This document shows, piece by piece, positions 1-64,000 of a stretch of 64,000 nucleotides of DNA. The stretch's first letter is position 1; every line of letters starts with the position of its first letter. Made by a program: the position numbers and the translations under genes. The DNA is from Spartobacteria bacterium. GTDB lineage: Bacteria > Verrucomicrobiota > Verrucomicrobiia > Chthoniobacterales > UBA10450. Where the stretch lies: NCBI GenBank assembly GCA_003167555.1, contig PMSN01000011.1:1-64000 (forward strand). The letters run 5' to 3'. Below the pieces are notes generated by a model. The model made no database searches, was not told the DNA's origin, and saw only the letters and a program-made list of their open reading frames with translations.

Positions 1-21
1 CGGATAATCTCTTGTTATCCT

Positions 22-984
22 TTATTGGACTACAGACCGGGTTAGCGGTGGCAACGGGCCAAGCAGACGGCGCGGATGCCGGTGACTGAGCACGTCGCGC
101 TGTGACTTGTCGTTGACATGCGCATAGATCGTCGTGGTGACGATTGAACTGTGGCCGAGGAACCGTTGGATGAAGCGAAGATCCACTCCTTGCTCAAGGA
201 GCATTGTTGCCACGGTATGACGGAATACATGGGGGGTGATCTTCTCCAGTCCCGCCGCCTTGGCGTGGCGTTTCAGCGCCATTCGAATCGACTGTTCAGA
301 AAGTCGACGTCCAAAGCGATTTGTGAAGAAAAATGCATCATCGGCCTCCCGTTCGGCGCTCTGGATGGCAAGGTACGCGGCGAGGGCGGAATGCACTTCA
401 ACGTCGCAAATCGGAATCAACCTCTCCTTATTACCCTTGCCGCGAACAAGGACGGCGCCTCTGTCGAGATCAACAGTAGTCACTAGAAGGTTTGAGACTT
501 CTGAGACGCGCATGCCGGTGGAAAACATCAACTCGAATAGGGCAACATCCCGGATTGCGCGGCGGCACGCTTGGGTTTGTTGAACGACGCAGGGGTGGTT
601 CGCGTAAACTTGGCGGAAAAACGCCTGTAATACGGAAAGGCTTAGCGTCCGCGGAAGAATGCGGCCTACCTGAATCTCCACCCGCAAATTGCGTGCGGGG
701 TTCTGCTCGAGTAACTCTTCACGTTCCAGGAAACCAAAAAATGATTTTAGGGCGGCGAGCTTGCGCCGTTGAGTTCTCGGTTTGTAATGGTGCAGGCTAC
801 GCGCGTATTCGCGGATATGTGAACGATCAACTTGGGTGGCCTCGTCCGACTGGCAATGCTCGAAGGCAAAACGCCTGAAGTGGGCGAGATCCAGCCTGTA
901 TGCCTTGATCGTATGAAAGCTAAAATTTCGTTCGAATTCGCAATACTTGAGGAAAGCATCAATATTGTTTTGTAAGGTTTGCAT
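22..984 (-). CDS. Tyrosine recombinase / integrase (XerC/XerD-like)
   Basis: Site-specific recombinase that cuts and rejoins DNA through a tyrosine-DNA intermediate. The N-terminal SAM-like DNA-binding domain covers about residues 5-95 and the catalytic domain about 115-300. The catalytic set is visible: R159 in STGMRVSEV, a lysine in GKGNKERL (183 or 186), H252-x2-R255 in PHVFRHT, H278 in FLGHSS, and nucleophile Y287 in TTIYAHV. The frame stays open to 1041, but the ATG at 984 gives a 320-residue protein with normal Xer length and N-terminus. It lies next to a truncated gene chimera and a decayed AAA+ copy, which suggests an integrase left at the edge of a mobile element rather than the housekeeping XerC/D. 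Family assignment is firm; the substrate site is unknown. Confidence 0.9.
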   Translation of the reverse strand: MQTLQNNIDAFLKYCEFERNFSFHTIKAYRLDLAHFRRFAFEHCQSDEATQVDRSHIREYARSLHHYKPRTQRRKLAALKSFFGFLEREELLEQNPARNLRVEIQVGRILPRTLSLSVLQAFFRQVYANHPCVVQQTQACRRAIRDVALFELMFSTGMRVSEVSNLLVTTVDLDRGAVLVRGKGNKERLIPICDVEVHSALAAYLAIQSAEREADDAFFFTNRFGRRLSEQSIRMALKRHAKAAGLEKITPHVFRHTVATMLLEQGVDLRFIQRFLGHSSIVTTTIYAHVNDKSQRDVLSHRHPRRLLGPLPPLTRSVVQ

Positions 985-1104
985 ACCGTGCTTTGCCGTA
1001 CAGCACCCACTGCTGACAAGGCATTGAAACGAATTGCGCAAGCTGGATCACCGATACCCAGCGGTGGTCAGGGGCTGAGCCATCGTTGAGGCATCCATTC
1101 TCCC

Positions 1105-2100
1105 GTGGAGCAAAACCGCCGGCACATCGAAGTCCTGCAGGCATTCGTGCGCGACCACAATCTCTCGCCAAAACGACTGGGGCTCTCTCTACCGATCCGC
1201 TTTCACAATTGCGTGTTGGTCTCGCCGAAGTGCCAAGTTCGCAGAGGCGGAGGCGAATGGGACCACGTCGTGAAGATCGACCTGTTTGAGAAACGCTTTG
1301 GTGAATACGCGCAAGCCACGAGCTTTTTCGACACGCTTTCCTCCGTATCGAAGCTGGTATCGTTGGAGACCCTGGAAGGAATTGGCCGGCGTCTCATCGA
1401 AGCTCACACTCCAGCTAAGATCAATTTCGCTGCAAAACTCGGCATCGGCATCTCCATCGGCAACCTGAACACAACCGCCAACGGACGTGCTGCTCTATCA
1501 TCCGCCCAACCTGAAAGAGTCTCTTGCGAGAAATGTAGCACGCCAGTCGATGCTCAGGTGATCAAATACTGCCGCATCAATGTGCGGCGCTTTAGCGGCA
1601 AGGTACTATGCCGTTCGTGTCAGCAACATCTGCGATCAGCCCCTTGTTGCTCCACGGGCGGAGCACCGGTTGATAACAAAGTCGTGGCCTTCTGTCGCTT
1701 CAACAGCAAACGCTTTGGAAAGAAGCTGCTGTGTCGAAATTGTCAGACAACGCCAGCCCTGTCGGCCATTCGAGCTCCTCATTACCGACAACGACATGCC
1801 GCGAATGACCGGGGTCGAACTCGTCAGCCGGCTTCGCGAGACACCTTCACGGGCAAAATCTTGGCGCTTTCGGCGCATTTATCCGCGGAGAACCGTGCCG
1901 CATACGTCGCACTCCGTGTTGATGGCATGATTCCCAAGCCCTTCGATCTTCACCAATTCCGGACTGTGGTTACGGCCATGGCAGGCGATATTGTCGGGCT
2001 TCTTCTGGGCGAGTTTCAGCTATCGCGAACTACAGTCCGCAGGCTCCTCGAATTGGGACTCGAATCGGATGAGGCTGACGAACTCATGGGTTTTCCCTGA
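1105..2100 (+). pseudogene. Chimeric remnant: NERD-type nuclease C-terminus with C4 zinc fingers joined to response-regulator receiver tail
   Basis: The open frame begins with a GTG, but its first ~100 residues look like the C-terminal half of a NERD (nuclease-related) domain (FHNCVLVSP, then VVKIDLF). The catalytic N-terminal half is missing. Two tandem zinc-finger-like units follow: CEKC...YC...CRSC at about residues 141-172, and a second at about 182-215 in which one cysteine of the first CxxC is replaced by glycine. From about 1755 the plus-2 frame encodes a receiver-domain segment (ELLITDNDMPRMTGVELV). From about 1850 the original frame carries its continuation (ILALSAHLSAEN...IPKPFD). 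The receiver fragment is therefore itself frameshifted. It is best read as two broken genes joined head to tail; expression is doubtful. Confidence 0.6.
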
Positions 2101-2107
2101 TCGCGAT

Positions 2108-2945
2108 TTACTCCTCTATCTTGACCATCCCAGTTCCTGATACGGCTGCGCCGCGGGAAGACTGTGCACGCCCTGCTTTCCCGCACAGACTCCGAGTTTG
2201 CCTTACGGAGCGGTGATCATCTGCCGTCCCTGCGGCGCTCCCGAGCGTTTCCGCGCCCTTGCTCCCACGCGGAAGCTCGAACGCTTCGCTGCGGGTGCGC
2301 AGATCATCCCGGGATATGAGCTGAGCGCGTGTTGGGCTCACAGGGTCGCACGACCAATTCATTAGCGCAAATGACGAACTCCAATGTGGAGGAGCGAACC
2401 TCCGCAAATGTCGCATCCGCAATTGCACCTCGTAGATGCTTCTCGATTGCATCATGCAAAGGCCGCGCTCCCAAGCGCGGATGAAAACCGCGTTGCATAA
2501 CAAATGAAATAACCTGCGGACCAGCAATCAGGTGAAAGCCTTTGTCGCGCAGAAACGAGAGTTCACGCGCGATGTGAAAGCGCGCGATCTCCATTTGCAC
2601 GTCGTAACTCAGACGGTTGAGGACCAACTTCTCCGCAATTCGCGCGTAGAGTTCGGGACGCAGCGATCATTGCGCTTTTGCAAGGACGTGGCGCTCCATT
2701 GTCGTGAACGAGGAGTGCTGCAACGTCAGGATTTCGGATGCAGCGATGTTTGACGTGAAAACAACGTAAAAGCCACTGAGATCCAGTGTATCGCCGCGGG
2801 CCATCGTTACGCGTGCGGCATCGAGGATTTGCAGAAATAAATCGAGCATTCGCGGATGCGCTTTTTCAATCTCGTCGAAGAGCAGCGTGCCGGTTGCCGA
2901 TTTCGAGCGCGCGAGGCCGATCAGGCCTACCAGCGATAACGTAAG
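2108..2945 (-). pseudogene. Decayed second copy of the AAA+ (ClpX/ClpB-like) ATPase gene
   Basis: Two frames on the minus strand (about 2849-2667 and 2627-2304) encode segments nearly identical to the middle and C-terminal parts of the intact ATPase gene at 30583-29639, for example LDLFLQILDAARVTMA, NIAASEILTLQHSSFTT and GFHPRLGARPL. The homology runs on past the stop codon into the shared 3' flank: 2128-2305 matches 29457-29640. It ends abruptly near 2930, inside the segment before Walker B, so Walker A is absent. Frameshifts separate the pieces. This is a truncated duplication of element DNA, not a functional gene. Confidence 0.8.
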
Positions 2946-3415
2946 CGAAGAAGGGGACCAGCGCCAGCCATTTTAATATGGCGGCGATTTTATGGTATCG
3001 AAAACGAATTGTGGCCGCACCAGATCCGAAGCCACACGCGGCCGCGTACCTGCTCGATTCAGATTGATAGCGCTCGTTGGGCGATGGCCCGGCGAAATCG
3101 CGCTCCATTAGATCAACGCCCGTTGCAGGTGAGTGGGGACGGCGAGCACAAGTTGAGAATCAACCGACTACCCTCCCCTCGTAGAGAAGAAACTGAAGTT
3201 CAGTGGATTTTATACTGAATGGAACCAACGCTTGATTTGAAGGTAACTATGAACGACCGCCCCCAGTTGAAACTGCCTCTCTCGTGCTGACCGTATTCAT
3301 CTGCGTCGCCGCGCCGCAGGGTGTTTAGAATCCCATTACGCAATTGGCTGCGACGCTTTTCGGCTTGCCCTATCAGCTATAACGAGAGCAAACAAGGGGG
3401 GCTCAAGAGTGATAG
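2946..3415. other. Intergenic region, no gene seen
   Basis: Apart from the interspersed repeat at 3147-3235 nothing coding is recognised. A purine-rich stretch (AAGGGGGG) ends about 16 bases before the receptor start and could be its ribosome binding site. Confidence 0.5.
3147..3235. repeat. Interspersed repeat, copy A
   Basis: The segment starting CACAAGTTGAGAATCAACCG and ending near GGAACCAACGCTTGA aligns over its whole length, with a few indels, to 17201-17287. The two copies are in the same orientation and flank the 14-kb block of oxidative genes. Just beyond each copy are short variants of a GGCAGTTTCAA / TTGAAACTGCC motif, so the unit may be part of a palindromic intergenic repeat family. 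Confidence 0.75.
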
Positions 3416-5452
3416 ATGAGTATGTCTCCCCTGAGATCCCATCGCAGCGCAACGGCGTCCGCCTTGTGCGCTTTTATTTTTGTCTCAGCCGGGTTGCGCG
3501 CGTACGGACAACAACTCGAGACGGAGACGGAACCCGTTTTCGTTTATGGAAGAGAATGGGCGGAGACCGTCGCGCAGACGGAATTGAGCGGCGAAGAGTT
3601 GACGGGGCCGGACAAGATCGCGAGGGCCCTCGAGCGCGTTCCGAATGCCACGTTGAATGCGGCGGGCGCGAACTCTTTCGAGGATGTCTACAGCATCCGC
3701 GGCCTCGGCAATACCCCGAATTTCAGCAAACAGGCGATCACCCTTTACGTCGACGGCGTCCCGAGCTCGAGCACTTATGCAAATTTTTCTGACCTTGGTG
3801 AGCTCGAGCAGGTCACGATTTTCCGGGGACCACAGGGTGATTTCTTCGGGAAAAATTCCGAGGCGGGAGTTGTGGAAATGAGGACGACGGTTCCCGGTGC
3901 GACGCCGCTGGGATCCGCCTCGGCGACGGCAGGGAGCTACGATTTCTCCGGCGTCCAGATGCTGGCGGCTGATCCGGTTGCGGCGGACAAGGCGTTCGCC
4001 AAGTTCGAAGCCGGATACCTGAGGCGCGATGGTTTTCTGGAGAACACGTTGCTCGGGACGCGGCCTGATTTCCAGGAGCATCTCTTTGCCCGGATATCCT
4101 TGCGCCTGGCGCCGGCAAAAGATTGGGAGATCAATTTTTCGGCGGAAATTCACGAGGCGCGGGATGGGGTCCAGCGGTTCGTGCCGCTCTTCGCGCCCGA
4201 CCCTTTCCGGGTCGCCTTTGATTTCGACGGGCGCACGAACATTCAAGGCAATGTCGAAGCGCTGTCCGTTTCCCATACGCTCGATATCGGCCGGCTTACT
4301 TTCATTACCAGCCATCGCGATTGGAACCTGGACCCGTACGAGGCCGACTTCGATTATTCCCGGGCGCCAATCGTCCGCGGGAAATTCGAACTGGGCCAGG
4401 AACAATTCGCCCAGGAAATACGGCTGGAATCGACCGAGCGCGAGGGGCCGTGGTGGTATCGCCTGGGAGTTTTTGCAGACCGCGTCTTGAGCGACGGCTC
4501 TGAAGTCTTTGCTTTTCCTGGCTTCAAAAAGGAGATCGCGTTCGAGGATGCCGAATCCGAGTTTGCGATCTTTGGCCGGGCGACCTGGCGCCTCAGTCAC
4601 GGCTTCGAAGTCACCGGCGGAATGCGACTGGCCTACGATGCGGAATCGATCGCGCGGACACGTCGAGTCTCCTTTAGTCCGGAGGCGTCATTCGATTCAC
4701 GCCGCTCTGAGTGGAATCTGCAGCCACGGATTGCGTTCGCGTATCATCTCTCGCGGGACGTGACGGCTTACTTCAATTCCACCTACGGTTATAAGACAGG
4801 CGGCTTTTCGTTTCTCGAAACCGACCCGCGACTGGCGAGTTTCAAGCGGGAACGGGTGTGGTCGAACGAACTTGGTTTGCGCGGCGCCTGCCTGGACCGC
4901 CGCGTGGAAGTTCGCTGTGCGGCGTTCGTGAATCGCGTGGAAGATTATCAGGTCGAACGGCCCGCCGTGGGGCCCGACATCACGGTCTTCAACGCTCCGC
5001 GCGTCTTGAGCTGGGGCGGCGAGATGGAGATCAGCGTGAAACCAGTGCCGGGCCTTCGGGCCCGCGCGGCCCTGGGTTACATCCGAAGCGAATTTCGGGA
5101 ATATGACGATCCTTTCACCGGCGTGAGCTATCGCGGAAAGCGCACGCCGTTCTCACCGGAGCTCACTGCAACGCTCGAAACGCGCTACAGCTTTCGCGGA
5201 GCATTCGCCCAGGTGGAGCTGATCGCCAGCGGCGAAACCTTCTATGACGAAGCGAATACGGAGGCGATGCGCGAAGGACCGCATGCTCAATTCAATGCTC
5301 GAGTCGGATACGAGCGCGGGAGGTTCGCCGTGTCCGCTTTTTGCGACAATGCCGGCGATGCCCGTTATTTCACGCAGAAAATCGCCTACGCCGGAGTGGG
5401 CACACCGGCCGCGCCGCGGACGTTCGGCGCGATGTTGACTTTGAAACTGTGA
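3416..5452 (+). CDS. TonB-dependent outer-membrane receptor
   Basis: Outer-membrane transporter that would import a siderophore or another large ligand using TonB energy. A signal peptide covers about residues 1-32 (basic start, hydrophobic core ALCAFIFVSAGL, cleavage near AYG-QQ). The plug domain occupies about 45-165, with the typical YSIRGLGNTP, TLYVDGVP and VTIFRGPQGDFFGKNSEAGVV motifs. The rest is a beta-barrel with alternating aromatic residues, ending FGAMLTLKL. The 678 residues are normal for the family. A second ATG lies 6 bases downstream (3422). The gene stands alone downstream of repeat copy A; the ligand cannot be told from sequence. No frameshift is seen. Confidence 0.93.
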   Translation: MSMSPLRSHRSATASALCAFIFVSAGLRAYGQQLETETEPVFVYGREWAETVAQTELSGEELTGPDKIARALERVPNATLNAAGANSFEDVYSIRGLGNTPNFSKQAITLYVDGVPSSSTYANFSDLGELEQVTIFRGPQGDFFGKNSEAGVVEMRTTVPGATPLGSASATAGSYDFSGVQMLAADPVAADKAFAKFEAGYLRRDGFLENTLLGTRPDFQEHLFARISLRLAPAKDWEINFSAEIHEARDGVQRFVPLFAPDPFRVAFDFDGRTNIQGNVEALSVSHTLDIGRLTFITSHRDWNLDPYEADFDYSRAPIVRGKFELGQEQFAQEIRLESTEREGPWWYRLGVFADRVLSDGSEVFAFPGFKKEIAFEDAESEFAIFGRATWRLSHGFEVTGGMRLAYDAESIARTRRVSFSPEASFDSRRSEWNLQPRIAFAYHLSRDVTAYFNSTYGYKTGGFSFLETDPRLASFKRERVWSNELGLRGACLDRRVEVRCAAFVNRVEDYQVERPAVGPDITVFNAPRVLSWGGEMEISVKPVPGLRARAALGYIRSEFREYDDPFTGVSYRGKRTPFSPELTATLETRYSFRGAFAQVELIASGETFYDEANTEAMREGPHAQFNARVGYERGRFAVSAFCDNAGDARYFTQKIAYAGVGTPAAPRTFGAMLTLKL

Positions 5453-5483
5453 CGGGCCCGACCGCTCCGCCGCCCGCTCGAAC

Positions 5484-6075
5484 ATGAAGCGATATTTCAT
5501 GGTGATGGGTGGGATGCTCGCCGTGTTCCTCACTCTTTTTTTTCTGGTCGAGGCTCTCGGCGTCCCGCTCCTGGCCGGTCCAACGCCATGTTTAAATCAG
5601 CGGAGCGCCTGGGCGGGGCCCTGGGTGTGGGCCTGCTCGTCGCGGACGTCCTCCTGCCAGTTCCCTCCAGTCTCGTCATCGTGGCGCACGGCGCGCTGTT
5701 CGGAGTCGTCATCGGCACGCTGCTCTCGCTCCTCGGAAGCACAGGTGCGGCCGTTTTTGGTTTCTGGATCGGCCGGCGCGGCGGAAGATTATTAGAGCGG
5801 CTGGTACCGCTGAGGGAACGCCAGCGCGCCGACCATATGGCTCGAACGATGGGGATTGCTCGCCGTCATAGTGACGCGTCCGATTCCCTTGTTGACGGAG
5901 ACGGTGGCCATCATGACGGGCGCGTCGCCGCTCGGGTGGGTGCGCACGGCGCTGGCCGCGCTCTTCGGCTCGCTCCCTCCGGCTTTGGTCTACGCCCTCA
6001 CCGGAGCGTCCGCCGGAAGATTCGAAAACACGATGCTGATATTCCTCCTCGTTCTGCCTTCCGCGACAAGCATAG
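5484..6075 (+). pseudogene. VTT/TVP38 (DedA-like) membrane protein gene with two frameshifts
   Basis: A polytopic membrane protein of the SNARE-associated/VTT family is spread over three segments. 5484 to ~5590 holds the first membrane helix (MLAVFLTLFFLVEALGVPLL). About 5588-5835, in another frame, holds VADVLLPVPSSLVIVAHGALFG and GRRGGRLLE. From about 5837, back in the first frame, come VIVTRPIPLLTETVAIMTGASPLGW and LVYALTGASAG. Joined, they give a nearly complete domain of normal order, so only two small indels (near 5585 and 5835) separate it from an intact gene. Either a recent pseudogene or base-calling errors would explain this. Confidence 0.75.
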
Positions 6076-6217
6076 TGCGTTCGAATGGCGTGTCGCTGTT
6101 TTGCCTTGAAAGACGCTGGCCTCTGCGGCTAAAAGCGAGGGCGTGGTCACCCCCGCACTCACCCTGCCCCGCTGCCCATTCGCAATCCGCGACCGCAAAT
6201 TCTTTAAGGCGGCTCTC

Positions 6218-6548
6218 GTGACGATCGAACTCACTACCCGGGAGGAATTGATAAGCACTCTGCATCTGGCCGCGGAGTTGGAGCATAATTTGATGTACCA
6301 GTATCTCTTCGCCGCATACACGATGAAACGCGCCACGGGCGAGGGGCTAACAGAGGTCCAACTCGAGAAGACCCACCTGGGGCGGACTCGTGACGGTCGT
6401 CACGCGCCAGGAGATGTGCCACATGGGGCTGGCGCTCAATCTTCTGTCCGCCATCGGCGGCACGCCCCATTTCCAACGCCCAAACTGTTTACTGGCCCGA
6501 TTTCAAAATGATACACCACCCTCCATCCCCCTCGCGGATAAGTCGTAG
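6218..6548 (+). pseudogene. Truncated, frameshifted ferritin-like (iminophenyl-pyruvate dimer synthase family) gene
   Basis: A GTG start preceded by AAGGCGG opens a frame with the first ferritin-like helix (AAELEHNLMYQYLFAAYT, supplying the metal-binding Glu/His). Near 6380 the match moves to another frame, which carries the second metal motif (VTRQEMCHMGLALNLLSAIGG) and then stops at 6546-6548 soon after RPN. Full-length relatives are hundreds of residues longer; two lie in this window (20710-23052 and 61208-62602). Both the frameshift and the missing C-terminus argue against function. Confidence 0.75.
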
Positions 6549-6965
6549 ATGGAGGATGTGAATCAGGCACAGCAGAAGTGGCTGGAGTCATTCATCGCGA
6601 CGCACGACGGCGTGGCCGGCACCGTCCATGTGCAGCGCGGCGAAGACCTATACCTGACGGCTGCCCACAATATACCGCCGCCAGTCATCACGATCGTCTC
6701 GCACGTGCCGCGAGGCAAAGGAATGGCCGGCCTCGCTCAAGTGAGGAAAGCGCCGGTGCAAACTTGCAATCTCCAAGCGGATGAGACCGGTAACATCAAG
6801 CCCGGCGCGAAAGCGGTGAACGCCCAAGCAGCCGTCGCCCTACCGGTGTTCGATGAGTCGGGAGCGGTTCGCGCGGTTGTTGGGATAGCCTGGAGCAAAG
6901 AAGGAGAGATCGGGCCCGAGGAAGAGCGAGGCTTGATGAAGCAGGTAGCGGCGTTGCCGCAGTAA
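6549..6965 (+). CDS. GAF-domain protein
   Basis: A 138-residue protein built almost entirely of one small GAF-like domain: a putative helix at 1-18, GTVHVQRGEDLYLTAAHNIPP as the first strands, and GKGMAGLAQVRKAPVQTCNL as the typical central region. AVALPVFDESGAVRAVVGIAW is the closing strand pair. GAF domains bind small molecules such as nucleotides, haem or quinones, or sense redox state. A single cysteine (in TCNL) might be redox-active. No output domain is attached. The ATG follows directly after the stop of the preceding pseudogene, so it may once have been co-transcribed with the ferritin-like gene. Confidence 0.7.
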   Translation: MEDVNQAQQKWLESFIATHDGVAGTVHVQRGEDLYLTAAHNIPPPVITIVSHVPRGKGMAGLAQVRKAPVQTCNLQADETGNIKPGAKAVNAQAAVALPVFDESGAVRAVVGIAWSKEGEIGPEEERGLMKQVAALPQ

Positions 6966-6974
6966 GTGAGAAAG

Positions 6975-7442
6975 CTACGGCAGGTAGATCACGCCGAAAT
7001 GGTGATCGATTAACTCCCCTCCGTCCCCCGGCTTGGTGAGGTCGACGAGGAAGTTAGAGGTAATCGCTCCGGTCGCTCCTTTGAAGAACCCTTCCCCTTT
7101 ATCAACCTTCCACATCACCGTGCCGGCCGTGTAGGGCTTTTCCGGACAGGGATAAACGTCGATGTAGCCTACGCCGATAGAACTGAAGTGAATCTTATTG
7201 CCTCCGGGAGGATCGCCGAAGGTGATCGTCCCGCTTTCGGTGAACGTTTTCCCATCCTTGTTCACCACCGCCTTGTTCTGCATTACGGCCGTCTGAAATT
7301 CAGGGAGTTTTTTCAACTTGCCCGTAACGCCCTTCGGCGTGATGGCCGTGGTGATGCTGACGCTGGAAGCGACGGTTCGGTCTCCGGTTGGAACAGTGCC
7401 GGCCAGCCTAACGAATCGCAGGACGTAGATCAGCCTGCGCAT
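6975..7442 (-). CDS. Conserved-looking hypothetical protein, last gene of minus-strand set
   Basis: A protein of 155 residues starting at the ATG of a TAATG overlap with the upstream lipoprotein gene, which indicates translational coupling and fixes the start. It begins with a short hydrophobic segment (RRLIYVLRFVRLAGTV) that could be a weak signal or just the first strand. The rest is rich in Thr/Gly and alternating hydrophobics, suggesting a small beta-sandwich or barrel. I do not recognise the family. Position suggests it works with the lipoprotein and the VioB-N-like protein upstream. Confidence 0.6.
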   Translation of the reverse strand: MRRLIYVLRFVRLAGTVPTGDRTVASSVSITTAITPKGVTGKLKKLPEFQTAVMQNKAVVNKDGKTFTESGTITFGDPPGGNKIHFSSIGVGYIDVYPCPEKPYTAGTVMWKVDKGEGFFKGATGAITSNFLVDLTKPGDGGELIDHHFGVIYLP

Positions 7443-9040
7443 TACGGCGAGGGAGGAAGTTGAAGTTGCACCGTGCTTGTGGGCTGCGCCGGATTGAGCC
7501 TTACCTGATAGAACATGCTGGAAGCGCAGGTAGCGCCATTCGGATAAGGGTCGGTGGAGGCGATCCCGCCCACCATGTATCCGACGACCGAGGTAGAGGT
7601 AATGGCGTCTAACTGTAACACGCCCGGCGTGGCCAGTGGCGCACCGGACGCGATGACGAATTTGCATTCCGTTCCGCCATAGGGCGCGCTGGTGTTACCG
7701 CTCGAACCCGTGCAGGTCGGGATGGCCGAGACTGGAGGAAAGGTCGCTCCGGCGTGCAGGTATTGGATTCCGGTGTCGTTGGAGGTCGGCATCTTCAAGG
7801 TCGAGACACTGTTGATGAAAGGCAGGCCGTCCTTCGGGTTGTCAGTCTTGTTCAGATTCAGGGGATCACGTTTCAAGCTCTTGGTGGCGTCGTCCCAATA
7901 ATACTGGCTGATGCCGCCGAAGAAGGTGGTGTAAATCGTTCCCGAGCCGCCGCGGCTATCGAACAACTGAATGGCCGCGGTATCGTATTGGCTGAGTAAT
8001 TGCGAGGTGCTGGTGTTCGGCGTCAGGACGACGGTCTTCGCGCCGGAGCCGATGAAAACAGGATTCAAAAAGCCCTCTATCCGGCCACCCTTGAACACGC
8101 CGCCATACGCGACCAGCCGGCGTTTGCCGGAAGCGTCAACCGACGGCAGCAAGGTGTAGTCGCGCCGATGGTATGGGTTCTCCGGATCCATTTGCTGCCC
8201 GGGAGGATTCGGCACCGCTGTGAGGAAATTTATTCCCGAGGGCTTGGCGCTATTCGTTGGGTAGGTGAATTGAAACACGCGGACCCCATCGCTGTAGGTC
8301 TGATTCACGAGGCCGCCGCTGGTCGTATACTCGCCGTCGAACTGCTGGCCAAAAGCGAGAACGAAATCATTCGCGCCCCCAGAAGTGTCGGGCAGTAACT
8401 CAAGTTGGCCGCCCGTAATCGCCAGCGCCGGATGCTCGAATTGCACGATGTTAGCCGAGGCAAAGGTGGCATCGAGAGTTTGCTTGTTCATCACGGCATC
8501 CGCCAGCGCGTCAAAATTCACCACGGTGACGAAGCCGAGGGTGGTAAAGCTCCCCGTCTTCGGATCGGAGGCGTACCCGCCCATGATATAAAACCAGCCG
8601 TCCAATAACTCGTATTGGGTATTGGTCGCCATGAATTGCCTGACCACGTTCGGAGGCAACGAGCCGACCGGCGCGGAGCCGAGCAGTTTCCGGTTCTTCA
8701 AATCGAGCACATAAATCGTGTCGTTCGCTCGGGCTTTCGGAAAGGCCGGATCTTTCCCGGCGCTGTTGTTTGCCGGAAAATTGTGAAGGCCATTTTGTCG
8801 GCCCCCGATCATCACCAGTTTCTCCGGCGGGCCGGCCATGGCTGCTGAATGGAGGCCCGGGAATCCCTCGATGGTAAAGCCTTCGAGCGTGATGCTGTAG
8901 GGAATCGGCGATGCCGCTTCCACAGTTTCCCTGGTCACGTTCGCCGGCGTTGGGGTGCTCTGGCTGGCCTGGTTCTGGTCCGCCGGTTTCTCGCAACCGG
9001 CTGCGATCAGGAAAATCGCGAGGACGACTGATTTTTTCAT
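7442..9040 (-). CDS. Lipoprotein with beta-propeller-like repeats
   Basis: A 532-residue exported protein. The first 16 residues form a lipoprotein signal peptide ending in the lipobox IAAGC, so Cys16 should be lipidated and the protein anchored to a membrane. A Gln/Ser/Thr/Pro linker follows, then strands with Kelch/propeller flavour (KLVMIGGRQ, WFYIMGGYA, RRLVAYGGVF, VVGYMVGGIAS). Four cysteines near the C-terminus could form disulfides. It lies 14 bases downstream of the VioB-N-like gene, with a GGAGA ribosome site, and overlaps the next gene by one base. Substrate and activity are unknown. Confidence 0.7.
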   Translation of the reverse strand: MKKSVVLAIFLIAAGCEKPADQNQASQSTPTPANVTRETVEAASPIPYSITLEGFTIEGFPGLHSAAMAGPPEKLVMIGGRQNGLHNFPANNSAGKDPAFPKARANDTIYVLDLKNRKLLGSAPVGSLPPNVVRQFMATNTQYELLDGWFYIMGGYASDPKTGSFTTLGFVTVVNFDALADAVMNKQTLDATFASANIVQFEHPALAITGGQLELLPDTSGGANDFVLAFGQQFDGEYTTSGGLVNQTYSDGVRVFQFTYPTNSAKPSGINFLTAVPNPPGQQMDPENPYHRRDYTLLPSVDASGKRRLVAYGGVFKGGRIEGFLNPVFIGSGAKTVVLTPNTSTSQLLSQYDTAAIQLFDSRGGSGTIYTTFFGGISQYYWDDATKSLKRDPLNLNKTDNPKDGLPFINSVSTLKMPTSNDTGIQYLHAGATFPPVSAIPTCTGSSGNTSAPYGGTECKFVIASGAPLATPGVLQLDAITSTSVVGYMVGGIASTDPYPNGATCASSMFYQVRLNPAQPTSTVQLQLPPSP

Positions 9041-9054
9041 GACTTGTTCTCCGG

Positions 9055-11079
9055 TTAGGAACCCGTGCCCGACTGTTGCTTCGCGACCTTGGTCAGCCAG
9101 GCGACGATCATTTGCGTTTTGGTGGGCGACAAATCGCGCGTGACTGGCATGTGCGCCGGGTCTGTGATCGGCCGTTTCATGTGGCCCAGGATTCCCGTGG
9201 CGAAGCCGAGGACGGTCGCTTCATCCGAGATATCCAGCCGCGCTTTCATGCCCGGATAGAGCCGCGCGTAAGAGCTGAAGATCGGACCGACGTCGTTCCA
9301 CCTTGGGTTCGCCGGGACCTGGTATGTTTTGAACAAGAGAACCGAGATCGGGGCATTCGGAATGTTGGGAGGTGGGGGCAGGGGCTGACCGTCGCCAATG
9401 ATGTTTCCGAAGGCATCATACAAATAAATAAGATAGATCTGGCTATCGAGCGGCTGCCTGATAGCGGGGAGCGTAATGTCCGGGACCTTGATCGTGACCG
9501 CGATTTGGGCCAGGCCGTTGGCATCAGTCTTTCCGATGGTAATCCCTACATCCGTGGAGGTGGGCAAGGGAAATGGATAAGTCCACTGGCCCTTTTTTAA
9601 ACTCCATTGGAAGACCTGAACGATCGAAGTAACCGGAGGCTGGCCTCCGACAAGCGGATTGCCGAATGTTCGAACCATGATTTGCGCGTGGCCCGGCGCG
9701 CCGCCGCATTGAAGTCGCTGCGAGGAAACATCTACATCCATCCACAGGCCGCTTGGATTCTCCTGGGCTACCGTTGTTCCGTTAACCTGAATCGCCAGCG
9801 GATTCGTCTGGTAGGCGTTGCCGTCCCCCGCCGTGAGAGGGATCGTGAACACGCCGCTATTCTTCACCCGCGCGCACTGCTTCAGCGTGGAAGCCGGCGT
9901 TTGATACTGCGGCTTGATGTTGATGTCGCCTTTTTGGAAAGGCACAAATTGTTTCTTGGCCAGATTGAACACGCCAACCCTGATTCCGGAGTCCACTTCG
10001 AATGTTCCATCGGAGACGAAGCCGCTGGGGTTGGTGGAGCTTGGCGCCGCGTTCAAAAGGATCGAACCGCCGATGTCTATGCTCAGCAGTTTTTGCGAGC
10101 CGGCCTGACGCACGACGGCGAAAGCCGCGTTCCAGGGGTCGGGCGGCGCAGCGGGTGCGGCGGCCGCGGGAGCTCCGCTTTTTTTGGCACGGATCGCCTC
10201 TCTTGCCTCACCGAGCGCCTTGGTCTGTGCGATAACACGGTCGCGTCCGGAGAGCGCCGCCGCGGATAAAGGTTGCGGTGTGGCCAGAGGTTGCGGCGTC
10301 GCCGGAACAAATTGCTGCACACACCGGCCCGGAACCACTTGGGACAGTTCACCGGCCAGAGCAGGTCCGATCGAGCCGAGCACGCGGCCATAACAAAACA
10401 TGTCTCCGGCGGTGAACACATTTTTCGGACAGTTCTGGTGAAGGTCGACGGTAAGCTTCACGGCGAGACCTTGCGCGCTGGCAGCTTTCAACGCAGTTAA
10501 AACGGGAGAGCCCGAGATGTCGCCACTCCACTGCACATCTTGCAAGGTCCCCATCCAGTTACCCACGGCTGTCCAGCTTCCGCCGCCCACGGGAATGCGC
10601 TGGTTCAACTGGCGCAATTCCGGAACGGTCATCAATCCTTGCACTCCGGCGCCATTGGCCAGAGTCACGGAGATGCGCAGGCCGAAGATGGCGCTGCGTC
10701 CTTGCTGGTCCGGATCCAGGTCCACCATCTTCGCGACGTCGTAGAAGCCGTCCTGGCCATCGCTCATCGGCGTCTTTGGGCTCGGACTTTGCACGAGTGC
10801 GCCGATGACGGTATCACTCGCATCAACCTCGGTGCCGCCACTCCCCACGGCGCTCAAGACCGTGCACTCTTCCAGCCACCATTGGGCGGCCCCCATCGGG
10901 TTCCACCCCGCTTGCCCGGGAACACCCGTGTCCCCCATATTGAATTGATCCGGCGGCGCGGGAGGAGGAAGCTCAAGGTCAACACTGGGCGTGTAGTTCT
11001 GCGTAATGTTATTAATTGTGCTTGGGCCGGTGTAGAACAGCCCGCTGAAATGAAGGCGGGGAAAATCCAGGTAACTCAT
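9055..11079 (-). CDS. Large protein resembling the N-terminal domain of VioB-type iminophenyl-pyruvate dimer synthases
   Basis: The start (MSYLDFPRLHFSG, then TINNITQNY) closely resembles the opening of VioB, as I remember it, the enzyme that couples imine dimers in violacein synthesis. The ferritin-like catalytic domain of VioB is absent here; a broken gene for such a domain lies at 6218-6548. Residues ~270-330 hold an Ala/Pro-rich linker. The last ~80 residues (YARLYPGMKARLDISD... HMPVTRDLSPTKTQMIVAWL) resemble the small domain encoded at 16958-17191. The start is supported by AGAGGAGC immediately before the ATG. Exact function is unknown; a structural or substrate-binding partner for a ferritin-like enzyme is an inference. 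Confidence 0.6.
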   Translation of the reverse strand: MSYLDFPRLHFSGLFYTGPSTINNITQNYTPSVDLELPPPAPPDQFNMGDTGVPGQAGWNPMGAAQWWLEECTVLSAVGSGGTEVDASDTVIGALVQSPSPKTPMSDGQDGFYDVAKMVDLDPDQQGRSAIFGLRISVTLANGAGVQGLMTVPELRQLNQRIPVGGGSWTAVGNWMGTLQDVQWSGDISGSPVLTALKAASAQGLAVKLTVDLHQNCPKNVFTAGDMFCYGRVLGSIGPALAGELSQVVPGRCVQQFVPATPQPLATPQPLSAAALSGRDRVIAQTKALGEAREAIRAKKSGAPAAAAPAAPPDPWNAAFAVVRQAGSQKLLSIDIGGSILLNAAPSSTNPSGFVSDGTFEVDSGIRVGVFNLAKKQFVPFQKGDINIKPQYQTPASTLKQCARVKNSGVFTIPLTAGDGNAYQTNPLAIQVNGTTVAQENPSGLWMDVDVSSQRLQCGGAPGHAQIMVRTFGNPLVGGQPPVTSIVQVFQWSLKKGQWTYPFPLPTSTDVGITIGKTDANGLAQIAVTIKVPDITLPAIRQPLDSQIYLIYLYDAFGNIIGDGQPLPPPPNIPNAPISVLLFKTYQVPANPRWNDVGPIFSSYARLYPGMKARLDISDEATVLGFATGILGHMKRPITDPAHMPVTRDLSPTKTQMIVAWLTKVAKQQSGTGS

Positions 11080-11107
11080 AGCTCCTCTTATCTTAATTTC
11101 GGGTTAA

Positions 11108-11539
11108 TCACCCCATCCTCAGGCGGCGCTTCTGTTGTCGATTATCCTGGGCCGAATGCTTAATGGCTTCGGGCCGGATAAATCCCGCCTGCCGGGTCAA
11201 AAACTCCACAGTCGAATACGGCCAGCTTATCTTTTCGCGGTCCTTGTCCTCGACCTGCGTGCACAAGAAGAGTCGCTTGTGACGCTTCACGGAATTCTTG
11301 AAGACCGGCCCGGTCACATGCTTTTCGAACGCAGCTCGGTTTTTGTATATTTCGAAGAAGACCACCTCGAGACTCGACGGCGTCGGCAAGGAGGGCTGGG
11401 ACCTATCGGGAACATGGACCAGATGCGCGACGGTATCCTTTTCCTGCGCTTCCACCTGCGCGGCCAGGCGCTTCAGAGCAGCGATGGCAGCCTTTTCCTG
11501 TCCCTCGCGAATCGTCCAAATGGAGATGAGGGGGAACAT
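11108..11539 (-). CDS. ABM-like (dimeric alpha-beta barrel) protein, putative monooxygenase
   Basis: A 143-residue protein whose core (FPLISIWTIREGQEKAAIAALKRLA, LEVVFFEIYKNRAAFEKHVTGPVF) follows the antibiotic-biosynthesis-monooxygenase / EthD-like fold: strand, long helix, strand, then a FEIY..R.AFE.H motif. Such proteins dimerise and oxidise or bind aromatic compounds without a metal, but many members have no known activity. The frame is open upstream to 11809; the ATG at 11539 places the first strand at the N-terminus as in relatives. It is the first gene of the minus-strand set, 28 bases ahead of the VioB-N-like gene. The basic C-terminal tail is unusual. Confidence 0.65.
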   Translation of the reverse strand: MFPLISIWTIREGQEKAAIAALKRLAAQVEAQEKDTVAHLVHVPDRSQPSLPTPSSLEVVFFEIYKNRAAFEKHVTGPVFKNSVKRHKRLFLCTQVEDKDREKISWPYSTVEFLTRQAGFIRPEAIKHSAQDNRQQKRRLRMG

Positions 11540-11831
11540 AATCCGTCTTTCGGACTCATTTACATCTTTTGGCTTCGCCGGAGTCAAGAAGCAATTATAG
11601 AAACGAACAGACCCGCCGGAACAAACGGCGGCCTCAGCGGTCGCCCCGTCCATTTTTGGCGAACCCCGATTGGCCCGTCCGCCCGCCACAAAAAATAGGG
11701 CTTGCGAGTGGAACCGATTTCCTGCCACACTCCGCATCTTAACCTCCTCACCTCGCCCCCCGGCAGAACCGAATGACAAGCCGCGGGCCCGGCCCAGGGG
11801 AATATTCATCGATCAAGAAAGAGCTCCTCCA
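11540..11831. promoter_or_regulatory. Divergent intergenic region between two oxidative gene sets
   Basis: About 290 bases lie between the outward-facing starts at 11539 (minus) and 11832 (plus). Promoters for both sets should lie here. I see no clear palindrome or unambiguous -35/-10 pair. Confidence 0.4.
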
Positions 11832-13313
11832 ATGCATGAATCAAGCACGAGTAAGATCGCAGGAGAATCCAAGTCGTCTCCGAAGAGTCTGCTTCTCCCA
11901 GCCGCGATAGCTCTTTCCCTCTTCTGCCTGGGCAGTTCCGACTGCGGCGGAGGTAAAAAGGGCGCAGTGAACCCGTCGGCGCCGAATGTCGCGATCGTCA
12001 CTCCCTCGCCTTCGGCTGCGGGGCCCGCCTTTCCCGCGCCTGTCCTTAACGGTGTTATCCCCGTGGCCATTCCCGGCCTTGACGCAACGCGCTCACCCGA
12101 GCAGGCTCGGCCGTTCTTCGATACTTTCTCGTGGCAATCCTTCGTTGCTCTTAGCTGGCCCGCGGTGCCCGGCCAGCGCGGGGCCGCCTTGAATCCCAGC
12201 GATCCCAAATCTTTATTGACCGCACCAAACGGCACCGTCGTGGTTTGGGGCACCTATAAGGAATCATTCGAGTTGTTTGGCCAGCGCGACCAGCGGCCGA
12301 CGGCGTGGGAACTCTTCGCCAACAAGATTCCCGAATGCAAAGATCAGCCGGAGGGCGTGAAGCTCCTTGTTATGCTTACCAAGGGTGACAGTATCCTGGA
12401 CGAAACCAAGCAAGCCTTCTCCTTCCCGTTGATCGATCAAAACCGTAACTACGCCCGCTACGAAGTTCGCTACAACAAGGCCTTCTATAATTTCGTGCGC
12501 GGCAGCGACAGCGATCCCAAGTCCTGGCTCTATCAAATCGCCAATCTGGCGCGTGTCGAACCGATCTCGATGCCAGCCAGCCCGGTGACGAACGCGGCGC
12601 CGCCGGACGCCATAGGGGCTTTGATGGTGAAGGCGGCCTGGCGCGAGATGACTGATAAGGACGATCGTAATCGCTACTATGTCGTCAGCGCTCTGCTCTA
12701 CGATCCCGTGACCCAGAACTGCGTCCAAAAAGACATGGGCCTGGTCGGGTTGCACATCGCCCAAAAACTTTCCGGTTTTCCGGAATGGATTTGGTCGAGC
12801 TTCGAGCAAGTCGATAACGTCAAACGCGGGCCGGGCGCGGCGCCCACGACGCCTATTTCCTTCAACAATGGCACGGACGATCCCAAGACAATCCGCGGCT
12901 ATGCCAATCGTCCCGGCCAAAAAGGTCCGGTTATGGTGCCTCCAGCGCAGCGAACCCCGGTCCAGGTCACCCGCCTGAATCCCATTCCCAATACTCCGGC
13001 TGGTGCTTCGACCCTGGAGGTGAATGTGGCTTGGCAGCAGGCTTTGAAAGGAACAGTTTGGCAGAACTATGAGTTGGTCATTACCCAGTGGCCATCGGAT
13101 CCCACTACTTTCAAGACGAAGGAGGCCGGCGGCATTTATCCGCGAGATTGCGGCCTGGCCTTTCCGGCCGATGGAGCCACTAACACCACCATGGAAACTT
13201 ACTTTCAATCACCGCAGGACGCGATCGGCGCTGGCGGCAATAGTTGCATGGCTTGCCATTACGTAGCGGGACAATCCGATTTTAGCTGGGGCCTGAACCG
13301 GCGCGCCCACTAG
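11832..13313 (+). CDS. Exported protein with a C-terminal c-type haem motif (CMACH)
   Basis: A 493-residue protein. Residues ~15-45 contain a hydrophobic export signal (SLLLPAAIALSLFCLG) followed by SSDCGGG, which may act as a loose lipobox. The long middle region has no motif I recognise. Near the C-terminus GGNSCMACHYVAG provides the CxxCH covalent haem-binding signature, but only ~20 residues follow it and no clear distal Met ligand is visible. The motif may therefore come from a cytochrome-like extension rather than a full cytochrome c domain. The start at 11832 is weakly supported by AAAGAG upstream. It is the first gene of the plus-strand set, 27 bases before the PQQ-type propeller, so an electron-transfer role beside that protein is plausible. 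Confidence 0.65.
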   Translation: MHESSTSKIAGESKSSPKSLLLPAAIALSLFCLGSSDCGGGKKGAVNPSAPNVAIVTPSPSAAGPAFPAPVLNGVIPVAIPGLDATRSPEQARPFFDTFSWQSFVALSWPAVPGQRGAALNPSDPKSLLTAPNGTVVVWGTYKESFELFGQRDQRPTAWELFANKIPECKDQPEGVKLLVMLTKGDSILDETKQAFSFPLIDQNRNYARYEVRYNKAFYNFVRGSDSDPKSWLYQIANLARVEPISMPASPVTNAAPPDAIGALMVKAAWREMTDKDDRNRYYVVSALLYDPVTQNCVQKDMGLVGLHIAQKLSGFPEWIWSSFEQVDNVKRGPGAAPTTPISFNNGTDDPKTIRGYANRPGQKGPVMVPPAQRTPVQVTRLNPIPNTPAGASTLEVNVAWQQALKGTVWQNYELVITQWPSDPTTFKTKEAGGIYPRDCGLAFPADGATNTTMETYFQSPQDAIGAGGNSCMACHYVAGQSDFSWGLNRRAH

Positions 13314-13340
13314 AGCTACTTTGAGAAAGGCGGATACAAC

Positions 13341-15050
13341 ATGACCACAGCTTCCAGTTCCACATCCAATTGGTGGATGTTTCACGGCGACCCGGCGCAT
13401 ACTGGTAACGTTACCGGCAGTAACATTTCCACCAAAAACGTCGCTCAATCCCTCAAGCTTCTGCGAAGCGTCCAGTTGCGCGGATCGGTGATGTCTACTC
13501 CTGCGGTCGTGGACGGATATGTTTACGTTGGCACAGCTAATAGCCACGACGCTGTGGGCGCCAACGGCGGCTCCTTTTTCAAGATCGCTTTGGAAACCGG
13601 CGAAATCAGCGAATTTACCTGGAATATCTCGCGGCCGGAAGGTGACACACACGGTTTTACCGGCATGGGCTGCACCCCTGCGGTAGTCAACGGCAAGATT
13701 TATTTCGTAGCCTTCAACGCAAAGCTCTATTGCCTGGACCAGGAAACGCTTGCGCCCGTCTGGATCACCGATCTGCGTTATGCCGATCCACTTCACAACC
13801 AACCGGTGACTAATATCATGGGCACCGACCAGGGTAACGCGCAAGTGGAAGGATGGTCCTCACCGCTGGTAGTTAATGGCAAGGTCTATGTAGGCATAGG
13901 AGAAGGAGAGAATCCTTATGCCTACAGCTTCGTCTACTGCCTGGCCGCCCAAACCGGAAATGTGCTTTGGATGTTCTGCACCTGTAAGTTCCAAAAGGGC
14001 CAGGACAATCAACCTAACGTCCTGCCGAGTGAGTTGCTAAACAACAACGCGCCTTTGCCCCCGCCATTCTCGATTTACGACGGAGCGCCTTTGGTCAAAG
14101 GGTGCTCGGTCTGGGCGGCGATCGCCTACGATAAAGATCTGGATCGGCTCTATTGCTCGACCGGCAATCCCCAGCCGGACGGCGCTTTGAAAACCGCAGG
14201 CTACTCGAATGGCATTCTCGCCTTGGATGCCGCTTCCGGACAGTTCAAAGGCTTTCAGCAGTTTCCGGCCGAGAGCAGCTACCGCGCATCCGATAGTGAT
14301 ATCGACGTTGGTGGCTCGGCCACCATCTTCACCCGAAATGACCAGAAGGTCGTCGGCATCGGCTGCAAGAACGGGGGCTATATGATCCTTGACGCGCAAA
14401 CTTTGGAACGGTTGCTGTGTCGGCAGATGTTGCCCTACTATAACAATGGCGGGCAGATCCCGACAGTGGATCCGCATGGTGACGATATGGCCGCCAATCC
14501 CAACCCGCGGCGGACAAACGAAGAGTCGAACGCCCCGGCTCCGCCCAACGATCCCAACTACACGACGGAAAACTACTCCGGCACTTACAGCACGGCCGCA
14601 ATCCATCCCGGCACCGAGCGGCTCTTCATCGGCATCGGAGGCAACAACTACCATTTCCTGGCTCCAGGCATCGACTCCGATACTACGCCGTTTATGCGCG
14701 CCATGGATTGGAACACGCTCAATGATGCGTGGCCGTTGGATAACAGCGATCCGCAACGCTATCTTAAAGCCAGCCCGCCTATGCACGCAACTGCTGGCGA
14801 GAGCGGCATCAGTGTGCCGGCGGTCGTCAACGATCTCGTCTTTTTCGCCACGACTAAGATTTCACTCTATGCTTTCGATGTGAACGACGGCACTTGTCTT
14901 TGGCAGGACGACCTCGGTTCACCGACGCAGGGCTTTTCCGGCGGTTACGGCTACTGCATGGGCCCCGCTATCTGGCAAGACTACGTGGTGGCCGGAGCGC
15001 TCGTCTTTGGGCGGGATGGCGGGCTCTTAAACATCTACAAGCTCACCTAG
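13341..15050 (+). CDS. PQQ-type beta-propeller protein (quinoprotein-like)
   Basis: A 569-residue protein with repeated PQQ-propeller blades: WWMFHGDPAHTGN at the start (the usual first strand of this fold), STPAVVDGYVYVGTA, GCTPAVVNGKIYFVAF, SSPLVVNGKVYVGIG, VLWMF, LYAFDVNDGTCLWQ. Members either bind pyrroloquinoline quinone as dehydrogenases or are scaffold proteins of BamB type. Catalytic residues of methanol-type dehydrogenases are not obvious. No cleavable signal peptide is visible, which is odd for a quinoprotein, though a start further upstream cannot be excluded. An AAAGGCGGA sequence sits before the ATG. Its neighbours are a haem-motif protein and a sugar-dehydrogenase-like propeller. 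Confidence 0.8.
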   Translation: MTTASSSTSNWWMFHGDPAHTGNVTGSNISTKNVAQSLKLLRSVQLRGSVMSTPAVVDGYVYVGTANSHDAVGANGGSFFKIALETGEISEFTWNISRPEGDTHGFTGMGCTPAVVNGKIYFVAFNAKLYCLDQETLAPVWITDLRYADPLHNQPVTNIMGTDQGNAQVEGWSSPLVVNGKVYVGIGEGENPYAYSFVYCLAAQTGNVLWMFCTCKFQKGQDNQPNVLPSELLNNNAPLPPPFSIYDGAPLVKGCSVWAAIAYDKDLDRLYCSTGNPQPDGALKTAGYSNGILALDAASGQFKGFQQFPAESSYRASDSDIDVGGSATIFTRNDQKVVGIGCKNGGYMILDAQTLERLLCRQMLPYYNNGGQIPTVDPHGDDMAANPNPRRTNEESNAPAPPNDPNYTTENYSGTYSTAAIHPGTERLFIGIGGNNYHFLAPGIDSDTTPFMRAMDWNTLNDAWPLDNSDPQRYLKASPPMHATAGESGISVPAVVNDLVFFATTKISLYAFDVNDGTCLWQDDLGSPTQGFSGGYGYCMGPAIWQDYVVAGALVFGRDGGLLNIYKLT

Positions 15051-15070
15051 GCGCGCCAAATCAGGCAGGA

Positions 15071-15616
15071 ATGAAGACACTCATTGTCCTCGGGTTTCTT
15101 ACCGGCCTGGATAACCTTCAGGTCACCCCAGGATTAGGCTTAATGGGAATGCCGGCCGCGCGACGATGGCTTCTGGCTTTGACCTTCGGCCTCAGTGAAG
15201 CTGGCATGCCTTTGCTCGGCCTGGGCTTGGGACACCTTCTTCATCGTTCCGTCGAACTAAACGCCGATAAAGTCGGCCCGCTCGTCCTGCTGGGTTGCGG
15301 AGCGCTTATAATTTGGCTGGCCTTCCATGAAAAATACATCGAGCGGTTGGTGGCCAGGCGCTGGACGTTGCTCGGGCTGCCGCTTTTGTTGAGTGTGGAT
15401 AATCTTCTGGCTGGAATCGGAATAGGAGCAACCGGCCAGCCGCTTCTTCTTTCCGCTTTGATCATCGGTGTCATCAGCACGGCAATGTGTTTTCTTGGAC
15501 TGTACCTTGGGAATTCTTTGCGTCGATACATCCCGGCAAAGGCTGAGTTGCTCGCCGGAACCTACTTGATGATGCTCGGTCTCGCCCAGCTTTCCGGAGG
15601 ATTCAGCCTGGCTTGA
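15071..15616 (+). CDS. MntP-like manganese efflux family membrane protein
   Basis: A 181-residue protein with about six hydrophobic segments arranged as two similar halves, each carrying a membrane-embedded Asp-Asn: FLTGLDNLQV near the N-terminus and LSVDNLLAGIGIG in the second half. This two-fold pattern is that of MntP/YtaF-type cation exporters, in which these acidic residues bind Mn2+. The ATG is preceded by AGGCAGGA, which fixes the start. It lies 20 bases after the propeller gene. Cation specificity is inferred from family only. Confidence 0.7.
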   Translation: MKTLIVLGFLTGLDNLQVTPGLGLMGMPAARRWLLALTFGLSEAGMPLLGLGLGHLLHRSVELNADKVGPLVLLGCGALIIWLAFHEKYIERLVARRWTLLGLPLLLSVDNLLAGIGIGATGQPLLLSALIIGVISTAMCFLGLYLGNSLRRYIPAKAELLAGTYLMMLGLAQLSGGFSLA

Positions 15617-15638
15617 TCCCGCCCTGATAGAAAACAGA

Positions 15639-16943
15639 ATGGATCTTATTAGCCACGGCTTGAATTTCCCGACGAGTCTCACCTTTGACCTGGAAGGCAA
15701 TGCTTACGTGGCTGAATCAGGCTTGTCCTTCGACCGCGCGGCTCCCGGTGGGCGTATCTTGCGGATCGCGCCGGACGGGCCGACGACTACTATGCTGGAT
15801 GAATTGCGTCCACCCGTGAACGGCCTCACCTTCGACGATGGCTCCTTGTTGGTCGCGGAAGGCGGTAACCCCGGCCGCATCAGCCGGCTCTCCTTGGAAG
15901 GCGAGTGGTCTATTCTGCTGGACGGATTGCCCGGCTTGGGAAACTACCACACTAACATGGTAGCGGTAGGACCGGATGATAGGCTTTACTTCAGCCAGGG
16001 CGCGATGACTAACAGCGGTATCATTGGACTGGATGCATTCGAGTTAGGCTGGCTTAGGCAACTGCCGCATGATTTTGACGTTCCGGGCTGGGATATCGAG
16101 CTGGCGGGGACTAATGTCGAGACTCCAAATCCTTTGCAAGCCGGCGATAACTTCAAAGCGGTCACAGGAGCATTTGTTCCCTTTAACAGCCGGACCAAGC
16201 CGGGAGCACGAGTTCCCGGGCGGGTGCCCTGCACGGCCGCGGTCCTGCGTTGCAACCGCGATGGCTCTGGTTTGGAGTTAGTGGCCTGGGGGTTGCGAAA
16301 CGCCTATGGCTTGGGATTCCTGCCTGATGGCCGGCTGCTAGCTCTCGATCAAGGAGCGGATGACCGAGGTAGCCGCCCCATTGGTAACGCCCCTGATTTT
16401 CTCTTCGAGGTAGAACAAGGCAAATGGTATGGTTGGCCCGACTTCATCGGCGCCGTCCCGGTGACTGACCACCGCTTCCTGCCCAGGCACGGCCCAGCTC
16501 CCGAGTTTCTGCTTACCAGACACGATCAATTACCTCCCTTGGCAGAGCCGCTCCTGGAGTTCCCGATTAACAGCGCCCCAGCCAAGTTCGATCTTGCCCT
16601 GGCCGGGCCTTGGAAAGGTCAGTTAGTAGTCGCCCTCTTTGGCGATGAGAAGCCGATGACCGGGTCCGCTGGTCCACCAGCGGGACGTTCAATTCTTCGG
16701 GTGGATCCGGCCGATTGGTCGCAGCATTCGATTGCGGCCGGCCCATTCCAGCGGCCCATCGACATCCGCTTCCCTCCATTCAGTGACGATCTCTGGGTGC
16801 TTGATTTTGGCGCGTTTGAAATCGATGAGAACAAAAAAGTCAAAGCGCGCCCCCGAAGTGGAAATCTTTGGAAAATCCCGCCCAAGGAATACGATTCTAC
16901 CATTTCGACAGCTAACCCGCACGGCGCAGCCGCACTTGTCTAA
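15639..16943 (+). CDS. NHL/glucose-sorbosone dehydrogenase-like beta-propeller protein
   Basis: A 434-residue propeller. LNFPTSLTFDLEGNAYVAESG, GGRILRIAPDG, VNGLTFDDGSLLVAEGGNPGRISRL and LRNAYGLGFLPDGRLLALDQGADDRG are the blade signatures of the soluble sugar dehydrogenase / sorbosone dehydrogenase family. In relatives the RN and DxGxD patterns line the PQQ/calcium site. There is no signal peptide. It starts 22 bases downstream of the MntP-like gene and is followed 14 bases later by the small cytochrome-like gene. Sugar oxidation is a family-level inference; many relatives are uncharacterised. Confidence 0.75.
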   Translation: MDLISHGLNFPTSLTFDLEGNAYVAESGLSFDRAAPGGRILRIAPDGPTTTMLDELRPPVNGLTFDDGSLLVAEGGNPGRISRLSLEGEWSILLDGLPGLGNYHTNMVAVGPDDRLYFSQGAMTNSGIIGLDAFELGWLRQLPHDFDVPGWDIELAGTNVETPNPLQAGDNFKAVTGAFVPFNSRTKPGARVPGRVPCTAAVLRCNRDGSGLELVAWGLRNAYGLGFLPDGRLLALDQGADDRGSRPIGNAPDFLFEVEQGKWYGWPDFIGAVPVTDHRFLPRHGPAPEFLLTRHDQLPPLAEPLLEFPINSAPAKFDLALAGPWKGQLVVALFGDEKPMTGSAGPPAGRSILRVDPADWSQHSIAAGPFQRPIDIRFPPFSDDLWVLDFGAFEIDENKKVKARPRSGNLWKIPPKEYDSTISTANPHGAAALV

Positions 16944-16957
16944 CTCCTAACCCACCT

Positions 16958-17191
16958 ATGGCTACTATTTCCTTCGCAAATGACATTCAGCCCCTTTTTA
17001 CCCAGTTCAGGGGACAGATGCTGTGGCGTCTCGACCTGACTTCTTACGATCAGGTGAAAGCGAACGCCCAACTCATTTATAACCGTATCACCGACCCGAA
17101 CGATCCTATGCCGGCGGCACCCTTTCCTCCCCTGACGAAAGACCAGCAAAACGCCTTCAAGGCATGGATGGATGGCGGGATGCTCCCTTAG
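16958..17191 (+). CDS. Small cytochrome-c-like domain protein lacking a haem motif
   Basis: 77 residues. The pattern IQPLFTQF...MLWRLDLTSYDQVKANAQLIYNRI...PMPAAPFPPLTKDQQNAFKAWMDGGM matches the helical order of small mono-haem domains (helix, loop, helix, PMP, final W-containing helix), but CxxCH is missing. Such haem-less domains occur beside ferritin-like and sorbosone-dehydrogenase-like genes. The C-terminal ~80 residues of the protein at 9055-11079 follow the same pattern. It is the last gene of the plus-strand set. Confidence 0.6.
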   Translation: MATISFANDIQPLFTQFRGQMLWRLDLTSYDQVKANAQLIYNRITDPNDPMPAAPFPPLTKDQQNAFKAWMDGGMLP

Positions 17192-17200
17192 CACTGCGAC

Positions 17201-17287
17201 CACAAGTTGAGAATCAACCGACTGCCCTCCCTCGCAGAGGGAAATCGAATTCAGCGGGTTCTATTCCTAAATGGAACCAACACTTGA
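17201..17287. repeat. Interspersed repeat, copy B
   Basis: Same unit and orientation as copy A at 3147-3235; both start CACAAGTTGAGAATCAACCG and end GGAACCAAC.CTTGA. Beyond it, GGCAGTTTCAA and CACAAGTTGAGAGGCAGTT recur at 17291 and 17367, so parts of the unit are tandemly reiterated here. Confidence 0.75.
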
Positions 17288-17627
17288 AAGGCAGTTTCAA
17301 TTGGAGGCATCAGGTGAGAGGCGGTTTCGCTGCGACGTGAAACCGGGCGGAAACGTCAGATGGAAGCACAAGTTGAGAGGCAGTTCGACCCAAAGATTCG
17401 ATTTCCGTCCGCCATGGGACACTCATCGAATGGCCGGTTTGACAACAACGGTTGGCCTCGCCGGCTCTATTTCACGTGTTGACTCGACACACGCACTTAC
17501 ACTCAAACATCCGCATGCGACCATCAGTTAGCCTCAGCGGCCAGTCGTAATGCATTGATTGACCTGCCTGAGGACATAAGCGCCTGTGCGTTTCGATGTG
17601 AGTCTTCCCGGGATGGGGAAGTTGATG

Positions 17628-17697
17628 CGCCGAGAAGGTGTCGAACCCCTAATCTCCACCCTCGCGTAGCGGGTCTTATCCGTTAAACTACGACGCC
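17628..17697 (-). tRNA. tRNA-like sequence, possibly a degenerate tRNA-Arg
   Basis: On the minus strand a ~70-base stretch shows a tRNA-like layout. The ends GCGTCG and CGGCGC pair (one G-T). A D-arm-like TAGTTTAACGGATAAGA resembles bacterial tRNA-Arg. An ACCC/GGGT stem encloses a loop containing ACG. A T-loop-like GGTTCGACACC follows. However the seventh acceptor pair, one anticodon-stem pair and part of the T-stem do not match, the base after the anticodon is not a purine, and the molecule is short. It is probably a relic, possibly of an integration site. Confidence 0.3.
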
Positions 17698-17721
17698 GAC
17701 GGATCGGCGCTGGAATAGTGA

Positions 17722-19122
17722 CTACGCTAAAGCCGGCTCCGCCACGATTTGATTTCGATAGCTCAGCGTCGCGGCCTGCAAAATCATCTCTTCGACCTCG
17801 GGAACGAAAGCCACTCCCGGCAACTGTTTCGAGAGCCATCGCCACGCTTTGCCCAGGGCCATGGCTGGCTGGTGAAAGTCAAAGTTTCGTGGGCGCCAGA
17901 GGGCGCGCTTATCGGTCTCAAGCGTGATTGGCAGGGGAGAATCGCGATGAGTGAGATAGGCCGCCGCGAAGAGGCAGATTTCCAGCGTAGCCCAAAGCTG
18001 CCAGTTGCCAGCGTCGCTGAACTTTTGCGGGCAAGCGAGAAACATCGCGAGCAAGTCCGCGGCACTGGCGCGACGGGGATAATTCGGATTGGCCAGGCGT
18101 CCCAGTTCCTGCGGGATGGGCCAGTAGCCCAGATCCTGAAGGGGCGCAGCGGACCAGTATTCGTTTGTCCAAAACCCGTAGCGACCGCGGTAGTGGTAGA
18201 AAAGCTCGTAATTCCACTCCAAGTCCGCCCTTTCTTCCGGAATTAGCAGCCACCATAAGATCAAGGACCCCGCTATTTCGTCCCCTTCACGGGCGTGGTG
18301 GCTCATCTTTTCCAACATCGGCGACATCCCGGCTAATTCCCGCAGCAGATGTGGGGCTGACTTCAGGAGAGCGGAGATATGGCCGTTTGCGCTCCAGGCT
18401 TTCCACAGCCTGAGCATCCCACACGCGCGGGCGAAGCGGCCCGAAGCTTCGGCCCATTGATGGTAATTGGGCTGGCGACCGTCGGATTGATACCGCGCGA
18501 GCAACTCCGAGGCGATCAAGAGCCCTCCCCGTTCCACGATATCATCGCCACCCGTCGGTTCCGCTTCCAAGAGCGCAGGCCACTCGAATTTCACGGAAGG
18601 AACTTCGCCTGTTTCGCCGATCTTCTCAAACTCGCCCAGTTCCTTGATCTCCAAGCTGAAGCTACTCACGATTTCTTCTAGTTCCTTACGCAGAGGTGTT
18701 TGTTCAGGTCTTGAGGGGAATTCGCGATTGTCTCCCCCGCCGAGTCCGCCCTCCGGAGGGGTCACGGGTGGAGATTGCGTATTGCCACCACCACCATCGT
18801 CTCCGTGATCGATCACGCTTCCGGCGACATAGGACCGGCGAACTTCCTCGATCAAGTCGGACAATTCGCCAAAGCCCAGCTCGCGTCCTCCGAGGAACCA
18901 ACCTTGCTGGAAGGTGCCTCGGCAGGCCGCCAGGGCCAAGGCGCGGCTTTCGAGTTGTTCGGGCTGAAAGGTGGGTGGGCCGAGGAAGACCGTCGGAAAA
19001 TCGAGATTCAGGTGGTCCTGCTCGAAGTCGTCGGCCGGCCGATAACTGGCAAAGGCTAAGCCTGCGCGAGCATCCCAGGCATCGAACCGCCACAGAGCTG
19101 GCCGCGTCTCTTCCTCTCTCAC
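17722..19122 (-). CDS. Hypothetical protein, third gene of a minus-strand cassette
   Basis: A protein of ~466 residues, family not recognised. It has a Gly/Pro-rich linker at about residues 115-145 and a mostly helical, Trp-rich C-terminal half (WKAWSANGHISALL, LILWWLLIPEERADLEWNYELFYHYRGRYGFW). No signal peptide is seen. The start chosen is the GTG at 19122, which overlaps the TGA of the preceding gene as GTGA. The frame is open back to an ATG at 19212, and that upstream part reads CHCPYC, a plausible metal-binding motif. The true product could therefore begin earlier, or the two genes could be one protein broken by a frameshift near 19165. Confidence 0.6.
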   Translation of the reverse strand: MREEETRPALWRFDAWDARAGLAFASYRPADDFEQDHLNLDFPTVFLGPPTFQPEQLESRALALAACRGTFQQGWFLGGRELGFGELSDLIEEVRRSYVAGSVIDHGDDGGGGNTQSPPVTPPEGGLGGGDNREFPSRPEQTPLRKELEEIVSSFSLEIKELGEFEKIGETGEVPSVKFEWPALLEAEPTGGDDIVERGGLLIASELLARYQSDGRQPNYHQWAEASGRFARACGMLRLWKAWSANGHISALLKSAPHLLRELAGMSPMLEKMSHHAREGDEIAGSLILWWLLIPEERADLEWNYELFYHYRGRYGFWTNEYWSAAPLQDLGYWPIPQELGRLANPNYPRRASAADLLAMFLACPQKFSDAGNWQLWATLEICLFAAAYLTHRDSPLPITLETDKRALWRPRNFDFHQPAMALGKAWRWLSKQLPGVAFVPEVEEMILQAATLSYRNQIVAEPALA

Positions 19123-20033
19123 GATCGGACTCTTCCCGATGTTGTGACAATACGGACAGTGACATTCGCGCAACGGAGAAACTCTTCCGCTCGCCGACGC
19201 TGTTCCTGCCAAACCAAGCTCTCATGAGAGGGACACGGGCCGACGTGCCAGCGGTCGGAGAGCAACGCATCCTGGGCAGCTTCCGCAGCGTTGTGCCGCG
19301 CCTCCTGCAACTGATCAGTGCGGAACGACCCGCAGCGCAAGATTTCGATATAATCCTCATCGCTGAGGACGCCGTCCGAGATCGCCCCGGTGGTGAGGCG
19401 TCGGTCGCGTCGCGTGATTGCCGTCAGAACTTTGATCGCGGCAATCGGTGAAAGATCCTGCCCCCAATTTCCCGCGATTTCTTTGGCTTCAGCATGCAGC
19501 GCTTCTTCGCGGGTCATACCCGCGCTTGGCACTTCGATCCGTTCCCGGATCGGTGAGCGGACCAAATCGTAAGAATTTCGATCTAGAATCGTCGTCTCCT
19601 GAGTGACGGCGCCTTCCTTGAGCACGAGGCAAACGTCTCCATAAAAGCGGATGCCGGCACCATTGATTTCGACGGCGCCGAAGTAGATGTTGTCCGGCGC
19701 ATTGCCGGGGGGCACCGGCAAAGCTCGATCCACTTTTTCCCTTGTCTTGAGTGCCTCTCCGGGCGGTGGGTCGCCCAGTCGAAACTTCTTTAAGTCGTAG
19801 CCATTCTTGTAAGGCCTATCTTCCCCATTCAGACTCGCTTGGACGAAAGCGGGAATGTGGGCGGACGCGATATTACACACCATTCTTGCACCGGCATGGC
19901 TATCGACCTTCGGGCTGTCAGGGCCCTTACCTGCGACCACAGAGCGCACGGCCTCGACATTAGCCGTTGCATATTGCATCGCTTCTTTGGGAAAAGTCCC
20001 GAGCAAAGCTTTGAGTCTGTTCTCCCAATCCAT
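19119..20033 (-). CDS. Hypothetical protein, second gene of the cassette
   Basis: A soluble-looking 304-residue protein I do not recognise. Notable stretches are IYFGAVEINGAGIRFYGDVCLVL (a tight beta hairpin) followed by ILDRNSYDL and an Arg-rich region (AITRRDRRL). The last ~18 residues (after RRAEEFLR) overlap the CHCPYC-coding frame of the next gene. If one base were missing near 19165, the two would fuse into a protein of about 770 residues with RRAEEFLR running directly into ECHCPYC. It starts 12 bases after the membrane-protein gene. Confidence 0.6.
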   Translation of the reverse strand: MDWENRLKALLGTFPKEAMQYATANVEAVRSVVAGKGPDSPKVDSHAGARMVCNIASAHIPAFVQASLNGEDRPYKNGYDLKKFRLGDPPPGEALKTREKVDRALPVPPGNAPDNIYFGAVEINGAGIRFYGDVCLVLKEGAVTQETTILDRNSYDLVRSPIRERIEVPSAGMTREEALHAEAKEIAGNWGQDLSPIAAIKVLTAITRRDRRLTTGAISDGVLSDEDYIEILRCGSFRTDQLQEARHNAAEAAQDALLSDRWHVGPCPSHESLVWQEQRRRAEEFLRCANVTVRIVTTSGRVRS

Positions 20034-20045
20034 GGTACAATGCGG

Positions 20046-20531
20046 CTAGCGTCCGGGCCGAACGACGTTGTGGAAATTCAGTGCCGCAAAGAGGGCGACT
20101 CCGATGACACCGTAACTAAAGGCCACGAACTGCAGAACGAGCAACACTCTGCGCAACCAAGTCAACCATTTTCGCTTTGTCTTTCCTTCCTGCGGCCTGT
20201 CGTGCCAATCCAGCCGATAAGAAAGATAGAAGCGCTCCCAGCACAGCATGACCCCGATGCCGCAGACCACGGAGATTCCCAAAGAACACCAGCTCCAGTA
20301 GATCAACCATTCATCGGTGACATTCGCCAGGGTCGGTCGAAAAGTAACCGTAAACGCGAGCAGGCCAGTGGCGAGGGTCAACATCAGCTTCAGACCCTCC
20401 ATGCGATAAGAGTTTCCGGTCTCGATGTCCTTTTGAAGCGATTCGATCGTTTGTCTTTTTGTGGCGGTATTTTGCTTTTCAAATAACGGCTCTTTGTCCG
20501 CTGCCGGCTCGTGGGGGACGCCCTGACTCAT
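20046..20531 (-). CDS. Small multi-pass membrane protein, first gene of the cassette
   Basis: 161 residues. A charged N-terminus of ~45 residues with helical character (TIESLQKDIETGN) precedes three likely membrane helices: about 48-66 (LKLMLTLATGLLAFTVTF), 77-98 (YWSWCSLGISVVCGIGVMLC) and 130-152 (LVLQFVAFSYGVIGVALFAAL). The basic loop between helices 2 and 3 should be cytoplasmic. The topology recalls the small membrane partners of bacterial conflict systems, but I see no diagnostic motif and do not assign a family. Confidence 0.65.
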   Translation of the reverse strand: MSQGVPHEPAADKEPLFEKQNTATKRQTIESLQKDIETGNSYRMEGLKLMLTLATGLLAFTVTFRPTLANVTDEWLIYWSWCSLGISVVCGIGVMLCWERFYLSYRLDWHDRPQEGKTKRKWLTWLRRVLLVLQFVAFSYGVIGVALFAALNFHNVVRPGR

Positions 20532-20709
20532 GTCCGCGATATTACGTAAACAGGGGTTATGATGCCAATATGATTTTTATCGATTTTGATTGACGCCGTC
20601 GCTCTGCATCTGTGTGAGCGCGCACAATAGCAGGGCGCCAGCGCAGAGCGAACGGGTCGTGGTGAAACGTGAATCAGTTCGGTCTGCATATGGTTGGCTC
20701 CGCGCCGCC
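20532..20709. other. Intergenic spacer
   Basis: 178 bases between two minus-strand genes. No gene or clear terminator was seen; it should hold the promoter of the cassette that starts at 20531. Confidence 0.4.
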
Positions 20710-23052
20710 TTAAGTCGCGTGTATCACTTGTACGGGTACGCAAAGTTTGCCGCGGACTACCATCGACATCGCGTCCGTATCAAAGAAGCCGAAATTGTAC
20801 TCGATAAGCCAGCTCGCGGTACCATCATCGTCCAAGACTTGAAATACGTGGCCAAGTGACTGGCCCGCTGCCGAGACTGGACCGCTTACGAGGTGACGAT
20901 ATCGCGCGTCGAAAAAGTACCTGGTCCAACGGATCGGTCGCGCGTCTAGTTCGCCTCGGCCGCGAAGACCTTCGTCTATCGACTGCAACCGAAATTCAAG
21001 TTCGGCACGCTTGACGTCAAAGTCATCGTTTGCGGCGTCTAGTCGAAGGACTTCTTGTTTGAGGCGTTCGATTCGATCATCCGTATACGCGTTTGGTGTC
21101 CCGAACGCGAACGCTGGATCGAGGCGAGAGAGCACCGCAAGATTTGCGAGCATGGCATCTTGGCTGAGGCTCACAGCAACAGGATAACGGCCAGTTCCGC
21201 GCCGTTGTAGTGGTGTCATATCATTCACCGGAATACCAATAACGCTCCGACGAAACCAATCGCCAGCCGATGTTCTCACCTCAACTTCGAAAGGATCGAC
21301 GGGTTCGCCATCTTCGGAAACCATATGATTGCGACCTTCGAATTTTGGCTCGCGCAGCAAATTTATGAGAGCTCCTGTGAGCTCTGGAATGAGCCGCCCT
21401 CGATCAGACCAAGGAGTCATTCCACGCTCCCTTAACACAGCCGCCTTAACGAAGACGCCTATCGGCGGGCAATGCGCACGCGGTACAGCTTGCACTGGCT
21501 GCATGCGAATGACGCGATCAAGATCTGGTTCATCACCAATTGCAAAACCGTTGCCAGTAACTCCGCGACGGACATCCGCACCGTCAGGATCTGTTGCTAA
21601 ACGGCACTGTGAGACGCCTTCGAACCGCAACTCCAATATTGCGTATTTTGAAAAGTCATATGTGAACGATGAGGATACTTGCTCGGAATACTTTGGGTCC
21701 CATTTACTCTCGTCGGGCGGCCATCCGAATTCCGTACGACTTTGAAGTTCGTCCTGAAGGAGGCTGAACGTTTTGGCGACGAAACCCAAACGGGCAGTGA
21801 CGTCGTCAAGGTGATCAGCTTGGGTCTTCCTCGACAATGTGGTCGCCAGTAACGTCAGATCGTTCAGCCGCTCGAAAGAAAGGGCGAGGGCAACGTCAAG
21901 AGGGGGGATCAGAAAATCATTCGATGTAACCTCGAAGCTTGCGCCTAGCCGAGTGTCCTTCCCGAAGGAGGGAACGCGGACGAGCGTCATCAACTCGGCG
22001 AGTGGTGCAATAACCTCACTCATAAAGGGCAGGAATGTCACGGTCTCGATTGCGCGAAGCGCTGCCGGCTTCGATTTTCCGCCTCGCGAGAAGAGCTGCC
22101 CCAACCATGAAAGAAGGATTTCGTATGATCCGGCGAAGAGTTGAAGAAGACCGTGCTGTAGGCCGTCATCGAGCGTATCACTTATGATAGTAGCGCTGCC
22201 GCTGTCCTCGTGGACGCGAGTAGCTGGGTTCGGAACAACATCTCGCGCTGGCTCGAAATTCGGATCTGCCGCCAACTCGCGTTCATAGTCATCGCGAATT
22301 CGCCGAAAGACATTGTAATGTGCGTTCGGATCATCTTGCACATCCGGGTATCCCTCGCCCTGGTCGACGATTTGATCGATCATCGCCTGTGCCTCCGCCA
22401 CCGTCTTCACCACTGTCGAAAACGGCGGTCGATTTGGAGTTCGTATCGGAACGGCATCTTCATCGGATGGATCGTACTGATCCGCCGTGTCGATAATCAC
22501 GTTGGGGAGCCTTCCTATAGCGTCACGGATTGCAAGGTACAGCGTTCCTACAGAGTCGTAGATGTTGGGCTCGGGAATCGCGGCCGCTAACATCCGCTCA
22601 GCGTGCGGGTGCGGCTGTTCGAATCGTATGAATCTTTCGATCGTGCGAAGTGGCGCGTTCTTTGGCCCCGAAAATTTCTCCAACGTCATTTCTAAACCGC
22701 GCGCTGTTCCGTCGGCAAGCTTCTGTTTATAGTAAGCGTTTGTGTTCGGAAAATTCGGCCGCTGAAAAGTCGGGCTGCCGCCTATCGCGACTAACAGATT
22801 CATTGCCATTGAGAGGTGTTGCATTTCCTCGCGTGCGACCTCGAATATTTTACGTTTCCAATACCGGATTAGTTCGATCTGGTGGTAACGTCGCGGGCTC
22901 GTATTCAATTCGGCAACGTGAGTCTTGAGCGATGCGCCCGCGAACAGGTATTGACACATCAAGACGTGCTCGAGCGCTGCGGCTTCGGTGAGTGCGTAAA
23001 TTAGCTGTGATCGATCGTCGATGATGAACTGGTTTTCTTCTGGACGAAACAT
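20710..23052 (-). CDS. Ferritin-like protein of the iminophenyl-pyruvate dimer synthase (VioB/RebD-like) family
   Basis: 780 residues. The N-terminal ~230 residues form the ferritin-like domain: first metal motif ALEHVLMCQYLFAGAS (E28, H29), second AREEMQHLSMAMNLLVAIGG (E75, E76, H79), and FQRPNFP just after, as in relatives. In characterised members this domain couples two imine molecules derived from aromatic amino acids (chromopyrrolate synthesis). The remaining ~500 residues have no motif I recognise and make this much larger than the 464-residue relative at 61208-62602. No violacein-type monooxygenase genes lie next to it. Family assignment is good; substrate is unknown. Confidence 0.75.
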   Translation of the reverse strand: MFRPEENQFIIDDRSQLIYALTEAAALEHVLMCQYLFAGASLKTHVAELNTSPRRYHQIELIRYWKRKIFEVAREEMQHLSMAMNLLVAIGGSPTFQRPNFPNTNAYYKQKLADGTARGLEMTLEKFSGPKNAPLRTIERFIRFEQPHPHAERMLAAAIPEPNIYDSVGTLYLAIRDAIGRLPNVIIDTADQYDPSDEDAVPIRTPNRPPFSTVVKTVAEAQAMIDQIVDQGEGYPDVQDDPNAHYNVFRRIRDDYERELAADPNFEPARDVVPNPATRVHEDSGSATIISDTLDDGLQHGLLQLFAGSYEILLSWLGQLFSRGGKSKPAALRAIETVTFLPFMSEVIAPLAELMTLVRVPSFGKDTRLGASFEVTSNDFLIPPLDVALALSFERLNDLTLLATTLSRKTQADHLDDVTARLGFVAKTFSLLQDELQSRTEFGWPPDESKWDPKYSEQVSSSFTYDFSKYAILELRFEGVSQCRLATDPDGADVRRGVTGNGFAIGDEPDLDRVIRMQPVQAVPRAHCPPIGVFVKAAVLRERGMTPWSDRGRLIPELTGALINLLREPKFEGRNHMVSEDGEPVDPFEVEVRTSAGDWFRRSVIGIPVNDMTPLQRRGTGRYPVAVSLSQDAMLANLAVLSRLDPAFAFGTPNAYTDDRIERLKQEVLRLDAANDDFDVKRAELEFRLQSIDEGLRGRGELDARPIRWTRYFFDARYRHLVSGPVSAAGQSLGHVFQVLDDDGTASWLIEYNFGFFDTDAMSMVVRGKLCVPVQVIHAT

Positions 23053-23447
<395 letters not shown>

Positions 23448-26400
23448 ATGCTCAAACGGAACGGAAGGGTCGCAAATCGCGACGATCAACTTAGCCTTTT
23501 TGATTTCGTTCGATCTCATGAGCCCGCCGATTCATCTGACGCAATACGGACTGATGGCCGAACGCCACTGGCGGGAATTCCGGCCAAAACTGGTGCGGGA
23601 ACTCGAGGCGAAAGGCACCTTAATGGAAGCTCTGTTCGAAGCGCAGGAGACGACGATCAACGAAATGGAAGCTCTCACACAGGAGCTCGAAACGGGACAG
23701 AAGCTGACTCCGCAGCAGGCGCACGATCAGGCTTGGGAGATGATTCGCGAGAAATACATTCTTCTCCCGCCGGAAGAGAATCTCGGCTAAACGCGCGGAA
23801 CTATTGCATCCGCGCCGATGACCGTCTCGGCGATGGTTCGCTGAAGCAAAAGTGTCGCGACAACTTTGCAGCGATAGAGGTCATCCGACGACTCGATCTT
23901 GAGAGCCGCGCGGCGACAGACGATGAGAAGCGTGTCCTCGTGAAGTATGTCGGCTGGGGTGGCATTCCGCAGGTCTTTGCATCGCCGCTCTCGACTGAAT
24001 GGAAGGCTGAAGGCGAACGCCTCAAGGTGCTCCTTACGAGTGAGGAATTCGAGGCCGCGCGGGCTTCGACTCTCAATGCGCACTACACTTCTCCGACCGT
24101 CATCTCCGCAATCTACGATGCCGTGCAGCGGATCGGATTCACAGATGGCCGGGTGCTGGAGCCAGCGCTCGGTATCGGAAACTTCTTCGGCCTGATGCCA
24201 GGCGAAATGAGTGCCCGCTCGCGACTGACCGGCGTTGAGATCGATCCGTTAACCGCCAAGATCGCGCGTCAGCTCTATCCTGATGCGGACATTCGCCCCC
24301 AAGGTTTCGAGACCGCCGCGTTCGGCGATAGCTCGTTCGATCTCGCGATCTCCAACGTGCCTTTCGGCGACTACAAACTTCACGACCCGTCGTTCAACGA
24401 GCACAATTTTCTCGTTCACGATTACTTCTTCGCGAAAACGGCCGAAAAGGTCCGGCCCGGTGGATTGCTGGCCTTAGTCACTTCCAAAGGCACACTCGAC
24501 AAGGTCAATTCAAGTTTGCGCGGGTATCTCGGGGACAAAGTCGATTTCATCGGCGCGGTTCGTTTGCCAAACACGGCATTCAAAAGAAACGCGAACACCG
24601 AAGTCACGACCGACATCGTGTTCCTGCGCAGATTGGCCGCTGGCGAAAAGCCGACCCGCCCGACCTGGCTAAATCTTGCTGAGCACGCAAATCGCGACGG
24701 CGTGCTTTTTCAGATCAACGAATACTTCGCCGCGAATCCGCACATGATGCTCGGCCACATGGCGAACGCCGGCACGATGTATCGCAGCAACGAGCCCGCA
24801 CTTGTTGCCGATGATCGCGATCTCTCGGCCGCGCTCGCCGAAGCTGTGGCCACGTTACCGCAAGGAATCTACCGGAGCGCGGAGCGAAACATCTCCGAGC
24901 CGCCCAATCGCGAGACAATCATCGCGACCGACGACGTGAAGGAAAACGCCTTCGCGTTGCACGATGGCGTCATCACGATTCGCACAGGTTCGACGCTCAC
25001 GCCGGTCGCGAACTTGCCTGACGAAACCGCGCGCAGAATTCGTGGCTTGATTAAGGTGCGTGGCGCGGTGCGCGAAGTTCTGCGCACCCAGCTCGCCGAT
25101 CGGAGGGAAGACGAGATCGTTGAAGCGCGGCGCCAACTTAATTCCTTCTACGATCATTTCGTCTCCCGGTTCGGTGCGATCAACGACAGCCCAAACCGTC
25201 GCGCCTTCCGCGGCGATCCGGACCTGCCGCTTCTCTGTTCTCTCGAGGATTACGACAACGACACGAAACGCGCGACGAAGGCCTCGATCTTTCGAGAACG
25301 CACCATTCAGCGATCGCAGCGACGGCGGGTCGCAGAATCGGCACACGATGCGCTCATCCTTTCGCTCAACGAAATCGGACGCGTTGATCTCGCGCGCATG
25401 GGGGCGCTTCTATCGCGGACGCCTGACGCGTTTCTCCCGGAATTGAAGGGTTTGATCTACCGCAATCCAGAAACCCAACACTGGGAAACTGAGGATCAAT
25501 ATCTCTCCGGTGACGTTCGCGTGAAGTTGCAGACTGCACGCGCCGCAGCTGCGAGGGACGCGACTTACGAAGAGAACGTCACCGCGCTGGAGGCCGTCCA
25601 GCCGGAAGACCTCACCGCCTCAGAAATCGATGCACGACTCGGCGCGGTGTGGATTCCGGCCGCAGACGTGGAGGGGTTCGCCAAATCGCTGCTCGGCGCC
25701 GATGGCATCACCGTTTCGCACGCAGCCGCGCTCGGCACCTGGTTTGTCCGCGGTGATTTCAACGCCCGCGGCACTGTCGCTAACACAACCGAGTGGGGAA
25801 CGGTGCGCTACTCGGCACTCGACCTGATGCAGGACGCACTGAATCTCAAAACGCCGACTGTTTACGATCGCGATCGCAAAAACGACACGGTCGTGATCAA
25901 CGCGCAGGAAACCGAAGCCGCACGCGACAGGCTGGAGAAGATCAAGGAGCGATTCAAAACGTGGATCTGGGGGGATGATGAGCGCCGCGAACGTCTCTGC
26001 CGCAAATACAACGACGAGTTCAATTCAGTGCGGCTCCGGGTTTTCAACGGCAGCCATCTGACGCTGCCTTCGAGCAGCGAGCAAATCACGCTGCACGCAC
26101 ATCAGAAGAATGCGGTTTGGCGCATTGTGCAGAGCGACAACACGCTGCTGGCACACGTCGTTGGCGCCGGGAAGACCTACACGATGGTCGCGGCCGGCAT
26201 CGAACTGAAACGACTCGGGCTCGCGACGAAGCCAATGTTCGTCGTGCCGAATCACATGCTGGCGCAGTTCTCATCCGAGCTGCTCACGCTCTATCCGACT
26301 GCGAACATTCTTGTCGCCGGCAAAGATGATTTCGAAGCGTCGCGGCGCGCTAGGTTGTTCAGCCGAATCGCGACCGGGAACTGGGACGCAGTGATCGTGA

Positions 26401-28604
26401 CTCATGCGAGCTTCGAGAAGATTCCCGTATCGCTGAAGACGCGCCGAGATTTCATTGGGCGCCAGATCGACGAGATTGAAACAGCAATCCGCGAAGAGCG
26501 GGCCGACCGCGGAACCCGGCTTGTCAAAGAGTTGGAGCGCGTGAAGAAGCGCCTCACCGTGAAACTCGAAGCGCTCTCCGCCGAGCAGAAAAAAGACAAT
26601 ACGCTCACGTTCGAAGAACTTGGAATCGATCGGCTCTTCATCGACGAAGCGCACAAATTCAAGAATCTGTTCTACGTCACCAAAATGACGCGCGTTGCGG
26701 GACTGCCACAGACTGCATCGGAACGCGCGTTCGATCTTTTCCTGAAGGTCCAGCACATCCAGGAGAAGAACGGCGCTGGCGTCGTGTTCGCGACCGGCAC
26801 GCCAATCTCGAACACAATGGCTGAGATGTTCACCATGCAGCGTTATCTGCAGATGAACACCCTGCGGCGTAATTCGCTTCAGCATTTCGATTCATGGGCG
26901 GGAACTTTCGGCGAGGCAGTTACGTCCATGGAACTGAGCCCGGACGGGAGTGGATATCGCCTGCAAAGCAGGTTCGCGCGTTTCGTAAACGTGCCCGAGC
27001 TGATGCAGCAATTCCGCCAGGTCGCGGATGTGCAAACCGCGGAGATGCTGAAGTTGCCCGTGCCGAAACTCGATCAGGGACGGCCAATCACGGTCAGCGC
27101 GCCGAGCAGCCCGGAGCTGAAACGCTTTGTTGATCAACTCGTCAAACGCACAGAAAAGATCAAGAATGGGAGAGTCGATCCGCGTGACGACAACATGCTG
27201 AAGATCACAACCGAAGGGCGCAAAGCCGCGCTTGATATGCGGCTCGTGCTTCCGCGCGTCCGGGATAATCCTGATTCGAAAACGAACAACGCCGTTGAGA
27301 AAATCCACCAAGTCTGGCTCGACTCCGCTCCAACCAAAGGAGCCCAACTCGTTTTTTGCGACCTCTCCACTCCGCACCCGGGCACTCGATTGTTTTCGGT
27401 TTATGACGATGTCCGCGCGAAGTTGATCGAGCGCGGTATCCCCGCAGGCGAGATCGGATTCATGCAAGATGCGAATGACGACGCCTCGAAGGCAATGCTC
27501 TTCAGATCAGTACGAGAAGGCAAAGTTCGCATCCTGCTCGGCAGCACGCTGAAGATGGGCGAAGGCACCAATGTCCAGACACGGCTCGTCGCACTGCATC
27601 ATCTCGATGCGCCGTGGCGACCTGCCGACATCGAACAGCGCGAAGGCCGGATCATTCGTCAGGGAAACCAAAACGAATACGTGAAGATTTTCCGCTACGT
27701 CACCGAGGGCAGCTTCGACGCCTACATGTGGCAAACGCTGGAAACGAAGTGCCGCTTCATTGCGCAAGTGATGACGGGCGACGCAACCGTGCGCCGCGCG
27801 GAAGACGTGGACTCCGCCGCGCTCACCTACGCCGAGGTTAAAGCAATCGCCTCAGGCAACCCGCTTGTGATCGAGAAAGCGACGATAGACGCAGAAGTCA
27901 TGCGGCTCACGCGGCTGAAAAGGCAGCACGCGGAGAATCTTTATCAGATGCGCTACCGCATTAAACGATTGGGCGATACCGCCGAAATCTTGGAGCGTGA
28001 GATAGCAAACATTCGCGAGGACCTGCGCACGCGGACGAGCACACGCGGCGACAATTTCGTCATGATGGTGAGAAACGACACACTCACTGATCGCGTCAAA
28101 GCCGGTCGCGCGCTCGTTTTTCTTGCCGCCGCCGTAAAACCCTTCGAATCCACCAAGCCAGTCGGCACCATCGGCGGATTTCCGATTTGCATCGAGCGGT
28201 TCGACGAGCGCGCAACGCTTCTCGTCCACGGCAAACACAGCTACCGCGCCAATGTTAGTGAGAGTCCGGCCGGCACGATCGCCTCTCTTGAGCACGCGCT
28301 GGAAAGTTTCGAAGATCGCCTGCGCGAACGCGAAACCGATCTCGCGCAATCCAGCCGTCAGAGTGCCGCATTGACAAGACAGCTCGACCAGCCGTTCGAG
28401 CACGAAGAGAAACTCGCGGTGGCTACGAAACGCCAGCACGAAATCATCGCTGCGCTCGATATCACGAAAAACCAAGCTTCGCCAAACGTTGATGACTCGA
28501 TTGGCGAATTGGCGGCTCAATCACAGGGTGAATGCACGAATGTTGTTTGCGAGAAGGCTTCGCTCAGGTCCCGGCAGCGATCAGTCGTTGCAAAATTGAC
28601 GTGA
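23448..28604 (+). CDS. Giant DNA methylase-SF2 helicase fusion of mobile elements
   Basis: A 1718-residue protein typical of plasmids and integrative elements. Residues ~1-118 are low-complexity; conserved sequence begins at NYCIRADDRLGDGSLKQKCRDNF. The N6-adenine methylase domain shows motif I (VLEPALGIGNFFG, ~237-248) and the motif IV variant NVPFGDY (~303-309). The helicase shows a Walker A-like VGAGKTYT (~905-912), DEAH in LFIDEAHKFKN (~1064), GTPISNTMAEMF, and QREGRIIRQGNQN (~1398-1410). A coiled-coil tail follows. It may protect or remodel incoming DNA. The stretch coding for residues 18-114 also encodes the TnpV-like protein in another frame. No in-frame ATG exists after that overlap and before the conserved part, so some overlap is unavoidable unless a non-ATG start is used. 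Confidence 0.85.
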   Translation: MLKRNGRVANRDDQLSLFDFVRSHEPADSSDAIRTDGRTPLAGIPAKTGAGTRGERHLNGSSVRSAGDDDQRNGSSHTGARNGTEADSAAGARSGLGDDSREIHSSPAGRESRLNARNYCIRADDRLGDGSLKQKCRDNFAAIEVIRRLDLESRAATDDEKRVLVKYVGWGGIPQVFASPLSTEWKAEGERLKVLLTSEEFEAARASTLNAHYTSPTVISAIYDAVQRIGFTDGRVLEPALGIGNFFGLMPGEMSARSRLTGVEIDPLTAKIARQLYPDADIRPQGFETAAFGDSSFDLAISNVPFGDYKLHDPSFNEHNFLVHDYFFAKTAEKVRPGGLLALVTSKGTLDKVNSSLRGYLGDKVDFIGAVRLPNTAFKRNANTEVTTDIVFLRRLAAGEKPTRPTWLNLAEHANRDGVLFQINEYFAANPHMMLGHMANAGTMYRSNEPALVADDRDLSAALAEAVATLPQGIYRSAERNISEPPNRETIIATDDVKENAFALHDGVITIRTGSTLTPVANLPDETARRIRGLIKVRGAVREVLRTQLADRREDEIVEARRQLNSFYDHFVSRFGAINDSPNRRAFRGDPDLPLLCSLEDYDNDTKRATKASIFRERTIQRSQRRRVAESAHDALILSLNEIGRVDLARMGALLSRTPDAFLPELKGLIYRNPETQHWETEDQYLSGDVRVKLQTARAAAARDATYEENVTALEAVQPEDLTASEIDARLGAVWIPAADVEGFAKSLLGADGITVSHAAALGTWFVRGDFNARGTVANTTEWGTVRYSALDLMQDALNLKTPTVYDRDRKNDTVVINAQETEAARDRLEKIKERFKTWIWGDDERRERLCRKYNDEFNSVRLRVFNGSHLTLPSSSEQITLHAHQKNAVWRIVQSDNTLLAHVVGAGKTYTMVAAGIELKRLGLATKPMFVVPNHMLAQFSSELLTLYPTANILVAGKDDFEASRRARLFSRIATGNWDAVIVTHASFEKIPVSLKTRRDFIGRQIDEIETAIREERADRGTRLVKELERVKKRLTVKLEALSAEQKKDNTLTFEELGIDRLFIDEAHKFKNLFYVTKMTRVAGLPQTASERAFDLFLKVQHIQEKNGAGVVFATGTPISNTMAEMFTMQRYLQMNTLRRNSLQHFDSWAGTFGEAVTSMELSPDGSGYRLQSRFARFVNVPELMQQFRQVADVQTAEMLKLPVPKLDQGRPITVSAPSSPELKRFVDQLVKRTEKIKNGRVDPRDDNMLKITTEGRKAALDMRLVLPRVRDNPDSKTNNAVEKIHQVWLDSAPTKGAQLVFCDLSTPHPGTRLFSVYDDVRAKLIERGIPAGEIGFMQDANDDASKAMLFRSVREGKVRILLGSTLKMGEGTNVQTRLVALHHLDAPWRPADIEQREGRIIRQGNQNEYVKIFRYVTEGSFDAYMWQTLETKCRFIAQVMTGDATVRRAEDVDSAALTYAEVKAIASGNPLVIEKATIDAEVMRLTRLKRQHAENLYQMRYRIKRLGDTAEILEREIANIREDLRTRTSTRGDNFVMMVRNDTLTDRVKAGRALVFLAAAVKPFESTKPVGTIGGFPICIERFDERATLLVHGKHSYRANVSESPAGTIASLEHALESFEDRLRERETDLAQSSRQSAALTRQLDQPFEHEEKLAVATKRQHEIIAALDITKNQASPNVDDSIGELAAQSQGECTNVVCEKASLRSRQRSVVAKLT
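23500..23790 (+). CDS. TnpV-like small protein nested in the methylase-helicase gene
   Basis: 96 residues: LTQYGLMAERHWREFRPKLV, then ELEAKGTLMEALFEAQETT, then LTPQQAHDQAWEMIREKY. This amphipathic helical sequence matches, from memory, small TnpV-type proteins encoded on mobile elements just ahead of large helicase genes. It reads in plus-1 relative to the giant gene and lies wholly inside its 5' end. The overlapping stretch of the giant protein is low-complexity, whereas this frame looks like a folded protein, so this is probably the frame under selection. Function is unknown. Confidence 0.65.
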   Translation: MISFDLMSPPIHLTQYGLMAERHWREFRPKLVRELEAKGTLMEALFEAQETTINEMEALTQELETGQKLTPQQAHDQAWEMIREKYILLPPEENLG

Positions 28605-28668
28605 ATACGCCCGCACGGTTACGCTTGTACGCGACGGAATCCTTGGAAGGAGCGTCCGTCATTCGTAG

Positions 28669-28860
28669 ATGAATACACCCAGTTCTACTGTCGAATTGGT
28701 TAAGGTGACGCTGTGCGGTCCGAGTGATGTCGCCAAGGAGATTGCATTCGCGACCGAGGTGATCAACGACTGGAATTGTCAGCATGGCGAGCAGCGAGGC
28801 TTTTGGGTAAAGCACCAGCATTGGTCCACTGACAGTTATCCCGATGCTCAGGGGCTCAAC
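28669..28860 (+). pseudogene. Truncated gene: N-terminal DUF4062-like domain
   Basis: Residues 8-62 (VKVTLCGPSDVAKEIAFATEVINDWN...HQHWSTDSYPDAQG) match the pattern of the DUF4062-like/TIR-like domain that opens many bacterial NTPase conflict proteins: a first strand, xSPSDV, a long helix ending in a WN motif, then W.TD..P. Relatives continue for hundreds of residues. Here recognisable sequence ends near 28860, and the open frame then runs antisense-like through the next gene to 29460. It is probably the stump of a larger defence-type gene. Confidence 0.55.
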
Positions 28861-29088
28861 AGAGTTTGGCTCGACGATTCGCAGTCGAAACGGCGATTGA
28901 GATCGTCTTCCGATTGCAATGCCATTTGGAACAAGCTCAGGAGGCATGCTGCCTTCTCGCTATCGCTACTCCCAGGCGGAAAGATACCCTCCAAAAGGGG
29001 AAACGCGCCGACGGGCAACGCAACGGGCGTAACAGCAAGACCACCGTTCATCGGACGAATTGATATCATAATCCGGTGCGGGTTGCAT

Positions 29089-29119
29089 TCCAGATACGGA
29101 AGATATTCCGCATACGGAA
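29089..29119. promoter_or_regulatory. Short direct repeats ahead of the HTH gene
   Basis: ATTCCAGATACGGA and ATTCCGCATACGGA occur 17 bases apart, immediately upstream of the regulator start, and GATATTCCG joins them. Two similar sites at this spacing would suit binding of an XRE dimer pair in autoregulation. Confidence 0.4.
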
Positions 29120-29125
29120 TGCATT

Positions 29126-29392
29126 ATGGGGCAAAAAATCTCCGTGCCAAGCCCTTTGGACAAGCAACTAGGAGATTTTCTTCGCCGAAAGCGCGGGGAA
29201 CAGACGTTTGCAGAATTCTCCAGGAAACTGGGGCTGCCGCCATCGACATTGTATCGTTTAGAACGATGCGAGCAAAGCCTAACGCTCGGGCGACTGCATC
29301 AAATCATGGCCCAGCTCAAATGCCGATTGCTGGACATCTTTCCGGCAGAGGGTCAAAACGCGCGCCATGCACAGTCTCGGAAATTACGTTGA
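29126..29392 (+). CDS. XRE-family helix-turn-helix regulator
   Basis: 88 residues. The HTH spans about residues 12-70: LGDFLRRKRGEQTFAEFSRKLGLPPSTLYRLERCEQSLTLGRLHQIMAQL, with the turn and recognition helix SRKLGLPPSTLYRLE. It is likely a DNA-binding repressor controlling element genes. AT-rich direct repeats just upstream (ATTCCAGATACGGA, ATTCCGCATACGGA near 29089-29119) could be its operator. Start ATG at 29126. Confidence 0.75.
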   Translation: MGQKISVPSPLDKQLGDFLRRKRGEQTFAEFSRKLGLPPSTLYRLERCEQSLTLGRLHQIMAQLKCRLLDIFPAEGQNARHAQSRKLR

Positions 29393-29638
29393 ACATACAT
29401 TCTCATTCGGCGACATGCTGCACATGCTCGTCGCGACGGCCACTTACCGCCTGCGTTTGATGCGGCTGCGCCGCGTGGAGACTGTGCCCTCCCAGAAGAA
29501 CCCACGGCACAGACTCCGAGTTTGCCCCTCGGGGGGTGAGTGATCATCTGCGCCGTCCTCGCGACGCTCTCCGACTGTTCCGCCCCTTCCTCCCTGCGGA
29601 AGACAGCCGAAGCCGCCTCGCTGCGGGTGCGCAGATCA

Positions 29639-30583
29639 TCACGGGCCAGGAGCTGATCGCGTATTCGGCTCAGACGGCCGCACGACCAATTCGTTAGCGC
29701 AAACGACGAACTCCAATGTGGAGGAGCGAACCTCAGCAAGTGTCGCATCCGCAATTGCGCCGCGCAGATGTCTTTCGATTGCATCCCGCAAAGGCCGCGC
29801 TCCCAAGCGCGGATGAAACCCGCGTTGCATAACAAACGAAATGACCTGCGGACCAGCCATAAGGTGAAAGCCTTTATCGCGCAGGAACGAGAGTTCCCGC
29901 GCAATGTGAAAGCGCGCGATCTCCATTTGCACGTCGTAACTCAGACGGTTGAAGACCAGCTTCTCCGCGATGCGTGCGTAAAGCTCGGGACGCAGTGTTC
30001 GTTGCGCCTTTGCGAGAACGTGGCGCTCCATTGTCGTGAACGAGGAGTGCTGCAAAGTCAGGATTTCGGATGCAGCGATGTTTGACGTGAACACCACGTA
30101 AAAGCCGCTCAGATCCAGTGTCTCGCCGCTGGCCATCGTGACGCGCGCAGCATCGAGGATTTGCAGGAACAGATCGAGCACGCGCGGATGCGCCTTCTCA
30201 ATTTCGTCGAAAAGCAGCGTGCCGGTCGCGGATTTCGCCCGCGCAAGGCCGAGTAGACCAACCTCGCCGACACGACCTCCAAGCAGTACGGCGAGACTTT
30301 CCTGCGTCTGATATTCGGACATGTCGAAACGGAAGAGCTTGTCGTCGTTGAACAAGTAGTGAGTAAACGCGATCGTAACTTCTGTTTTGCCGACGCCCGT
30401 CGGGCCTAAAAAAAGAAAGCTGCCCCGCGGACGTGTCGGCGCGGTTAGACCGAGTTCGCCACGATGCAGCGCAGCCACGATGCGAGGGATCACATGATCC
30501 TGGCCGCGGATTCTTTCGCAAAGGTGGGCTTCGAGGTGACGAAGATGTTCGACTTGCTCGGCTGAAATGGTGAGTGCGTTCAT
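29639..30583 (-). CDS. AAA+ ATPase, ClpX/ClpB-C-terminal-like
   Basis: A 314-residue single AAA+ module with ClpB D2-like character: Walker A GPTGVGKT (60-67), Walker B LLFDE (123-127), sensor-1 region VVFTSNIAA, and the C-terminal small domain with LGARPLRDAIERHL containing the sensor-2 Arg. It has no N-terminal zinc or Clp-N domain. The frame is open to 30739, but the ATG at 30583 gives the normal start before the domain. It is divergent from the pilus operon. Such ATPases in mobile elements may remodel proteins for transfer or replication. A frameshifted, truncated copy lies at 2108-2945. Confidence 0.8.
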   Translation of the reverse strand: MNALTISAEQVEHLRHLEAHLCERIRGQDHVIPRIVAALHRGELGLTAPTRPRGSFLFLGPTGVGKTEVTIAFTHYLFNDDKLFRFDMSEYQTQESLAVLLGGRVGEVGLLGLARAKSATGTLLFDEIEKAHPRVLDLFLQILDAARVTMASGETLDLSGFYVVFTSNIAASEILTLQHSSFTTMERHVLAKAQRTLRPELYARIAEKLVFNRLSYDVQMEIARFHIARELSFLRDKGFHLMAGPQVISFVMQRGFHPRLGARPLRDAIERHLRGAIADATLAEVRSSTLEFVVCANELVVRPSEPNTRSAPGP

Positions 30584-30670
30584 TTCGTGAACCGTGCCAG
30601 CGCGGGGCAGCCGAGGTCGCTCTCGCGCTGGAGCAGCGTGCATTTCAAGGCGCGGTAAAACATCGCGCAC
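30584..30670. promoter_or_regulatory. Divergent promoter region of the AAA+ gene and secretion operon
   Basis: 87 bases separate the two outward starts. This must carry the promoter of the VirB2-like gene unless transcription enters from farther away. No clear consensus boxes are visible. Confidence 0.35.
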
Positions 30671-30961
30671 ATGAAAGCCACTCTCCTCGCAAATCACTTT
30701 ATCCCCATCCTTGCTCAAGCGGCCGGCGGCCTCGCTCAAGGCGCCAGCAAGGCGTTGGGGATCGTCATGCTATTCGGCTTCATCTTCGGCACCGTATGTG
30801 TCGTGGGTGGCGGATTCGCCATCCGAAGGGGTGACACGGACTCTGGCAAGCTGTCGATCATTGGCGGCCTCATCATCGCTGGCGCCCCGGTGATCGTGAA
30901 GGCGCTCTTCACTGCCTTCGGCATCGATAGTTCGACCGTTGAAGTGGGTCCATTTCAATGA
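30671..30961 (+). CDS. virB2: VirB2/TrbC-like pilin subunit
   Basis: A small hydrophobic protein of 96 residues forming the pilus of a type IV secretion system. Two membrane segments, ALGIVMLFGFIFGTVCVVGGGFAI and SIIGGLIIAGAPVIVKALFTAFGI, flank a short charged loop (RRGDTDSGK), the VirB2/TrbC layout. The N-terminal ~25 residues likely act as signal. It overlaps the next gene by four bases (ATGA). Confidence 0.75.
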   Translation: MKATLLANHFIPILAQAAGGLAQGASKALGIVMLFGFIFGTVCVVGGGFAIRRGDTDSGKLSIIGGLIIAGAPVIVKALFTAFGIDSSTVEVGPFQ

Positions 30962-31317
30962 GCGGCGGCTCAAAACAGGAGCTGCGCTTTACGGAAACGA
31001 ACAGCGCAGACGACTCTGCCGGCAAAACGTGGGGACTGGAGGGCAATCTGTTCTGGTTCGTGGCCGGCGGAGCGTTCGCCGCAGTAGTAACGCTGCTTCT
31101 GCTGTTCAGTGTGGGGCACTGGAGTCTGCTTAGCGCACTGGTTCCCGCGTTGATTCCGCTCGTTCTGGCGCTGCTTTATGCACTCACACTACGCCAGGGA
31201 AAGCCGCCCGGATACGACACTGATCTTTTTGAGTTGTGGCTAAAAGGCCCCGGCTTCGGTCCTCAACCCTCGCGCGATGATGTGCGCCCGACATCCGCTT
31301 CCAACGACTATGTTTGA
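30958..31317 (+). CDS. virB3: VirB3/TrbD-like inner-membrane component
   Basis: 119 residues with two adjacent membrane helices (FWFVAGGAFAAVVTLLLLF and LLSALVPALIPLVLALLYALTL) followed by a conserved-looking GYDTDLFELWLKGPGFGP tail. VirB3 proteins are small, bitopic, and encoded between the pilin and VirB4 genes exactly as here. It starts within an ATGA overlap and its end overlaps the VirB4 start by eight bases. Confidence 0.65.
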   Translation: MSGGSKQELRFTETNSADDSAGKTWGLEGNLFWFVAGGAFAAVVTLLLLFSVGHWSLLSALVPALIPLVLALLYALTLRQGKPPGYDTDLFELWLKGPGFGPQPSRDDVRPTSASNDYV

Positions 31318-34006
31318 ATCTGCTCCCAACGGCTATTTCATTCGCGATCTCATCGTCTTTGACGGCCTGCGCAAAGGTTGTCACGTCTCGAAGGGTTTTA
31401 TCATCGAACCAGCTGATTTGAGCTCGGCCGCCCCCGAACATCTCAACGCGTTTCAAGATCAGCTCGCCTTGTTGCTCGCCTGTTTGCACGACAAGCTGCG
31501 TCTTCAAGTGCAGTGGTTCTGCGACTCTGATTATCGCGCCGACCTCCTGCGTTATCGTGAGCAAACTGAAGGCGCCACGAACGTCTGGACCCGGCGCTGC
31601 CGTAACGAACGGTTTGCACGTTACTGGGAGGCGATGGTCGACCGTCGGCTGCGGCGTCAGCGACTCGTCCTCTTCTTCTCCCGAAAGATCGAAACTTCCC
31701 CGGCGATAATCGCGACAGCCGCTCGGCAGCACTCGCACTACGACGCACTTCTTCAGGAGATGTCCACGGAGTTCGAGCAGCTTCAGCAAATGCTTGCGAA
31801 TCTTTTCACTGGCGCGCGTATCACGCCGATGAAGGATGCGGACCATTATCATCACTGCGCCACATTTCTAAACCCCTCACTCGGGTCGCGGTTTGAATAC
31901 GACACGTTGGAAACCTTCGATCCACAGCTCTCGATCCAGGAAAACTGCTGGCACAGCGAAGCGCAAGGTATCTCCAATTCTTCCGGATTTTGGATGGACG
32001 GCTTTTATCATTCCGTGATCGTGCTGAGCCGCTGGCCGAAGCTGACTCACCCAAGTCTGGTGCACCGTCTCACGGGATTGCCGCTGCTCGATTACAACAT
32101 CACGGTAAATATCGAATCACTCTCCGCTCGCATGGAGATCGGGCGCGAAGAGAAAGCGCACGATCGTCTGGCTGGAGACTTCGCGAGCGAGAAACGCCTC
32201 TCGTTGCTCACGGCGATGGAAAAGAAGCAGAAGAAGATCGCCGCGTTGATGCAGGGACACACGTTGCCATTCAACGTCGAATATATCATTCGCTCATGGG
32301 ACCAGACGCGGGAAGGGCTCGCCGTGAAAACCGCGGCGATCAAGAACGCAATCAATGGAATGAATGGTGCGCAGTATCTCGCTTGCGCACTTCCGACCAC
32401 CGCAAAGAAACTCTTTTACCAAAGCTGGCCCGGTTGTCCTTGGGGCCGCTATCCCCATCGCAAGCTCTATGCCGAGACGCGCTATCTCGCCGATGTGCTG
32501 CCATTCAGCGCGACTTTTACCGGTCACTTGGAGCACGCAGAAGCGCTCTACGAAGGCACTCAGCGGAATCTCGTTGGCGTAACGACGTTCTCCGGTTCCG
32601 AAGGAAACGAAACGCCGCAACACGCGGTCTTGCTCGGTATGAGCGGCGCCGGCAAGAGCGTCACAGTCTGCGATCTACTTTCTCAAACCGAAGCGTTCTA
32701 CGACTACACGGTCATCATCGAAGAAGGGCTTTCATACGAAATCTACACCCGCACGGTCGAACCGAATGCGCGACCAATCATCATCCAGCCGGATGGCGAC
32801 CTGACGATCAACTATCTCGACACGCATGGACTGCCACTCACGGCCGAGCAGCTCGCATCGGCGATGGCACTCGTTGCCAAAATTGCCGGTGTCAGCAGCG
32901 ACGAAGACAAGCAGCTCTCGCGCGAAGCGCAGATCGCGAAATACATCATGCTGCTCTACGAAGATGTCTTTGAAGAATGGAGTCGTAGAAATGCCGATCG
33001 CGTGCTGGAGATTGCCAGGCATGCTTGCACACTCGCGAAACTAAAGCGCACGCGTCCCGGAGCGACGACTCTCGATGTGTTCGTTGATTTCCGTGATCGG
33101 CAGCGGACCGACGCTGAACGGACTAACGAACAGCTTGCCGAAGTGACAGAAGACGAAGCGCTGCGCTTTCTCAAGGAACCGAACACGCGGCGCGAAGTTC
33201 GCAACCTTGCGCTCGCTTATTTCACACCGGCTGAATATCCAACGCACCGAATGCTTCAGGAGTTAATCCAGCTCGACGCATCCGATTCTACCGCTGCGGA
33301 TCTCGCGACTCGTTTGCTGCCGTGGTGTGCTGACGGCAACTACGGCTGCCTCCTGGACGGCGCGAGTAACATCTCGCTCACCGGCAAGATCGCGCACTTC
33401 GAGTTGGGCTACATTCCAGAAGCTGCGAAGCTTTTGCGCGCTGTCGCGGGATTCCTGATCACCAACTACACGCGACAACACATCATCACGATGCCGCGCC
33501 GCCTGCGGAAACGGAACGTGTACGAAGAAGTCGCGCGCCTTCTCGACATTCCAGGCGGCGAACAGATCGTGAAAGAGAGCTACGCGCAGATGCGAAAGTT
33601 CAATTGCTGGAACATTTCCATCGTCCAGCAATACAGCGGCTTCAAAGAGAGCCGCATTCGTTCCGCCGTTTTCGGCAACTCCCGTCAATTTTTCCTCATG
33701 CGCCAAAATGATCGCGCCGATCTGGAAGACATGAGCCGCGATATCGGTCTCACCGAACTGACGAAGCATTCAATTCTATCGTATCCATTACCTGACCAAC
33801 AAAGCGGCGAGAAGTTCGCCGCATTCACCTACCTCCACAGCGATGCGCAGAATCCCATCTGCGGCACGGCGCACAACGTCGCTTCACCCGAAATGCTTTA
33901 CGTCAGCGGTAGCAGCGGCGCGCAATTCGATGACCGAGCGCGTGAGCTGCGAGGCTGCGATGATCCCATATCTATCATTGCCGCCAGAACTTCGGAGTCG
34001 AGATGA
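31310..34006 (+). CDS. virB4: VirB4/TrbE-like secretion ATPase
   Basis: The 898-residue motor of the type IV secretion system, acting at the inner membrane in pilus assembly and substrate transfer. Walker A is GMSGAGKS (about 443-450). The large N-terminal domain and C-terminal RecA-like ATPase domain have normal family length. The frame is open 33 bases upstream, but the ATG at 31310 (ATGTTTGA overlap with the VirB3 stop) starts directly at FESAPNGYFIRDLIVFDG and is preferred. It ends in an ATGA overlap with a very short gene. Confidence 0.85.
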   Translation: MFESAPNGYFIRDLIVFDGLRKGCHVSKGFIIEPADLSSAAPEHLNAFQDQLALLLACLHDKLRLQVQWFCDSDYRADLLRYREQTEGATNVWTRRCRNERFARYWEAMVDRRLRRQRLVLFFSRKIETSPAIIATAARQHSHYDALLQEMSTEFEQLQQMLANLFTGARITPMKDADHYHHCATFLNPSLGSRFEYDTLETFDPQLSIQENCWHSEAQGISNSSGFWMDGFYHSVIVLSRWPKLTHPSLVHRLTGLPLLDYNITVNIESLSARMEIGREEKAHDRLAGDFASEKRLSLLTAMEKKQKKIAALMQGHTLPFNVEYIIRSWDQTREGLAVKTAAIKNAINGMNGAQYLACALPTTAKKLFYQSWPGCPWGRYPHRKLYAETRYLADVLPFSATFTGHLEHAEALYEGTQRNLVGVTTFSGSEGNETPQHAVLLGMSGAGKSVTVCDLLSQTEAFYDYTVIIEEGLSYEIYTRTVEPNARPIIIQPDGDLTINYLDTHGLPLTAEQLASAMALVAKIAGVSSDEDKQLSREAQIAKYIMLLYEDVFEEWSRRNADRVLEIARHACTLAKLKRTRPGATTLDVFVDFRDRQRTDAERTNEQLAEVTEDEALRFLKEPNTRREVRNLALAYFTPAEYPTHRMLQELIQLDASDSTAADLATRLLPWCADGNYGCLLDGASNISLTGKIAHFELGYIPEAAKLLRAVAGFLITNYTRQHIITMPRRLRKRNVYEEVARLLDIPGGEQIVKESYAQMRKFNCWNISIVQQYSGFKESRIRSAVFGNSRQFFLMRQNDRADLEDMSRDIGLTELTKHSILSYPLPDQQSGEKFAAFTYLHSDAQNPICGTAHNVASPEMLYVSGSSGAQFDDRARELRGCDDPISIIAARTSESR

Positions 34007-34104
34007 GCAACGGCTACGAAATCGCGCGTTGGCACAGACTTGCGGAGCTTGAGGGCGCCAGCGACTTCTATGCGCAGCATTATCCGGCAGCACTAGTTGG
34101 ATGA
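34003..34104 (+). CDS. 33-residue open frame at the end of the first secretion block, possibly truncated
   Basis: The frame starts inside an ATGA overlap with VirB4 and reads MSNGYEIARWHRLAELEG... to a stop at 34102-34104. That stop falls inside the 3' end of the convergent YCII gene, which belongs to the inserted cargo. The coupling to VirB4 suggests it was the start of a real secretion-operon gene cut off at the insertion point. It could also be a genuine micro-protein. Confidence 0.5.
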   Translation: MSNGYEIARWHRLAELEGASDFYAQHYPAALVG

Positions 34105-34397
34105 ACCGGTGTCGCGGCGGTTTCGCCTGCAACCGTCTTCCACTCGCGGACGCGCCACTGCGTGATACACCCGTTTACGACGTAGGGGTCGGACTTCGCG
34201 AACTCTTCCGCGACCGAGGATGAATCGGCCGCAAACAAGAGGACGGCACCATCGACAGGGCCAACCAGCGCGCCGCCCAGAACGAGCTCGCCCCGACGAT
34301 GCGAAGCCCAGGCTTTTTCGAGATGCGCATCCCGGTGGAGGGCGCGTTGCGCGACGTAATCCGATCCGACATCATAAAAAAGCAGGTAGTGTTTCAT
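34080..34397 (-). CDS. YCII-related (YciI-like) protein
   Basis: 105 residues: KHYLLFYDVGSDYVAQRALHRDAHLEKA, then GELVLGGALVGPVDGAVLLFAADS, then AEEFAKSDPYVVNGCITQWRVREWKTV. This is the YCII dimeric alpha/beta fold with the conserved His and the Asp-Pro of DPY. Members are small putative enzymes, often acting in catabolic or stress clusters. The frame is open to 34502; the ATG at 34397 places the first strand at the N-terminus. It lies 37 bases downstream of the aminotransferase, in the cargo block. Confidence 0.75.
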   Translation of the reverse strand: MKHYLLFYDVGSDYVAQRALHRDAHLEKAWASHRRGELVLGGALVGPVDGAVLLFAADSSSVAEEFAKSDPYVVNGCITQWRVREWKTVAGETAATPVHPTSAAG

Positions 34398-34434
34398 AGT
34401 TTTATTCGGGGAGAGGATTGGTCGCCTGCGTGGA

Positions 34435-35514
34435 TCAAATCCGATCGAGCCACCCGTGCGTATCCGGCGCGCGACCGGTAGCAACTGCCACGAGCCGCTC
34501 ACGCACGGCAGGACCGATCGTGCGCGCCTCGACTGCGGGCAAGACGAGATCTTCGCCGCGATAACGAATGCGTTGGATGTGGGAGAGGGTCGCAGCCGTG
34601 CCGGTGCCGAAGCATTCCATTAATCGACCCGCGCGGTGCAACTCGACAACTTCATCGATCGCGATCTTGCGTTCCTCCGCGAGCACTTTCATGTCGCACA
34701 GCAGCGTCAGCACGCTGTCACGAGTCACGCCCGGCAAAATCGTACCGCTCAATTCCGGCGTAATCACGCGGCGCGCGGCCCCGTCTTCGATCACGAAGAA
34801 GACATTCATCACGCCGCATTCCTCGACGTAACGGTGCTCCTGCCCATCGAGCCACATCACTGTGCCGCATCCGGCGGCTTGCGCTTCCCGGTCGGCGATG
34901 AGGGCGGGGGCGTAATTGCCCGCCGGCTTCACCGCTCCTGTGCCGCCAGCAAATGCGCGGACGTATTGCTCCGTCACAAGCACATCCACCGGGGCCGAGT
35001 AGTAGCTGCCGAAAGGGAACGTAAAAATGATGAACAGGCACCGCTCGGCCGGCTTCACGCGCACCGATTCATCGATGGAGAACACGCAGGGACGAACGTA
35101 GAGCGAGCCGGCGTCACCTGCCGGTATCCATGCTTGGTCGATCCGGATCAATTCGCGTAATCCGTGCAAGAACATCGCTTCTGGAACTTCGGGGAGAGCA
35201 AGACGCGCAGCGGAGCGGTTGAGTCGTGCTGCGTTTTCTCGAGGCCGAAACAAAAAGACCTCACCCTCGGGTCCGCGGTTCGCCTTCAAGCCCTCGAAGA
35301 CGGAGATGCCATACTGCAGCGCGCTGATATTCGGCGGCAGCAAGAACGCGCCGTAGGGCTGGATCACTGGCTCGCCCCACCGCCCATCGGCGAATTCCGC
35401 TACAAGCATGTGATCGCTAAAGACGCTGGAGAAAGGGATACTCGCGAGATCAAGTCCGCCTGCGCGCGATTCGGCGACACGCTCGATGCGGATGGGGTGT
35501 GGTTCGGCGGTCAT
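34435..35514 (-). CDS. ilvE: Branched-chain amino acid aminotransferase
   Basis: A fold-type IV PLP enzyme of 359 residues that transfers the amino group between Leu/Ile/Val and 2-oxoglutarate. Key patterns are LQYGISVFEGLKA near residue 70, RPCVFSIDES, the PLP-lysine segment TGAVKPAGNYA, and VEECGVMNVFFV with the conserved glutamate pair. The end of the domain has FGTGTAATLSHIQRI. The ATG at 35514 is preferred over an upstream one at 35559, which would overlap the palindromic operator. It is divergent from the MarR gene and presumably regulated through it. Its presence inside a secretion operon is unexpected. Confidence 0.9.
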   Translation of the reverse strand: MTAEPHPIRIERVAESRAGGLDLASIPFSSVFSDHMLVAEFADGRWGEPVIQPYGAFLLPPNISALQYGISVFEGLKANRGPEGEVFLFRPRENAARLNRSAARLALPEVPEAMFLHGLRELIRIDQAWIPAGDAGSLYVRPCVFSIDESVRVKPAERCLFIIFTFPFGSYYSAPVDVLVTEQYVRAFAGGTGAVKPAGNYAPALIADREAQAAGCGTVMWLDGQEHRYVEECGVMNVFFVIEDGAARRVITPELSGTILPGVTRDSVLTLLCDMKVLAEERKIAIDEVVELHRAGRLMECFGTGTAATLSHIQRIRYRGEDLVLPAVEARTIGPAVRERLVAVATGRAPDTHGWLDRI

Positions 35515-35542
35515 GGCCAGGATCAAAACCAATCTTGAGTAT

Positions 35543-35563
35543 ATAGTTGACTTTGTCAACTAT
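35543..35563. promoter_or_regulatory. Perfect 21-bp palindrome, likely MarR operator
   Basis: The arms ATAGTTGAC and GTCAACTAT are separated by TTT and form an exact inverted repeat in an AT-rich stretch between the divergent aminotransferase and MarR genes. It contains TTGACT/TTGACA, like a -35 box, on both strands, so a bound MarR dimer would block both promoters. Confidence 0.7.
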
Positions 35564-35648
35564 TATATGATGATGTTATTCGATAAAATTGACAGCGCAC
35601 GGCGGCTATCGACATACTCCGCTTTACTGCTTCCCTGCCCTTCTCCAC

Positions 35649-36095
35649 GTGACCAGTCGCCTCGACCAACAGATCGCCGCCGTCCGGCGCTTCAATCGGT
35701 TTTACACCCGCCAGATCGGCGTCTTGCAAAAGGGTTTGCTGGAGAGCGACTATTCCCTCGCGGAGGTACGGATCCTTTACGAGCTAGCGCAGCGGAAAGA
35801 ATGCGCGGCGGTCGAGTTGCAGCGCGAGCTCGGTTTGGACGCCGGGTATCTCAGCCGCATAATCCGCAGTTTCCAACGCCGGCGCTTGATCAGTCGCCGT
35901 GTTTCGAAGGCGGATGGCCGGCAAAGCATTTTAAGCCTGACGGCGAAGGGACAGGAGGTTTTCGCTGAGCTGAATACTCGCGCGAACGATGAGATCGCGA
36001 CCCGTCTGCGCAGCCGATCTGCCGAGGACCAGCGAAGGCTCACCGAAGCTATGCGAACCATCGAGGAAATCCTCGCCAAAGACGAATCGTCGTGA
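35649..36095 (+). CDS. MarR-family transcriptional regulator
   Basis: 148 residues with the MarR winged helix: SLAEVRILYELAQRKECAAVELQRELGLDAGYLSRIIRSFQRRRLISRRVSKADGRQSILSLTAKG. The recognition helix is around DAGYLSRIIRSF and the wing is at KADGRQ. The GTG at 35649 starts the usual N-terminus (TSRLDQQIAAVRRFNRFYTRQ). The frame has an earlier ATG at 35589 just after the palindrome. Relatives with this sequence are typically fused to a GNAT acetyltransferase; here that domain is a separate gene overlapping by GTGA. Confidence 0.85.
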   Translation: MTSRLDQQIAAVRRFNRFYTRQIGVLQKGLLESDYSLAEVRILYELAQRKECAAVELQRELGLDAGYLSRIIRSFQRRRLISRRVSKADGRQSILSLTAKGQEVFAELNTRANDEIATRLRSRSAEDQRRLTEAMRTIEEILAKDESS

Positions 36096-36634
36096 GTGAA
36101 TACGTTCTCGAGTCGCCGTCCGCAATTGACTTGGAGTGGGTGGTTCGGCGGCACAGCGCCATCTATGCCGAGGAGTATGGGTGGGACAACCGTTTTGGCT
36201 CGCTCGTCGCGGAAGTCGTCGCCCAATATGCGGGAAGCAAAGACCCGGAGTGCGAGCGTGGCTGGATTGCGCGTCGCGCCGGCGAAAACGTCGGCTGCGT
36301 TTTTCTCGTGCGCCAATCGAAAGAGGTCGCACAACTGCGTCTTTTATTGGTCGAACCAAGCGCGCGGGGCCTCGGGATCGGGCGCCAACTCATCCAGGAA
36401 TGCATGAACTTTGGGCGACGGTGCCGCTATCGCAAAATCATGCTTTGGACCAACGACGTGCTAGTCGCCGCGCGGCACCTCTACGAAGAGGCGGGCTTCC
36501 ACCTCGTGCATGAGGAACGGCATTGTCGCTTTGGGCCCAAAATCACAGGGCAAACATGGGAGGCGGCTCTCCAATCGGCAATCAAAGGAAAAGACCTCCC
36601 GTGCGTTGGCTCCGTGGGCGGGAGGGTGCAATGA
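36092..36634 (+). CDS. GNAT-family N-acetyltransferase
   Basis: 180 residues. The acetyl-CoA-binding motif A is clear: LRLLLVEPSARGLGIGRQLIQECM (R-x2-G-x-G), followed by KIMLWTNDVLVAARHLYEEAGFHLVHEE as motif B. The start is a GTG overlapping the MarR stop (GTGA), and the end overlaps the next ATG (ATGA). It is the acetyltransferase half of what is usually a MarR-GNAT fusion, so the target is probably a small molecule sensed by, or related to, the regulator. Confidence 0.85.
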   Translation: MSEYVLESPSAIDLEWVVRRHSAIYAEEYGWDNRFGSLVAEVVAQYAGSKDPECERGWIARRAGENVGCVFLVRQSKEVAQLRLLLVEPSARGLGIGRQLIQECMNFGRRCRYRKIMLWTNDVLVAARHLYEEAGFHLVHEERHCRFGPKITGQTWEAALQSAIKGKDLPCVGSVGGRVQ

Positions 36635-36954
36635 TCGCGCGCATCTGGACGGCGCATACAACGCCGGAGAACGCGCCGAAATATCGCGAGCATTTCGAGA
36701 CGCAGGTGTTGCCTGCTTTACGTAGCGTCCCGGGATACGCGGGCGCGGAGTTGTTCAATAGCGTCGCCTCAGACGAGGTCGAAATCGTCGTCACGACGCG
36801 CTGGCAATCGCTGGCTGCGATCCGCGCATTCGCCGGTGCCGATCCGGAGAGCGCCGTAGTGGCCGAAGAGGTGCAGCCATTCTTCACGCAGTGGGATCGC
36901 CGCGTGCGGCACTACGAAGTGCTAGTGGAGGAGAATCAGCCGACGCGCGATTAA
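36631..36954 (+). CDS. ABM-type (antibiotic biosynthesis monooxygenase-like) protein
   Basis: 107 residues with the dimeric ferredoxin-like ABM fold: IARIWTAHTTPENAPKYREHF, GYAGAELFNSVASDEVEIVVTTRWQSLAAIRAFAG, and FTQWDRRVRHYEVL. Members oxidise aromatic substrates or simply bind ligands. The ATGA overlap with the GNAT gene makes a coupled MarR-GNAT-ABM operon and fixes the start. Confidence 0.8.
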   Translation: MIARIWTAHTTPENAPKYREHFETQVLPALRSVPGYAGAELFNSVASDEVEIVVTTRWQSLAAIRAFAGADPESAVVAEEVQPFFTQWDRRVRHYEVLVEENQPTRD

Positions 36955-36965
36955 TTCTGGGGAGC

Positions 36966-36982
36966 GCAGGCTGCTAGCCTGC
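36966..36982. terminator. Hairpin after the MarR-GNAT-ABM operon
   Basis: GCAGGCT-GCT-AGCCTGC is a perfect 7-bp stem with a 3-base loop, 12 bases after the stop codon. No U-run follows, so it may be a Rho-assisted end or an intergenic repeat rather than a classical terminator. Confidence 0.45.
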
Positions 36983-37022
36983 CGCCGTGAGCTACTTCGT
37001 GCGAATAATTCCGCACCCCCCA

Positions 37023-37090
37023 AGACTTTCGCGGGCCTTCTTCTGTGGCGACGATACCACTGCTGCACAGCCGCATTGGTGAGCGAACCA
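37023..37090. repeat. Dispersed repeat R1
   Basis: The stretch AGACTTTCGCGGGCC ... CACTGCTGCACAGCCGCATT ... GCGAACCA aligns in the same orientation with 43689-43755. The two copies flank the second secretion block. Confidence 0.65.
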
Positions 37091-37417
37091 GGCGCGTTAA
37101 GATTTTCGTCTGGCGGAGCTTGGGTGCTCGACCGCCTACGCCTCGGCTTTGAGACCGAACATCTGCATCAACTCGGTCTTCAATCCTTCGTCGCAGACAA
37201 CACGCACCGTTCCGCGTTGGGTCTTGTCCGCACGGGGGATAGACCACACGGCGCCAGCTCAGTGAGCCACTAATAACACATCGTTAAAGGGCGAGGTGTC
37301 GCGTTCATACGCAGCTAAACGATACGAGCCCGCTTTTACGCGCGATGTCTCAGACACACGAAGTAGCGCTCGCGCTGGAGCAGCCCAGGCCGGCTGATCC
37401 GTTATCACTGTCGCGTA

Positions 37418-37843
37418 ATGAAAAACGCGACACTTCTTCTTTCACTTCTCGTTAGTGCAATGCTCGCCAGCTGCGCCGGCGTCAGTCCAACGCGCATCAT
37501 CGGAAACACCGTCGCTGCGGCTGGCGGTGCATTCATCGGCAACAAGCTGAGCAACGGCAATCCGTTAATCACCACTGCGGCCGCAGGCGGCGGTGTGCTC
37601 CTCAGCGAGTCGCTCCAGGCGCAGAGCAACGCCTCTTCGCGCAAGTCCTACGATGCCGGTTATGACAAAGCTCGAAGCGACTCTGCGAAGCAGCAGTACC
37701 AGATCCTCAACGATAGACAGCGCCTCGGGCCGCAACTCGATGACCGCACAAATGTGCGGCTACTCGAAGTCCCGCTGCCGGAACGGCAGGAGAACGACGT
37801 CATTCTCGCGCCAGGCACCGCAACCATCCGCATTCAGGAATAA
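37418..37843 (+). CDS. Small lipoprotein of the secretion operon (TrbK/VirB7-like position)
   Basis: 141 residues. Signal peptide with lipobox LASC near residue 19, then a glycine-zipper-like stretch (NTVAAAGGAFIGNKLSNGNPLITTAAAGGGVLLSES), a linker and a C-terminal part ending ATIRIQE. Secretion systems carry a small outer-membrane lipoprotein (VirB7 or TrbK/TrbH) that supports the core complex, and this position fits. No sequence motif proves it. Confidence 0.65.
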   Translation: MKNATLLLSLLVSAMLASCAGVSPTRIIGNTVAAAGGAFIGNKLSNGNPLITTAAAGGGVLLSESLQAQSNASSRKSYDAGYDKARSDSAKQQYQILNDRQRLGPQLDDRTNVRLLEVPLPERQENDVILAPGTATIRIQE

Positions 37844-37856
37844 CACGACCAGCCTT

Positions 37857-38660
37857 ATGAAACCCGTTCTTACACTCGTCACTCTGTTCGTCAGCGCGTC
37901 GCTCCTGAGCGCACAAGTCGTCGTGATCGATCCGACCGCGATTGCGCGCGCGCAGGCAAACCACGTCGTGGACCTCGCGAAGTACGTTCAGATGGTCAAC
38001 AACCAGGTGACGCAGATCAATACGCTGACGCAACAACTTCAGCAGATCCAAGCGTACGTGAAGGCGTTTGGAAATCCGGAGCAGCTCGTCAACATCGTCG
38101 GCGCCAACCAACTTGTGGGCAGCCTGCAACAGAGCGGCGTTGGTCAAACGATCGGTCAGCTGCAGCGAACTGCGAATGGAATCGAGGCGTTGCGCTACAA
38201 TGGGAACGGCCTTTACACGAGCTTGGGCCAAACATTCACGACGCCGGGTGGAGTGCAGGTACCGCGCCTCGATCAGCTCTATCAGAAGTATGGCGCTATC
38301 CAGCAAGACTCCCGGAACTTCCAGTCGGTCACCGGTGATGTGTTGAACCGTCGCGAGAACCTGCGCAACAACATCGCCGCCACAACGGCGAAGCTACAGG
38401 CATCAACGACCGATGCCGAAACGCAGAAGCTGACGGGCGTTCTTGTCGGTTACAACGCGGAGCTCGCGACCGTCGATCACGAAATCGACAACGCGACCGG
38501 GCAAGTCGTAACGCAGGATGCGGAGAATCGCGCCGATCGCGAACGCGAGGAACAGGCCCGTCGCGAAGAGCGACAGGCGCAGATGGACGAAAGCTCCCGC
38601 CGATATGGCGAAGTCTTCCGATTGGAAACAACGCCGCCCAGCTTCCCAACCGGACGGTAA
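37857..38660 (+). CDS. virB5: VirB5/TrbJ-like secretion protein
   Basis: 267 residues. Signal peptide MKPVLTLVTLFVSASLLSAQ, then long helices with the TrbJ/VirB5 pattern (VDLAKYVQMVNNQVTQINTLTQQLQQIQAYVKAFGNPEQL) and a C-terminal Arg/Glu-rich coiled coil (DREREEQARREERQAQMDES). VirB5/TrbJ is a periplasmic protein that can sit at the pilus tip. The frame is open to 37593 but overlaps the lipoprotein gene; the ATG at 37857 with its clear signal peptide is the right start. Confidence 0.75.
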   Translation: MKPVLTLVTLFVSASLLSAQVVVIDPTAIARAQANHVVDLAKYVQMVNNQVTQINTLTQQLQQIQAYVKAFGNPEQLVNIVGANQLVGSLQQSGVGQTIGQLQRTANGIEALRYNGNGLYTSLGQTFTTPGGVQVPRLDQLYQKYGAIQQDSRNFQSVTGDVLNRRENLRNNIAATTAKLQASTTDAETQKLTGVLVGYNAELATVDHEIDNATGQVVTQDAENRADREREEQARREERQAQMDESSRRYGEVFRLETTPPSFPTGR

Positions 38661-38692
38661 AAGCCGCCTAACGAGCAAGGACTGTCGCGCAG

Positions 38693-39781
38693 ATGAACGA
38701 CTTCAACACACTCTTCCCGAACTTCCTCAATCAGTGCGGGGAAATGAATCGCGTGCTGACGCCGATCGCATTCGTGCTGCTGGCGATCGGGATCGTGTCT
38801 TCGACGGTGACCGGTCGCCGTAGTCCGAGCGCATACTTGCGCACGATTGGTCGCACCTTCGCGTTTGCAGCGGTGCTCTCCTATCTCCCGACATGGAGCA
38901 ACGAGATCAGCACAACGATCGACACAACTGTGCGAGAAACGTTGCGAGCCGATCCAGCCCGTGTTTACGACCAGTATCAGAAAGCTCTCGCGCTAAAGAA
39001 AGGTGACACCAGTTCCGGCGGCTCCAAGTCCTGGTGGGATTTGCTCGATGCGCAGGCCCTCTTCGAGATGTTCATCTCCGGCGTCATGTGGCTGCTCGGG
39101 TTTCTCGCCAGCGTCATCGTTTTCTACGCATATCTAGTTCAGAAATTCATTCTCTACGTCGGATTCGCACTCGCCCCGATCTTCATCGGCTTTCTGGCGG
39201 TGCGAACGCTGCATTCTATTGGCGTCGGCTTTCTGCTCGGCTACGCCGGGGTACTTTGCTGGCCGATCGGCTGGGGCGCGGCTTCACTGCTTACGTCGGG
39301 CCTGATCGATTTCATGTCCGATCAGAGCTTTCTCGCCTCAGGCGGAATTGGCGGAGCCGCCGGCTATGGCTTGCAGAACCTCATGGGCCTGGCGGCACTC
39401 GCGATCTGGCTCATCTCCAGCACGATTGCGGCGCCGATTATCATTCAGAAGGCGATCGCTACCGGTGCGCAAGTTGGACAAGGGCTGGCATCGACGGCAA
39501 CAACAGCGGGCATCGCAGGTATTGCCGCTGGCGCAAGCGCCGCTGCATCGTTAGGAGCCGCTGGGGGCTGGGCGGGAGTTGCTGCCGGTGTAGCTGGCGG
39601 CGGCGCCGCCGCAACTCTTGGAGCAGCCGAAGCTTCAATCAGCGGCAGTTCCTATTCGATGTTGGGAAGCAGTATCAGCTCCCTTGCAAGTGCCCGCGGA
39701 GCGTCTCGCCGACGGCCAAAGAAGAACGATCCAACGGGCGACGATGCCGTCCGTGACCTCCTGCTCCGTTCTCGCAATTAA
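38693..39781 (+). CDS. virB6: VirB6/TrbL-like polytopic membrane protein
   Basis: 362 residues, with at least six hydrophobic segments: LTPIAFVLLAIGIVSSTV, LFEMFISGVMWLLGFLASVIVFYAYLVQKFILYVGFALAPIFIGFL, and later segments around SIGVGFLLGYAGVLCWPIGWG and LMGLAALAIWLISS. This is the TrbL/VirB6 core. A Gly/Ala-rich region (~255-320) and a basic C-terminal tail follow. It forms part of the inner-membrane channel. Confidence 0.8.
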   Translation: MNDFNTLFPNFLNQCGEMNRVLTPIAFVLLAIGIVSSTVTGRRSPSAYLRTIGRTFAFAAVLSYLPTWSNEISTTIDTTVRETLRADPARVYDQYQKALALKKGDTSSGGSKSWWDLLDAQALFEMFISGVMWLLGFLASVIVFYAYLVQKFILYVGFALAPIFIGFLAVRTLHSIGVGFLLGYAGVLCWPIGWGAASLLTSGLIDFMSDQSFLASGGIGGAAGYGLQNLMGLAALAIWLISSTIAAPIIIQKAIATGAQVGQGLASTATTAGIAGIAAGASAAASLGAAGGWAGVAAGVAGGGAAATLGAAEASISGSSYSMLGSSISSLASARGASRRRPKKNDPTGDDAVRDLLLRSRN

Positions 39782-39782
39782 T

Positions 39783-40448
39783 ATGGAAACAATTTCTTCC
39801 GAGTTTAGAACGACCACACCGACGCAACGGCCGAAAAATCTTCGTCGCCGAGACGCAGACCCGATTCGGGTATTCGTCGATAAAGATCGTCTCGCACGCT
39901 TTTGGTTTCTTTCCGTCGTCGCGGTACTTATCGGTGCAGCCGTCGAACGCATTCACCTCGCCAGGACGCTGAAGGAGCGCGAGCGGGTCGTCATCGTCGA
40001 TCCGGCCGGAACATTCTTCGTCTCGCCGCTGCTTCAATTCGAGGAAGCGCGCGATCTGCACGCACAACAAAGCATGCTCGCAGTCGTCGCGTTTCTCGAA
40101 CGAAACCCGAAAGGCTTCGATCACCCCGAGCTGCTGAAGCAAATGTTTCTCAAGCAGGCGCAGGAGAAGGCGCACTCGGAATGGTCAGTGGAAGAGCCTG
40201 AGTTCAAGGCGAAGCAGCTGCACCAGAAAGCTGAGATCGCGAAGATCGACTTCCTCGAAACGCGCAGTGACGCCGTGCTCACCCAAGTGAGTGGGCAACT
40301 AATCCGCAGCGGCATTTTCCAAGAGCGCGCATTCAGCGAAGCCGTGCCCTTCACGCTCAAGCTGAAAATGCGGCGCAATCCAAACATGGTCGAGAACGGC
40401 CGGTTCCCGACTGCAATCCAGGATTTCAAGTATGAACCGATTCATTAG
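39783..40448 (+). CDS. virB8: VirB8/TrbF-like inner-membrane assembly factor
   Basis: 221 residues: a cytoplasmic N-terminus of ~38 residues, one membrane helix (FWFLSVVAVLIGAAVERI), and a periplasmic domain ending MVENGRFPTAIQDFKYEPI. Topology and position between VirB6 and VirB9 support VirB8, which nucleates the complex. Sequence similarity is weak. The start at 39783 lies one base after the VirB6 stop. Its end overlaps the VirB9 start by 17 bases. Confidence 0.6.
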   Translation: METISSEFRTTTPTQRPKNLRRRDADPIRVFVDKDRLARFWFLSVVAVLIGAAVERIHLARTLKERERVVIVDPAGTFFVSPLLQFEEARDLHAQQSMLAVVAFLERNPKGFDHPELLKQMFLKQAQEKAHSEWSVEEPEFKAKQLHQKAEIAKIDFLETRSDAVLTQVSGQLIRSGIFQERAFSEAVPFTLKLKMRRNPNMVENGRFPTAIQDFKYEPIH

Positions 40449-41319
40449 GCTGCTCCTACTCGTTGAACTATTAAGAGCAACGAACGGGCACGCGACCGAG
40501 CAACGCGTGCAGGATTTCACGCTCGACGATCACACGGTTTACGCCGTGCCGGTTTCCGGCGCACGCGTCACCACCATTAGCTTCCCATCTCCGATTACGG
40601 CGATCGACGGCGCCTTAGTTACACTAGACGGCAAGACACCAGGGCTCTTTCAAATCGCGCACACCAAAGGGACCGCTTATCTCTCGTTGCGTGCGTTGGC
40701 GAAAGACGCGGCCACCAACTTGAACGTGCGATGGAACAATCGCACCTACGCGTTTGAGCTGCATGAGAGTGCGGAGCCCTGGTATTCCGTCGTGCTCCAG
40801 AGCAAACCGGAGAAAACAAACAGAATCGTGGGTCCGCTTACCCCGCCGAAACTGCTTGGATTGCTCGACAAAGCCAAGGCGTTCGCACTTCTCCGGACAC
40901 AGGAGCCGGATGCTGTTGCTGGCGTAGAGTACCGCGATTTACGCGAACAACCGCTCGTCAGCGATTGCGGCGACTACGAAGTGCGGCTCATAGAAGCATT
41001 TCGATTCCCGGATAACGACACGGTCGTCTTTCATCTCGTAATCGCGAATCGCGGCGACTCGGCGCTCGAACACACGCCCGAGCGGCTTGAGGTGCGCGTT
41101 GGTGATCGCGTGTTCACACCAGCGATCACCGATCTCATGAGCACGATCGCGCCTCACGAATCGACGATTGGCTACGTGGTCGTAAGCGGTGGACCTAATG
41201 GCCGCAATGATTTATCGCTGAAGAACGACTTCACCTTCGTGCTCTCGCGCGGTGGCCCGGCGGTCGAAATCAACACGCCGGACTCCAAAGACATCGAACC
41301 CTCTCCACTCCCGCAATGA
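40432..41319 (+). CDS. virB9: VirB9/TrbG-like outer core protein
   Basis: 295 residues. Short signal peptide, then the N-terminal VirB9 pattern of beta strands (VYAVPVSGARVTTISFPSPITAIDGALV, FQIAHTKGTAYLSLRALAKDAATNLNVRWNNRTYAFEL). The C-terminal half carries another beta region (VVFHLVIANRGDSALEHTPERLEVRVGDRVFTPAIT). VirB9 joins VirB7 and VirB10 in the outer-membrane core. It ends in an ATGA overlap with VirB10. Confidence 0.65.
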   Translation: MNRFIRLLLLVELLRATNGHATEQRVQDFTLDDHTVYAVPVSGARVTTISFPSPITAIDGALVTLDGKTPGLFQIAHTKGTAYLSLRALAKDAATNLNVRWNNRTYAFELHESAEPWYSVVLQSKPEKTNRIVGPLTPPKLLGLLDKAKAFALLRTQEPDAVAGVEYRDLREQPLVSDCGDYEVRLIEAFRFPDNDTVVFHLVIANRGDSALEHTPERLEVRVGDRVFTPAITDLMSTIAPHESTIGYVVVSGGPNGRNDLSLKNDFTFVLSRGGPAVEINTPDSKDIEPSPLPQ

Positions 41320-42410
41320 ACCCGCGTCGATTCCTGAATTTCTTCCGCTCACCCACAGGCGCACTCTCACTGTTCCTGATCGGGCTGGTCATCGTTCTCC
41401 TGTTGGTGAACAGCCGGCGTCCGTCACAAAATCGACTCTCGCTCTTCCCGCAGAAGTCTTCGACGAAGGCGGGAGCAATCACGCCGCAATTGCCGGAGAC
41501 GGTCAGGCGCAACATGGTTCCTTTTGAAACGCACAGCGCGGAACAGAAGGTCGAACCAACTCCTGCGCCTCCGGCAGCAAAACCGGAAAGCGCACCACAA
41601 CTTCCGGTGCTCAGCCTTATCGCGGAAACGCCCGCGTTGCCTGGCAAGGAAGGAAAGAAATTCAGCGCCGACTTTGCGCCCTTCGGCCGTCTGATTCCGT
41701 GTGAGCTGGTGATTACGGTCGACTCCTCTTCGATTCAGACGCCGATCATCGGTCTCGTTACGGAAGACATTTTCCATCACGGCCAGTTGATCATTCCCGC
41801 GGGCACCGAAGTGCACGGGTCGGCGCAAGTGGATCGGGCGCGGGAGCGCATCGCGAGCAACGGACGCTGGACGCTCGTGTGGCAGAATGGCCAGGAGCTG
41901 AATGTGTCCGGCTTCGCATTGGATCACGAGCGCGATGCGGAGACCGGCATCTGGGGGATTACTGATGGTAGCGCCGGACTTCGCGGCAAACTCCTGAAGA
42001 CCGACAATCTCGCCGAGGTAAAGCTCTACATCGCATCGCTGCTCTCCGGTGCCGCTGCAGCGTTCACGGATAGGCAGGTCTCGGCTTTTGGTTCATTCGC
42101 CCTGCCGAGTTTGCAAAATGCGCCGCTTCAAGGTGCGCAAGCTGTTCTCGATCGGTACGCACAGCAGATCCTGCAAGCGATCGAACGTGATGGTTTTTAC
42201 GTCCGCGTGCCAGCCGGCAAACAGTTCTACCTCTACATCACGCAGACGGTCGATGAAGACGACGCGAAAATTGGCGGCGCTCTCACAGCATCCCTTCACG
42301 CAGCCGGCGCGGCATCGCCGACGCCTCCTTCGGCCGCGCAACGGCCGCTGTTCGCTCCTGTCCTTCCCGACACCACGCCTTCAAACCCATTATCAACTGA
42401 CGTTCCATGA
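41316..42410 (+). CDS. virB10: VirB10/TrbI-like core-complex protein
   Basis: 364 residues: cytoplasmic N-terminus, one membrane helix (ALSLFLIGLVIVLLLV, ~18-33), a Pro-rich periplasmic linker (TPAPPAAKPESAPQLP) and a C-terminal beta-barrel domain (LIPCELVITVDSSSIQTPIIGLVTEDIFHHGQLIIPAGTEVHGSAQVDRARERI), the diagnostic VirB10/TrbI region. It spans the envelope and transmits ATPase energy to the outer pore. It overlaps both neighbours by four bases. Confidence 0.8.
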   Translation: MNPRRFLNFFRSPTGALSLFLIGLVIVLLLVNSRRPSQNRLSLFPQKSSTKAGAITPQLPETVRRNMVPFETHSAEQKVEPTPAPPAAKPESAPQLPVLSLIAETPALPGKEGKKFSADFAPFGRLIPCELVITVDSSSIQTPIIGLVTEDIFHHGQLIIPAGTEVHGSAQVDRARERIASNGRWTLVWQNGQELNVSGFALDHERDAETGIWGITDGSAGLRGKLLKTDNLAEVKLYIASLLSGAAAAFTDRQVSAFGSFALPSLQNAPLQGAQAVLDRYAQQILQAIERDGFYVRVPAGKQFYLYITQTVDEDDAKIGGALTASLHAAGAASPTPPSAAQRPLFAPVLPDTTPSNPLSTDVP

Positions 42411-42964
42411 AACAATTGCTCTTACTTCCACTTCTCCTCCTCACGGCGTGTGCCACTCACGCGCACAAGAAAACCGTCGCCCCGGCTACTCCAGCGGGAC
42501 GACCGGTCAGTTCAAATGGATTGCGAACCGCCGACCAGCTTCGTGAATATCGGCTCGGCCGTTACGTGGACAGGCGCGATCCACTCGTCATGCATGAAGG
42601 CCATCCGGTTTATCGAATCGAAAGCAGTGCGCGTTGGGATCTGCGGCCTAACAACAACTCTTCCCTTCCACGGCGGGACATCGTTCAGACGCCGACCGTT
42701 TCTACAAATGACGCCGTGGTCGCAGAGGTAAATAAGCAACGCGCCGCTACTCGCGCGTTCACCGAGCAGACTGCCGCGCTCAATCAGAAACTCAATTCAC
42801 TAGGCGAAGTAGTCGGGCAAACCCAGGAGGTGGCCAAGCAAAACCTCGAGTTGAAACGAGACGTAACCGCTTTGCGAGAGCAACTGGACAGGCTCGACAC
42901 GCAGTTCCGCGACCGCAAGCCGCCCGCGTCCTCACCTTCGCCTTCACCAGAGGACAAGTGGTAA
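42407..42964 (+). CDS. Lipoprotein with coiled coil at the end of the secretion operon
   Basis: 185 residues. Lipobox LTAC at residues 12-15. The middle has a short globular segment (LREYRLGRYVDRRDPLVMHEGHPVYRIE). The C-terminal ~75 residues are a coiled coil (VVAEVNKQRAATRAFTEQTAALNQKLNSLGEVVGQTQEVAKQNLELKRDVTALREQL) with a Pro/Ser tail. I do not recognise the family; the ATGA overlap with VirB10 makes it part of the same operon, probably an outer-membrane accessory. Confidence 0.7.
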   Translation: MKQLLLLPLLLLTACATHAHKKTVAPATPAGRPVSSNGLRTADQLREYRLGRYVDRRDPLVMHEGHPVYRIESSARWDLRPNNNSSLPRRDIVQTPTVSTNDAVVAEVNKQRAATRAFTEQTAALNQKLNSLGEVVGQTQEVAKQNLELKRDVTALREQLDRLDTQFRDRKPPASSPSPSPEDKW

Positions 42965-42983
42965 CCGGCTCCGCGCCATCAAT

Positions 42984-43214
42984 ATGAAAACCACGCCTAC
43001 CGACAACCAACCAGTCATCGTCAGCGTGCCGCCGACCACCGTCTCGCGGTACTTGGAAGCCAGCGAAGAAGTCGAGCAGAGGCTCGGCGCTTCGCCAGGC
43101 CCCGAGTTCCTCATGAGTCTTGCGGTCGAACACGAGGACGCCTTCGAGCTCGTTGATCTCTACTGCGGCGAGATCATCAACGCTCTCCGTCAAACCACTG
43201 CCGCTGCCCATTAA
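42984..43214 (+). CDS. Small acidic hypothetical protein
   Basis: 76 residues, soluble, with an acidic central helix (SRYLEASEEVEQRLG) and a second helix (MSLAVEHEDAFELVDLYCGEIINAL). Unrecognised. It follows the coiled-coil lipoprotein by 19 bases and precedes another small gene by 6 bases, so co-transcription is likely. Confidence 0.6.
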   Translation: MKTTPTDNQPVIVSVPPTTVSRYLEASEEVEQRLGASPGPEFLMSLAVEHEDAFELVDLYCGEIINALRQTTAAAH

Positions 43215-43220
43215 CAAACT

Positions 43221-43625
43221 ATGAGTCTGAAACGATCCGATAAAAATACGAACGGCAACGGCGCATCCGCCGATGCCGGCGGCGACTCGCCGAAGCTCCG
43301 CGACAACGCGGAGATCAACGCCAAGATCGATGCCTACATCCAGGCAAATCCGAAAGAATGGAATTACATCCAGGGCCTTCCGCGAGAGCGACTGGAACGG
43401 ATGCTCGTGTTGCAGAACGTCAACAAGCTCGAGCGTCGCGAACGCGTCCGCACCAGCGTGATGAAACAACTCGATGCCAATCCCGAGCTGAAGGAAGCGT
43501 ATCGCAAACTGGTGAAGAATCTTCCTGCGGAACAGCAGGAGAAAGCTATGACATCCATCGCCGCGCGAACACTGCGCACGATCACGCCGCGTCAGCAGCA
43601 GCAAAGCAAAGGCGCGCGAGTTTAG
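43221..43625 (+). CDS. Small helical hypothetical protein
   Basis: 134 residues, strongly charged and helical (INAKIDAYIQANPKEWNYIQGLPRERLERMLVLQNVNKLERRERVRTSVMKQLDANPELKEAYRKLVKNLP). Unrecognised. It could be a DNA-binding or relaxosome accessory protein given its position at the end of the transfer operon, but no motif shows this. Confidence 0.6.
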   Translation: MSLKRSDKNTNGNGASADAGGDSPKLRDNAEINAKIDAYIQANPKEWNYIQGLPRERLERMLVLQNVNKLERRERVRTSVMKQLDANPELKEAYRKLVKNLPAEQQEKAMTSIAARTLRTITPRQQQQSKGARV

Positions 43626-43688
43626 GCAACGCGCTGCCAAACGCGAAGACTCCAGGCTTCCTCCGGGCGTGCGCCGCTCCGCGCGCCC

Positions 43689-43755
43689 GGAGACTTCGCG
43701 GGCCGTTTTTCTCCTGCGATAATGCCGCTGCTGCGCAGCCGCATAAGTGCGCGAC
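43689..43755. repeat. Dispersed repeat R2
   Basis: Same orientation as R1 (37023-37090), sharing AGAC.TTCGCGGGCC, CTGCTGC.CAGCCGCAT and the end GCGA.CCA. It lies between the secretion operon and the candidate defence operon. Confidence 0.65.
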
Positions 43756-43844
43756 CAAGAGCTGGTGGATTCTGGATCGAAGAGGTTTCATGTACGGTTA
43801 ATATTGCGTGCTTTGACAAAACCGGGAACCCTTGAGCTGAGGCG

Positions 43845-46800
43845 ATGGCTACCGCGTACAATTGGAGTGCTATTACTGACGGCGACGTATTTCAGTCGCT
43901 CGTAAGCACATTGGTTTTGTTCGAGGAAGCGACCGCGCGCACATTCATTCGATCTGGCAAAGACGGTGCTCAAGACGCCCGGACGGCTGACGGGAAACAA
44001 GTTTGGCAAGCAAAGCACCATCGCTCGCCGACGATTAGCAAGGCGATAGCAGATGCCTTGGAGGAGCTGGAGAAGATCAAAGAGTACCGCAAGTCATCCA
44101 ATTCCAATTATGAGCTTTGGAAAAACGTGACCGAATGGACGTTGGTTACGAATCTCGAAATGAATGCGGCCTCCCAACTCAGGTGGGAGAACGAGGTGCT
44201 GCCTGAGTTCAAGAAAGAAGGCATTGGCGCTAACCTTTGGGCAAAGGAGAAACTCGAAGCCCTTCTGACAAAATTTCCGCACGTCGCGGCCGCGTATTTC
44301 GAGGGTCAAAATCGATGCTTCTTGTCGCTGGCTGAGGCTTTCAACCAGGCGAAAAGCGATCGTATTGGCGCGGCTGGGCTCAGGGCGAGCCTCGAGGGGA
44401 GACAATCTGAACGCGGGAGTATTGAGGCTTTCCTCGGGGGCACGAAGAAATTGATTTGTGTTCACGGTCCCGGTGGGATCGGGAAGTCGCGTCTTCTTTT
44501 AGGAGTTGGAGAGATTGCGAATAGCAAAGGCTTCGAGGTCGTTTGGGGTCAAGAAGCCACGCTTTCATCGAGCAGCGATTGGTTTTCGGCAATCACATCG
44601 GAACGCCGCACACTGTTACTTCTGGATGAGCCCAAAGACCCACGCCTTCTGGACATAATCAGTGAACAACTTTCCGCCGGCGGAATGAAAACGTGGAAGG
44701 TCCTCGTTTCAGTAAGGTCGCCCAAAGACCCAGTATTGAGAGCGGTGAACGAGATGTCCGTGGATTTAAGGGAGACGCCAATAGAGCTTGCGCCGTTGTC
44801 GAAGGCCGAAGCAGAAACGACCGCGAGACAGTTGATCGAGAACGGCCCTTTGGCTTCGCTACCCAAAGAGAAAAAGGACCGAGCAAGTGCGGCGTTAGCG
44901 GCGGCCGGTGACCGCTTTCCCGTTTGGATCGTTATGGCGGTGTCCGTCCTGGAGAAAGACAGGACGCTAGCTCAGCTTCCAAACAATTCTGCAGGGCTGG
45001 CAGCAAAGTACGTCCAGGAAGTAGTCGAGTTTTCTCCTCCAGAACTTGCAGACCAGAAACAAATTAACACGCTGATTCGTTGGCTAGCGGCCTATGGCGA
45101 GATTAGCAGCGAAGACACGAATGTTCTCGCCTTTCTCGCTCAGGAGACCGCTCTTTCTACCGAGGCCGCTGTTCACGAGTGTTTGAATTCCCTTGTTCAG
45201 CGCAAGTTTGTAGTTCGACGAGGCGTCGGCGGACGCCTCTACTCCATTCGCCCGGATGTAGTCCGTGAGTTCGTAGTTCGAGATTGGTTAACCCAACAAG
45301 CAGACGGAAAGTTTGAAGCGACTCCAGCAGCGCGGCGCTTGATTGATCTTCTCTTTCCTAGCGGGGGGCAAAGGACGATTCCGAACGGTCCGCAACTTCT
45401 CAAGAGCATTGCTGCTTTAGAGTTTTCAGAGCGTTTACAAGCTCACGAGATTGATCTGTTAGGCCCGATATTTGGTCGGCTAACCCTGAGTGTTACCGAG
45501 GGTACGGTGCTGGATCAGCAAAACGCGATGGGATATCTGCGACACATAGGTTTCGCGAGAGTCTCGGAAAGTCTAGCCGTCGTCGCCCTCATCAGGAAAA
45601 CGCCGCGCGATCCGATCGAAGTTGCAAATCCCTTGTTTGGAAAGACGGAGGCCACTCACGACAAGGTCTTGGCGGATTTGCCCTGGCTGATCTTCGAAAT
45701 CGCGCATTACGCTTCCACAAGAGATGAGCGATTAACCATCCTCCGAGAACAGGTCGATCTGTTCGATCAGGAATTCGGTAACAAGGAGCGGCATTGGAAT
45801 GATGGTAAACGCGCTAGAGATCTCATTTCTCGTACAATTCGCGGCGAGGTAAATTTTCGAAGCAATTTCTGGGAAGACGGCTTCGCGCTGGCGCTTGAGC
45901 TTATCGAACGCCTCAAGAGCAACAGAGACGCTACTGATCGGCAAGTCGCACTGCTGGATGTTGTTTGTGATCCATTCTTGACGCTGGAGCGAGAGAGAAC
46001 GCGGTTCGAGAGAACAAAATTCGTCGTACAGCGTTGGTTGGTCCTCGTTAGGCCGAACGACAAACGCGATCGGCTACGCAACGAGCTCCGAAACTTACTC
46101 TCGGATTCAGCAACCTCTCAGCGAGTCCGGCTAGCGGCTTGGAAGTTACTCGCCGATACACACAGCGATGCAAATCGTGCTGTGATCGGAGGGGCAAAGG
46201 ACGACAAAACTAAAGATTACGTCGAGACCGTACGAGCGGACCTTGGGGAGAGTTTGCGGTGGACGCTGGAGTTCATCAAGCAGCACAAATTAAACATATC
46301 CGAATTGAAAGCGGCGCGGCAAATGTGGGAATGGCACCACCGTTTCGAATCCGATTCGACTCTCAAAGCCCTTGCTGACGCTTGCGAAGAAGTTTACCGA
46401 GCCAATCCATTGGCAGCCGCTTTCCATGTTCTGTTTAGTCACGAAGACTATAAAGGAGCTGAGGCGAGAGCGGCCAGATTGGGACAGGAGCTCGGCACGA
46501 CTGGTAGTGAACGAGACATCGCTGAATTTCTTTTAAACGCAGAGGAGTTTGGCTCGATTGACTCTAACTGGCACATCATCGCTTCGATTGGGACGGAGAT
46601 TGGGAAATGCTGGGACAAGAATTCTGAAGTTGAGAAATTCACGAAAGCCGTCGTCGCTCAACACCCGGACACTGTTCAGTTTAAATTCGCAACCGCGATG
46701 CTGGCAGCAAAGCTGCGCGACCTGCGGATCGCCAATAAAGACGACGAACTACGAACATTTCTGACTGAATGGCTCGCGATGCCTTCCACCTCAGCACATC

Positions 46801-47885
46801 GGGGCGAATTGCTGTTCGCGTTGTATTGGAGGCCACATCCACTTTTATCCGGAATCCTTCGTGGGCCTGATCTCGAAACTTTGTTATCCGGGCTTGGACT
46901 TTCGGCCAAGCCGGCTCTGGCTACGAACATTCCAGCGCCAAATAAACTCCGACTCATAGCGGGAGTTCACCACGTCAACCCAACTCTCATTCGAGAGGTT
47001 GCCGATAAAATCTGGAATGATTTGCCGCCGACTGAAAAAGCGTCCGCTTTGGACGCGCTGATTGATCAGATGACGTTCTTGGATGCTTTCAAATCGGATC
47101 ACCCCGAATTGGCGCTCGGCGCGGCGCAATATGACTGGTTTTTAAGCCTTCTCCCGTCAGTTCCTGACATGGAAGGCCTGAGGGACCACCAAGCCTGGGA
47201 GCTATCGCAACTGATGATGAGATTCGGGAAGAAGTCGGTGCACTGGCTCATAGACTTCCTTGAAAAGCGTCTTACAGCGACGCCAGCGCAACCGGACGCT
47301 GATCCCGAATTTAAGCTCGTACCTCTCGATCGTAGTCTTCTTCAATATGTTAAATCTGTCGATGCTGCTGATGCCGCATCGCCCGAGGTAATTAAGGCGA
47401 TCAACTCGTTGCTAGCCTACAATTCGCGGTCAGATACCCTTGGTTACGTTTTGCCAGAATATGCTGCAGCCGTCGATCCGAGCGGCTATCTTGTTCCGGA
47501 CGCTGTTGTTACACGTCTGCAAGGATTAACAAAACCGTCCAAACAAGACGTCTGGCTTTGGTCTCGATTTGCGGGTCACTTTGCATTCAATTCGGAGCCA
47601 TGGCGAAAGATTGCCATAGCTGCTATTGAGGTTTCGAATCAACTATCCGCTAGGGATCAGATTTCGATTTACGTTTCGTTATTGGAGCAAGGATTCAAAA
47701 GCTCGAGCTTCGCCGCGGATGAAATGGATCCCCAATTTGCTGCCGAATTGCAGCGCCGACGAGACGAGCGAGCCGGTGAAGCTGATTCCAGGTTGATTCC
47801 GTTTCGCGATTGGGCGTTGCGCGTTGCCCAGTCCGAATATGAAAGGGCGCTGGCGGAATTCCGAGAGGAGTCCGAAGATGAGTGA
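43845..47885 (+). CDS. PD-(D/E)XK nuclease-STAND NTPase, candidate anti-phage sensor-effector
   Basis: 1346 residues. The N-terminal ~60 residues hold a Mrr/PD-(D/E)XK-like nuclease signature: RSGKDGAQDAR (D40, D44) and VWQAKH (Q55-x-K57). The STAND-type NTPase follows: P-loop GPGGIGKS (208-215), a Walker B-like LLLLDE (257-262), then an arginine-containing VLVSVRSP. From about residue 480 to the end the sequence is long, helical and repeat-like, as in the sensor arms of Avs and other STAND defence proteins. In such proteins the C-terminal arm recognises a phage protein, the NTPase oligomerises and the nuclease is switched on. The composition looks more AT-rich than the neighbouring transfer genes, consistent with acquired cargo. 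It overlaps the next gene by eight bases. Confidence 0.75.
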   Translation: MATAYNWSAITDGDVFQSLVSTLVLFEEATARTFIRSGKDGAQDARTADGKQVWQAKHHRSPTISKAIADALEELEKIKEYRKSSNSNYELWKNVTEWTLVTNLEMNAASQLRWENEVLPEFKKEGIGANLWAKEKLEALLTKFPHVAAAYFEGQNRCFLSLAEAFNQAKSDRIGAAGLRASLEGRQSERGSIEAFLGGTKKLICVHGPGGIGKSRLLLGVGEIANSKGFEVVWGQEATLSSSSDWFSAITSERRTLLLLDEPKDPRLLDIISEQLSAGGMKTWKVLVSVRSPKDPVLRAVNEMSVDLRETPIELAPLSKAEAETTARQLIENGPLASLPKEKKDRASAALAAAGDRFPVWIVMAVSVLEKDRTLAQLPNNSAGLAAKYVQEVVEFSPPELADQKQINTLIRWLAAYGEISSEDTNVLAFLAQETALSTEAAVHECLNSLVQRKFVVRRGVGGRLYSIRPDVVREFVVRDWLTQQADGKFEATPAARRLIDLLFPSGGQRTIPNGPQLLKSIAALEFSERLQAHEIDLLGPIFGRLTLSVTEGTVLDQQNAMGYLRHIGFARVSESLAVVALIRKTPRDPIEVANPLFGKTEATHDKVLADLPWLIFEIAHYASTRDERLTILREQVDLFDQEFGNKERHWNDGKRARDLISRTIRGEVNFRSNFWEDGFALALELIERLKSNRDATDRQVALLDVVCDPFLTLERERTRFERTKFVVQRWLVLVRPNDKRDRLRNELRNLLSDSATSQRVRLAAWKLLADTHSDANRAVIGGAKDDKTKDYVETVRADLGESLRWTLEFIKQHKLNISELKAARQMWEWHHRFESDSTLKALADACEEVYRANPLAAAFHVLFSHEDYKGAEARAARLGQELGTTGSERDIAEFLLNAEEFGSIDSNWHIIASIGTEIGKCWDKNSEVEKFTKAVVAQHPDTVQFKFATAMLAAKLRDLRIANKDDELRTFLTEWLAMPSTSAHRGELLFALYWRPHPLLSGILRGPDLETLLSGLGLSAKPALATNIPAPNKLRLIAGVHHVNPTLIREVADKIWNDLPPTEKASALDALIDQMTFLDAFKSDHPELALGAAQYDWFLSLLPSVPDMEGLRDHQAWELSQLMMRFGKKSVHWLIDFLEKRLTATPAQPDADPEFKLVPLDRSLLQYVKSVDAADAASPEVIKAINSLLAYNSRSDTLGYVLPEYAAAVDPSGYLVPDAVVTRLQGLTKPSKQDVWLWSRFAGHFAFNSEPWRKIAIAAIEVSNQLSARDQISIYVSLLEQGFKSSSFAADEMDPQFAAELQRRRDERAGEADSRLIPFRDWALRVAQSEYERALAEFREESEDE

Positions 47886-48690
47886 TATTCGGCAAGACAT
47901 CTCCGCCGCGTGTCTCGATCTTGATGCCATTACCGACGCGCTCGCGCCTGTGGAATCGAAAGGAAGTTTGCCGGCGCGGAGTTACGAATTTTTCAAGCAG
48001 GTACGCAATCACTCGATCCAATTAGGCGAGATTCGTAATTTGATCGAGGCGAGAGAGACAGCTCTCGCGGCGCTGAAGTCTTTCCCGGGTCAAAAAAATC
48101 CAGATAACCCGGCAACCTTCTTGTATAACGGCATCCCGGTGCCGTTTTGGCAAGGGCGGCTATTGCTTCTTCAGAGTTACGTGGGCACGTGCTGGGCCGC
48201 TTACGACACCATCTCCAAAGTCGCCGGGGTTCTAATTTGTACAGACAAGAGCGCGAAGAACTTGGCGAAACCAATCAAATTGCAGGAGGATCTACTCAGT
48301 TTGCCGAATGCAGTTGGGGCGCATCTTCAAGACCATCTCAAGGGTGCCTATGGCTGGCCGATTGGGATCAGCTACGCGATCCGAAATTGGGTTCTCCATG
48401 ACGGCAATAGCAAAGACGGTATTGACCTTTTCAGGTACAGCACGCCAGAAACGGAAGCGTTTCAACTATCTGAAGACGGGTGGAGCAAGATCGTGGAGCG
48501 ATGCACTAACAGGTACAAAGTTGACGAAACTTTGACCCGGCTTGATCCTTTCCCATCGGTTCGCGCCAATTTGGTCAGCGGACTGAGTGCATGTCATGCT
48601 GAAGTAGACGAAGCTATCTGCTTCGTGTTGCTGGCAGCAACTGGTGGCATAAAGCTTCAGGCGCAAATCCTTTTTCGTAGAGACTCTTGA
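47878..48690 (+). CDS. HEPN-like protein coupled to the STAND gene
   Basis: A 270-residue, mostly helical protein. AIRNWVLHDG contains R169-N170-x3-H174, the Rx4-6H motif with the typical Asn after Arg that marks the catalytic site of HEPN ribonucleases. The surrounding helices (LLLLQSYVGTCWAAYDTISKVAG upstream, SACHAEVDEAICFVLLA downstream) suit the HEPN bundle. The ATG lies inside the end of the STAND gene (ATGAGTGA), so the two are translated together. An RNase effector or a toxin partner is likely; a regulatory HEPN fold without catalysis is possible. The longer in-frame start at 47824 would overlap the STAND gene by 62 bases and is less likely. Confidence 0.6.
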   Translation: MSDIRQDISAACLDLDAITDALAPVESKGSLPARSYEFFKQVRNHSIQLGEIRNLIEARETALAALKSFPGQKNPDNPATFLYNGIPVPFWQGRLLLLQSYVGTCWAAYDTISKVAGVLICTDKSAKNLAKPIKLQEDLLSLPNAVGAHLQDHLKGAYGWPIGISYAIRNWVLHDGNSKDGIDLFRYSTPETEAFQLSEDGWSKIVERCTNRYKVDETLTRLDPFPSVRANLVSGLSACHAEVDEAICFVLLAATGGIKLQAQILFRRDS

Positions 48691-49065
48691 TGATTTTCGC
48701 GCGTATCAACACAAAGAGAAATCGGACGACATTATTCGTAATGTGCCGAGTGCCTTATAATACCCCTGACGTGAGGAAAGACCGGCTGCGCCTCTGTCAT
48801 TAAATTCGACGAGGAAAACTCCGGAGAGTACGGGAGCTCGAACCGCTGGTCCTTTGTCTTCGTTTCGAACAGGCGCAATTTACCGCAATAGGACGCCGAT
48901 GGCGCGTGCATCGCTTCCGCTAAGCTAATTCTACCGCTCGCTGCGCGCCGTAAAGGTATTGCTCGCTACGCTACGCTCCACCTTGACTGTGCTCGCTCCG
49001 CGTGGGGGAGGTCGTTATCGATTGCGTTCAAGAAGCATTTGCTCGTTCCGAAATAAGATGACGGC
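48691..49065. other. Intergenic region, no gene seen
   Basis: 375 bases downstream of the HEPN-like gene and at the 3' end of the ribbon-helix-helix gene. The motif GCTCGCT recurs (48937, 48961, 48992). Short T-loop-like GTTCGA segments occur on the minus strand, but no tRNA folds convincingly. Confidence 0.4.
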
Positions 49066-49740
49066 TCAGCGCGTAAACGAGATGTCGCGCAGCGCCTTTG
49101 CGATTCGCGCTTTCACTCGTTGCATCTCTTCCTGCGGCACCGGGTGTCCTTCGGCTTCCTCGATTAAGTGATCCAGCAGAATCTTGCGACGGCCTCCTCT
49201 GCGATGGGCCGCAAGCGTCTTGCGCGTGAGCTTCCGTTGCAGCTTCGATCTCGGGTCTGCGGTGGTGGTGGAATGCGGTCCGCCCACGAGCAGGTCGTAG
49301 CGAATGAGCCCCGTGACGTAGGCGGAGAACGAGGGATAGCCAAGTGCCTGCCATCGCACGTCAACGAGCCTCCAGATATCGAACGGGAAGGTGACACGTT
49401 CCGGGACTGCGCTGAGCTGCACCGGTAAATCGTGCCGGCTACACGTCGCGACGTTCTGCAAGTGGTGAATACGCTCGACGACCTGCACGAGTAGCCCGTC
49501 GCGTTTCTGTCCCGGGCGATAACGCGAGACCAGCTCGCGGTCCACGGCGTCTTGCGCGGCTTGCGTGTCACGAGCTATTGCGCCCGTAATCTCGTGCTTC
49601 GCGTCGGAACGCAGATCGTAGCAGACTAGTTCCACGGCATACGGTGCGAAGATGCTGTGGCCGAATTCGCCGCTGCGCCGCTTCACGGCCGGCGCAAGCA
49701 AGCCCGGAATCGTGATGCTTTTGCGAACTCCCTTTGGCAT
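49066..49740 (-). CDS. Protein with two ribbon-helix-helix-like segments
   Basis: 224 residues. Two similar segments occur: FGHSIFAPYAVELVCYDLRSDAKHEITG in the first half and LGYPSFSAYVTGLIRYDLLVGGPHSTTT in the second. Each resembles the strand-helix-helix part of RHH DNA-binding domains, so one chain may form an intramolecular RHH pair. A basic linker and tail (KLQRKLTRKTLAAHRRGGRRK) could contact DNA. The ATG at 49740 gives MPKGVRKSITIPGLL, a normal RHH start. It may be a plasmid-type partition, copy-control or relaxosome protein. Confidence 0.55.
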   Translation of the reverse strand: MPKGVRKSITIPGLLAPAVKRRSGEFGHSIFAPYAVELVCYDLRSDAKHEITGAIARDTQAAQDAVDRELVSRYRPGQKRDGLLVQVVERIHHLQNVATCSRHDLPVQLSAVPERVTFPFDIWRLVDVRWQALGYPSFSAYVTGLIRYDLLVGGPHSTTTADPRSKLQRKLTRKTLAAHRRGGRRKILLDHLIEEAEGHPVPQEEMQRVKARIAKALRDISFTR

Positions 49741-49766
49741 AACCGCGCCCTTTTCCCAATGAGCAT

Positions 49767-50036
49767 TCAATCCTGCTTGTACCCGGGATGTTTGGCAAGC
49801 CAGGCGTCGAGTCGCTGGAGGGTGCATTTGCCGAGAGAGAACGGCGTGTCAGACGCATTCTTGATTTGCGACATCGCCGTGCGTCCAACGCCGGAGAGAA
49901 CGGATAGCTCCGCGCTGTTGAACTGACGGTGCGGAAACTTCGCTGCCAGAAAGAGTAACGCGGCGATGGTCGTTGCCGAGGAGAAGGAGCCGCTGCCTGC
50001 GGCTTCGAGGTGGTCTGTGGAGGCTTGTTTGATCAT
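49767..50036 (-). CDS. Small putative helix-turn-helix protein
   Basis: 89 residues. SAELSVLSGVGRTAMSQIKNASDTPFSLGKCTLQRLDAWLAKHPG has the spacing of an HTH with a wing, and the N-terminus is low-complexity. It lies 26 bases upstream of the ribbon-helix-helix gene on the same strand, so the pair is probably co-transcribed and may regulate element maintenance. Confidence 0.5.
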   Translation of the reverse strand: MIKQASTDHLEAAGSGSFSSATTIAALLFLAAKFPHRQFNSAELSVLSGVGRTAMSQIKNASDTPFSLGKCTLQRLDAWLAKHPGYKQD

Positions 50037-50374
50037 TAGTTTGGTCCCTTTTTACTGCATGCCGAGAGAATACGTTCATCTGAACACAACGGCAATCCTG
50101 CGGTCATGGCCACTTCGTCGAAGGAGACCGGCCCAGCGTTCCCTCTGAGGGCTTGAGAGGCCTGCGGGCACGCTGGAACGCTTAAAAACCTGTCAAAAAA
50201 TTTCGCAGGTCGGGAGAGAACGCTTGGAGCCTGTCCCAGAACACTGCGGAAAGATCGACAGGGCTCGAATCAGGTCTGCAAAAAACGGGGGGTAGAGCCT
50301 TCGTGTCGCGCGAGTTCTGGAGCAAGTGCGCCGGAGCGAGCGCGGCAAGAAACCTCAACCCTGCTTTCATTGCC
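50037..50374. other. Intergenic region between divergent genes
   Basis: 338 bases. It should hold promoters for the minus-strand DNA-binding pair and for the gene at 50375. GCGTTCC (50131) and GGAACGC (50173) could form a weak long-range stem. No gene is seen. Confidence 0.4.
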
Positions 50375-50827
50375 ATGACCGAAATCCAAGTAAAGAGACT
50401 CGTAAACGAAGCCGTTCTCCTCCACCGCGACATTGCCATCCGGACGGACCGTCTGAAAACCCTCAAAGTCGACCTCGTGCGCGAGGCGCGGCGTCACGAA
50501 CACGAATTCACTCCCACCGAAAATGGTGGTTCACGTTGGTCTGTGACCGGCAACAACGGCTGCATCGCTCGGGTGAACTTCCCGGCTCCCGCGCTCGTAT
50601 CGCACATCGAATCGGAAGGTGAGACGTTCGATCACGTCCTCGGCCTGGCTGGCGAATCCTTGGATCGGCTTTTCGCGTCGGTCTACTATCTGCGGCCGGT
50701 TTCCGACTTCCGCGAGGAAGTAGTCGCGGCGTTGCCAAGGCAAGATGCCGCTAAGTTGATCGAGCTCTGCCAAACAACATCGGCACCGCGCGTGAGCTTT
50801 GAGACGGCACAGTCAAAAACGTCGTAA
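50375..50827 (+). CDS. Hypothetical mobile-element protein
   Basis: 150 residues. An N-terminal long helix (EIQVKRLVNEAVLLHRDIAIRTDRLKTLKVDLVREAR) is followed by a beta region (WSVTGNNGCIARVNFPAPAL) and a C-terminal helical part. The layout recalls phage Gam-like or host-nuclease-inhibitor proteins, but I cannot support that from motifs. The ATG at 50375 is preferred over 50303 because it starts the helix. It lies 20 bases upstream of an HTH gene. Confidence 0.55.
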   Translation: MTEIQVKRLVNEAVLLHRDIAIRTDRLKTLKVDLVREARRHEHEFTPTENGGSRWSVTGNNGCIARVNFPAPALVSHIESEGETFDHVLGLAGESLDRLFASVYYLRPVSDFREEVVAALPRQDAAKLIELCQTTSAPRVSFETAQSKTS

Positions 50828-50847
50828 CGCATAGGAGGAACCACCGG

Positions 50848-51126
50848 ATGCGTTACAAGAACAACGTTGGTCCGCAGGTGCGCCGTCGCCGGTATGCGCT
50901 CGGCTGGTCTCAATCAGATCTCGCGACAAAACTGCAACTCGCGGGCTTCGACATCAGCCGCAGCGGCGTTTCAAAAATCGAAGCGCGGCTTTCGTACGTC
51001 GACGACAAGACGCTGCTCTATCTCGCCGAAGTCCTCAAAGTTCAGGTGCAAGAACTCTTCCCGCCGCGAACGCCAGGAAATCGGATCCACGACTTCATGG
51101 AGAAGTTGGAGACGACGCGGTTCTGA
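50848..51126 (+). CDS. XRE-family helix-turn-helix regulator
   Basis: 92 residues with a complete HTH: VGPQVRRRRYALGWSQSDLATKLQLAGFDISRSGVSKIEARLSYVDDKTLLYLAEVLKV. The recognition helix is at ISRSGVSKIE. An AGGAGG ribosome site lies upstream of the ATG. It is probably a regulator of the element and is co-transcribed with the preceding gene. Confidence 0.8.
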   Translation: MRYKNNVGPQVRRRRYALGWSQSDLATKLQLAGFDISRSGVSKIEARLSYVDDKTLLYLAEVLKVQVQELFPPRTPGNRIHDFMEKLETTRF

Positions 51127-51301
51127 TCTGGGAGCAATTTCGTTTTCCGAAAATCCGACAAAAAACTGGAAAGCGCGCTCTTTGGTGTCTCATCGGAACA
51201 TCATTTCGCCTTCTTCTTATTGCTCTTCCTGGCCAGCGCTCCTTTACAACGCACGAACAAGCACGCGCTCCAACTGCGGTGAATAGCCTCTTTGCTTTGA
51301 C

Positions 51302-52252
51302 ATGCCCCTGATCGTGCGCAACAGCTCGAAGGTCGTATATACGCCCAATGGCGTAGAGGGCGTCGTGATACAGTTCTTAGCGAATGGCAATCGTATGCAG
51401 TTACTGAAGCGAGTCTGGAAGGTAACGTGGCGAATCCTCGTCTTCCTAGCTGTTTGGACGATACTTTCTGCGCCGGCCATCGTTCCGGTGATAAGGAAGT
51501 ATGTGCCGCACGGCGGAGCGCTCCCGCTATGGCTGCGCCTTTATATCGAGATCGTTAGCGTCGTCAGCATTCTGGTCGCCGCGTGGGTCATGGTCCGCTT
51601 TATCGATCGGCGACTATTCGTATCTCTCGGCTTCGCGCAGGGACATGCGTTTCGCGACAGCCTCATTGGGCTGATTATCGGACTCGGCATGATGACGACG
51701 TGCGTCGCGCTGCTATATGTCTGCGGCTGGGCCAAACCAGAAGCGAGCGCTGCTTTTTCCGGTTCCGTCCTTACGATTGCGGCGCTGGCCATGATCGCGA
51801 ACACCTTCACGCAGGAAATCATGGTTCGCGGCTATGTGCAGCAAACCATCCAGGGAGAGTTCGGCGCGGTGCGCGGCGTCATTATTTCCGCGGCATTTTT
51901 TCTCGCGCTCCATCTCGGGGCGATCCAGGGCGCTATCTTGCCGGGCGTCAGCTTGTTCGCGGCGGGGATTCTTTTAGGGACCGCGTATGCGGTTAGCGGC
52001 AATCTCTGGTTGCCGATCGCGTTACACTTTGGCTGGAATTTCCTGCAGGGCCCTGTGGTTGGCGGGACGGTTAGCGGCCAGGCGCTGGACGCCGGATGGC
52101 GCCTGTTTCATCTCGCCGGCCCGCCGCTTATGACCGGCGGTGACTTCGGAATCGAAGGCGGCTTGATCGCCATCATTGTCACTATCTTAGGCACGCCGCT
52201 CGTGATTCTGCTCTATCGCAGACGCGGCGAAAATGAGCTTATTCATGGGTAA
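51302..52252 (+). CDS. CPBP-family intramembrane protease-like protein
   Basis: 316 residues with about eight membrane segments. The CPBP (Abi/Rce1) motifs are NTFTQEIMVRGYVQQ for motif 1, FFLALHLG for motif 2 and LPIALHFGWNFLQG for motif 3. Motif 1 normally reads EExxxR; here the first glutamate is glutamine (QEIMVR), while the second Glu, the Arg, and the His residues of motifs 2 and 3 remain, so activity may be altered. The exact start is uncertain: ATGs at 51302 and 51395 are both possible. Confidence 0.8.
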   Translation: MPLIVRNSSKVVYTPNGVEGVVIQFLANGNRMQLLKRVWKVTWRILVFLAVWTILSAPAIVPVIRKYVPHGGALPLWLRLYIEIVSVVSILVAAWVMVRFIDRRLFVSLGFAQGHAFRDSLIGLIIGLGMMTTCVALLYVCGWAKPEASAAFSGSVLTIAALAMIANTFTQEIMVRGYVQQTIQGEFGAVRGVIISAAFFLALHLGAIQGAILPGVSLFAAGILLGTAYAVSGNLWLPIALHFGWNFLQGPVVGGTVSGQALDAGWRLFHLAGPPLMTGGDFGIEGGLIAIIVTILGTPLVILLYRRRGENELIHG

Positions 52253-52300
52253 GTTCTGCTCGTAAAAAGATGTCGCCCGGAGCAAGATGTTTCCTTCGAC

Positions 52301-52819
52301 TCAGGCAGGCGGTGAAGAGGGCAGGAGATCTTTCGTTGCCTGGTGGCTCATCAGCAGCGCGCGGGCCACTGTTCGATCCTTCATTCGCGTGATCAGCCAG
52401 CCGCCCGTGCCGAAAAAAATGGCGCTGCCGAGGGCGACCGCCGGCCAAAACGGAGCGCGCGGCAAGCGCACTGCCGCTTCGGAGACGGCGGCAGCAAGCA
52501 GACCGATGTAGGACCAGGAGGTATATTTATAGTGAAGGTAGAGCCATGAATTTTTCGGACGGCGAGTGATCACAGGGACTAGCGCGGCGATCAAGGTAAC
52601 AAAGCTGACGATGGCCGCGACATGGAACAAACCGAAATGCCCCGTAAGATGGTAGAGGCCGAACGCCGTCACGTTCGTAGCGAGCAATGCGGCGGCATAG
52701 AGATAGCCGAGCACCTTGTGCAGACGCGTGCCTTTCAACATCGGAAAGACGAATGCGCCAAAGAGCAACGCAGCCATCGCGGCTGATGTATGGGTGTAAC
52801 CAAGCCAGCCGTGAATCAT
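52301..52819 (-). CDS. DUF2306-like multi-pass membrane protein
   Basis: 172 residues, with about four membrane helices: TSAAMAALLFGAFVFPML, VLGYLYAAALLATNVTAFGLY, FHVAAIVSFVTLIAALVPVI and YIGLLAAAVSEAAVRL. HKVLGYLYAAALLATNV and WLYLHYKYTSWSYIGLLAAAVSE, with histidines at membrane boundaries, are typical of DUF2306 (cytochrome-b561-like) proteins. Role unknown. It overlaps the upstream CPBP remnant by four bases. Confidence 0.7.
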   Translation of the reverse strand: MIHGWLGYTHTSAAMAALLFGAFVFPMLKGTRLHKVLGYLYAAALLATNVTAFGLYHLTGHFGLFHVAAIVSFVTLIAALVPVITRRPKNSWLYLHYKYTSWSYIGLLAAAVSEAAVRLPRAPFWPAVALGSAIFFGTGGWLITRMKDRTVARALLMSHQATKDLLPSSPPA

Positions 52820-53298
52820 TGATTAGCCTGAGCGATTGGCGTAGCGTGTCTCACGCGGAGGGATCCCATTTCGCCGCGCGTGGCGGCGAGGACGAGGCCG
52901 GGTTCGATCAGAAGATTGATAGCGAAATGCGCCACAATGCAGGGCGCAAGACTTCGGCCCGCGAGAAGGAAGACGATGCCGAGCATCATCCCCAAAAACC
53001 CGGTCGCGACAGTAGCACCGATGGCAGCTCGGAAGCTCTTGCCCATTAAGCCCCAGACTCCATGAATGGCACCGAAGAGCAGCCCGGCGCCGAGCACTTG
53101 AACGACCGCGCCGTGACCCTGCGCCATCAGCCAGTTCATCGTCTAGCGCCGGAACATGACTTCTTCCAGGATGCCGGACCCGATGGCCAGAGCGATCGCG
53201 AGTAACTTAAGCAAGCTGGGACGAAACAGATTCTCGCGCACCGAAGGCAGACGAAGAGCGAAGGCGACGAAGATAACTGTCGCAAAGCAGTGTCATAA
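52816..53298 (-). pseudogene. CPBP-family protease gene interrupted by an in-frame stop
   Basis: On the minus strand one frame reads FVAFALRLPSVRENLFRPSLLKLLAIALAIGSGILEEVMFRR, a TAG (near 53145), then T-MNWLMAQGHGAVVQVLGAGLLFGAIHGVWGL and AHFAINLLIEPG. EEVMFR is the catalytic EExxxR motif, and GAIHG and HFAIN are the His motifs. Only the stop codon inside motif 1 breaks the frame. The part after it alone (53139-52816) would lack the catalytic glutamates. Confidence 0.7.
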
Positions 53299-53301
53299 CC
53301 C

Positions 53302-53493
53302 TCAGGCAAAAATCGCGAGCGGAATTGCCGCAGAAAGAACGCGGCCACAGCCGATCGCCTTGAGCCGTTCAATCGCATAGCCGCGGAAGAATAGTTCCTC
53401 GACAATCCCCGATCGGATCACGACTAGCGTCTCAAACCATATCGGCGCTCCAATGGACCCAGACAGTAGTAAACTGGTTGTTCGCTCGACCAA
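53302..53493 (-). pseudogene. Second CPBP-family fragment
   Basis: 63 residues ending RSGIVEELFFRGYAIERLKAIGCGRVLSAAIPLAIFA: the catalytic EELFFR motif and the next helix, then a stop. The His motifs are missing. It abuts the previous pseudogene, so this is a different, truncated paralogue. Confidence 0.65.
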
Positions 53494-53530
53494 GCAAGTT
53501 CAAATCAGCGACCGGTCATCATTTTAATAA

Positions 53531-54139
53531 ATGATCTCATGTATCGCTACGGAAAAAACCATGGTAAAAAGGGGGTGCGTGCAACGTTCAATGCCAAGAG
53601 ATCCCGAGCCAGAACCGAGGACTATCGCTTTCGAACTCCTTCCCGAGGCGTCGAATCCAGATGACGAAAATCACAAACAGGCGGTGCCTCGGCTAATCGC
53701 GCTGCTGATGGACGACCTCTTCCGACTACCCGGCACAAGATTCCGGTTCGGGCTTAATCCAATTTTGGACCTGATCCCTGCCGTTGGCGATGGAGCTGCC
53801 GCTTTGATTTCCGCGTTAACGCTGTTTGTCGCGGCACGTTACTGCGTTCCTAAGCCAATCATTGTCCGAATGGGGGTAAACATCGCACTTAATGCTCTGA
53901 TCGGTCTCATTCCCGGAGTCGGCGAAATATTCGCTTTTTGGTTTCGGCCGAGCCATCGCAATTACCAATTGCTTAGAACGCACATTCCCGCGGTGGCGAG
54001 CGGCCCGGTTACTTCGAGGAGACGAGACTGGTTTTTTGTAATCGCTATAGTGATAGGCCTTTTATTGTTGTTCTCGTTTTGCGCAGGCGTAGGCGTTTAT
54101 TTGGTCCTACGACTACTGCACGCAATCTTTGGCACATAG
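53531..54139 (+). CDS. DUF4112 membrane protein
   Basis: 202 residues. The core LMDDLFRLPGTRFRFGLNPILDLIPAVGDGAAALISALTLFVAARY... MGVNIALNALIGLIPGVGEIFAFWFRPSHRNYQLL matches the DUF4112 signature with its two LIP.VGD/E segments. The C-terminus adds another long hydrophobic helix. The start may be one of several ATGs (53531, 53561, 53591). Function unknown. Confidence 0.8.
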   Translation: MISCIATEKTMVKRGCVQRSMPRDPEPEPRTIAFELLPEASNPDDENHKQAVPRLIALLMDDLFRLPGTRFRFGLNPILDLIPAVGDGAAALISALTLFVAARYCVPKPIIVRMGVNIALNALIGLIPGVGEIFAFWFRPSHRNYQLLRTHIPAVASGPVTSRRRDWFFVIAIVIGLLLLFSFCAGVGVYLVLRLLHAIFGT

Positions 54140-54224
54140 CTGATTATATGAGATGAACCTGCACTTCGTCCACCGCGACTGCCAGACAAATAGAAGCTCG
54201 AAATTCGACAGGGTGGAGTAAAAG

Positions 54225-54776
54225 ATGCGGCGCGTGACAGACATCCCCGCTTCTCCGCTGCGGCATCTCGCGAGACTAACGTTTCTTGCGTTTCTGCTGA
54301 CGTTCGTCGCATCGCGGACACTAGTGATTCTGATTATGACGCGTAGCATGCCGGATCTGTTTTTGCACACGGGCGGGACGCATGTGCATCATCTGAATTA
54401 CGGGATTTTCCTGCTCTCGACGGTGGCGGGCGTGTTGCTCTTCGCGCCATTGAACCGGGCGCAGCGAAGTCTCTCCGCGCTAGTCTATGGCCTCGGTCTG
54501 GGGATGACCTTCGATGAATTTGGGATGTGGCTGCATCTCGGCGGAAGCTATTGGCAACGAGCGAGCTTCGACGCGGTGGTGGTGGTGCTTTGTGTCCTGG
54601 GCCTGCTGGCCTTTGCGCCGCGTTGGAAGCGTCTACGGGCCCATCATTTCGCCGTAGGCGGTGTGGTGCTCCTCGCCGTGGCCGGATTCTCGATGCTGCT
54701 GATCAAGTCACTCGACCACGCGCACGAGAAGCTCGAGCCGAAGCTGATGGAGATCGAGAAGAAAGGGCCGAGCTAG
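54225..54776 (+). CDS. Hypothetical multi-pass membrane protein with HxHH motif
   Basis: 183 residues with about five membrane helices. GGTHVHHLNYGIFLLSTVAGVLLF and GMTFDEFGMWLHLGGSYW contain conserved-looking His and acidic residues next to membrane segments, which could bind a metal. The C-terminal ~20 residues are charged. Family not recognised; no obvious operon partner. Confidence 0.65.
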   Translation: MRRVTDIPASPLRHLARLTFLAFLLTFVASRTLVILIMTRSMPDLFLHTGGTHVHHLNYGIFLLSTVAGVLLFAPLNRAQRSLSALVYGLGLGMTFDEFGMWLHLGGSYWQRASFDAVVVVLCVLGLLAFAPRWKRLRAHHFAVGGVVLLAVAGFSMLLIKSLDHAHEKLEPKLMEIEKKGPS

Positions 54777-55264
54777 CGGAGGGACGGACGGTCCTCAATT
54801 ACGTCGATTCCGACGCAACGTTGACGAACGACCTTACAACGAGCGCACAGCAGTATTTCAGGGGCGTTTTCGGCGCGACACTCATCTGATCAGTTATCAA
54901 GCAGTTGTCATGGACAAAGGCTTTCGCCGCGATGAAAGGGCCGTGAGTACGAAAAGGTAGGGCCCAATCCGACAACGAATTCCATGTAGTGTTGCCCGAC
55001 AAAAAGGGCAATGAATCCCTGTGGAGGAGCCTCCCTTACGCAAAACTGCTTCCGACGCTCTTCAAGTAGGCACGGTAGGGCTCTGCAACGACCCGCCCCG
55101 TTTGCGTACGCGTGTGCTGCCAAAGCGAATTATTGCAAGTTGTAAGCTTCGACGACTGCTATGCCGGTGGTGGTGTTCATCGCGATTGTTGGCCCAGTCA
55201 CGCGATAGCTGTCTTGCCGCGTCTGCCGATCTCGAGTTCGCCGATCGCCGCATTTTCGCTTCAG

Positions 55265-55350
55265 GGCAGTCTTTGATACACTTCAACCAGTGCGACACCG
55301 GTCGATGTGCCGCTTCCCCGAACAATTACGGTGTAACTGCCGGGCGCCAG
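55265..55350 (-). pseudogene. C-terminal remnant of a secreted repeat protein
   Basis: On the minus strand the sequence reads APGSYTVIVRGSGTSTGVALVEVYQ and then a stop. This is the usual last beta-repeat of large secreted proteins that end in GTGVALVEVY. Just downstream, near 55195-55150 in another frame, PTIAMNTTTGIAVVEAYNL repeats the motif. Both are fragments. Confidence 0.5.
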
Positions 55351-55402
55351 CGGCGAGAGAATTGCCGACTCGCTATCATCGGTCGGAGCGATCCGCCTCG
55401 AA

Positions 55403-55650
55403 TCAGGGAGCCTTTTCGAGCCGCCGCACTATTGGGGCATCAGACTCAGGCTCCGGCGCTGCATTCTCGCTGGGCAGGCGGCGAACATGCCGCGCGGCAT
55501 AATAAGAACCGACGACCACAATCGCGGCGAGTCCCTGCGCAATCAGCGTCTCGTAGGTCGGGAAAACCGCAAACCACATTCCGATCCACGCAGGAAGGGT
55601 GTTGACCAGCCAAAAGCTAAGTGTCGGCTGAACACGATCATGCGAGATGA
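55403..55650 (-). pseudogene. C-terminal fragment of an FTR1-like permease
   Basis: An open minus-strand frame without a start encodes FWLVNTLPAWIGMWFAVFPTYETLIAQGLAAIVVVGSYYAARHVRRLP and a charged tail, ending at a stop at 55403-55405. The TYETL.AQGLA...GSYY.A pattern is like the last helix of FTR1-type iron permeases. The rest of the gene is absent. Confidence 0.45.
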
Positions 55651-56264
55651 TTGTATACCCTAATTGTATCCCCTAGGCTCAAAAACCAGCAAATTGGAGC
55701 TAATACCAGCTAAAGCTGAATTGTCCTAAGTCGCTGATTTCCAAGACAAAATCAAAGACAGCTAAAGGCAGCAAATACCCGTTTTCTAATTACAAATCAG
55801 ACTGCTCTTCTTAGCCCAGCGGTGTTTTGATTTTTTGTGTGACGTCTCTACAACAGCAGAACTCTCGTAACTCAAGCTGACCCGGTCACCCCAATGGAGT
55901 CTCTTGCGTCTAAAGTTAAAGCCTAAATACAGAATGAAGATACAGAATGAAGAGCGGGCTGCGCATCTCGAACAGACGCAAGCCAACCTTGCAATGTATC
56001 GCCGGTTCGGTTGAGCACGATTCTAACGGTGGCCAGACGGCCCAGTTCGACTATGGCTTTTCATGTGGGTAACAGGCACCTACGAGCAGCGCGACAACGA
56101 TTGGCTGATGGCTACTTATACCCGTCCCGATCTGCCACGAAACAAACATTACTGTCAAATCCATCCGCATGAATCGCGGTTGAGGTCTGCGGACCCGTCG
56201 GGCTTGGCTTGAACGGCCGTTCGATCTAAAGGCCAGCGCTAATTCAAAATCCAGAACTAAGAAA

Positions 56265-57674
56265 TCAGCCAGGCACATCGGTTGGAGCAAGAATTCCGTT
56301 TTTCAAAAACCAACGAAGCAGTGTAAGAGGCCGTTCGGTTATTCCAGTTCGAATCCATGAACGGCAGAGTTCACCCGCCGTTTGCGCTTGGGTAGTCCCC
56401 CTCAGGAGGGCTGCGACCGCAACGTTGCCGAGGTGGGAAACCGGGCCATCCAAACTGGGGTGTTCGAGAGCCATTTGTAAGCAAATGCGGTCACCGATAA
56501 GGCAAGGGAGATCTCGGAGGCTGGCATCTGTAGACAAACGCAGCAGCGTCGTTACATCGACAGAACCCGTCGGCGCGGGGCGGAGGGCCGGGTTGGTATT
56601 GCGGAAGGCGCGTGCCATCCAGAACGGCTCGTGCCGGAATCGCTTTGGCCCCGCATAAAACTCCGCCGTTGCCCTGCTATGCCTTGCGGCGATCGCTTGA
56701 CACTGGTCGCGATAAAACATCTCGGCCACCGGCGCGCTGGATACGTCCGAAAGGATAGTGTGAACGACTACGGCGCCCTGGCACCCCAATTTTAGCGCTA
56801 CCTGAATACCCTGGGCGGAAATCGGTTCCAGAGCGACCGCCGAATCTCCAACAAGCATCCAGTCGCTCCCAATCACTTTGTTTGCAAGGACGGCTGATGC
56901 GTCGCATGCTCTGACCTTGTCTATTTGCGAACCGTTGAGGCAATTGCCGAACACGGCTGCCTCGGACAGGAAGGCCACATAGATGTTTTCGATGCTTAGT
57001 TGACCGCTTCGCCTCCGGAGCAGCGGGTCCATAAAGGCGACCGCGTAACAGCTCCCGTCTGCAAGTGGTGCCCACCAGACCCATCCTTCGCGCAAAGCCT
57101 CAACGGAGATCCTAGTCCGAGCTGGGTATGGAAGTTTCCAGCGCGAGTGCAGTGCTAAAAGAGGCGGCATTATCCGCTTGCGTCCCTGAAAGAGCACGGG
57201 TTTCCTCCCAGTGGCAACAATGAGAAAGCCGACATGAACTTCTTCGAAGATGGGTGTGGCGATCCGTACCAACCACCCGCCTTCGGCTCGTCGGGTCGGG
57301 ACGTCGCCGACCCGCGTGGCAATGACCTGAACGCCTGCCCCCCGGGCGGCGTCAACTAGGCAGGCATCCATCTTGGATCGGTCCACGAGGTGACCGGAAG
57401 GGCCGGAAACAGAATACTTGAGAGGCCCGGGCTCTTCCCAACGCACATCGGGGGGATCACACTCGGTGGCAAAGGTGTCTAGCGCGTCGTTGAGATTAAG
57501 CAGATCAAGTAGGGGATGGATTCCCGGCGAAATTGACTCGGGGAGAGCACGGCGACGCGGCGATCCATCACCGATTAGGACCACGTCGCGTCCTAGGCGG
57601 GCGAGGCGGCAGGCAATGGAGGCTCCGGCTGGCCCGGCGCCAAGAACAGCGACCTCCGCAATAATTGGCTTCAC
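56265..57674 (-). CDS. FAD-dependent oxidoreductase, LodB/QhpG-like maturation flavoprotein
   Basis: 469 residues. N-terminal FAD-binding fold VAVLGAGPAGASIACRLARLGRDVVLIGDG (GxGxxG at about 11-16) and a later flavin segment SDWMLVGDSAVALEPISAQGIQVALKLG, the GD motif of tryptophan-halogenase/LodB-type monooxygenases. LodB, GoxB and QhpG are flavoproteins that hydroxylate a protein tryptophan during quinone cofactor formation. The start is a GTG in a GTGA overlap with the radical SAM gene. It is the last gene of the operon. The role in maturing the LodA-like protein follows from context. Confidence 0.75.
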   Translation of the reverse strand: MKPIIAEVAVLGAGPAGASIACRLARLGRDVVLIGDGSPRRRALPESISPGIHPLLDLLNLNDALDTFATECDPPDVRWEEPGPLKYSVSGPSGHLVDRSKMDACLVDAARGAGVQVIATRVGDVPTRRAEGGWLVRIATPIFEEVHVGFLIVATGRKPVLFQGRKRIMPPLLALHSRWKLPYPARTRISVEALREGWVWWAPLADGSCYAVAFMDPLLRRRSGQLSIENIYVAFLSEAAVFGNCLNGSQIDKVRACDASAVLANKVIGSDWMLVGDSAVALEPISAQGIQVALKLGCQGAVVVHTILSDVSSAPVAEMFYRDQCQAIAARHSRATAEFYAGPKRFRHEPFWMARAFRNTNPALRPAPTGSVDVTTLLRLSTDASLRDLPCLIGDRICLQMALEHPSLDGPVSHLGNVAVAALLRGTTQAQTAGELCRSWIRTGITERPLTLLRWFLKNGILAPTDVPG

Positions 57675-59044
57675 GCCTGCTCTACCGCAAAGTAGCTGGG
57701 CACCGAGGCGCGGAGATGAACGTAGGCTTGCATGCAGTAATGGAGCCAGCCACGGATATAGCCGCAGGCCGGCCGCCCACGATGAATCACCTCATGATGA
57801 CATCCACCACCGCACAGATAGCGTGCCCAACATTGGCGGCATGGCTCTTGGCGATGCACATGGCGTTGCGCCAGCCATGCATTCCGGCGCTCGCTGTCAA
57901 TCGCGCCAGCTACACTGCCCATGGATGCGCGGGAATCATCGACGAAACGGTGGCATGCGTATAGGTCGCCATCGGCCGACACTCCCAGATAGCCGGCCCC
58001 CGCCCCACATGGATACGGCCGATGCGTCCCGGCATGCAGTTCACGCAGCGCGGTCACCATGTTGAGGAACGGATAACGAACGCCCGCGATTAGGCGCGCT
58101 TCGAATCGCTTCCCGCAGTCAATCATCCGTGCCAGCATGACCTCAAGCGATGCTTCATCCATCTCGCCCGACTTGGTGGGTGAGCTTAACATCGGTGAAA
58201 ACCCCACGCTATGGAATCCGAGAGTGATCAATCCCTCCAAGGTCCCGACAAGATCGAGGTTCGATGGCGTTACCGTGACCCGGGCGGAGACTTGCATCCG
58301 CCTCTGCTGCGCCAGAAGCGGCTCGACCCGCGCGATGATCTTGCCGAAGCTGGGCGCACCGTTCTTAAAGGGCCGCTGGCGATCATGGGCGTCGCCGATG
58401 CCATCGAGACTGATGGTGACCGCGAAACCATGCCGCTCGAAGAAATCGCCGTCCTCGGGTGTAAGCAACGTGCCATTTGTTGTGATAGAAAACCGAACGT
58501 CAACGCCCGCGGCGGTCGCCAATTGGGTTGCATATTCAGTCGCGGCGCGAAGGCCCGTCCGATTCGCCAGCGGCTCGCCGCCAAGGAAGGCGAGGTTGAC
58601 GCGGGTTCCAGCTTCGGCGTCTCGAAGCAGCAGATCCACTGCGCGCAACGCCATCTCGGCGGACATGGCCTTCGCGCCGCCGCCAAACTCACCTTGCTGC
58701 GCATAACAATAGGTGCAGCCAAGATTGCATTTCTGCGCGATTGCCAACGAAAGCGATCGTAGTGGAGGAGACACTATCGGCCGGTCATCTATAAGCGGTG
58801 ACAGAGTGATGCCAAACTGAATGAGGAGACGGTCCACTGCTTCCCGGTCATCCGCTACTAATGCCTGTCGCAAAGTCTCGGCCGCTTCAGCCGCGAGGCC
58901 ATAAATTTGGCTGCCGTTCACAATAAACGCGTGAGGTCCGGCCGATGTATCCACCATATGGACATCCGGATGCCTGGGCGCTGACGGGCCGTGCGTGGCA
59001 AATCTCGAAACGGAGCGCAAGATTTGGTCAGTCGAGATTAGCAT
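57671..59044 (-). CDS. Radical SAM/SPASM enzyme, putative quinoprotein maturase
   Basis: 457 residues. The radical SAM cluster motif is CNLGCTYC (C106, C110, C113), preceded by SLAIAQKCN. The C-terminal SPASM domain has CGAGAGYLGVSADGDLYACHRF and CRQCWARYLCGGGCHHE, enough cysteines for auxiliary iron-sulfur clusters. Relatives such as QhpD install thioether cross-links in quinohemoprotein amine dehydrogenase; others act on ribosomal peptides. The N-terminal ~95 residues may bind the substrate protein. The ATG at 59044, 25 bases after the LodA-like stop, is the sensible start; the frame upstream overlaps that gene antiparallel to its known content. Confidence 0.85.
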   Translation of the reverse strand: MLISTDQILRSVSRFATHGPSAPRHPDVHMVDTSAGPHAFIVNGSQIYGLAAEAAETLRQALVADDREAVDRLLIQFGITLSPLIDDRPIVSPPLRSLSLAIAQKCNLGCTYCYAQQGEFGGGAKAMSAEMALRAVDLLLRDAEAGTRVNLAFLGGEPLANRTGLRAATEYATQLATAAGVDVRFSITTNGTLLTPEDGDFFERHGFAVTISLDGIGDAHDRQRPFKNGAPSFGKIIARVEPLLAQQRRMQVSARVTVTPSNLDLVGTLEGLITLGFHSVGFSPMLSSPTKSGEMDEASLEVMLARMIDCGKRFEARLIAGVRYPFLNMVTALRELHAGTHRPYPCGAGAGYLGVSADGDLYACHRFVDDSRASMGSVAGAIDSERRNAWLAQRHVHRQEPCRQCWARYLCGGGCHHEVIHRGRPACGYIRGWLHYCMQAYVHLRASVPSYFAVEQA

Positions 59045-59069
59045 CGCTTTAAAGCCTTGCGTCGGTCCG

Positions 59070-61190
59070 CTACTCCGAGTCGCGCCCGCCGATCTCGAAT
59101 TTGAGGAGATGCTCCCAGTTTTGGAACAACTGCTCGTACGTGACCAGACGCTGATCCACGAAATCGTCCACGATGTAAACCTTGGCTGTTGACGCAGTCC
59201 TACCCCGCTGCAGCCAATTGTGTCCGGCGCTCGTGCCGTCAACACGCGGCTCAACATTCACGTAGTCGGGACGGCTCGCTGCCCAATAGTAGCAGGAGCA
59301 TTCCCGATAGTCATTTTGCCATGGAGAACAGAGGCTCTGCGTCAGCTCGCCAGGCTCCAGTAGCTCGCGCTTGATGACGCCGGTGCCGGCCTCAAAGAAC
59401 GGTCGCACCTTGAGGGCTATCTTGGTCTGTGGTCCACCGCCCTCCGGAACGAAGACACACTTGGCGGATTTGCCCTCCATCTGCAGCGCGTCCGCCAAAG
59501 CGTTGGACCACTCTAGATTGGTCTTGCCGGCCATGGGATCGTTTGCGGCCGCGTTTTGATTTGACGGCAACGGGACAACTGGGCCGCCGGGACGGGAAGG
59601 CCCTTGGAGGACGCCGATGACCCTCACCCCGTTTACCGAAATGAGCCGCTGCCCAATCAGAGCCCGAAGCTTCGCCGGAGCATTCGCATCGACGCCCACC
59701 ACGAAGTTGTCTGCTTCGTGCAGGACGATCCCGACGAATACCCGCCGCCAGACATTACGAAAATCCATCTCGAGGCCCGGAAAGGCGTTCGAAATGGCCG
59801 AGGAGGGATGAGCGACAGGAGGATTTCCCTGCGCATGATAAAGGATGGCACTCAGATTGGTGGGTGTCAGTGTGCCAGGATTGGGATTGCCGGCAGGGGC
59901 CTCGGGTGCAATCGCCACGGCAGCTGCGTCAATTGTGGAAGCTTGGCGGCGCGTGAGCGCGAGGTGGGACCCATCGGCGCCGCGCATCATTCCCGGCATT
60001 TTCCGGCGACCATCATCGGAGAGATCGCCGACCTCTGCGTAGCGTCGGAGGACGGTAGAAAACCAGGCCATGGTCCCACTGTTCAATGCTAGCAGAACAC
60101 TTTCGTGCCGCGCTCGGATCGCGAGGGCGTCCACAACGGAGGGATCAAAAATCGGCTCCGCAGCGCGTCCTGCCCCGGTGTCTTGATTGGCCATGCTATT
60201 AACAGACGGCGAGTTGAGCGCGGTGGTATTCATCAACCGGACTGTTTCCAAGGCGCGGCGCACGATGGACCCAACCTCGGCCATGGGAACCGGCCCTGAC
60301 ACGGAAGGCCCCAGTTCGACTTGCTCCAGTTCATCTGTGACGGTCCGTATCGGCAGACCGTCCGGGGCAAAGTTCGGCGGTCCAAACGTAATCCTCGCCA
60401 GAGCCGTCAACGTCTTACCCGGCAAGATGACTTGGACCTGCACCACTCCATCGCATTCATCGTCGAGGTAGCCGCGGCTGACATTATTCACGCTCGCGAA
60501 AATTCCTCCCGGTTCCGTAGATGGTGGGGCGTTGTTCGCGCCTTCCCTGAACCGTGCCCACTTGCCACGAGTCGCGTCGTACACATCGTCGGCAATGTTA
60601 GGATCGCCCGCGGTTGGCCCGTAAACCCTACCTGCCGCCGGCGTCAATCGTAATCGGATCTGTGGAAACGCGGCGGTAGGCTTGAGGTACCGAGCCGAGC
60701 CCAGTGGGAGCGTCTTTCCGGGCTTGAAGTTGGGGCAGTCACCGACCAAGGCATTGACATTGTGGTTACTGAAGGGGGCAACGCTCGCGGTGATCCTATC
60801 GTTGGCATCGCCGGTGCGACGAAAGGCCTTGATGTTTCCCACCTGGACGCTCCAGGAGACAGCGGTCTCATCCGCGCCGAGACTCTGCAAAGCCTGCAGG
60901 GTCAGCGGCGTCAAGGTTTTGGCGCCGGCGAGCAGCATCCATACCTCCAGGAATGGACATACTGGCTTGATGTTGCCCTGCACATCGCGAAAGGAGACCG
61001 AAGCCGGCGGGTTTGCGCTGACGACCGCTCCGGTAATCGGATCCACGACCAGTGTTGCGGCAGGAACGAGGGACCGGTAACCGACGGGATTAGCGATCTC
61101 CAGGGTATAGTTTTCGAGCGGTGTCGCGGACGAACCGAGTCGGCCGATTGCGAGCGGAGGCAGGATACGAATTTCCACGATACCGGGCAT
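59070..61190 (-). CDS. LodA-like oxidase with predicted cysteine tryptophylquinone
   Basis: 706 residues. The start PGIVEIRILPPLAIGRLGSS is the LodA/GoxA N-terminal signature; the end PWQNDYRECSCYYWAASRPDYVNVEPR matches the C-terminal PWQ.D...C...W....RPD region. LodA oxidises the epsilon-amino group of L-lysine and GoxA oxidises glycine, each making H2O2 with a cofactor built from its own Cys and Trp. Candidate Cys and Trp residues are present, but the pair cannot be assigned without alignment. Unusually, about residues 480-590 hold a PDZ-like stretch (LRALIGQRLISVNGVRVIGVLQG). The ATG at 61190 has AAGGAG nine bases upstream; an alternative at 61211 would overlap the previous stop (ATGA). 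Confidence 0.7.
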   Translation of the reverse strand: MPGIVEIRILPPLAIGRLGSSATPLENYTLEIANPVGYRSLVPAATLVVDPITGAVVSANPPASVSFRDVQGNIKPVCPFLEVWMLLAGAKTLTPLTLQALQSLGADETAVSWSVQVGNIKAFRRTGDANDRITASVAPFSNHNVNALVGDCPNFKPGKTLPLGSARYLKPTAAFPQIRLRLTPAAGRVYGPTAGDPNIADDVYDATRGKWARFREGANNAPPSTEPGGIFASVNNVSRGYLDDECDGVVQVQVILPGKTLTALARITFGPPNFAPDGLPIRTVTDELEQVELGPSVSGPVPMAEVGSIVRRALETVRLMNTTALNSPSVNSMANQDTGAGRAAEPIFDPSVVDALAIRARHESVLLALNSGTMAWFSTVLRRYAEVGDLSDDGRRKMPGMMRGADGSHLALTRRQASTIDAAAVAIAPEAPAGNPNPGTLTPTNLSAILYHAQGNPPVAHPSSAISNAFPGLEMDFRNVWRRVFVGIVLHEADNFVVGVDANAPAKLRALIGQRLISVNGVRVIGVLQGPSRPGGPVVPLPSNQNAAANDPMAGKTNLEWSNALADALQMEGKSAKCVFVPEGGGPQTKIALKVRPFFEAGTGVIKRELLEPGELTQSLCSPWQNDYRECSCYYWAASRPDYVNVEPRVDGTSAGHNWLQRGRTASTAKVYIVDDFVDQRLVTYEQLFQNWEHLLKFEIGGRDSE

Positions 61191-61207
61191 GGTTGTTTTC
61201 TCCTTTG

Positions 61208-62602
61208 TCATTGGGATGCGACCCGATTGGCGATCTGCACGGCCTCGGCATCGGCTGCGGACATCCCTTTGAGAAAGTCGGAGCCGCGAGTTGCTGGAAG
61301 GGTGGCAAGGGAGGCGACGATCATCTCCGCCGATTGGAGCATGGAACTCTGTAGCCGCCAACGGTCGGCTTCCAACGTAGGTAATGAAAGGGACGAGGGC
61401 AGCTCAAAGGGCGGGCCGGCGACATGCGTGTCGCCCGCAGCCCCCGTCGCAGGCAGTGTAACCAAGATGCTCGCAATAGACCGAAGATGATACATCTCGG
61501 AAAAGGTCCAGCTTATCAGCAGACCGCGAGGCGTGCTATTAAGCCCAGTCGGGGCCGGGGACTCGAGCTCAAGCGCGTGCCGCAGGGTCATCAAAAGCCG
61601 CCGGTAGCGCGCATTCAAGAGCTGCGCCCAGAGGCGCGCCTCCGGCTGGGTAATCTGGCCGGGATTGTCCATGCTGATCACCGAGGATCGCACGTTCGGA
61701 TCCTCAATAATCCGATAGGCGGGCTGCCAGGAACCGCCATCTGGAATCTGACGGTAAATGCTCACGAAGCGCTGGAAATGAGACGCTGGGTCCGCTGCGG
61801 CCGCGGCAGTCACGGGGCCTTCCCCTTGTTCCGCTATCTGGCCTAAAGCGGCGAGCGCTTGGGAACGTGTCCCGACGGGCAGGATCAAAATGTCGTGCTT
61901 CCCCAGGCCCCACTCATCGAACCTAGCCTGCTGCGAGACGGAGCTGCTGGAGAAATCAGTCGTCGGGAGCGACTGGACCACCGCCCTCAACTGTTCATAG
62001 AGCTTGCCTACCCGGTTCACGGGCTGACCTGTATCATCCTCATCCGCTCGCTGTGTAATGTCGGCGATCTCAGCCGGCGTAACGCCAGCAATACCTTCCG
62101 CCGCCGCAATCGGGGGCATTTCGGCGAAGGCATATTTGGCGGCGGAATTTTTGCTGAGGGACTCAAGGCGAAAGGCGAACGGATAGAAGCCGGTGTTAAC
62201 CGGAAACTCGTCTCGGGCGAGGCTCAGGGGCGCGCCCAAGGATCGGAGGAGATTCTGAATTGTAACCAGATGTCCCATCTCCTCTCGGGCGACTGTCGCA
62301 ATCGCGTCACGCCACGCTCGGACCAAGGCCCCCTTGTCGTCGGGAAATTGGCTCGGGTCCCGAAGCGAATAAGCGGCGAACAGGTACTGCACCATTAGCG
62401 CGTGCTCCACCTCTGCCGCGATGTTCAGTAGAAACACTGCTTCATCGTGAGGAGCGAGAGGCGGATCATGCACAGGCACCGCGTCGCCTGCGGCTGTCTG
62501 CGCGGTGAGCATCTTATCAGTCGAAGGCGATCGGAACAGAAGATGTCTGCTTCTCCTAGACTCCCTCATGGGCAAGCGCGTTATCTGAGATGGGGATGCC
62601 AC
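61208..62602 (-). CDS. Ferritin-like protein of the iminophenyl-pyruvate dimer synthase family
   Basis: 464 residues. First metal motif IAAEVEHALMVQYLFAAYS (E64/E66, H67), second AREEMGHLVTIQNLLRSLG (E107, E108, H111), then the long helical C-terminal part with YHLRSIASILVTLP. In known members the fold couples indole- or phenyl-pyruvate imines; such imines can arise from amino acid oxidases. The start is a GTG with AAAGGAG seven bases upstream, 12 bases after the peroxidase stop. Its product and that of the LodA-like gene could act in sequence: amino acid oxidation to an imine, then dimerisation. That is an inference. Confidence 0.75.
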   Translation of the reverse strand: MASPSQITRLPMRESRRSRHLLFRSPSTDKMLTAQTAAGDAVPVHDPPLAPHDEAVFLLNIAAEVEHALMVQYLFAAYSLRDPSQFPDDKGALVRAWRDAIATVAREEMGHLVTIQNLLRSLGAPLSLARDEFPVNTGFYPFAFRLESLSKNSAAKYAFAEMPPIAAAEGIAGVTPAEIADITQRADEDDTGQPVNRVGKLYEQLRAVVQSLPTTDFSSSSVSQQARFDEWGLGKHDILILPVGTRSQALAALGQIAEQGEGPVTAAAAADPASHFQRFVSIYRQIPDGGSWQPAYRIIEDPNVRSSVISMDNPGQITQPEARLWAQLLNARYRRLLMTLRHALELESPAPTGLNSTPRGLLISWTFSEMYHLRSIASILVTLPATGAAGDTHVAGPPFELPSSLSLPTLEADRWRLQSSMLQSAEMIVASLATLPATRGSDFLKGMSAADAEAVQIANRVASQ

Positions 62603-62614
62603 GACGTCGCTCCT

Positions 62615-64000
62615 TTATCCGGCGAGGGCTGCCTTGAGAATATCCGCTAGTCCGAAGGACAGCACGGCCCCCTGCATCGGCTTCCAATCCGGGTTATTTA
62701 CGATCGAATCGGGATCCTGCTTCAGCAGCCCAAGGAAGACCTCTCCAACGATCCGGCCTCCCACGTCTCCCAGACATGCGCGGCCCTTCAGGTAGAAGTT
62801 TCTTCGGGACTCGGCCAGAATGTAAACCCACAACGGGCACTTTCCCACGAACGATTGGCTGATATCTACGATAGTTCGCGCTTTGGCGCCGTCGTCTCCG
62901 TCCGTTTCTGCCGATCCGTCGTTGGCCGCGTGGAGGATGATCTTGTCGTCCGGTAGTGGAACCACCCCCATGCTTACGGCAACGTCCTGTCCGGTAGGCA
63001 GCAGAAGCTTCTGGCCCCGTAGGAGGTTTCTGAAACCAAGGTTGAACTTATGCGGGTCGGCGGTCGCCTCGCTACCCGCCACAGACTTTGGAAGGTGGCC
63101 AAGCGGCAAGACGACTGAGGTATCGATCTTATAGGCGCGCTGCACACGGTCGGTATCCGTCTCGGGGGTGCTTCGGAGCCCCAGATCGATAAACCGCTGC
63201 CAGTCTATCCCCCAGCTCTTGGGGAAATCGCCAAATGCATTCAGTCCATTGGTCGGGTTTTGAGCATCGAAGATAAGCAGCGGCGGCGTGAACTCATTCA
63301 CCCGGTAGCCCGGACGAATCATGGAGTGGCCCAATCGGTACGCGGCTACGGAAAACTCCACGGGCATGATCGGCGTCGAAAATTTATATATCTTCAGGTG
63401 CGGAGGATTAGGTTTGAACGACTTCGTCGCGTCAGCGATAGCAGGTGAGATGGCATTGAGCACATCACCATGGACGATCTTCGGGAGAAAATCGTGAACC
63501 GCCGCCCATTGATAATGCCTCCTGACCTCGAGATTAACCTCACTGAAGGACATTCCCGGATTGACGTCCACCAGGTGATTGTGGAAACGCTGCATCATGC
63601 CCTGCAGTTGAGAAACGATGACGTTCTCGTCGTTCCTCGGGTCCCCAATGATCGCCCGCCGGGTGCCGTCAAAGGCCGTCGCTGATCGCGCTAGGTCTCG
63701 TGCCTTCGGATTACGCTCTATCAGGAAGAGTTTGTCCCCTAGAAGGAACTTGATGCCATCGTACAGGTATGGCTGGTCGCCGGGTCCGCGACCATACAGA
63801 TTGTCCAGATCGAACCGCGGTGTGCGAAAATCCGTGATCCCGTCCGGGTCGCTCTGTTGCTCCTGGAACGAGGATGGATCGAAAGTCAGATCGTGATCAA
63901 TGAACTGTCCGAAATAGGTGTAGGCGGAGCCAAAATCGCTCTCTTCAGGGTCAGCGCCGTCCTTCGGCCCATCGGCCCCTGTCATAGCATCCCCAAGCTT
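62615..64000 (-). CDS. Animal-type haem peroxidase, 5' end beyond the window
   Basis: At least 461 residues, still open at the window edge. SAYTYFGQFIDHDLTFD carries the distal-His region of the peroxidase-cyclooxygenase superfamily; TPRFDLDNLYGRGP is the calcium-binding loop region, and EVRRHYQWAAVHDFLPKIV leads to the proximal region with YRLGHSMIRPGYRVN holding the proximal His. An in-frame ATG lies at 63985, but the codons upstream (KLGDAM) look conserved, so the true start is outside. It would use H2O2 to oxidise halides or organic compounds, matching an H2O2-producing LodA-like partner. First visible gene of the operon. Confidence 0.85.
   Translation of the reverse strand, partial: KLGDAMTGADGPKDGADPEESDFGSAYTYFGQFIDHDLTFDPSSFQEQQSDPDGITDFRTPRFDLDNLYGRGPGDQPYLYDGIKFLLGDKLFLIERNPKARDLARSATAFDGTRRAIIGDPRNDENVIVSQLQGMMQRFHNHLVDVNPGMSFSEVNLEVRRHYQWAAVHDFLPKIVHGDVLNAISPAIADATKSFKPNPPHLKIYKFSTPIMPVEFSVAAYRLGHSMIRPGYRVNEFTPPLLIFDAQNPTNGLNAFGDFPKSWGIDWQRFIDLGLRSTPETDTDRVQRAYKIDTSVVLPLGHLPKSVAGSEATADPHKFNLGFRNLLRGQKLLLPTGQDVAVSMGVVPLPDDKIILHAANDGSAETDGDDGAKARTIVDISQSFVGKCPLWVYILAESRRNFYLKGRACLGDVGGRIVGEVFLGLLKQDPDSIVNNPDWKPMQGAVLSFGLADILKAALAG

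Follow-up and report, generated by a model that had tools for sequence, protein, structure and literature searches.

How is a LodA-like quinoprotein matured when its gene stands next to those of both a radical SAM enzyme and a flavoprotein? Cysteine tryptophylquinone (CTQ) enzymes have so far shown two maturation routes, each bound to its own scaffold: that of LodA (L-lysine 6-oxidase) and GoxA (glycine oxidase), both H2O2-forming amino-acid oxidases, and that of quinohemoprotein amine dehydrogenase (QHNDH) with its 9-kDa subunit QhpC. LodA and GoxA require only a flavoprotein (PMC7876137; PMC4417212), and the flavoproteins concerned, LodB and GoxB, act on a mono-hydroxylated Trp (PMC7876137). 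In the other route, the radical SAM enzyme QhpD makes three thioethers in QhpC, after which QhpG dihydroxylates the unmodified Trp (PMC7876137). Two of these thioethers join Cys27 to Asp33 and Cys41 to Asp49 (PMC8172795), while the CTQ is formed from Cys37 and Trp43 (PMC8172795, PMC7876137). A sequence-only reading of the locus described here had reported a LodA-like protein beside both kinds of maturase, and had suggested from this an extra thioether cross-link and a new maturation logic.

Gene layout

Five genes, haem-peroxidase-like, ferritin-like, LodA-like, radical SAM/SPASM and flavoprotein, follow one another head to tail on the minus strand at the end of the window, the whole stretch of 64,000 nucleotides that was analysed. 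The LodA-like gene (59070..61211), with its start placed at the ATG at 61211, overlaps the stop of the ferritin-like gene (61208..62602) as ATGA and encodes a protein of 713 amino acids in which the N and C parts are fused. Its stop lies 25 nt from the start, at 59044, of the gene for a QhpD-like radical SAM/SPASM maturase of 457 amino acids (57671..59044), and this gene in turn overlaps by 4 nt that of a QhpG-like flavoprotein of 469 amino acids, a predicted peptidyl-tryptophan hydroxylase with a GTG start (56265..57674). The neighbourhood of LodA-like protein, radical SAM enzyme and flavoprotein, together with its coordinates, was thus read correctly from the letters alone, and is confirmed by profiles, by fold and by linkage in relatives. 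The ferritin-like gene, assigned by a Pfam match to PF12902, recurs in relatives as a core partner gene.

Directly upstream of the ferritin-like gene, an animal-haem-peroxidase-like gene (62615..64000, minus strand) runs off the window. It is absent from the other family loci, and for this lack of conservation we rejected it as a part of the system. Its role is possibly H2O2 disposal. In the distant clade, Dyp-type peroxidase genes do occur near the loci from Streptomyces (L016) and Rhizobium (L182). Elsewhere the window encodes another ferritin-like (PF12902) protein (20710-23052), larger at 780 amino acids, as well as two very long open reading frames (23448-28604, 1718 aa; 43845-47885, 1346 aa) with no Pfam match at E 1e-8. 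A search of the source genome found no second LodA-like gene.

Fold and family of the LodA-like protein

The LodA-like protein falls slightly below the Pfam cut-offs for both LodA_C (22.2 bits, cut-off 25) and LodA_N (18.5 bits, cut-off 26.3), and fails the family models for LodA (18.7 bits, cut-off 600) and GoxA (20.4 bits, cut-off 750). Since a direct phmmer search of PDB sequences gave no match, its identity as a LodA-fold protein was settled by fold comparison. An AlphaFold2 model built from 30 fused relatives (mean pLDDT 80.9, pTM 0.87) matches LodA (2ymw; Z 21.3 over 424 residues) and GoxA (6byw; Z 21.1 over 446 residues), and both matches stand far above all other folds. The QHNDH gamma subunit was not listed in the fold search, a chain so small that its absence carries no weight. 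The protein is thus outside the named LodA and GoxA equivalogs and inside the wider superfamily; it shares the fold, the CTQ Cys and Trp in PWQxD-x3-C ... W-x3-RP and the neighbouring flavoprotein gene with LodA and GoxA, but only ~18-20% identity, below all family cut-offs.

Unlike LodA and GoxA, the family also has two extra Cys, a PDZ insertion, and N and C parts that are often separate genes. PDZ domains match residues ~491-604 (59400-59741, minus strand; Z up to 8.2 in the fold search), so that a PDZ-like domain sits inside the LodA fold, ahead of the CTQ loop. In two-gene relatives the break in the oxidase falls shortly before this region. The maturases might dock on this insertion.

Distribution and gene linkage

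Searches in the source's own phylum and order turned up hardly any relatives, and the early impression of a private family lasted until plasmid and genome-wide scans overturned it. Plasmid relatives found by tblastn belong to Bradyrhizobium, Rhizobium, Mesorhizobium, Novosphingobium, Mycetohabitans and Embleya. Scanning a single genome from each species with CTQ-loop patterns gave 198 relatives. The 80 that were retained extend over at least seven phyla, including Verrucomicrobiota, Acidobacteriota, Myxococcota, Planctomycetota, Pseudomonadota, Actinomycetota and Bacteroidota, with homologues ~45% identical in many of them. In annotated plasmid relatives the oxidase appears as two 'hypothetical proteins' (~470 and ~290 aa), followed by a 'radical SAM protein' and then by a 'tryptophan 7-halogenase' or 'FAD-dependent monooxygenase', and the oxidase halves carry only the 'hypothetical protein' label in most annotated records examined. 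A survey published in 2015 collected LodA-like genes by BLASTP at 1e-10 and nowhere uses the word 'radical' (PMC4417212); the radical-SAM-linked family probably lay outside its reach.

Genes for the N part, the radical SAM enzyme and the flavoprotein occur together in 80 of 90 related loci, most of the remaining 10 stopping at a contig edge, and 72 of those 80 also have the ferritin-like gene. The oxidase is a single gene in about half of the related loci and two genes in the rest. Of the 70 loci in which a single strand was found to carry all four genes, 68 have them in the order ferritin, C part, radical SAM, flavoprotein. Because both the gene set and its order recur in this way, the pairing of LodA-like protein, radical SAM enzyme and flavoprotein is not by chance. 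Four loci (L028, L034, L046, L078) have no adjacent downstream radical SAM gene, yet their genomes encode one (61-62% identical). The loci of a distant clade (Nostoc, Streptomyces, Rhizobium, Microvirga) encode the N part, the radical SAM enzyme and a C part that carries a ferritin-like domain in the same chain; each of the three that were scanned also encodes a protein whose FAD/Rossmann match is weak to moderate.

Many of these loci were found through CTQ-loop patterns, so that selection bias is possible in the conservation of the loop. As a check, a search with the N domain alone recovered the same family, and both extra Cys were found in every such locus where the C part is present. One of the loci recovered with the N domain, from Azospirillum, is cut by an IS3 element. 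In the cluster on plasmid p5 of Azospirillum argentinense (L018), an IS3-family transposase truncates the radical SAM gene, and the C part is missing.

The ferritin-like domain is fused to the N part of the oxidase in three loci (L017, L032, L034) and to the CTQ-bearing C part in distant-clade relatives such as L182; the ferritin-like protein probably associates physically with the oxidase. Its invariant residues are E66, E108xxH111, E161, E261 and H275, and as a putative partner of the oxidase it is likely to bind metal.

The two maturases

The radical SAM enzyme scores best against the QhpD model TIGR03906 (321 bits), ahead of PapB (266), nif11 (247) and SCIFF (221), while remaining below the QhpD equivalog cut-off of 453 bits. 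Its CxxxCxYC motif and seven SPASM Cys are kept in 99-100% of 86 aligned rows. A first tree with very long outgroups left QhpD, the SCIFF-like enzymes and the family unresolved; with those outgroups removed, the family, the distant clade and four QhpD proteins form one group in the maximum-likelihood tree (98/93), apart from the SCIFF-like rows and from a separate PapB branch (100/99). No QhpD above the TIGR03906 cut-off emerged from 229 genomes of one class; plasmids of Paracoccus, Leisingera and Pseudomonas supplied the QhpD references. With the outgroups sampled, the family is the sister clade of QhpD. The SPASM phylogeny proposed by the sequence-only reading as a check therefore groups the enzyme with QhpD and not with unrelated peptide maturases.

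The flavoprotein is of the QhpG type and not of the LodB type. It passes the QhpG equivalog NF049967 (287.3 bits against a cut-off of 240), fails the LodB/GoxB models (~102 bits, cut-off 400), and has QhpG (7CTQ; E 1e-32) as its closest solved structure. In a quick tree it falls on the QhpG side of a split from 19 LodB-like proteins (SH-aLRT 86), the family forming its own clade (95) beside QhpG. Equivalents of QhpG residues E42, W74 and W183, in numbering matched to PMC7876137, are kept, while R47 and R70 are not, according to the alignment with 7CTQ. The LodA-like protein is therefore indeed paired with both kinds of maturase, one QhpD-type and one QhpG-type, but not simply with a LodB to which a further enzyme has been added.

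The CTQ loop

In the source protein the CTQ loop (59265..59330, minus strand) reads C628-SPWQN-D634-YRE-C638-S-C640-YY-W643-AASRP-D649, and across the family its motif is C-[SA]-P-W-x2-D-[YF]-x2-C-x-C-x-Y-W-x5-D. All 99 family sequences, which fall into 32 clusters at 60% identity, keep the framework C628-x5-D634-x3-C638-x-C640-x2-W643-x5-D649 and with it the equivalents of Cys27, Cys41 and Asp49 of QhpC. For comparison we assembled 20 canonical LodA-like proteins, 18 of them taken from genomes or records in which the radical-SAM-linked family occurs too. C638 and W643 align with the CTQ Cys and Trp of all 20, but canonical loops (e.g., MALPWQADFxxC...WWPAQRP) lack the other two Cys: equivalents of Cys27 and Cys41 are found in none of the 20, and that of Asp49 in 6. 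A LodB-like neighbour accompanies 19 of the canonical genes, the contig ending at the other, and none of the 20 loci has a radical SAM gene of its own. That the two extra Cys and the second acceptor Asp are kept throughout the family with this maturase pair is established as directly as the gene set, its linkage in relatives, the fold prediction, and the families and trees. In Bradyrhizobium macuxiense and Mycetohabitans, no more than ~10 kb separates a canonical LodA with LodB from the radical SAM-type system (L147; plasmid NZ_CP132742.1, L014, L143), L147 being one contig that holds both, and such arrangements offer a natural paired comparison.

The spacings C-x5-D, D-x3-C and W-x5-D are identical in the family and in QhpC, and since D-x3-C occurs in LodA and QhpC alike, Cys638 is identified as the predicted CTQ cysteine. 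Other parts of the loop differ: from C37 to C41 the family takes a step of 2 residues where QhpC takes 4, and its second predicted bridge spans 9 residues from Cys to Asp, against 8 in QhpC. The profile match between the family and QhpC covers a short motif only (hhalign E 0.0037, probability 9%), and the family has no counterpart of the third QhpC bridge (Cys7-Glu16). Residues 639-649 of the invariant loop are the worst-predicted part of the AlphaFold2 model (pLDDT <50), which may hint, weakly, at a loop held by covalent bonds that the prediction does not model.

Discussion

Taken with the biochemistry of QhpD and QhpG, these observations suggest that the operon probably makes a LodA-fold CTQ amine or amino-acid oxidase whose loop is stapled and then oxidised as in QhpC. 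The QhpD-like enzyme would act on the LodA-like protein itself, or on the separate C-terminal subunit in relatives, and would join Cys to Asp side chains by two thioethers, Cys628-Asp634 and Cys640-Asp649 (713-aa numbering). The QhpG-like flavoprotein would then hydroxylate Trp643, twice if it acts like QhpG, and in the last step, common to all CTQ enzymes, a bond between Cys638 and the oxidised Trp643 would complete the cofactor. Instead of the one extra thioether proposed earlier, the sequence thus supports two, at the positions of Cys27 and Cys41 of QhpC, with the chemistry as a prediction. Against this proposal stand the differences from QhpC in the loop, the lack of a leader peptide, QhpE and QhpF in the operon, and the radical SAM score below the QhpD cut-off; moreover, neither LodA nor GoxA needs such bridges to fold or to mature.

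It seems unlikely to us that the radical SAM enzyme, with the LodA-like protein as its substrate, forms just a single bridge or joins other carbons or residues. Cys640 could be joined to Tyr or to the CTQ Trp, or the roles of Cys638 and Cys640 could be swapped, and the CxC spacing unlike that of QhpC, the aromatic residues beside Trp643 and the varied thioethers formed by related SPASM enzymes all lend something to such variants; yet both acceptor Asp are invariant at QhpC-like spacing, and D-x3-C marks Cys638 for the CTQ. The invariant Asp partners also speak against a disulfide or a metal site. Two invariant extra Cys could in principle pair in this way, leaving the radical SAM enzyme with a different role such as repair, but that enzyme is kin to QhpD with complete radical SAM and SPASM Cys sets, and we regard this explanation as very improbable.

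The radical SAM enzyme might instead modify the ferritin-like protein or some small peptide that escaped notice, with the flavoprotein alone maturing the LodA-like protein in the manner of LodA and LodB. The ferritin-like gene is a core member of the loci, and a flavoprotein alone does suffice for LodA and GoxA (PMC7876137; PMC4417212). However, the two extra Cys occur only together with the radical SAM gene, no Cys is conserved at >=90% in the alignment of ferritin-like relatives, and the flavoprotein is of the QhpG type. A separate precursor peptide between the C part and the radical SAM gene was considered and rejected, because that junction is <=159 bp across loci and leaves no room for its gene. 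We therefore hold modification of another product to be improbable, and prefer stapling of the LodA-like protein itself.

Compared with QHNDH, the family shares a QhpD-like radical SAM enzyme, a QhpG-like flavoprotein, and a CTQ loop with the equivalents of Cys27, Asp33, Cys37, Cys41, Trp43 and Asp49, but the loop is carried by a LodA-fold protein and not by a 9-kDa subunit. The operon is without a haem alpha subunit, a beta subunit, a QhpC gamma subunit, a leader peptide, a leader peptidase/subtilase (QhpE) and an exporter (QhpF); a QhpC-like gene was not found in the source genome, though the control likewise matched nowhere. To speak of a new maturation logic would therefore overstate the case: it is a QHNDH-like logic on a LodA-type scaffold that dispenses with the haem subunit, QhpE and QhpF. 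In its operon the family differs from LodA and GoxA by the type of its flavoprotein and by the added radical SAM and ferritin-like genes. PapB, a ranthipeptide maturase that forms Cys-Asp side-chain thioethers (PMC8172795), and the SCIFF maturases are related SPASM enzymes, but they act on small peptides and occupy separate branches of the tree. Fungal LodA-like group V shares the neighbourhood of a LodA-like and a ferritin-like PF12902 gene, but has a LodB-like partner, and the survey that describes it does not mention a radical SAM gene (PMC4417212).

A literature search on radical SAM enzymes with LodA, ferritin-like proteins or tryptophylquinone found no description of such a system; it covered openly available journal papers and so may have passed over one. 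We judge that the scaffold and the maturase types are known and that their combination is new. Somewhat more tentatively than for the operon itself, we lean towards a third class of CTQ enzyme, LodA-fold, often two-subunit and ferritin-linked, whose large chain receives two Cys-Asp thioethers from a radical SAM enzyme before a QhpG-type flavoprotein makes the quinone; such a class would bridge LodA/GoxA and QHNDH and would suggest a common ancestor of both CTQ loops and QhpC.

With the QHNDH route placed on a LodA scaffold, the purpose of the thioethers would become directly addressable, since close relatives that share the fold lack them. The exact residues for such tests are named here, and a sequence link is offered between the two CTQ lineages. 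If the proposal is true, QhpD-type thioether formation extends from a 9-kDa subunit and short peptides to an enzyme of 270 to 700 residues. The family is widespread in bacteria and for the most part unannotated, and its members are predicted to be quinone enzymes.
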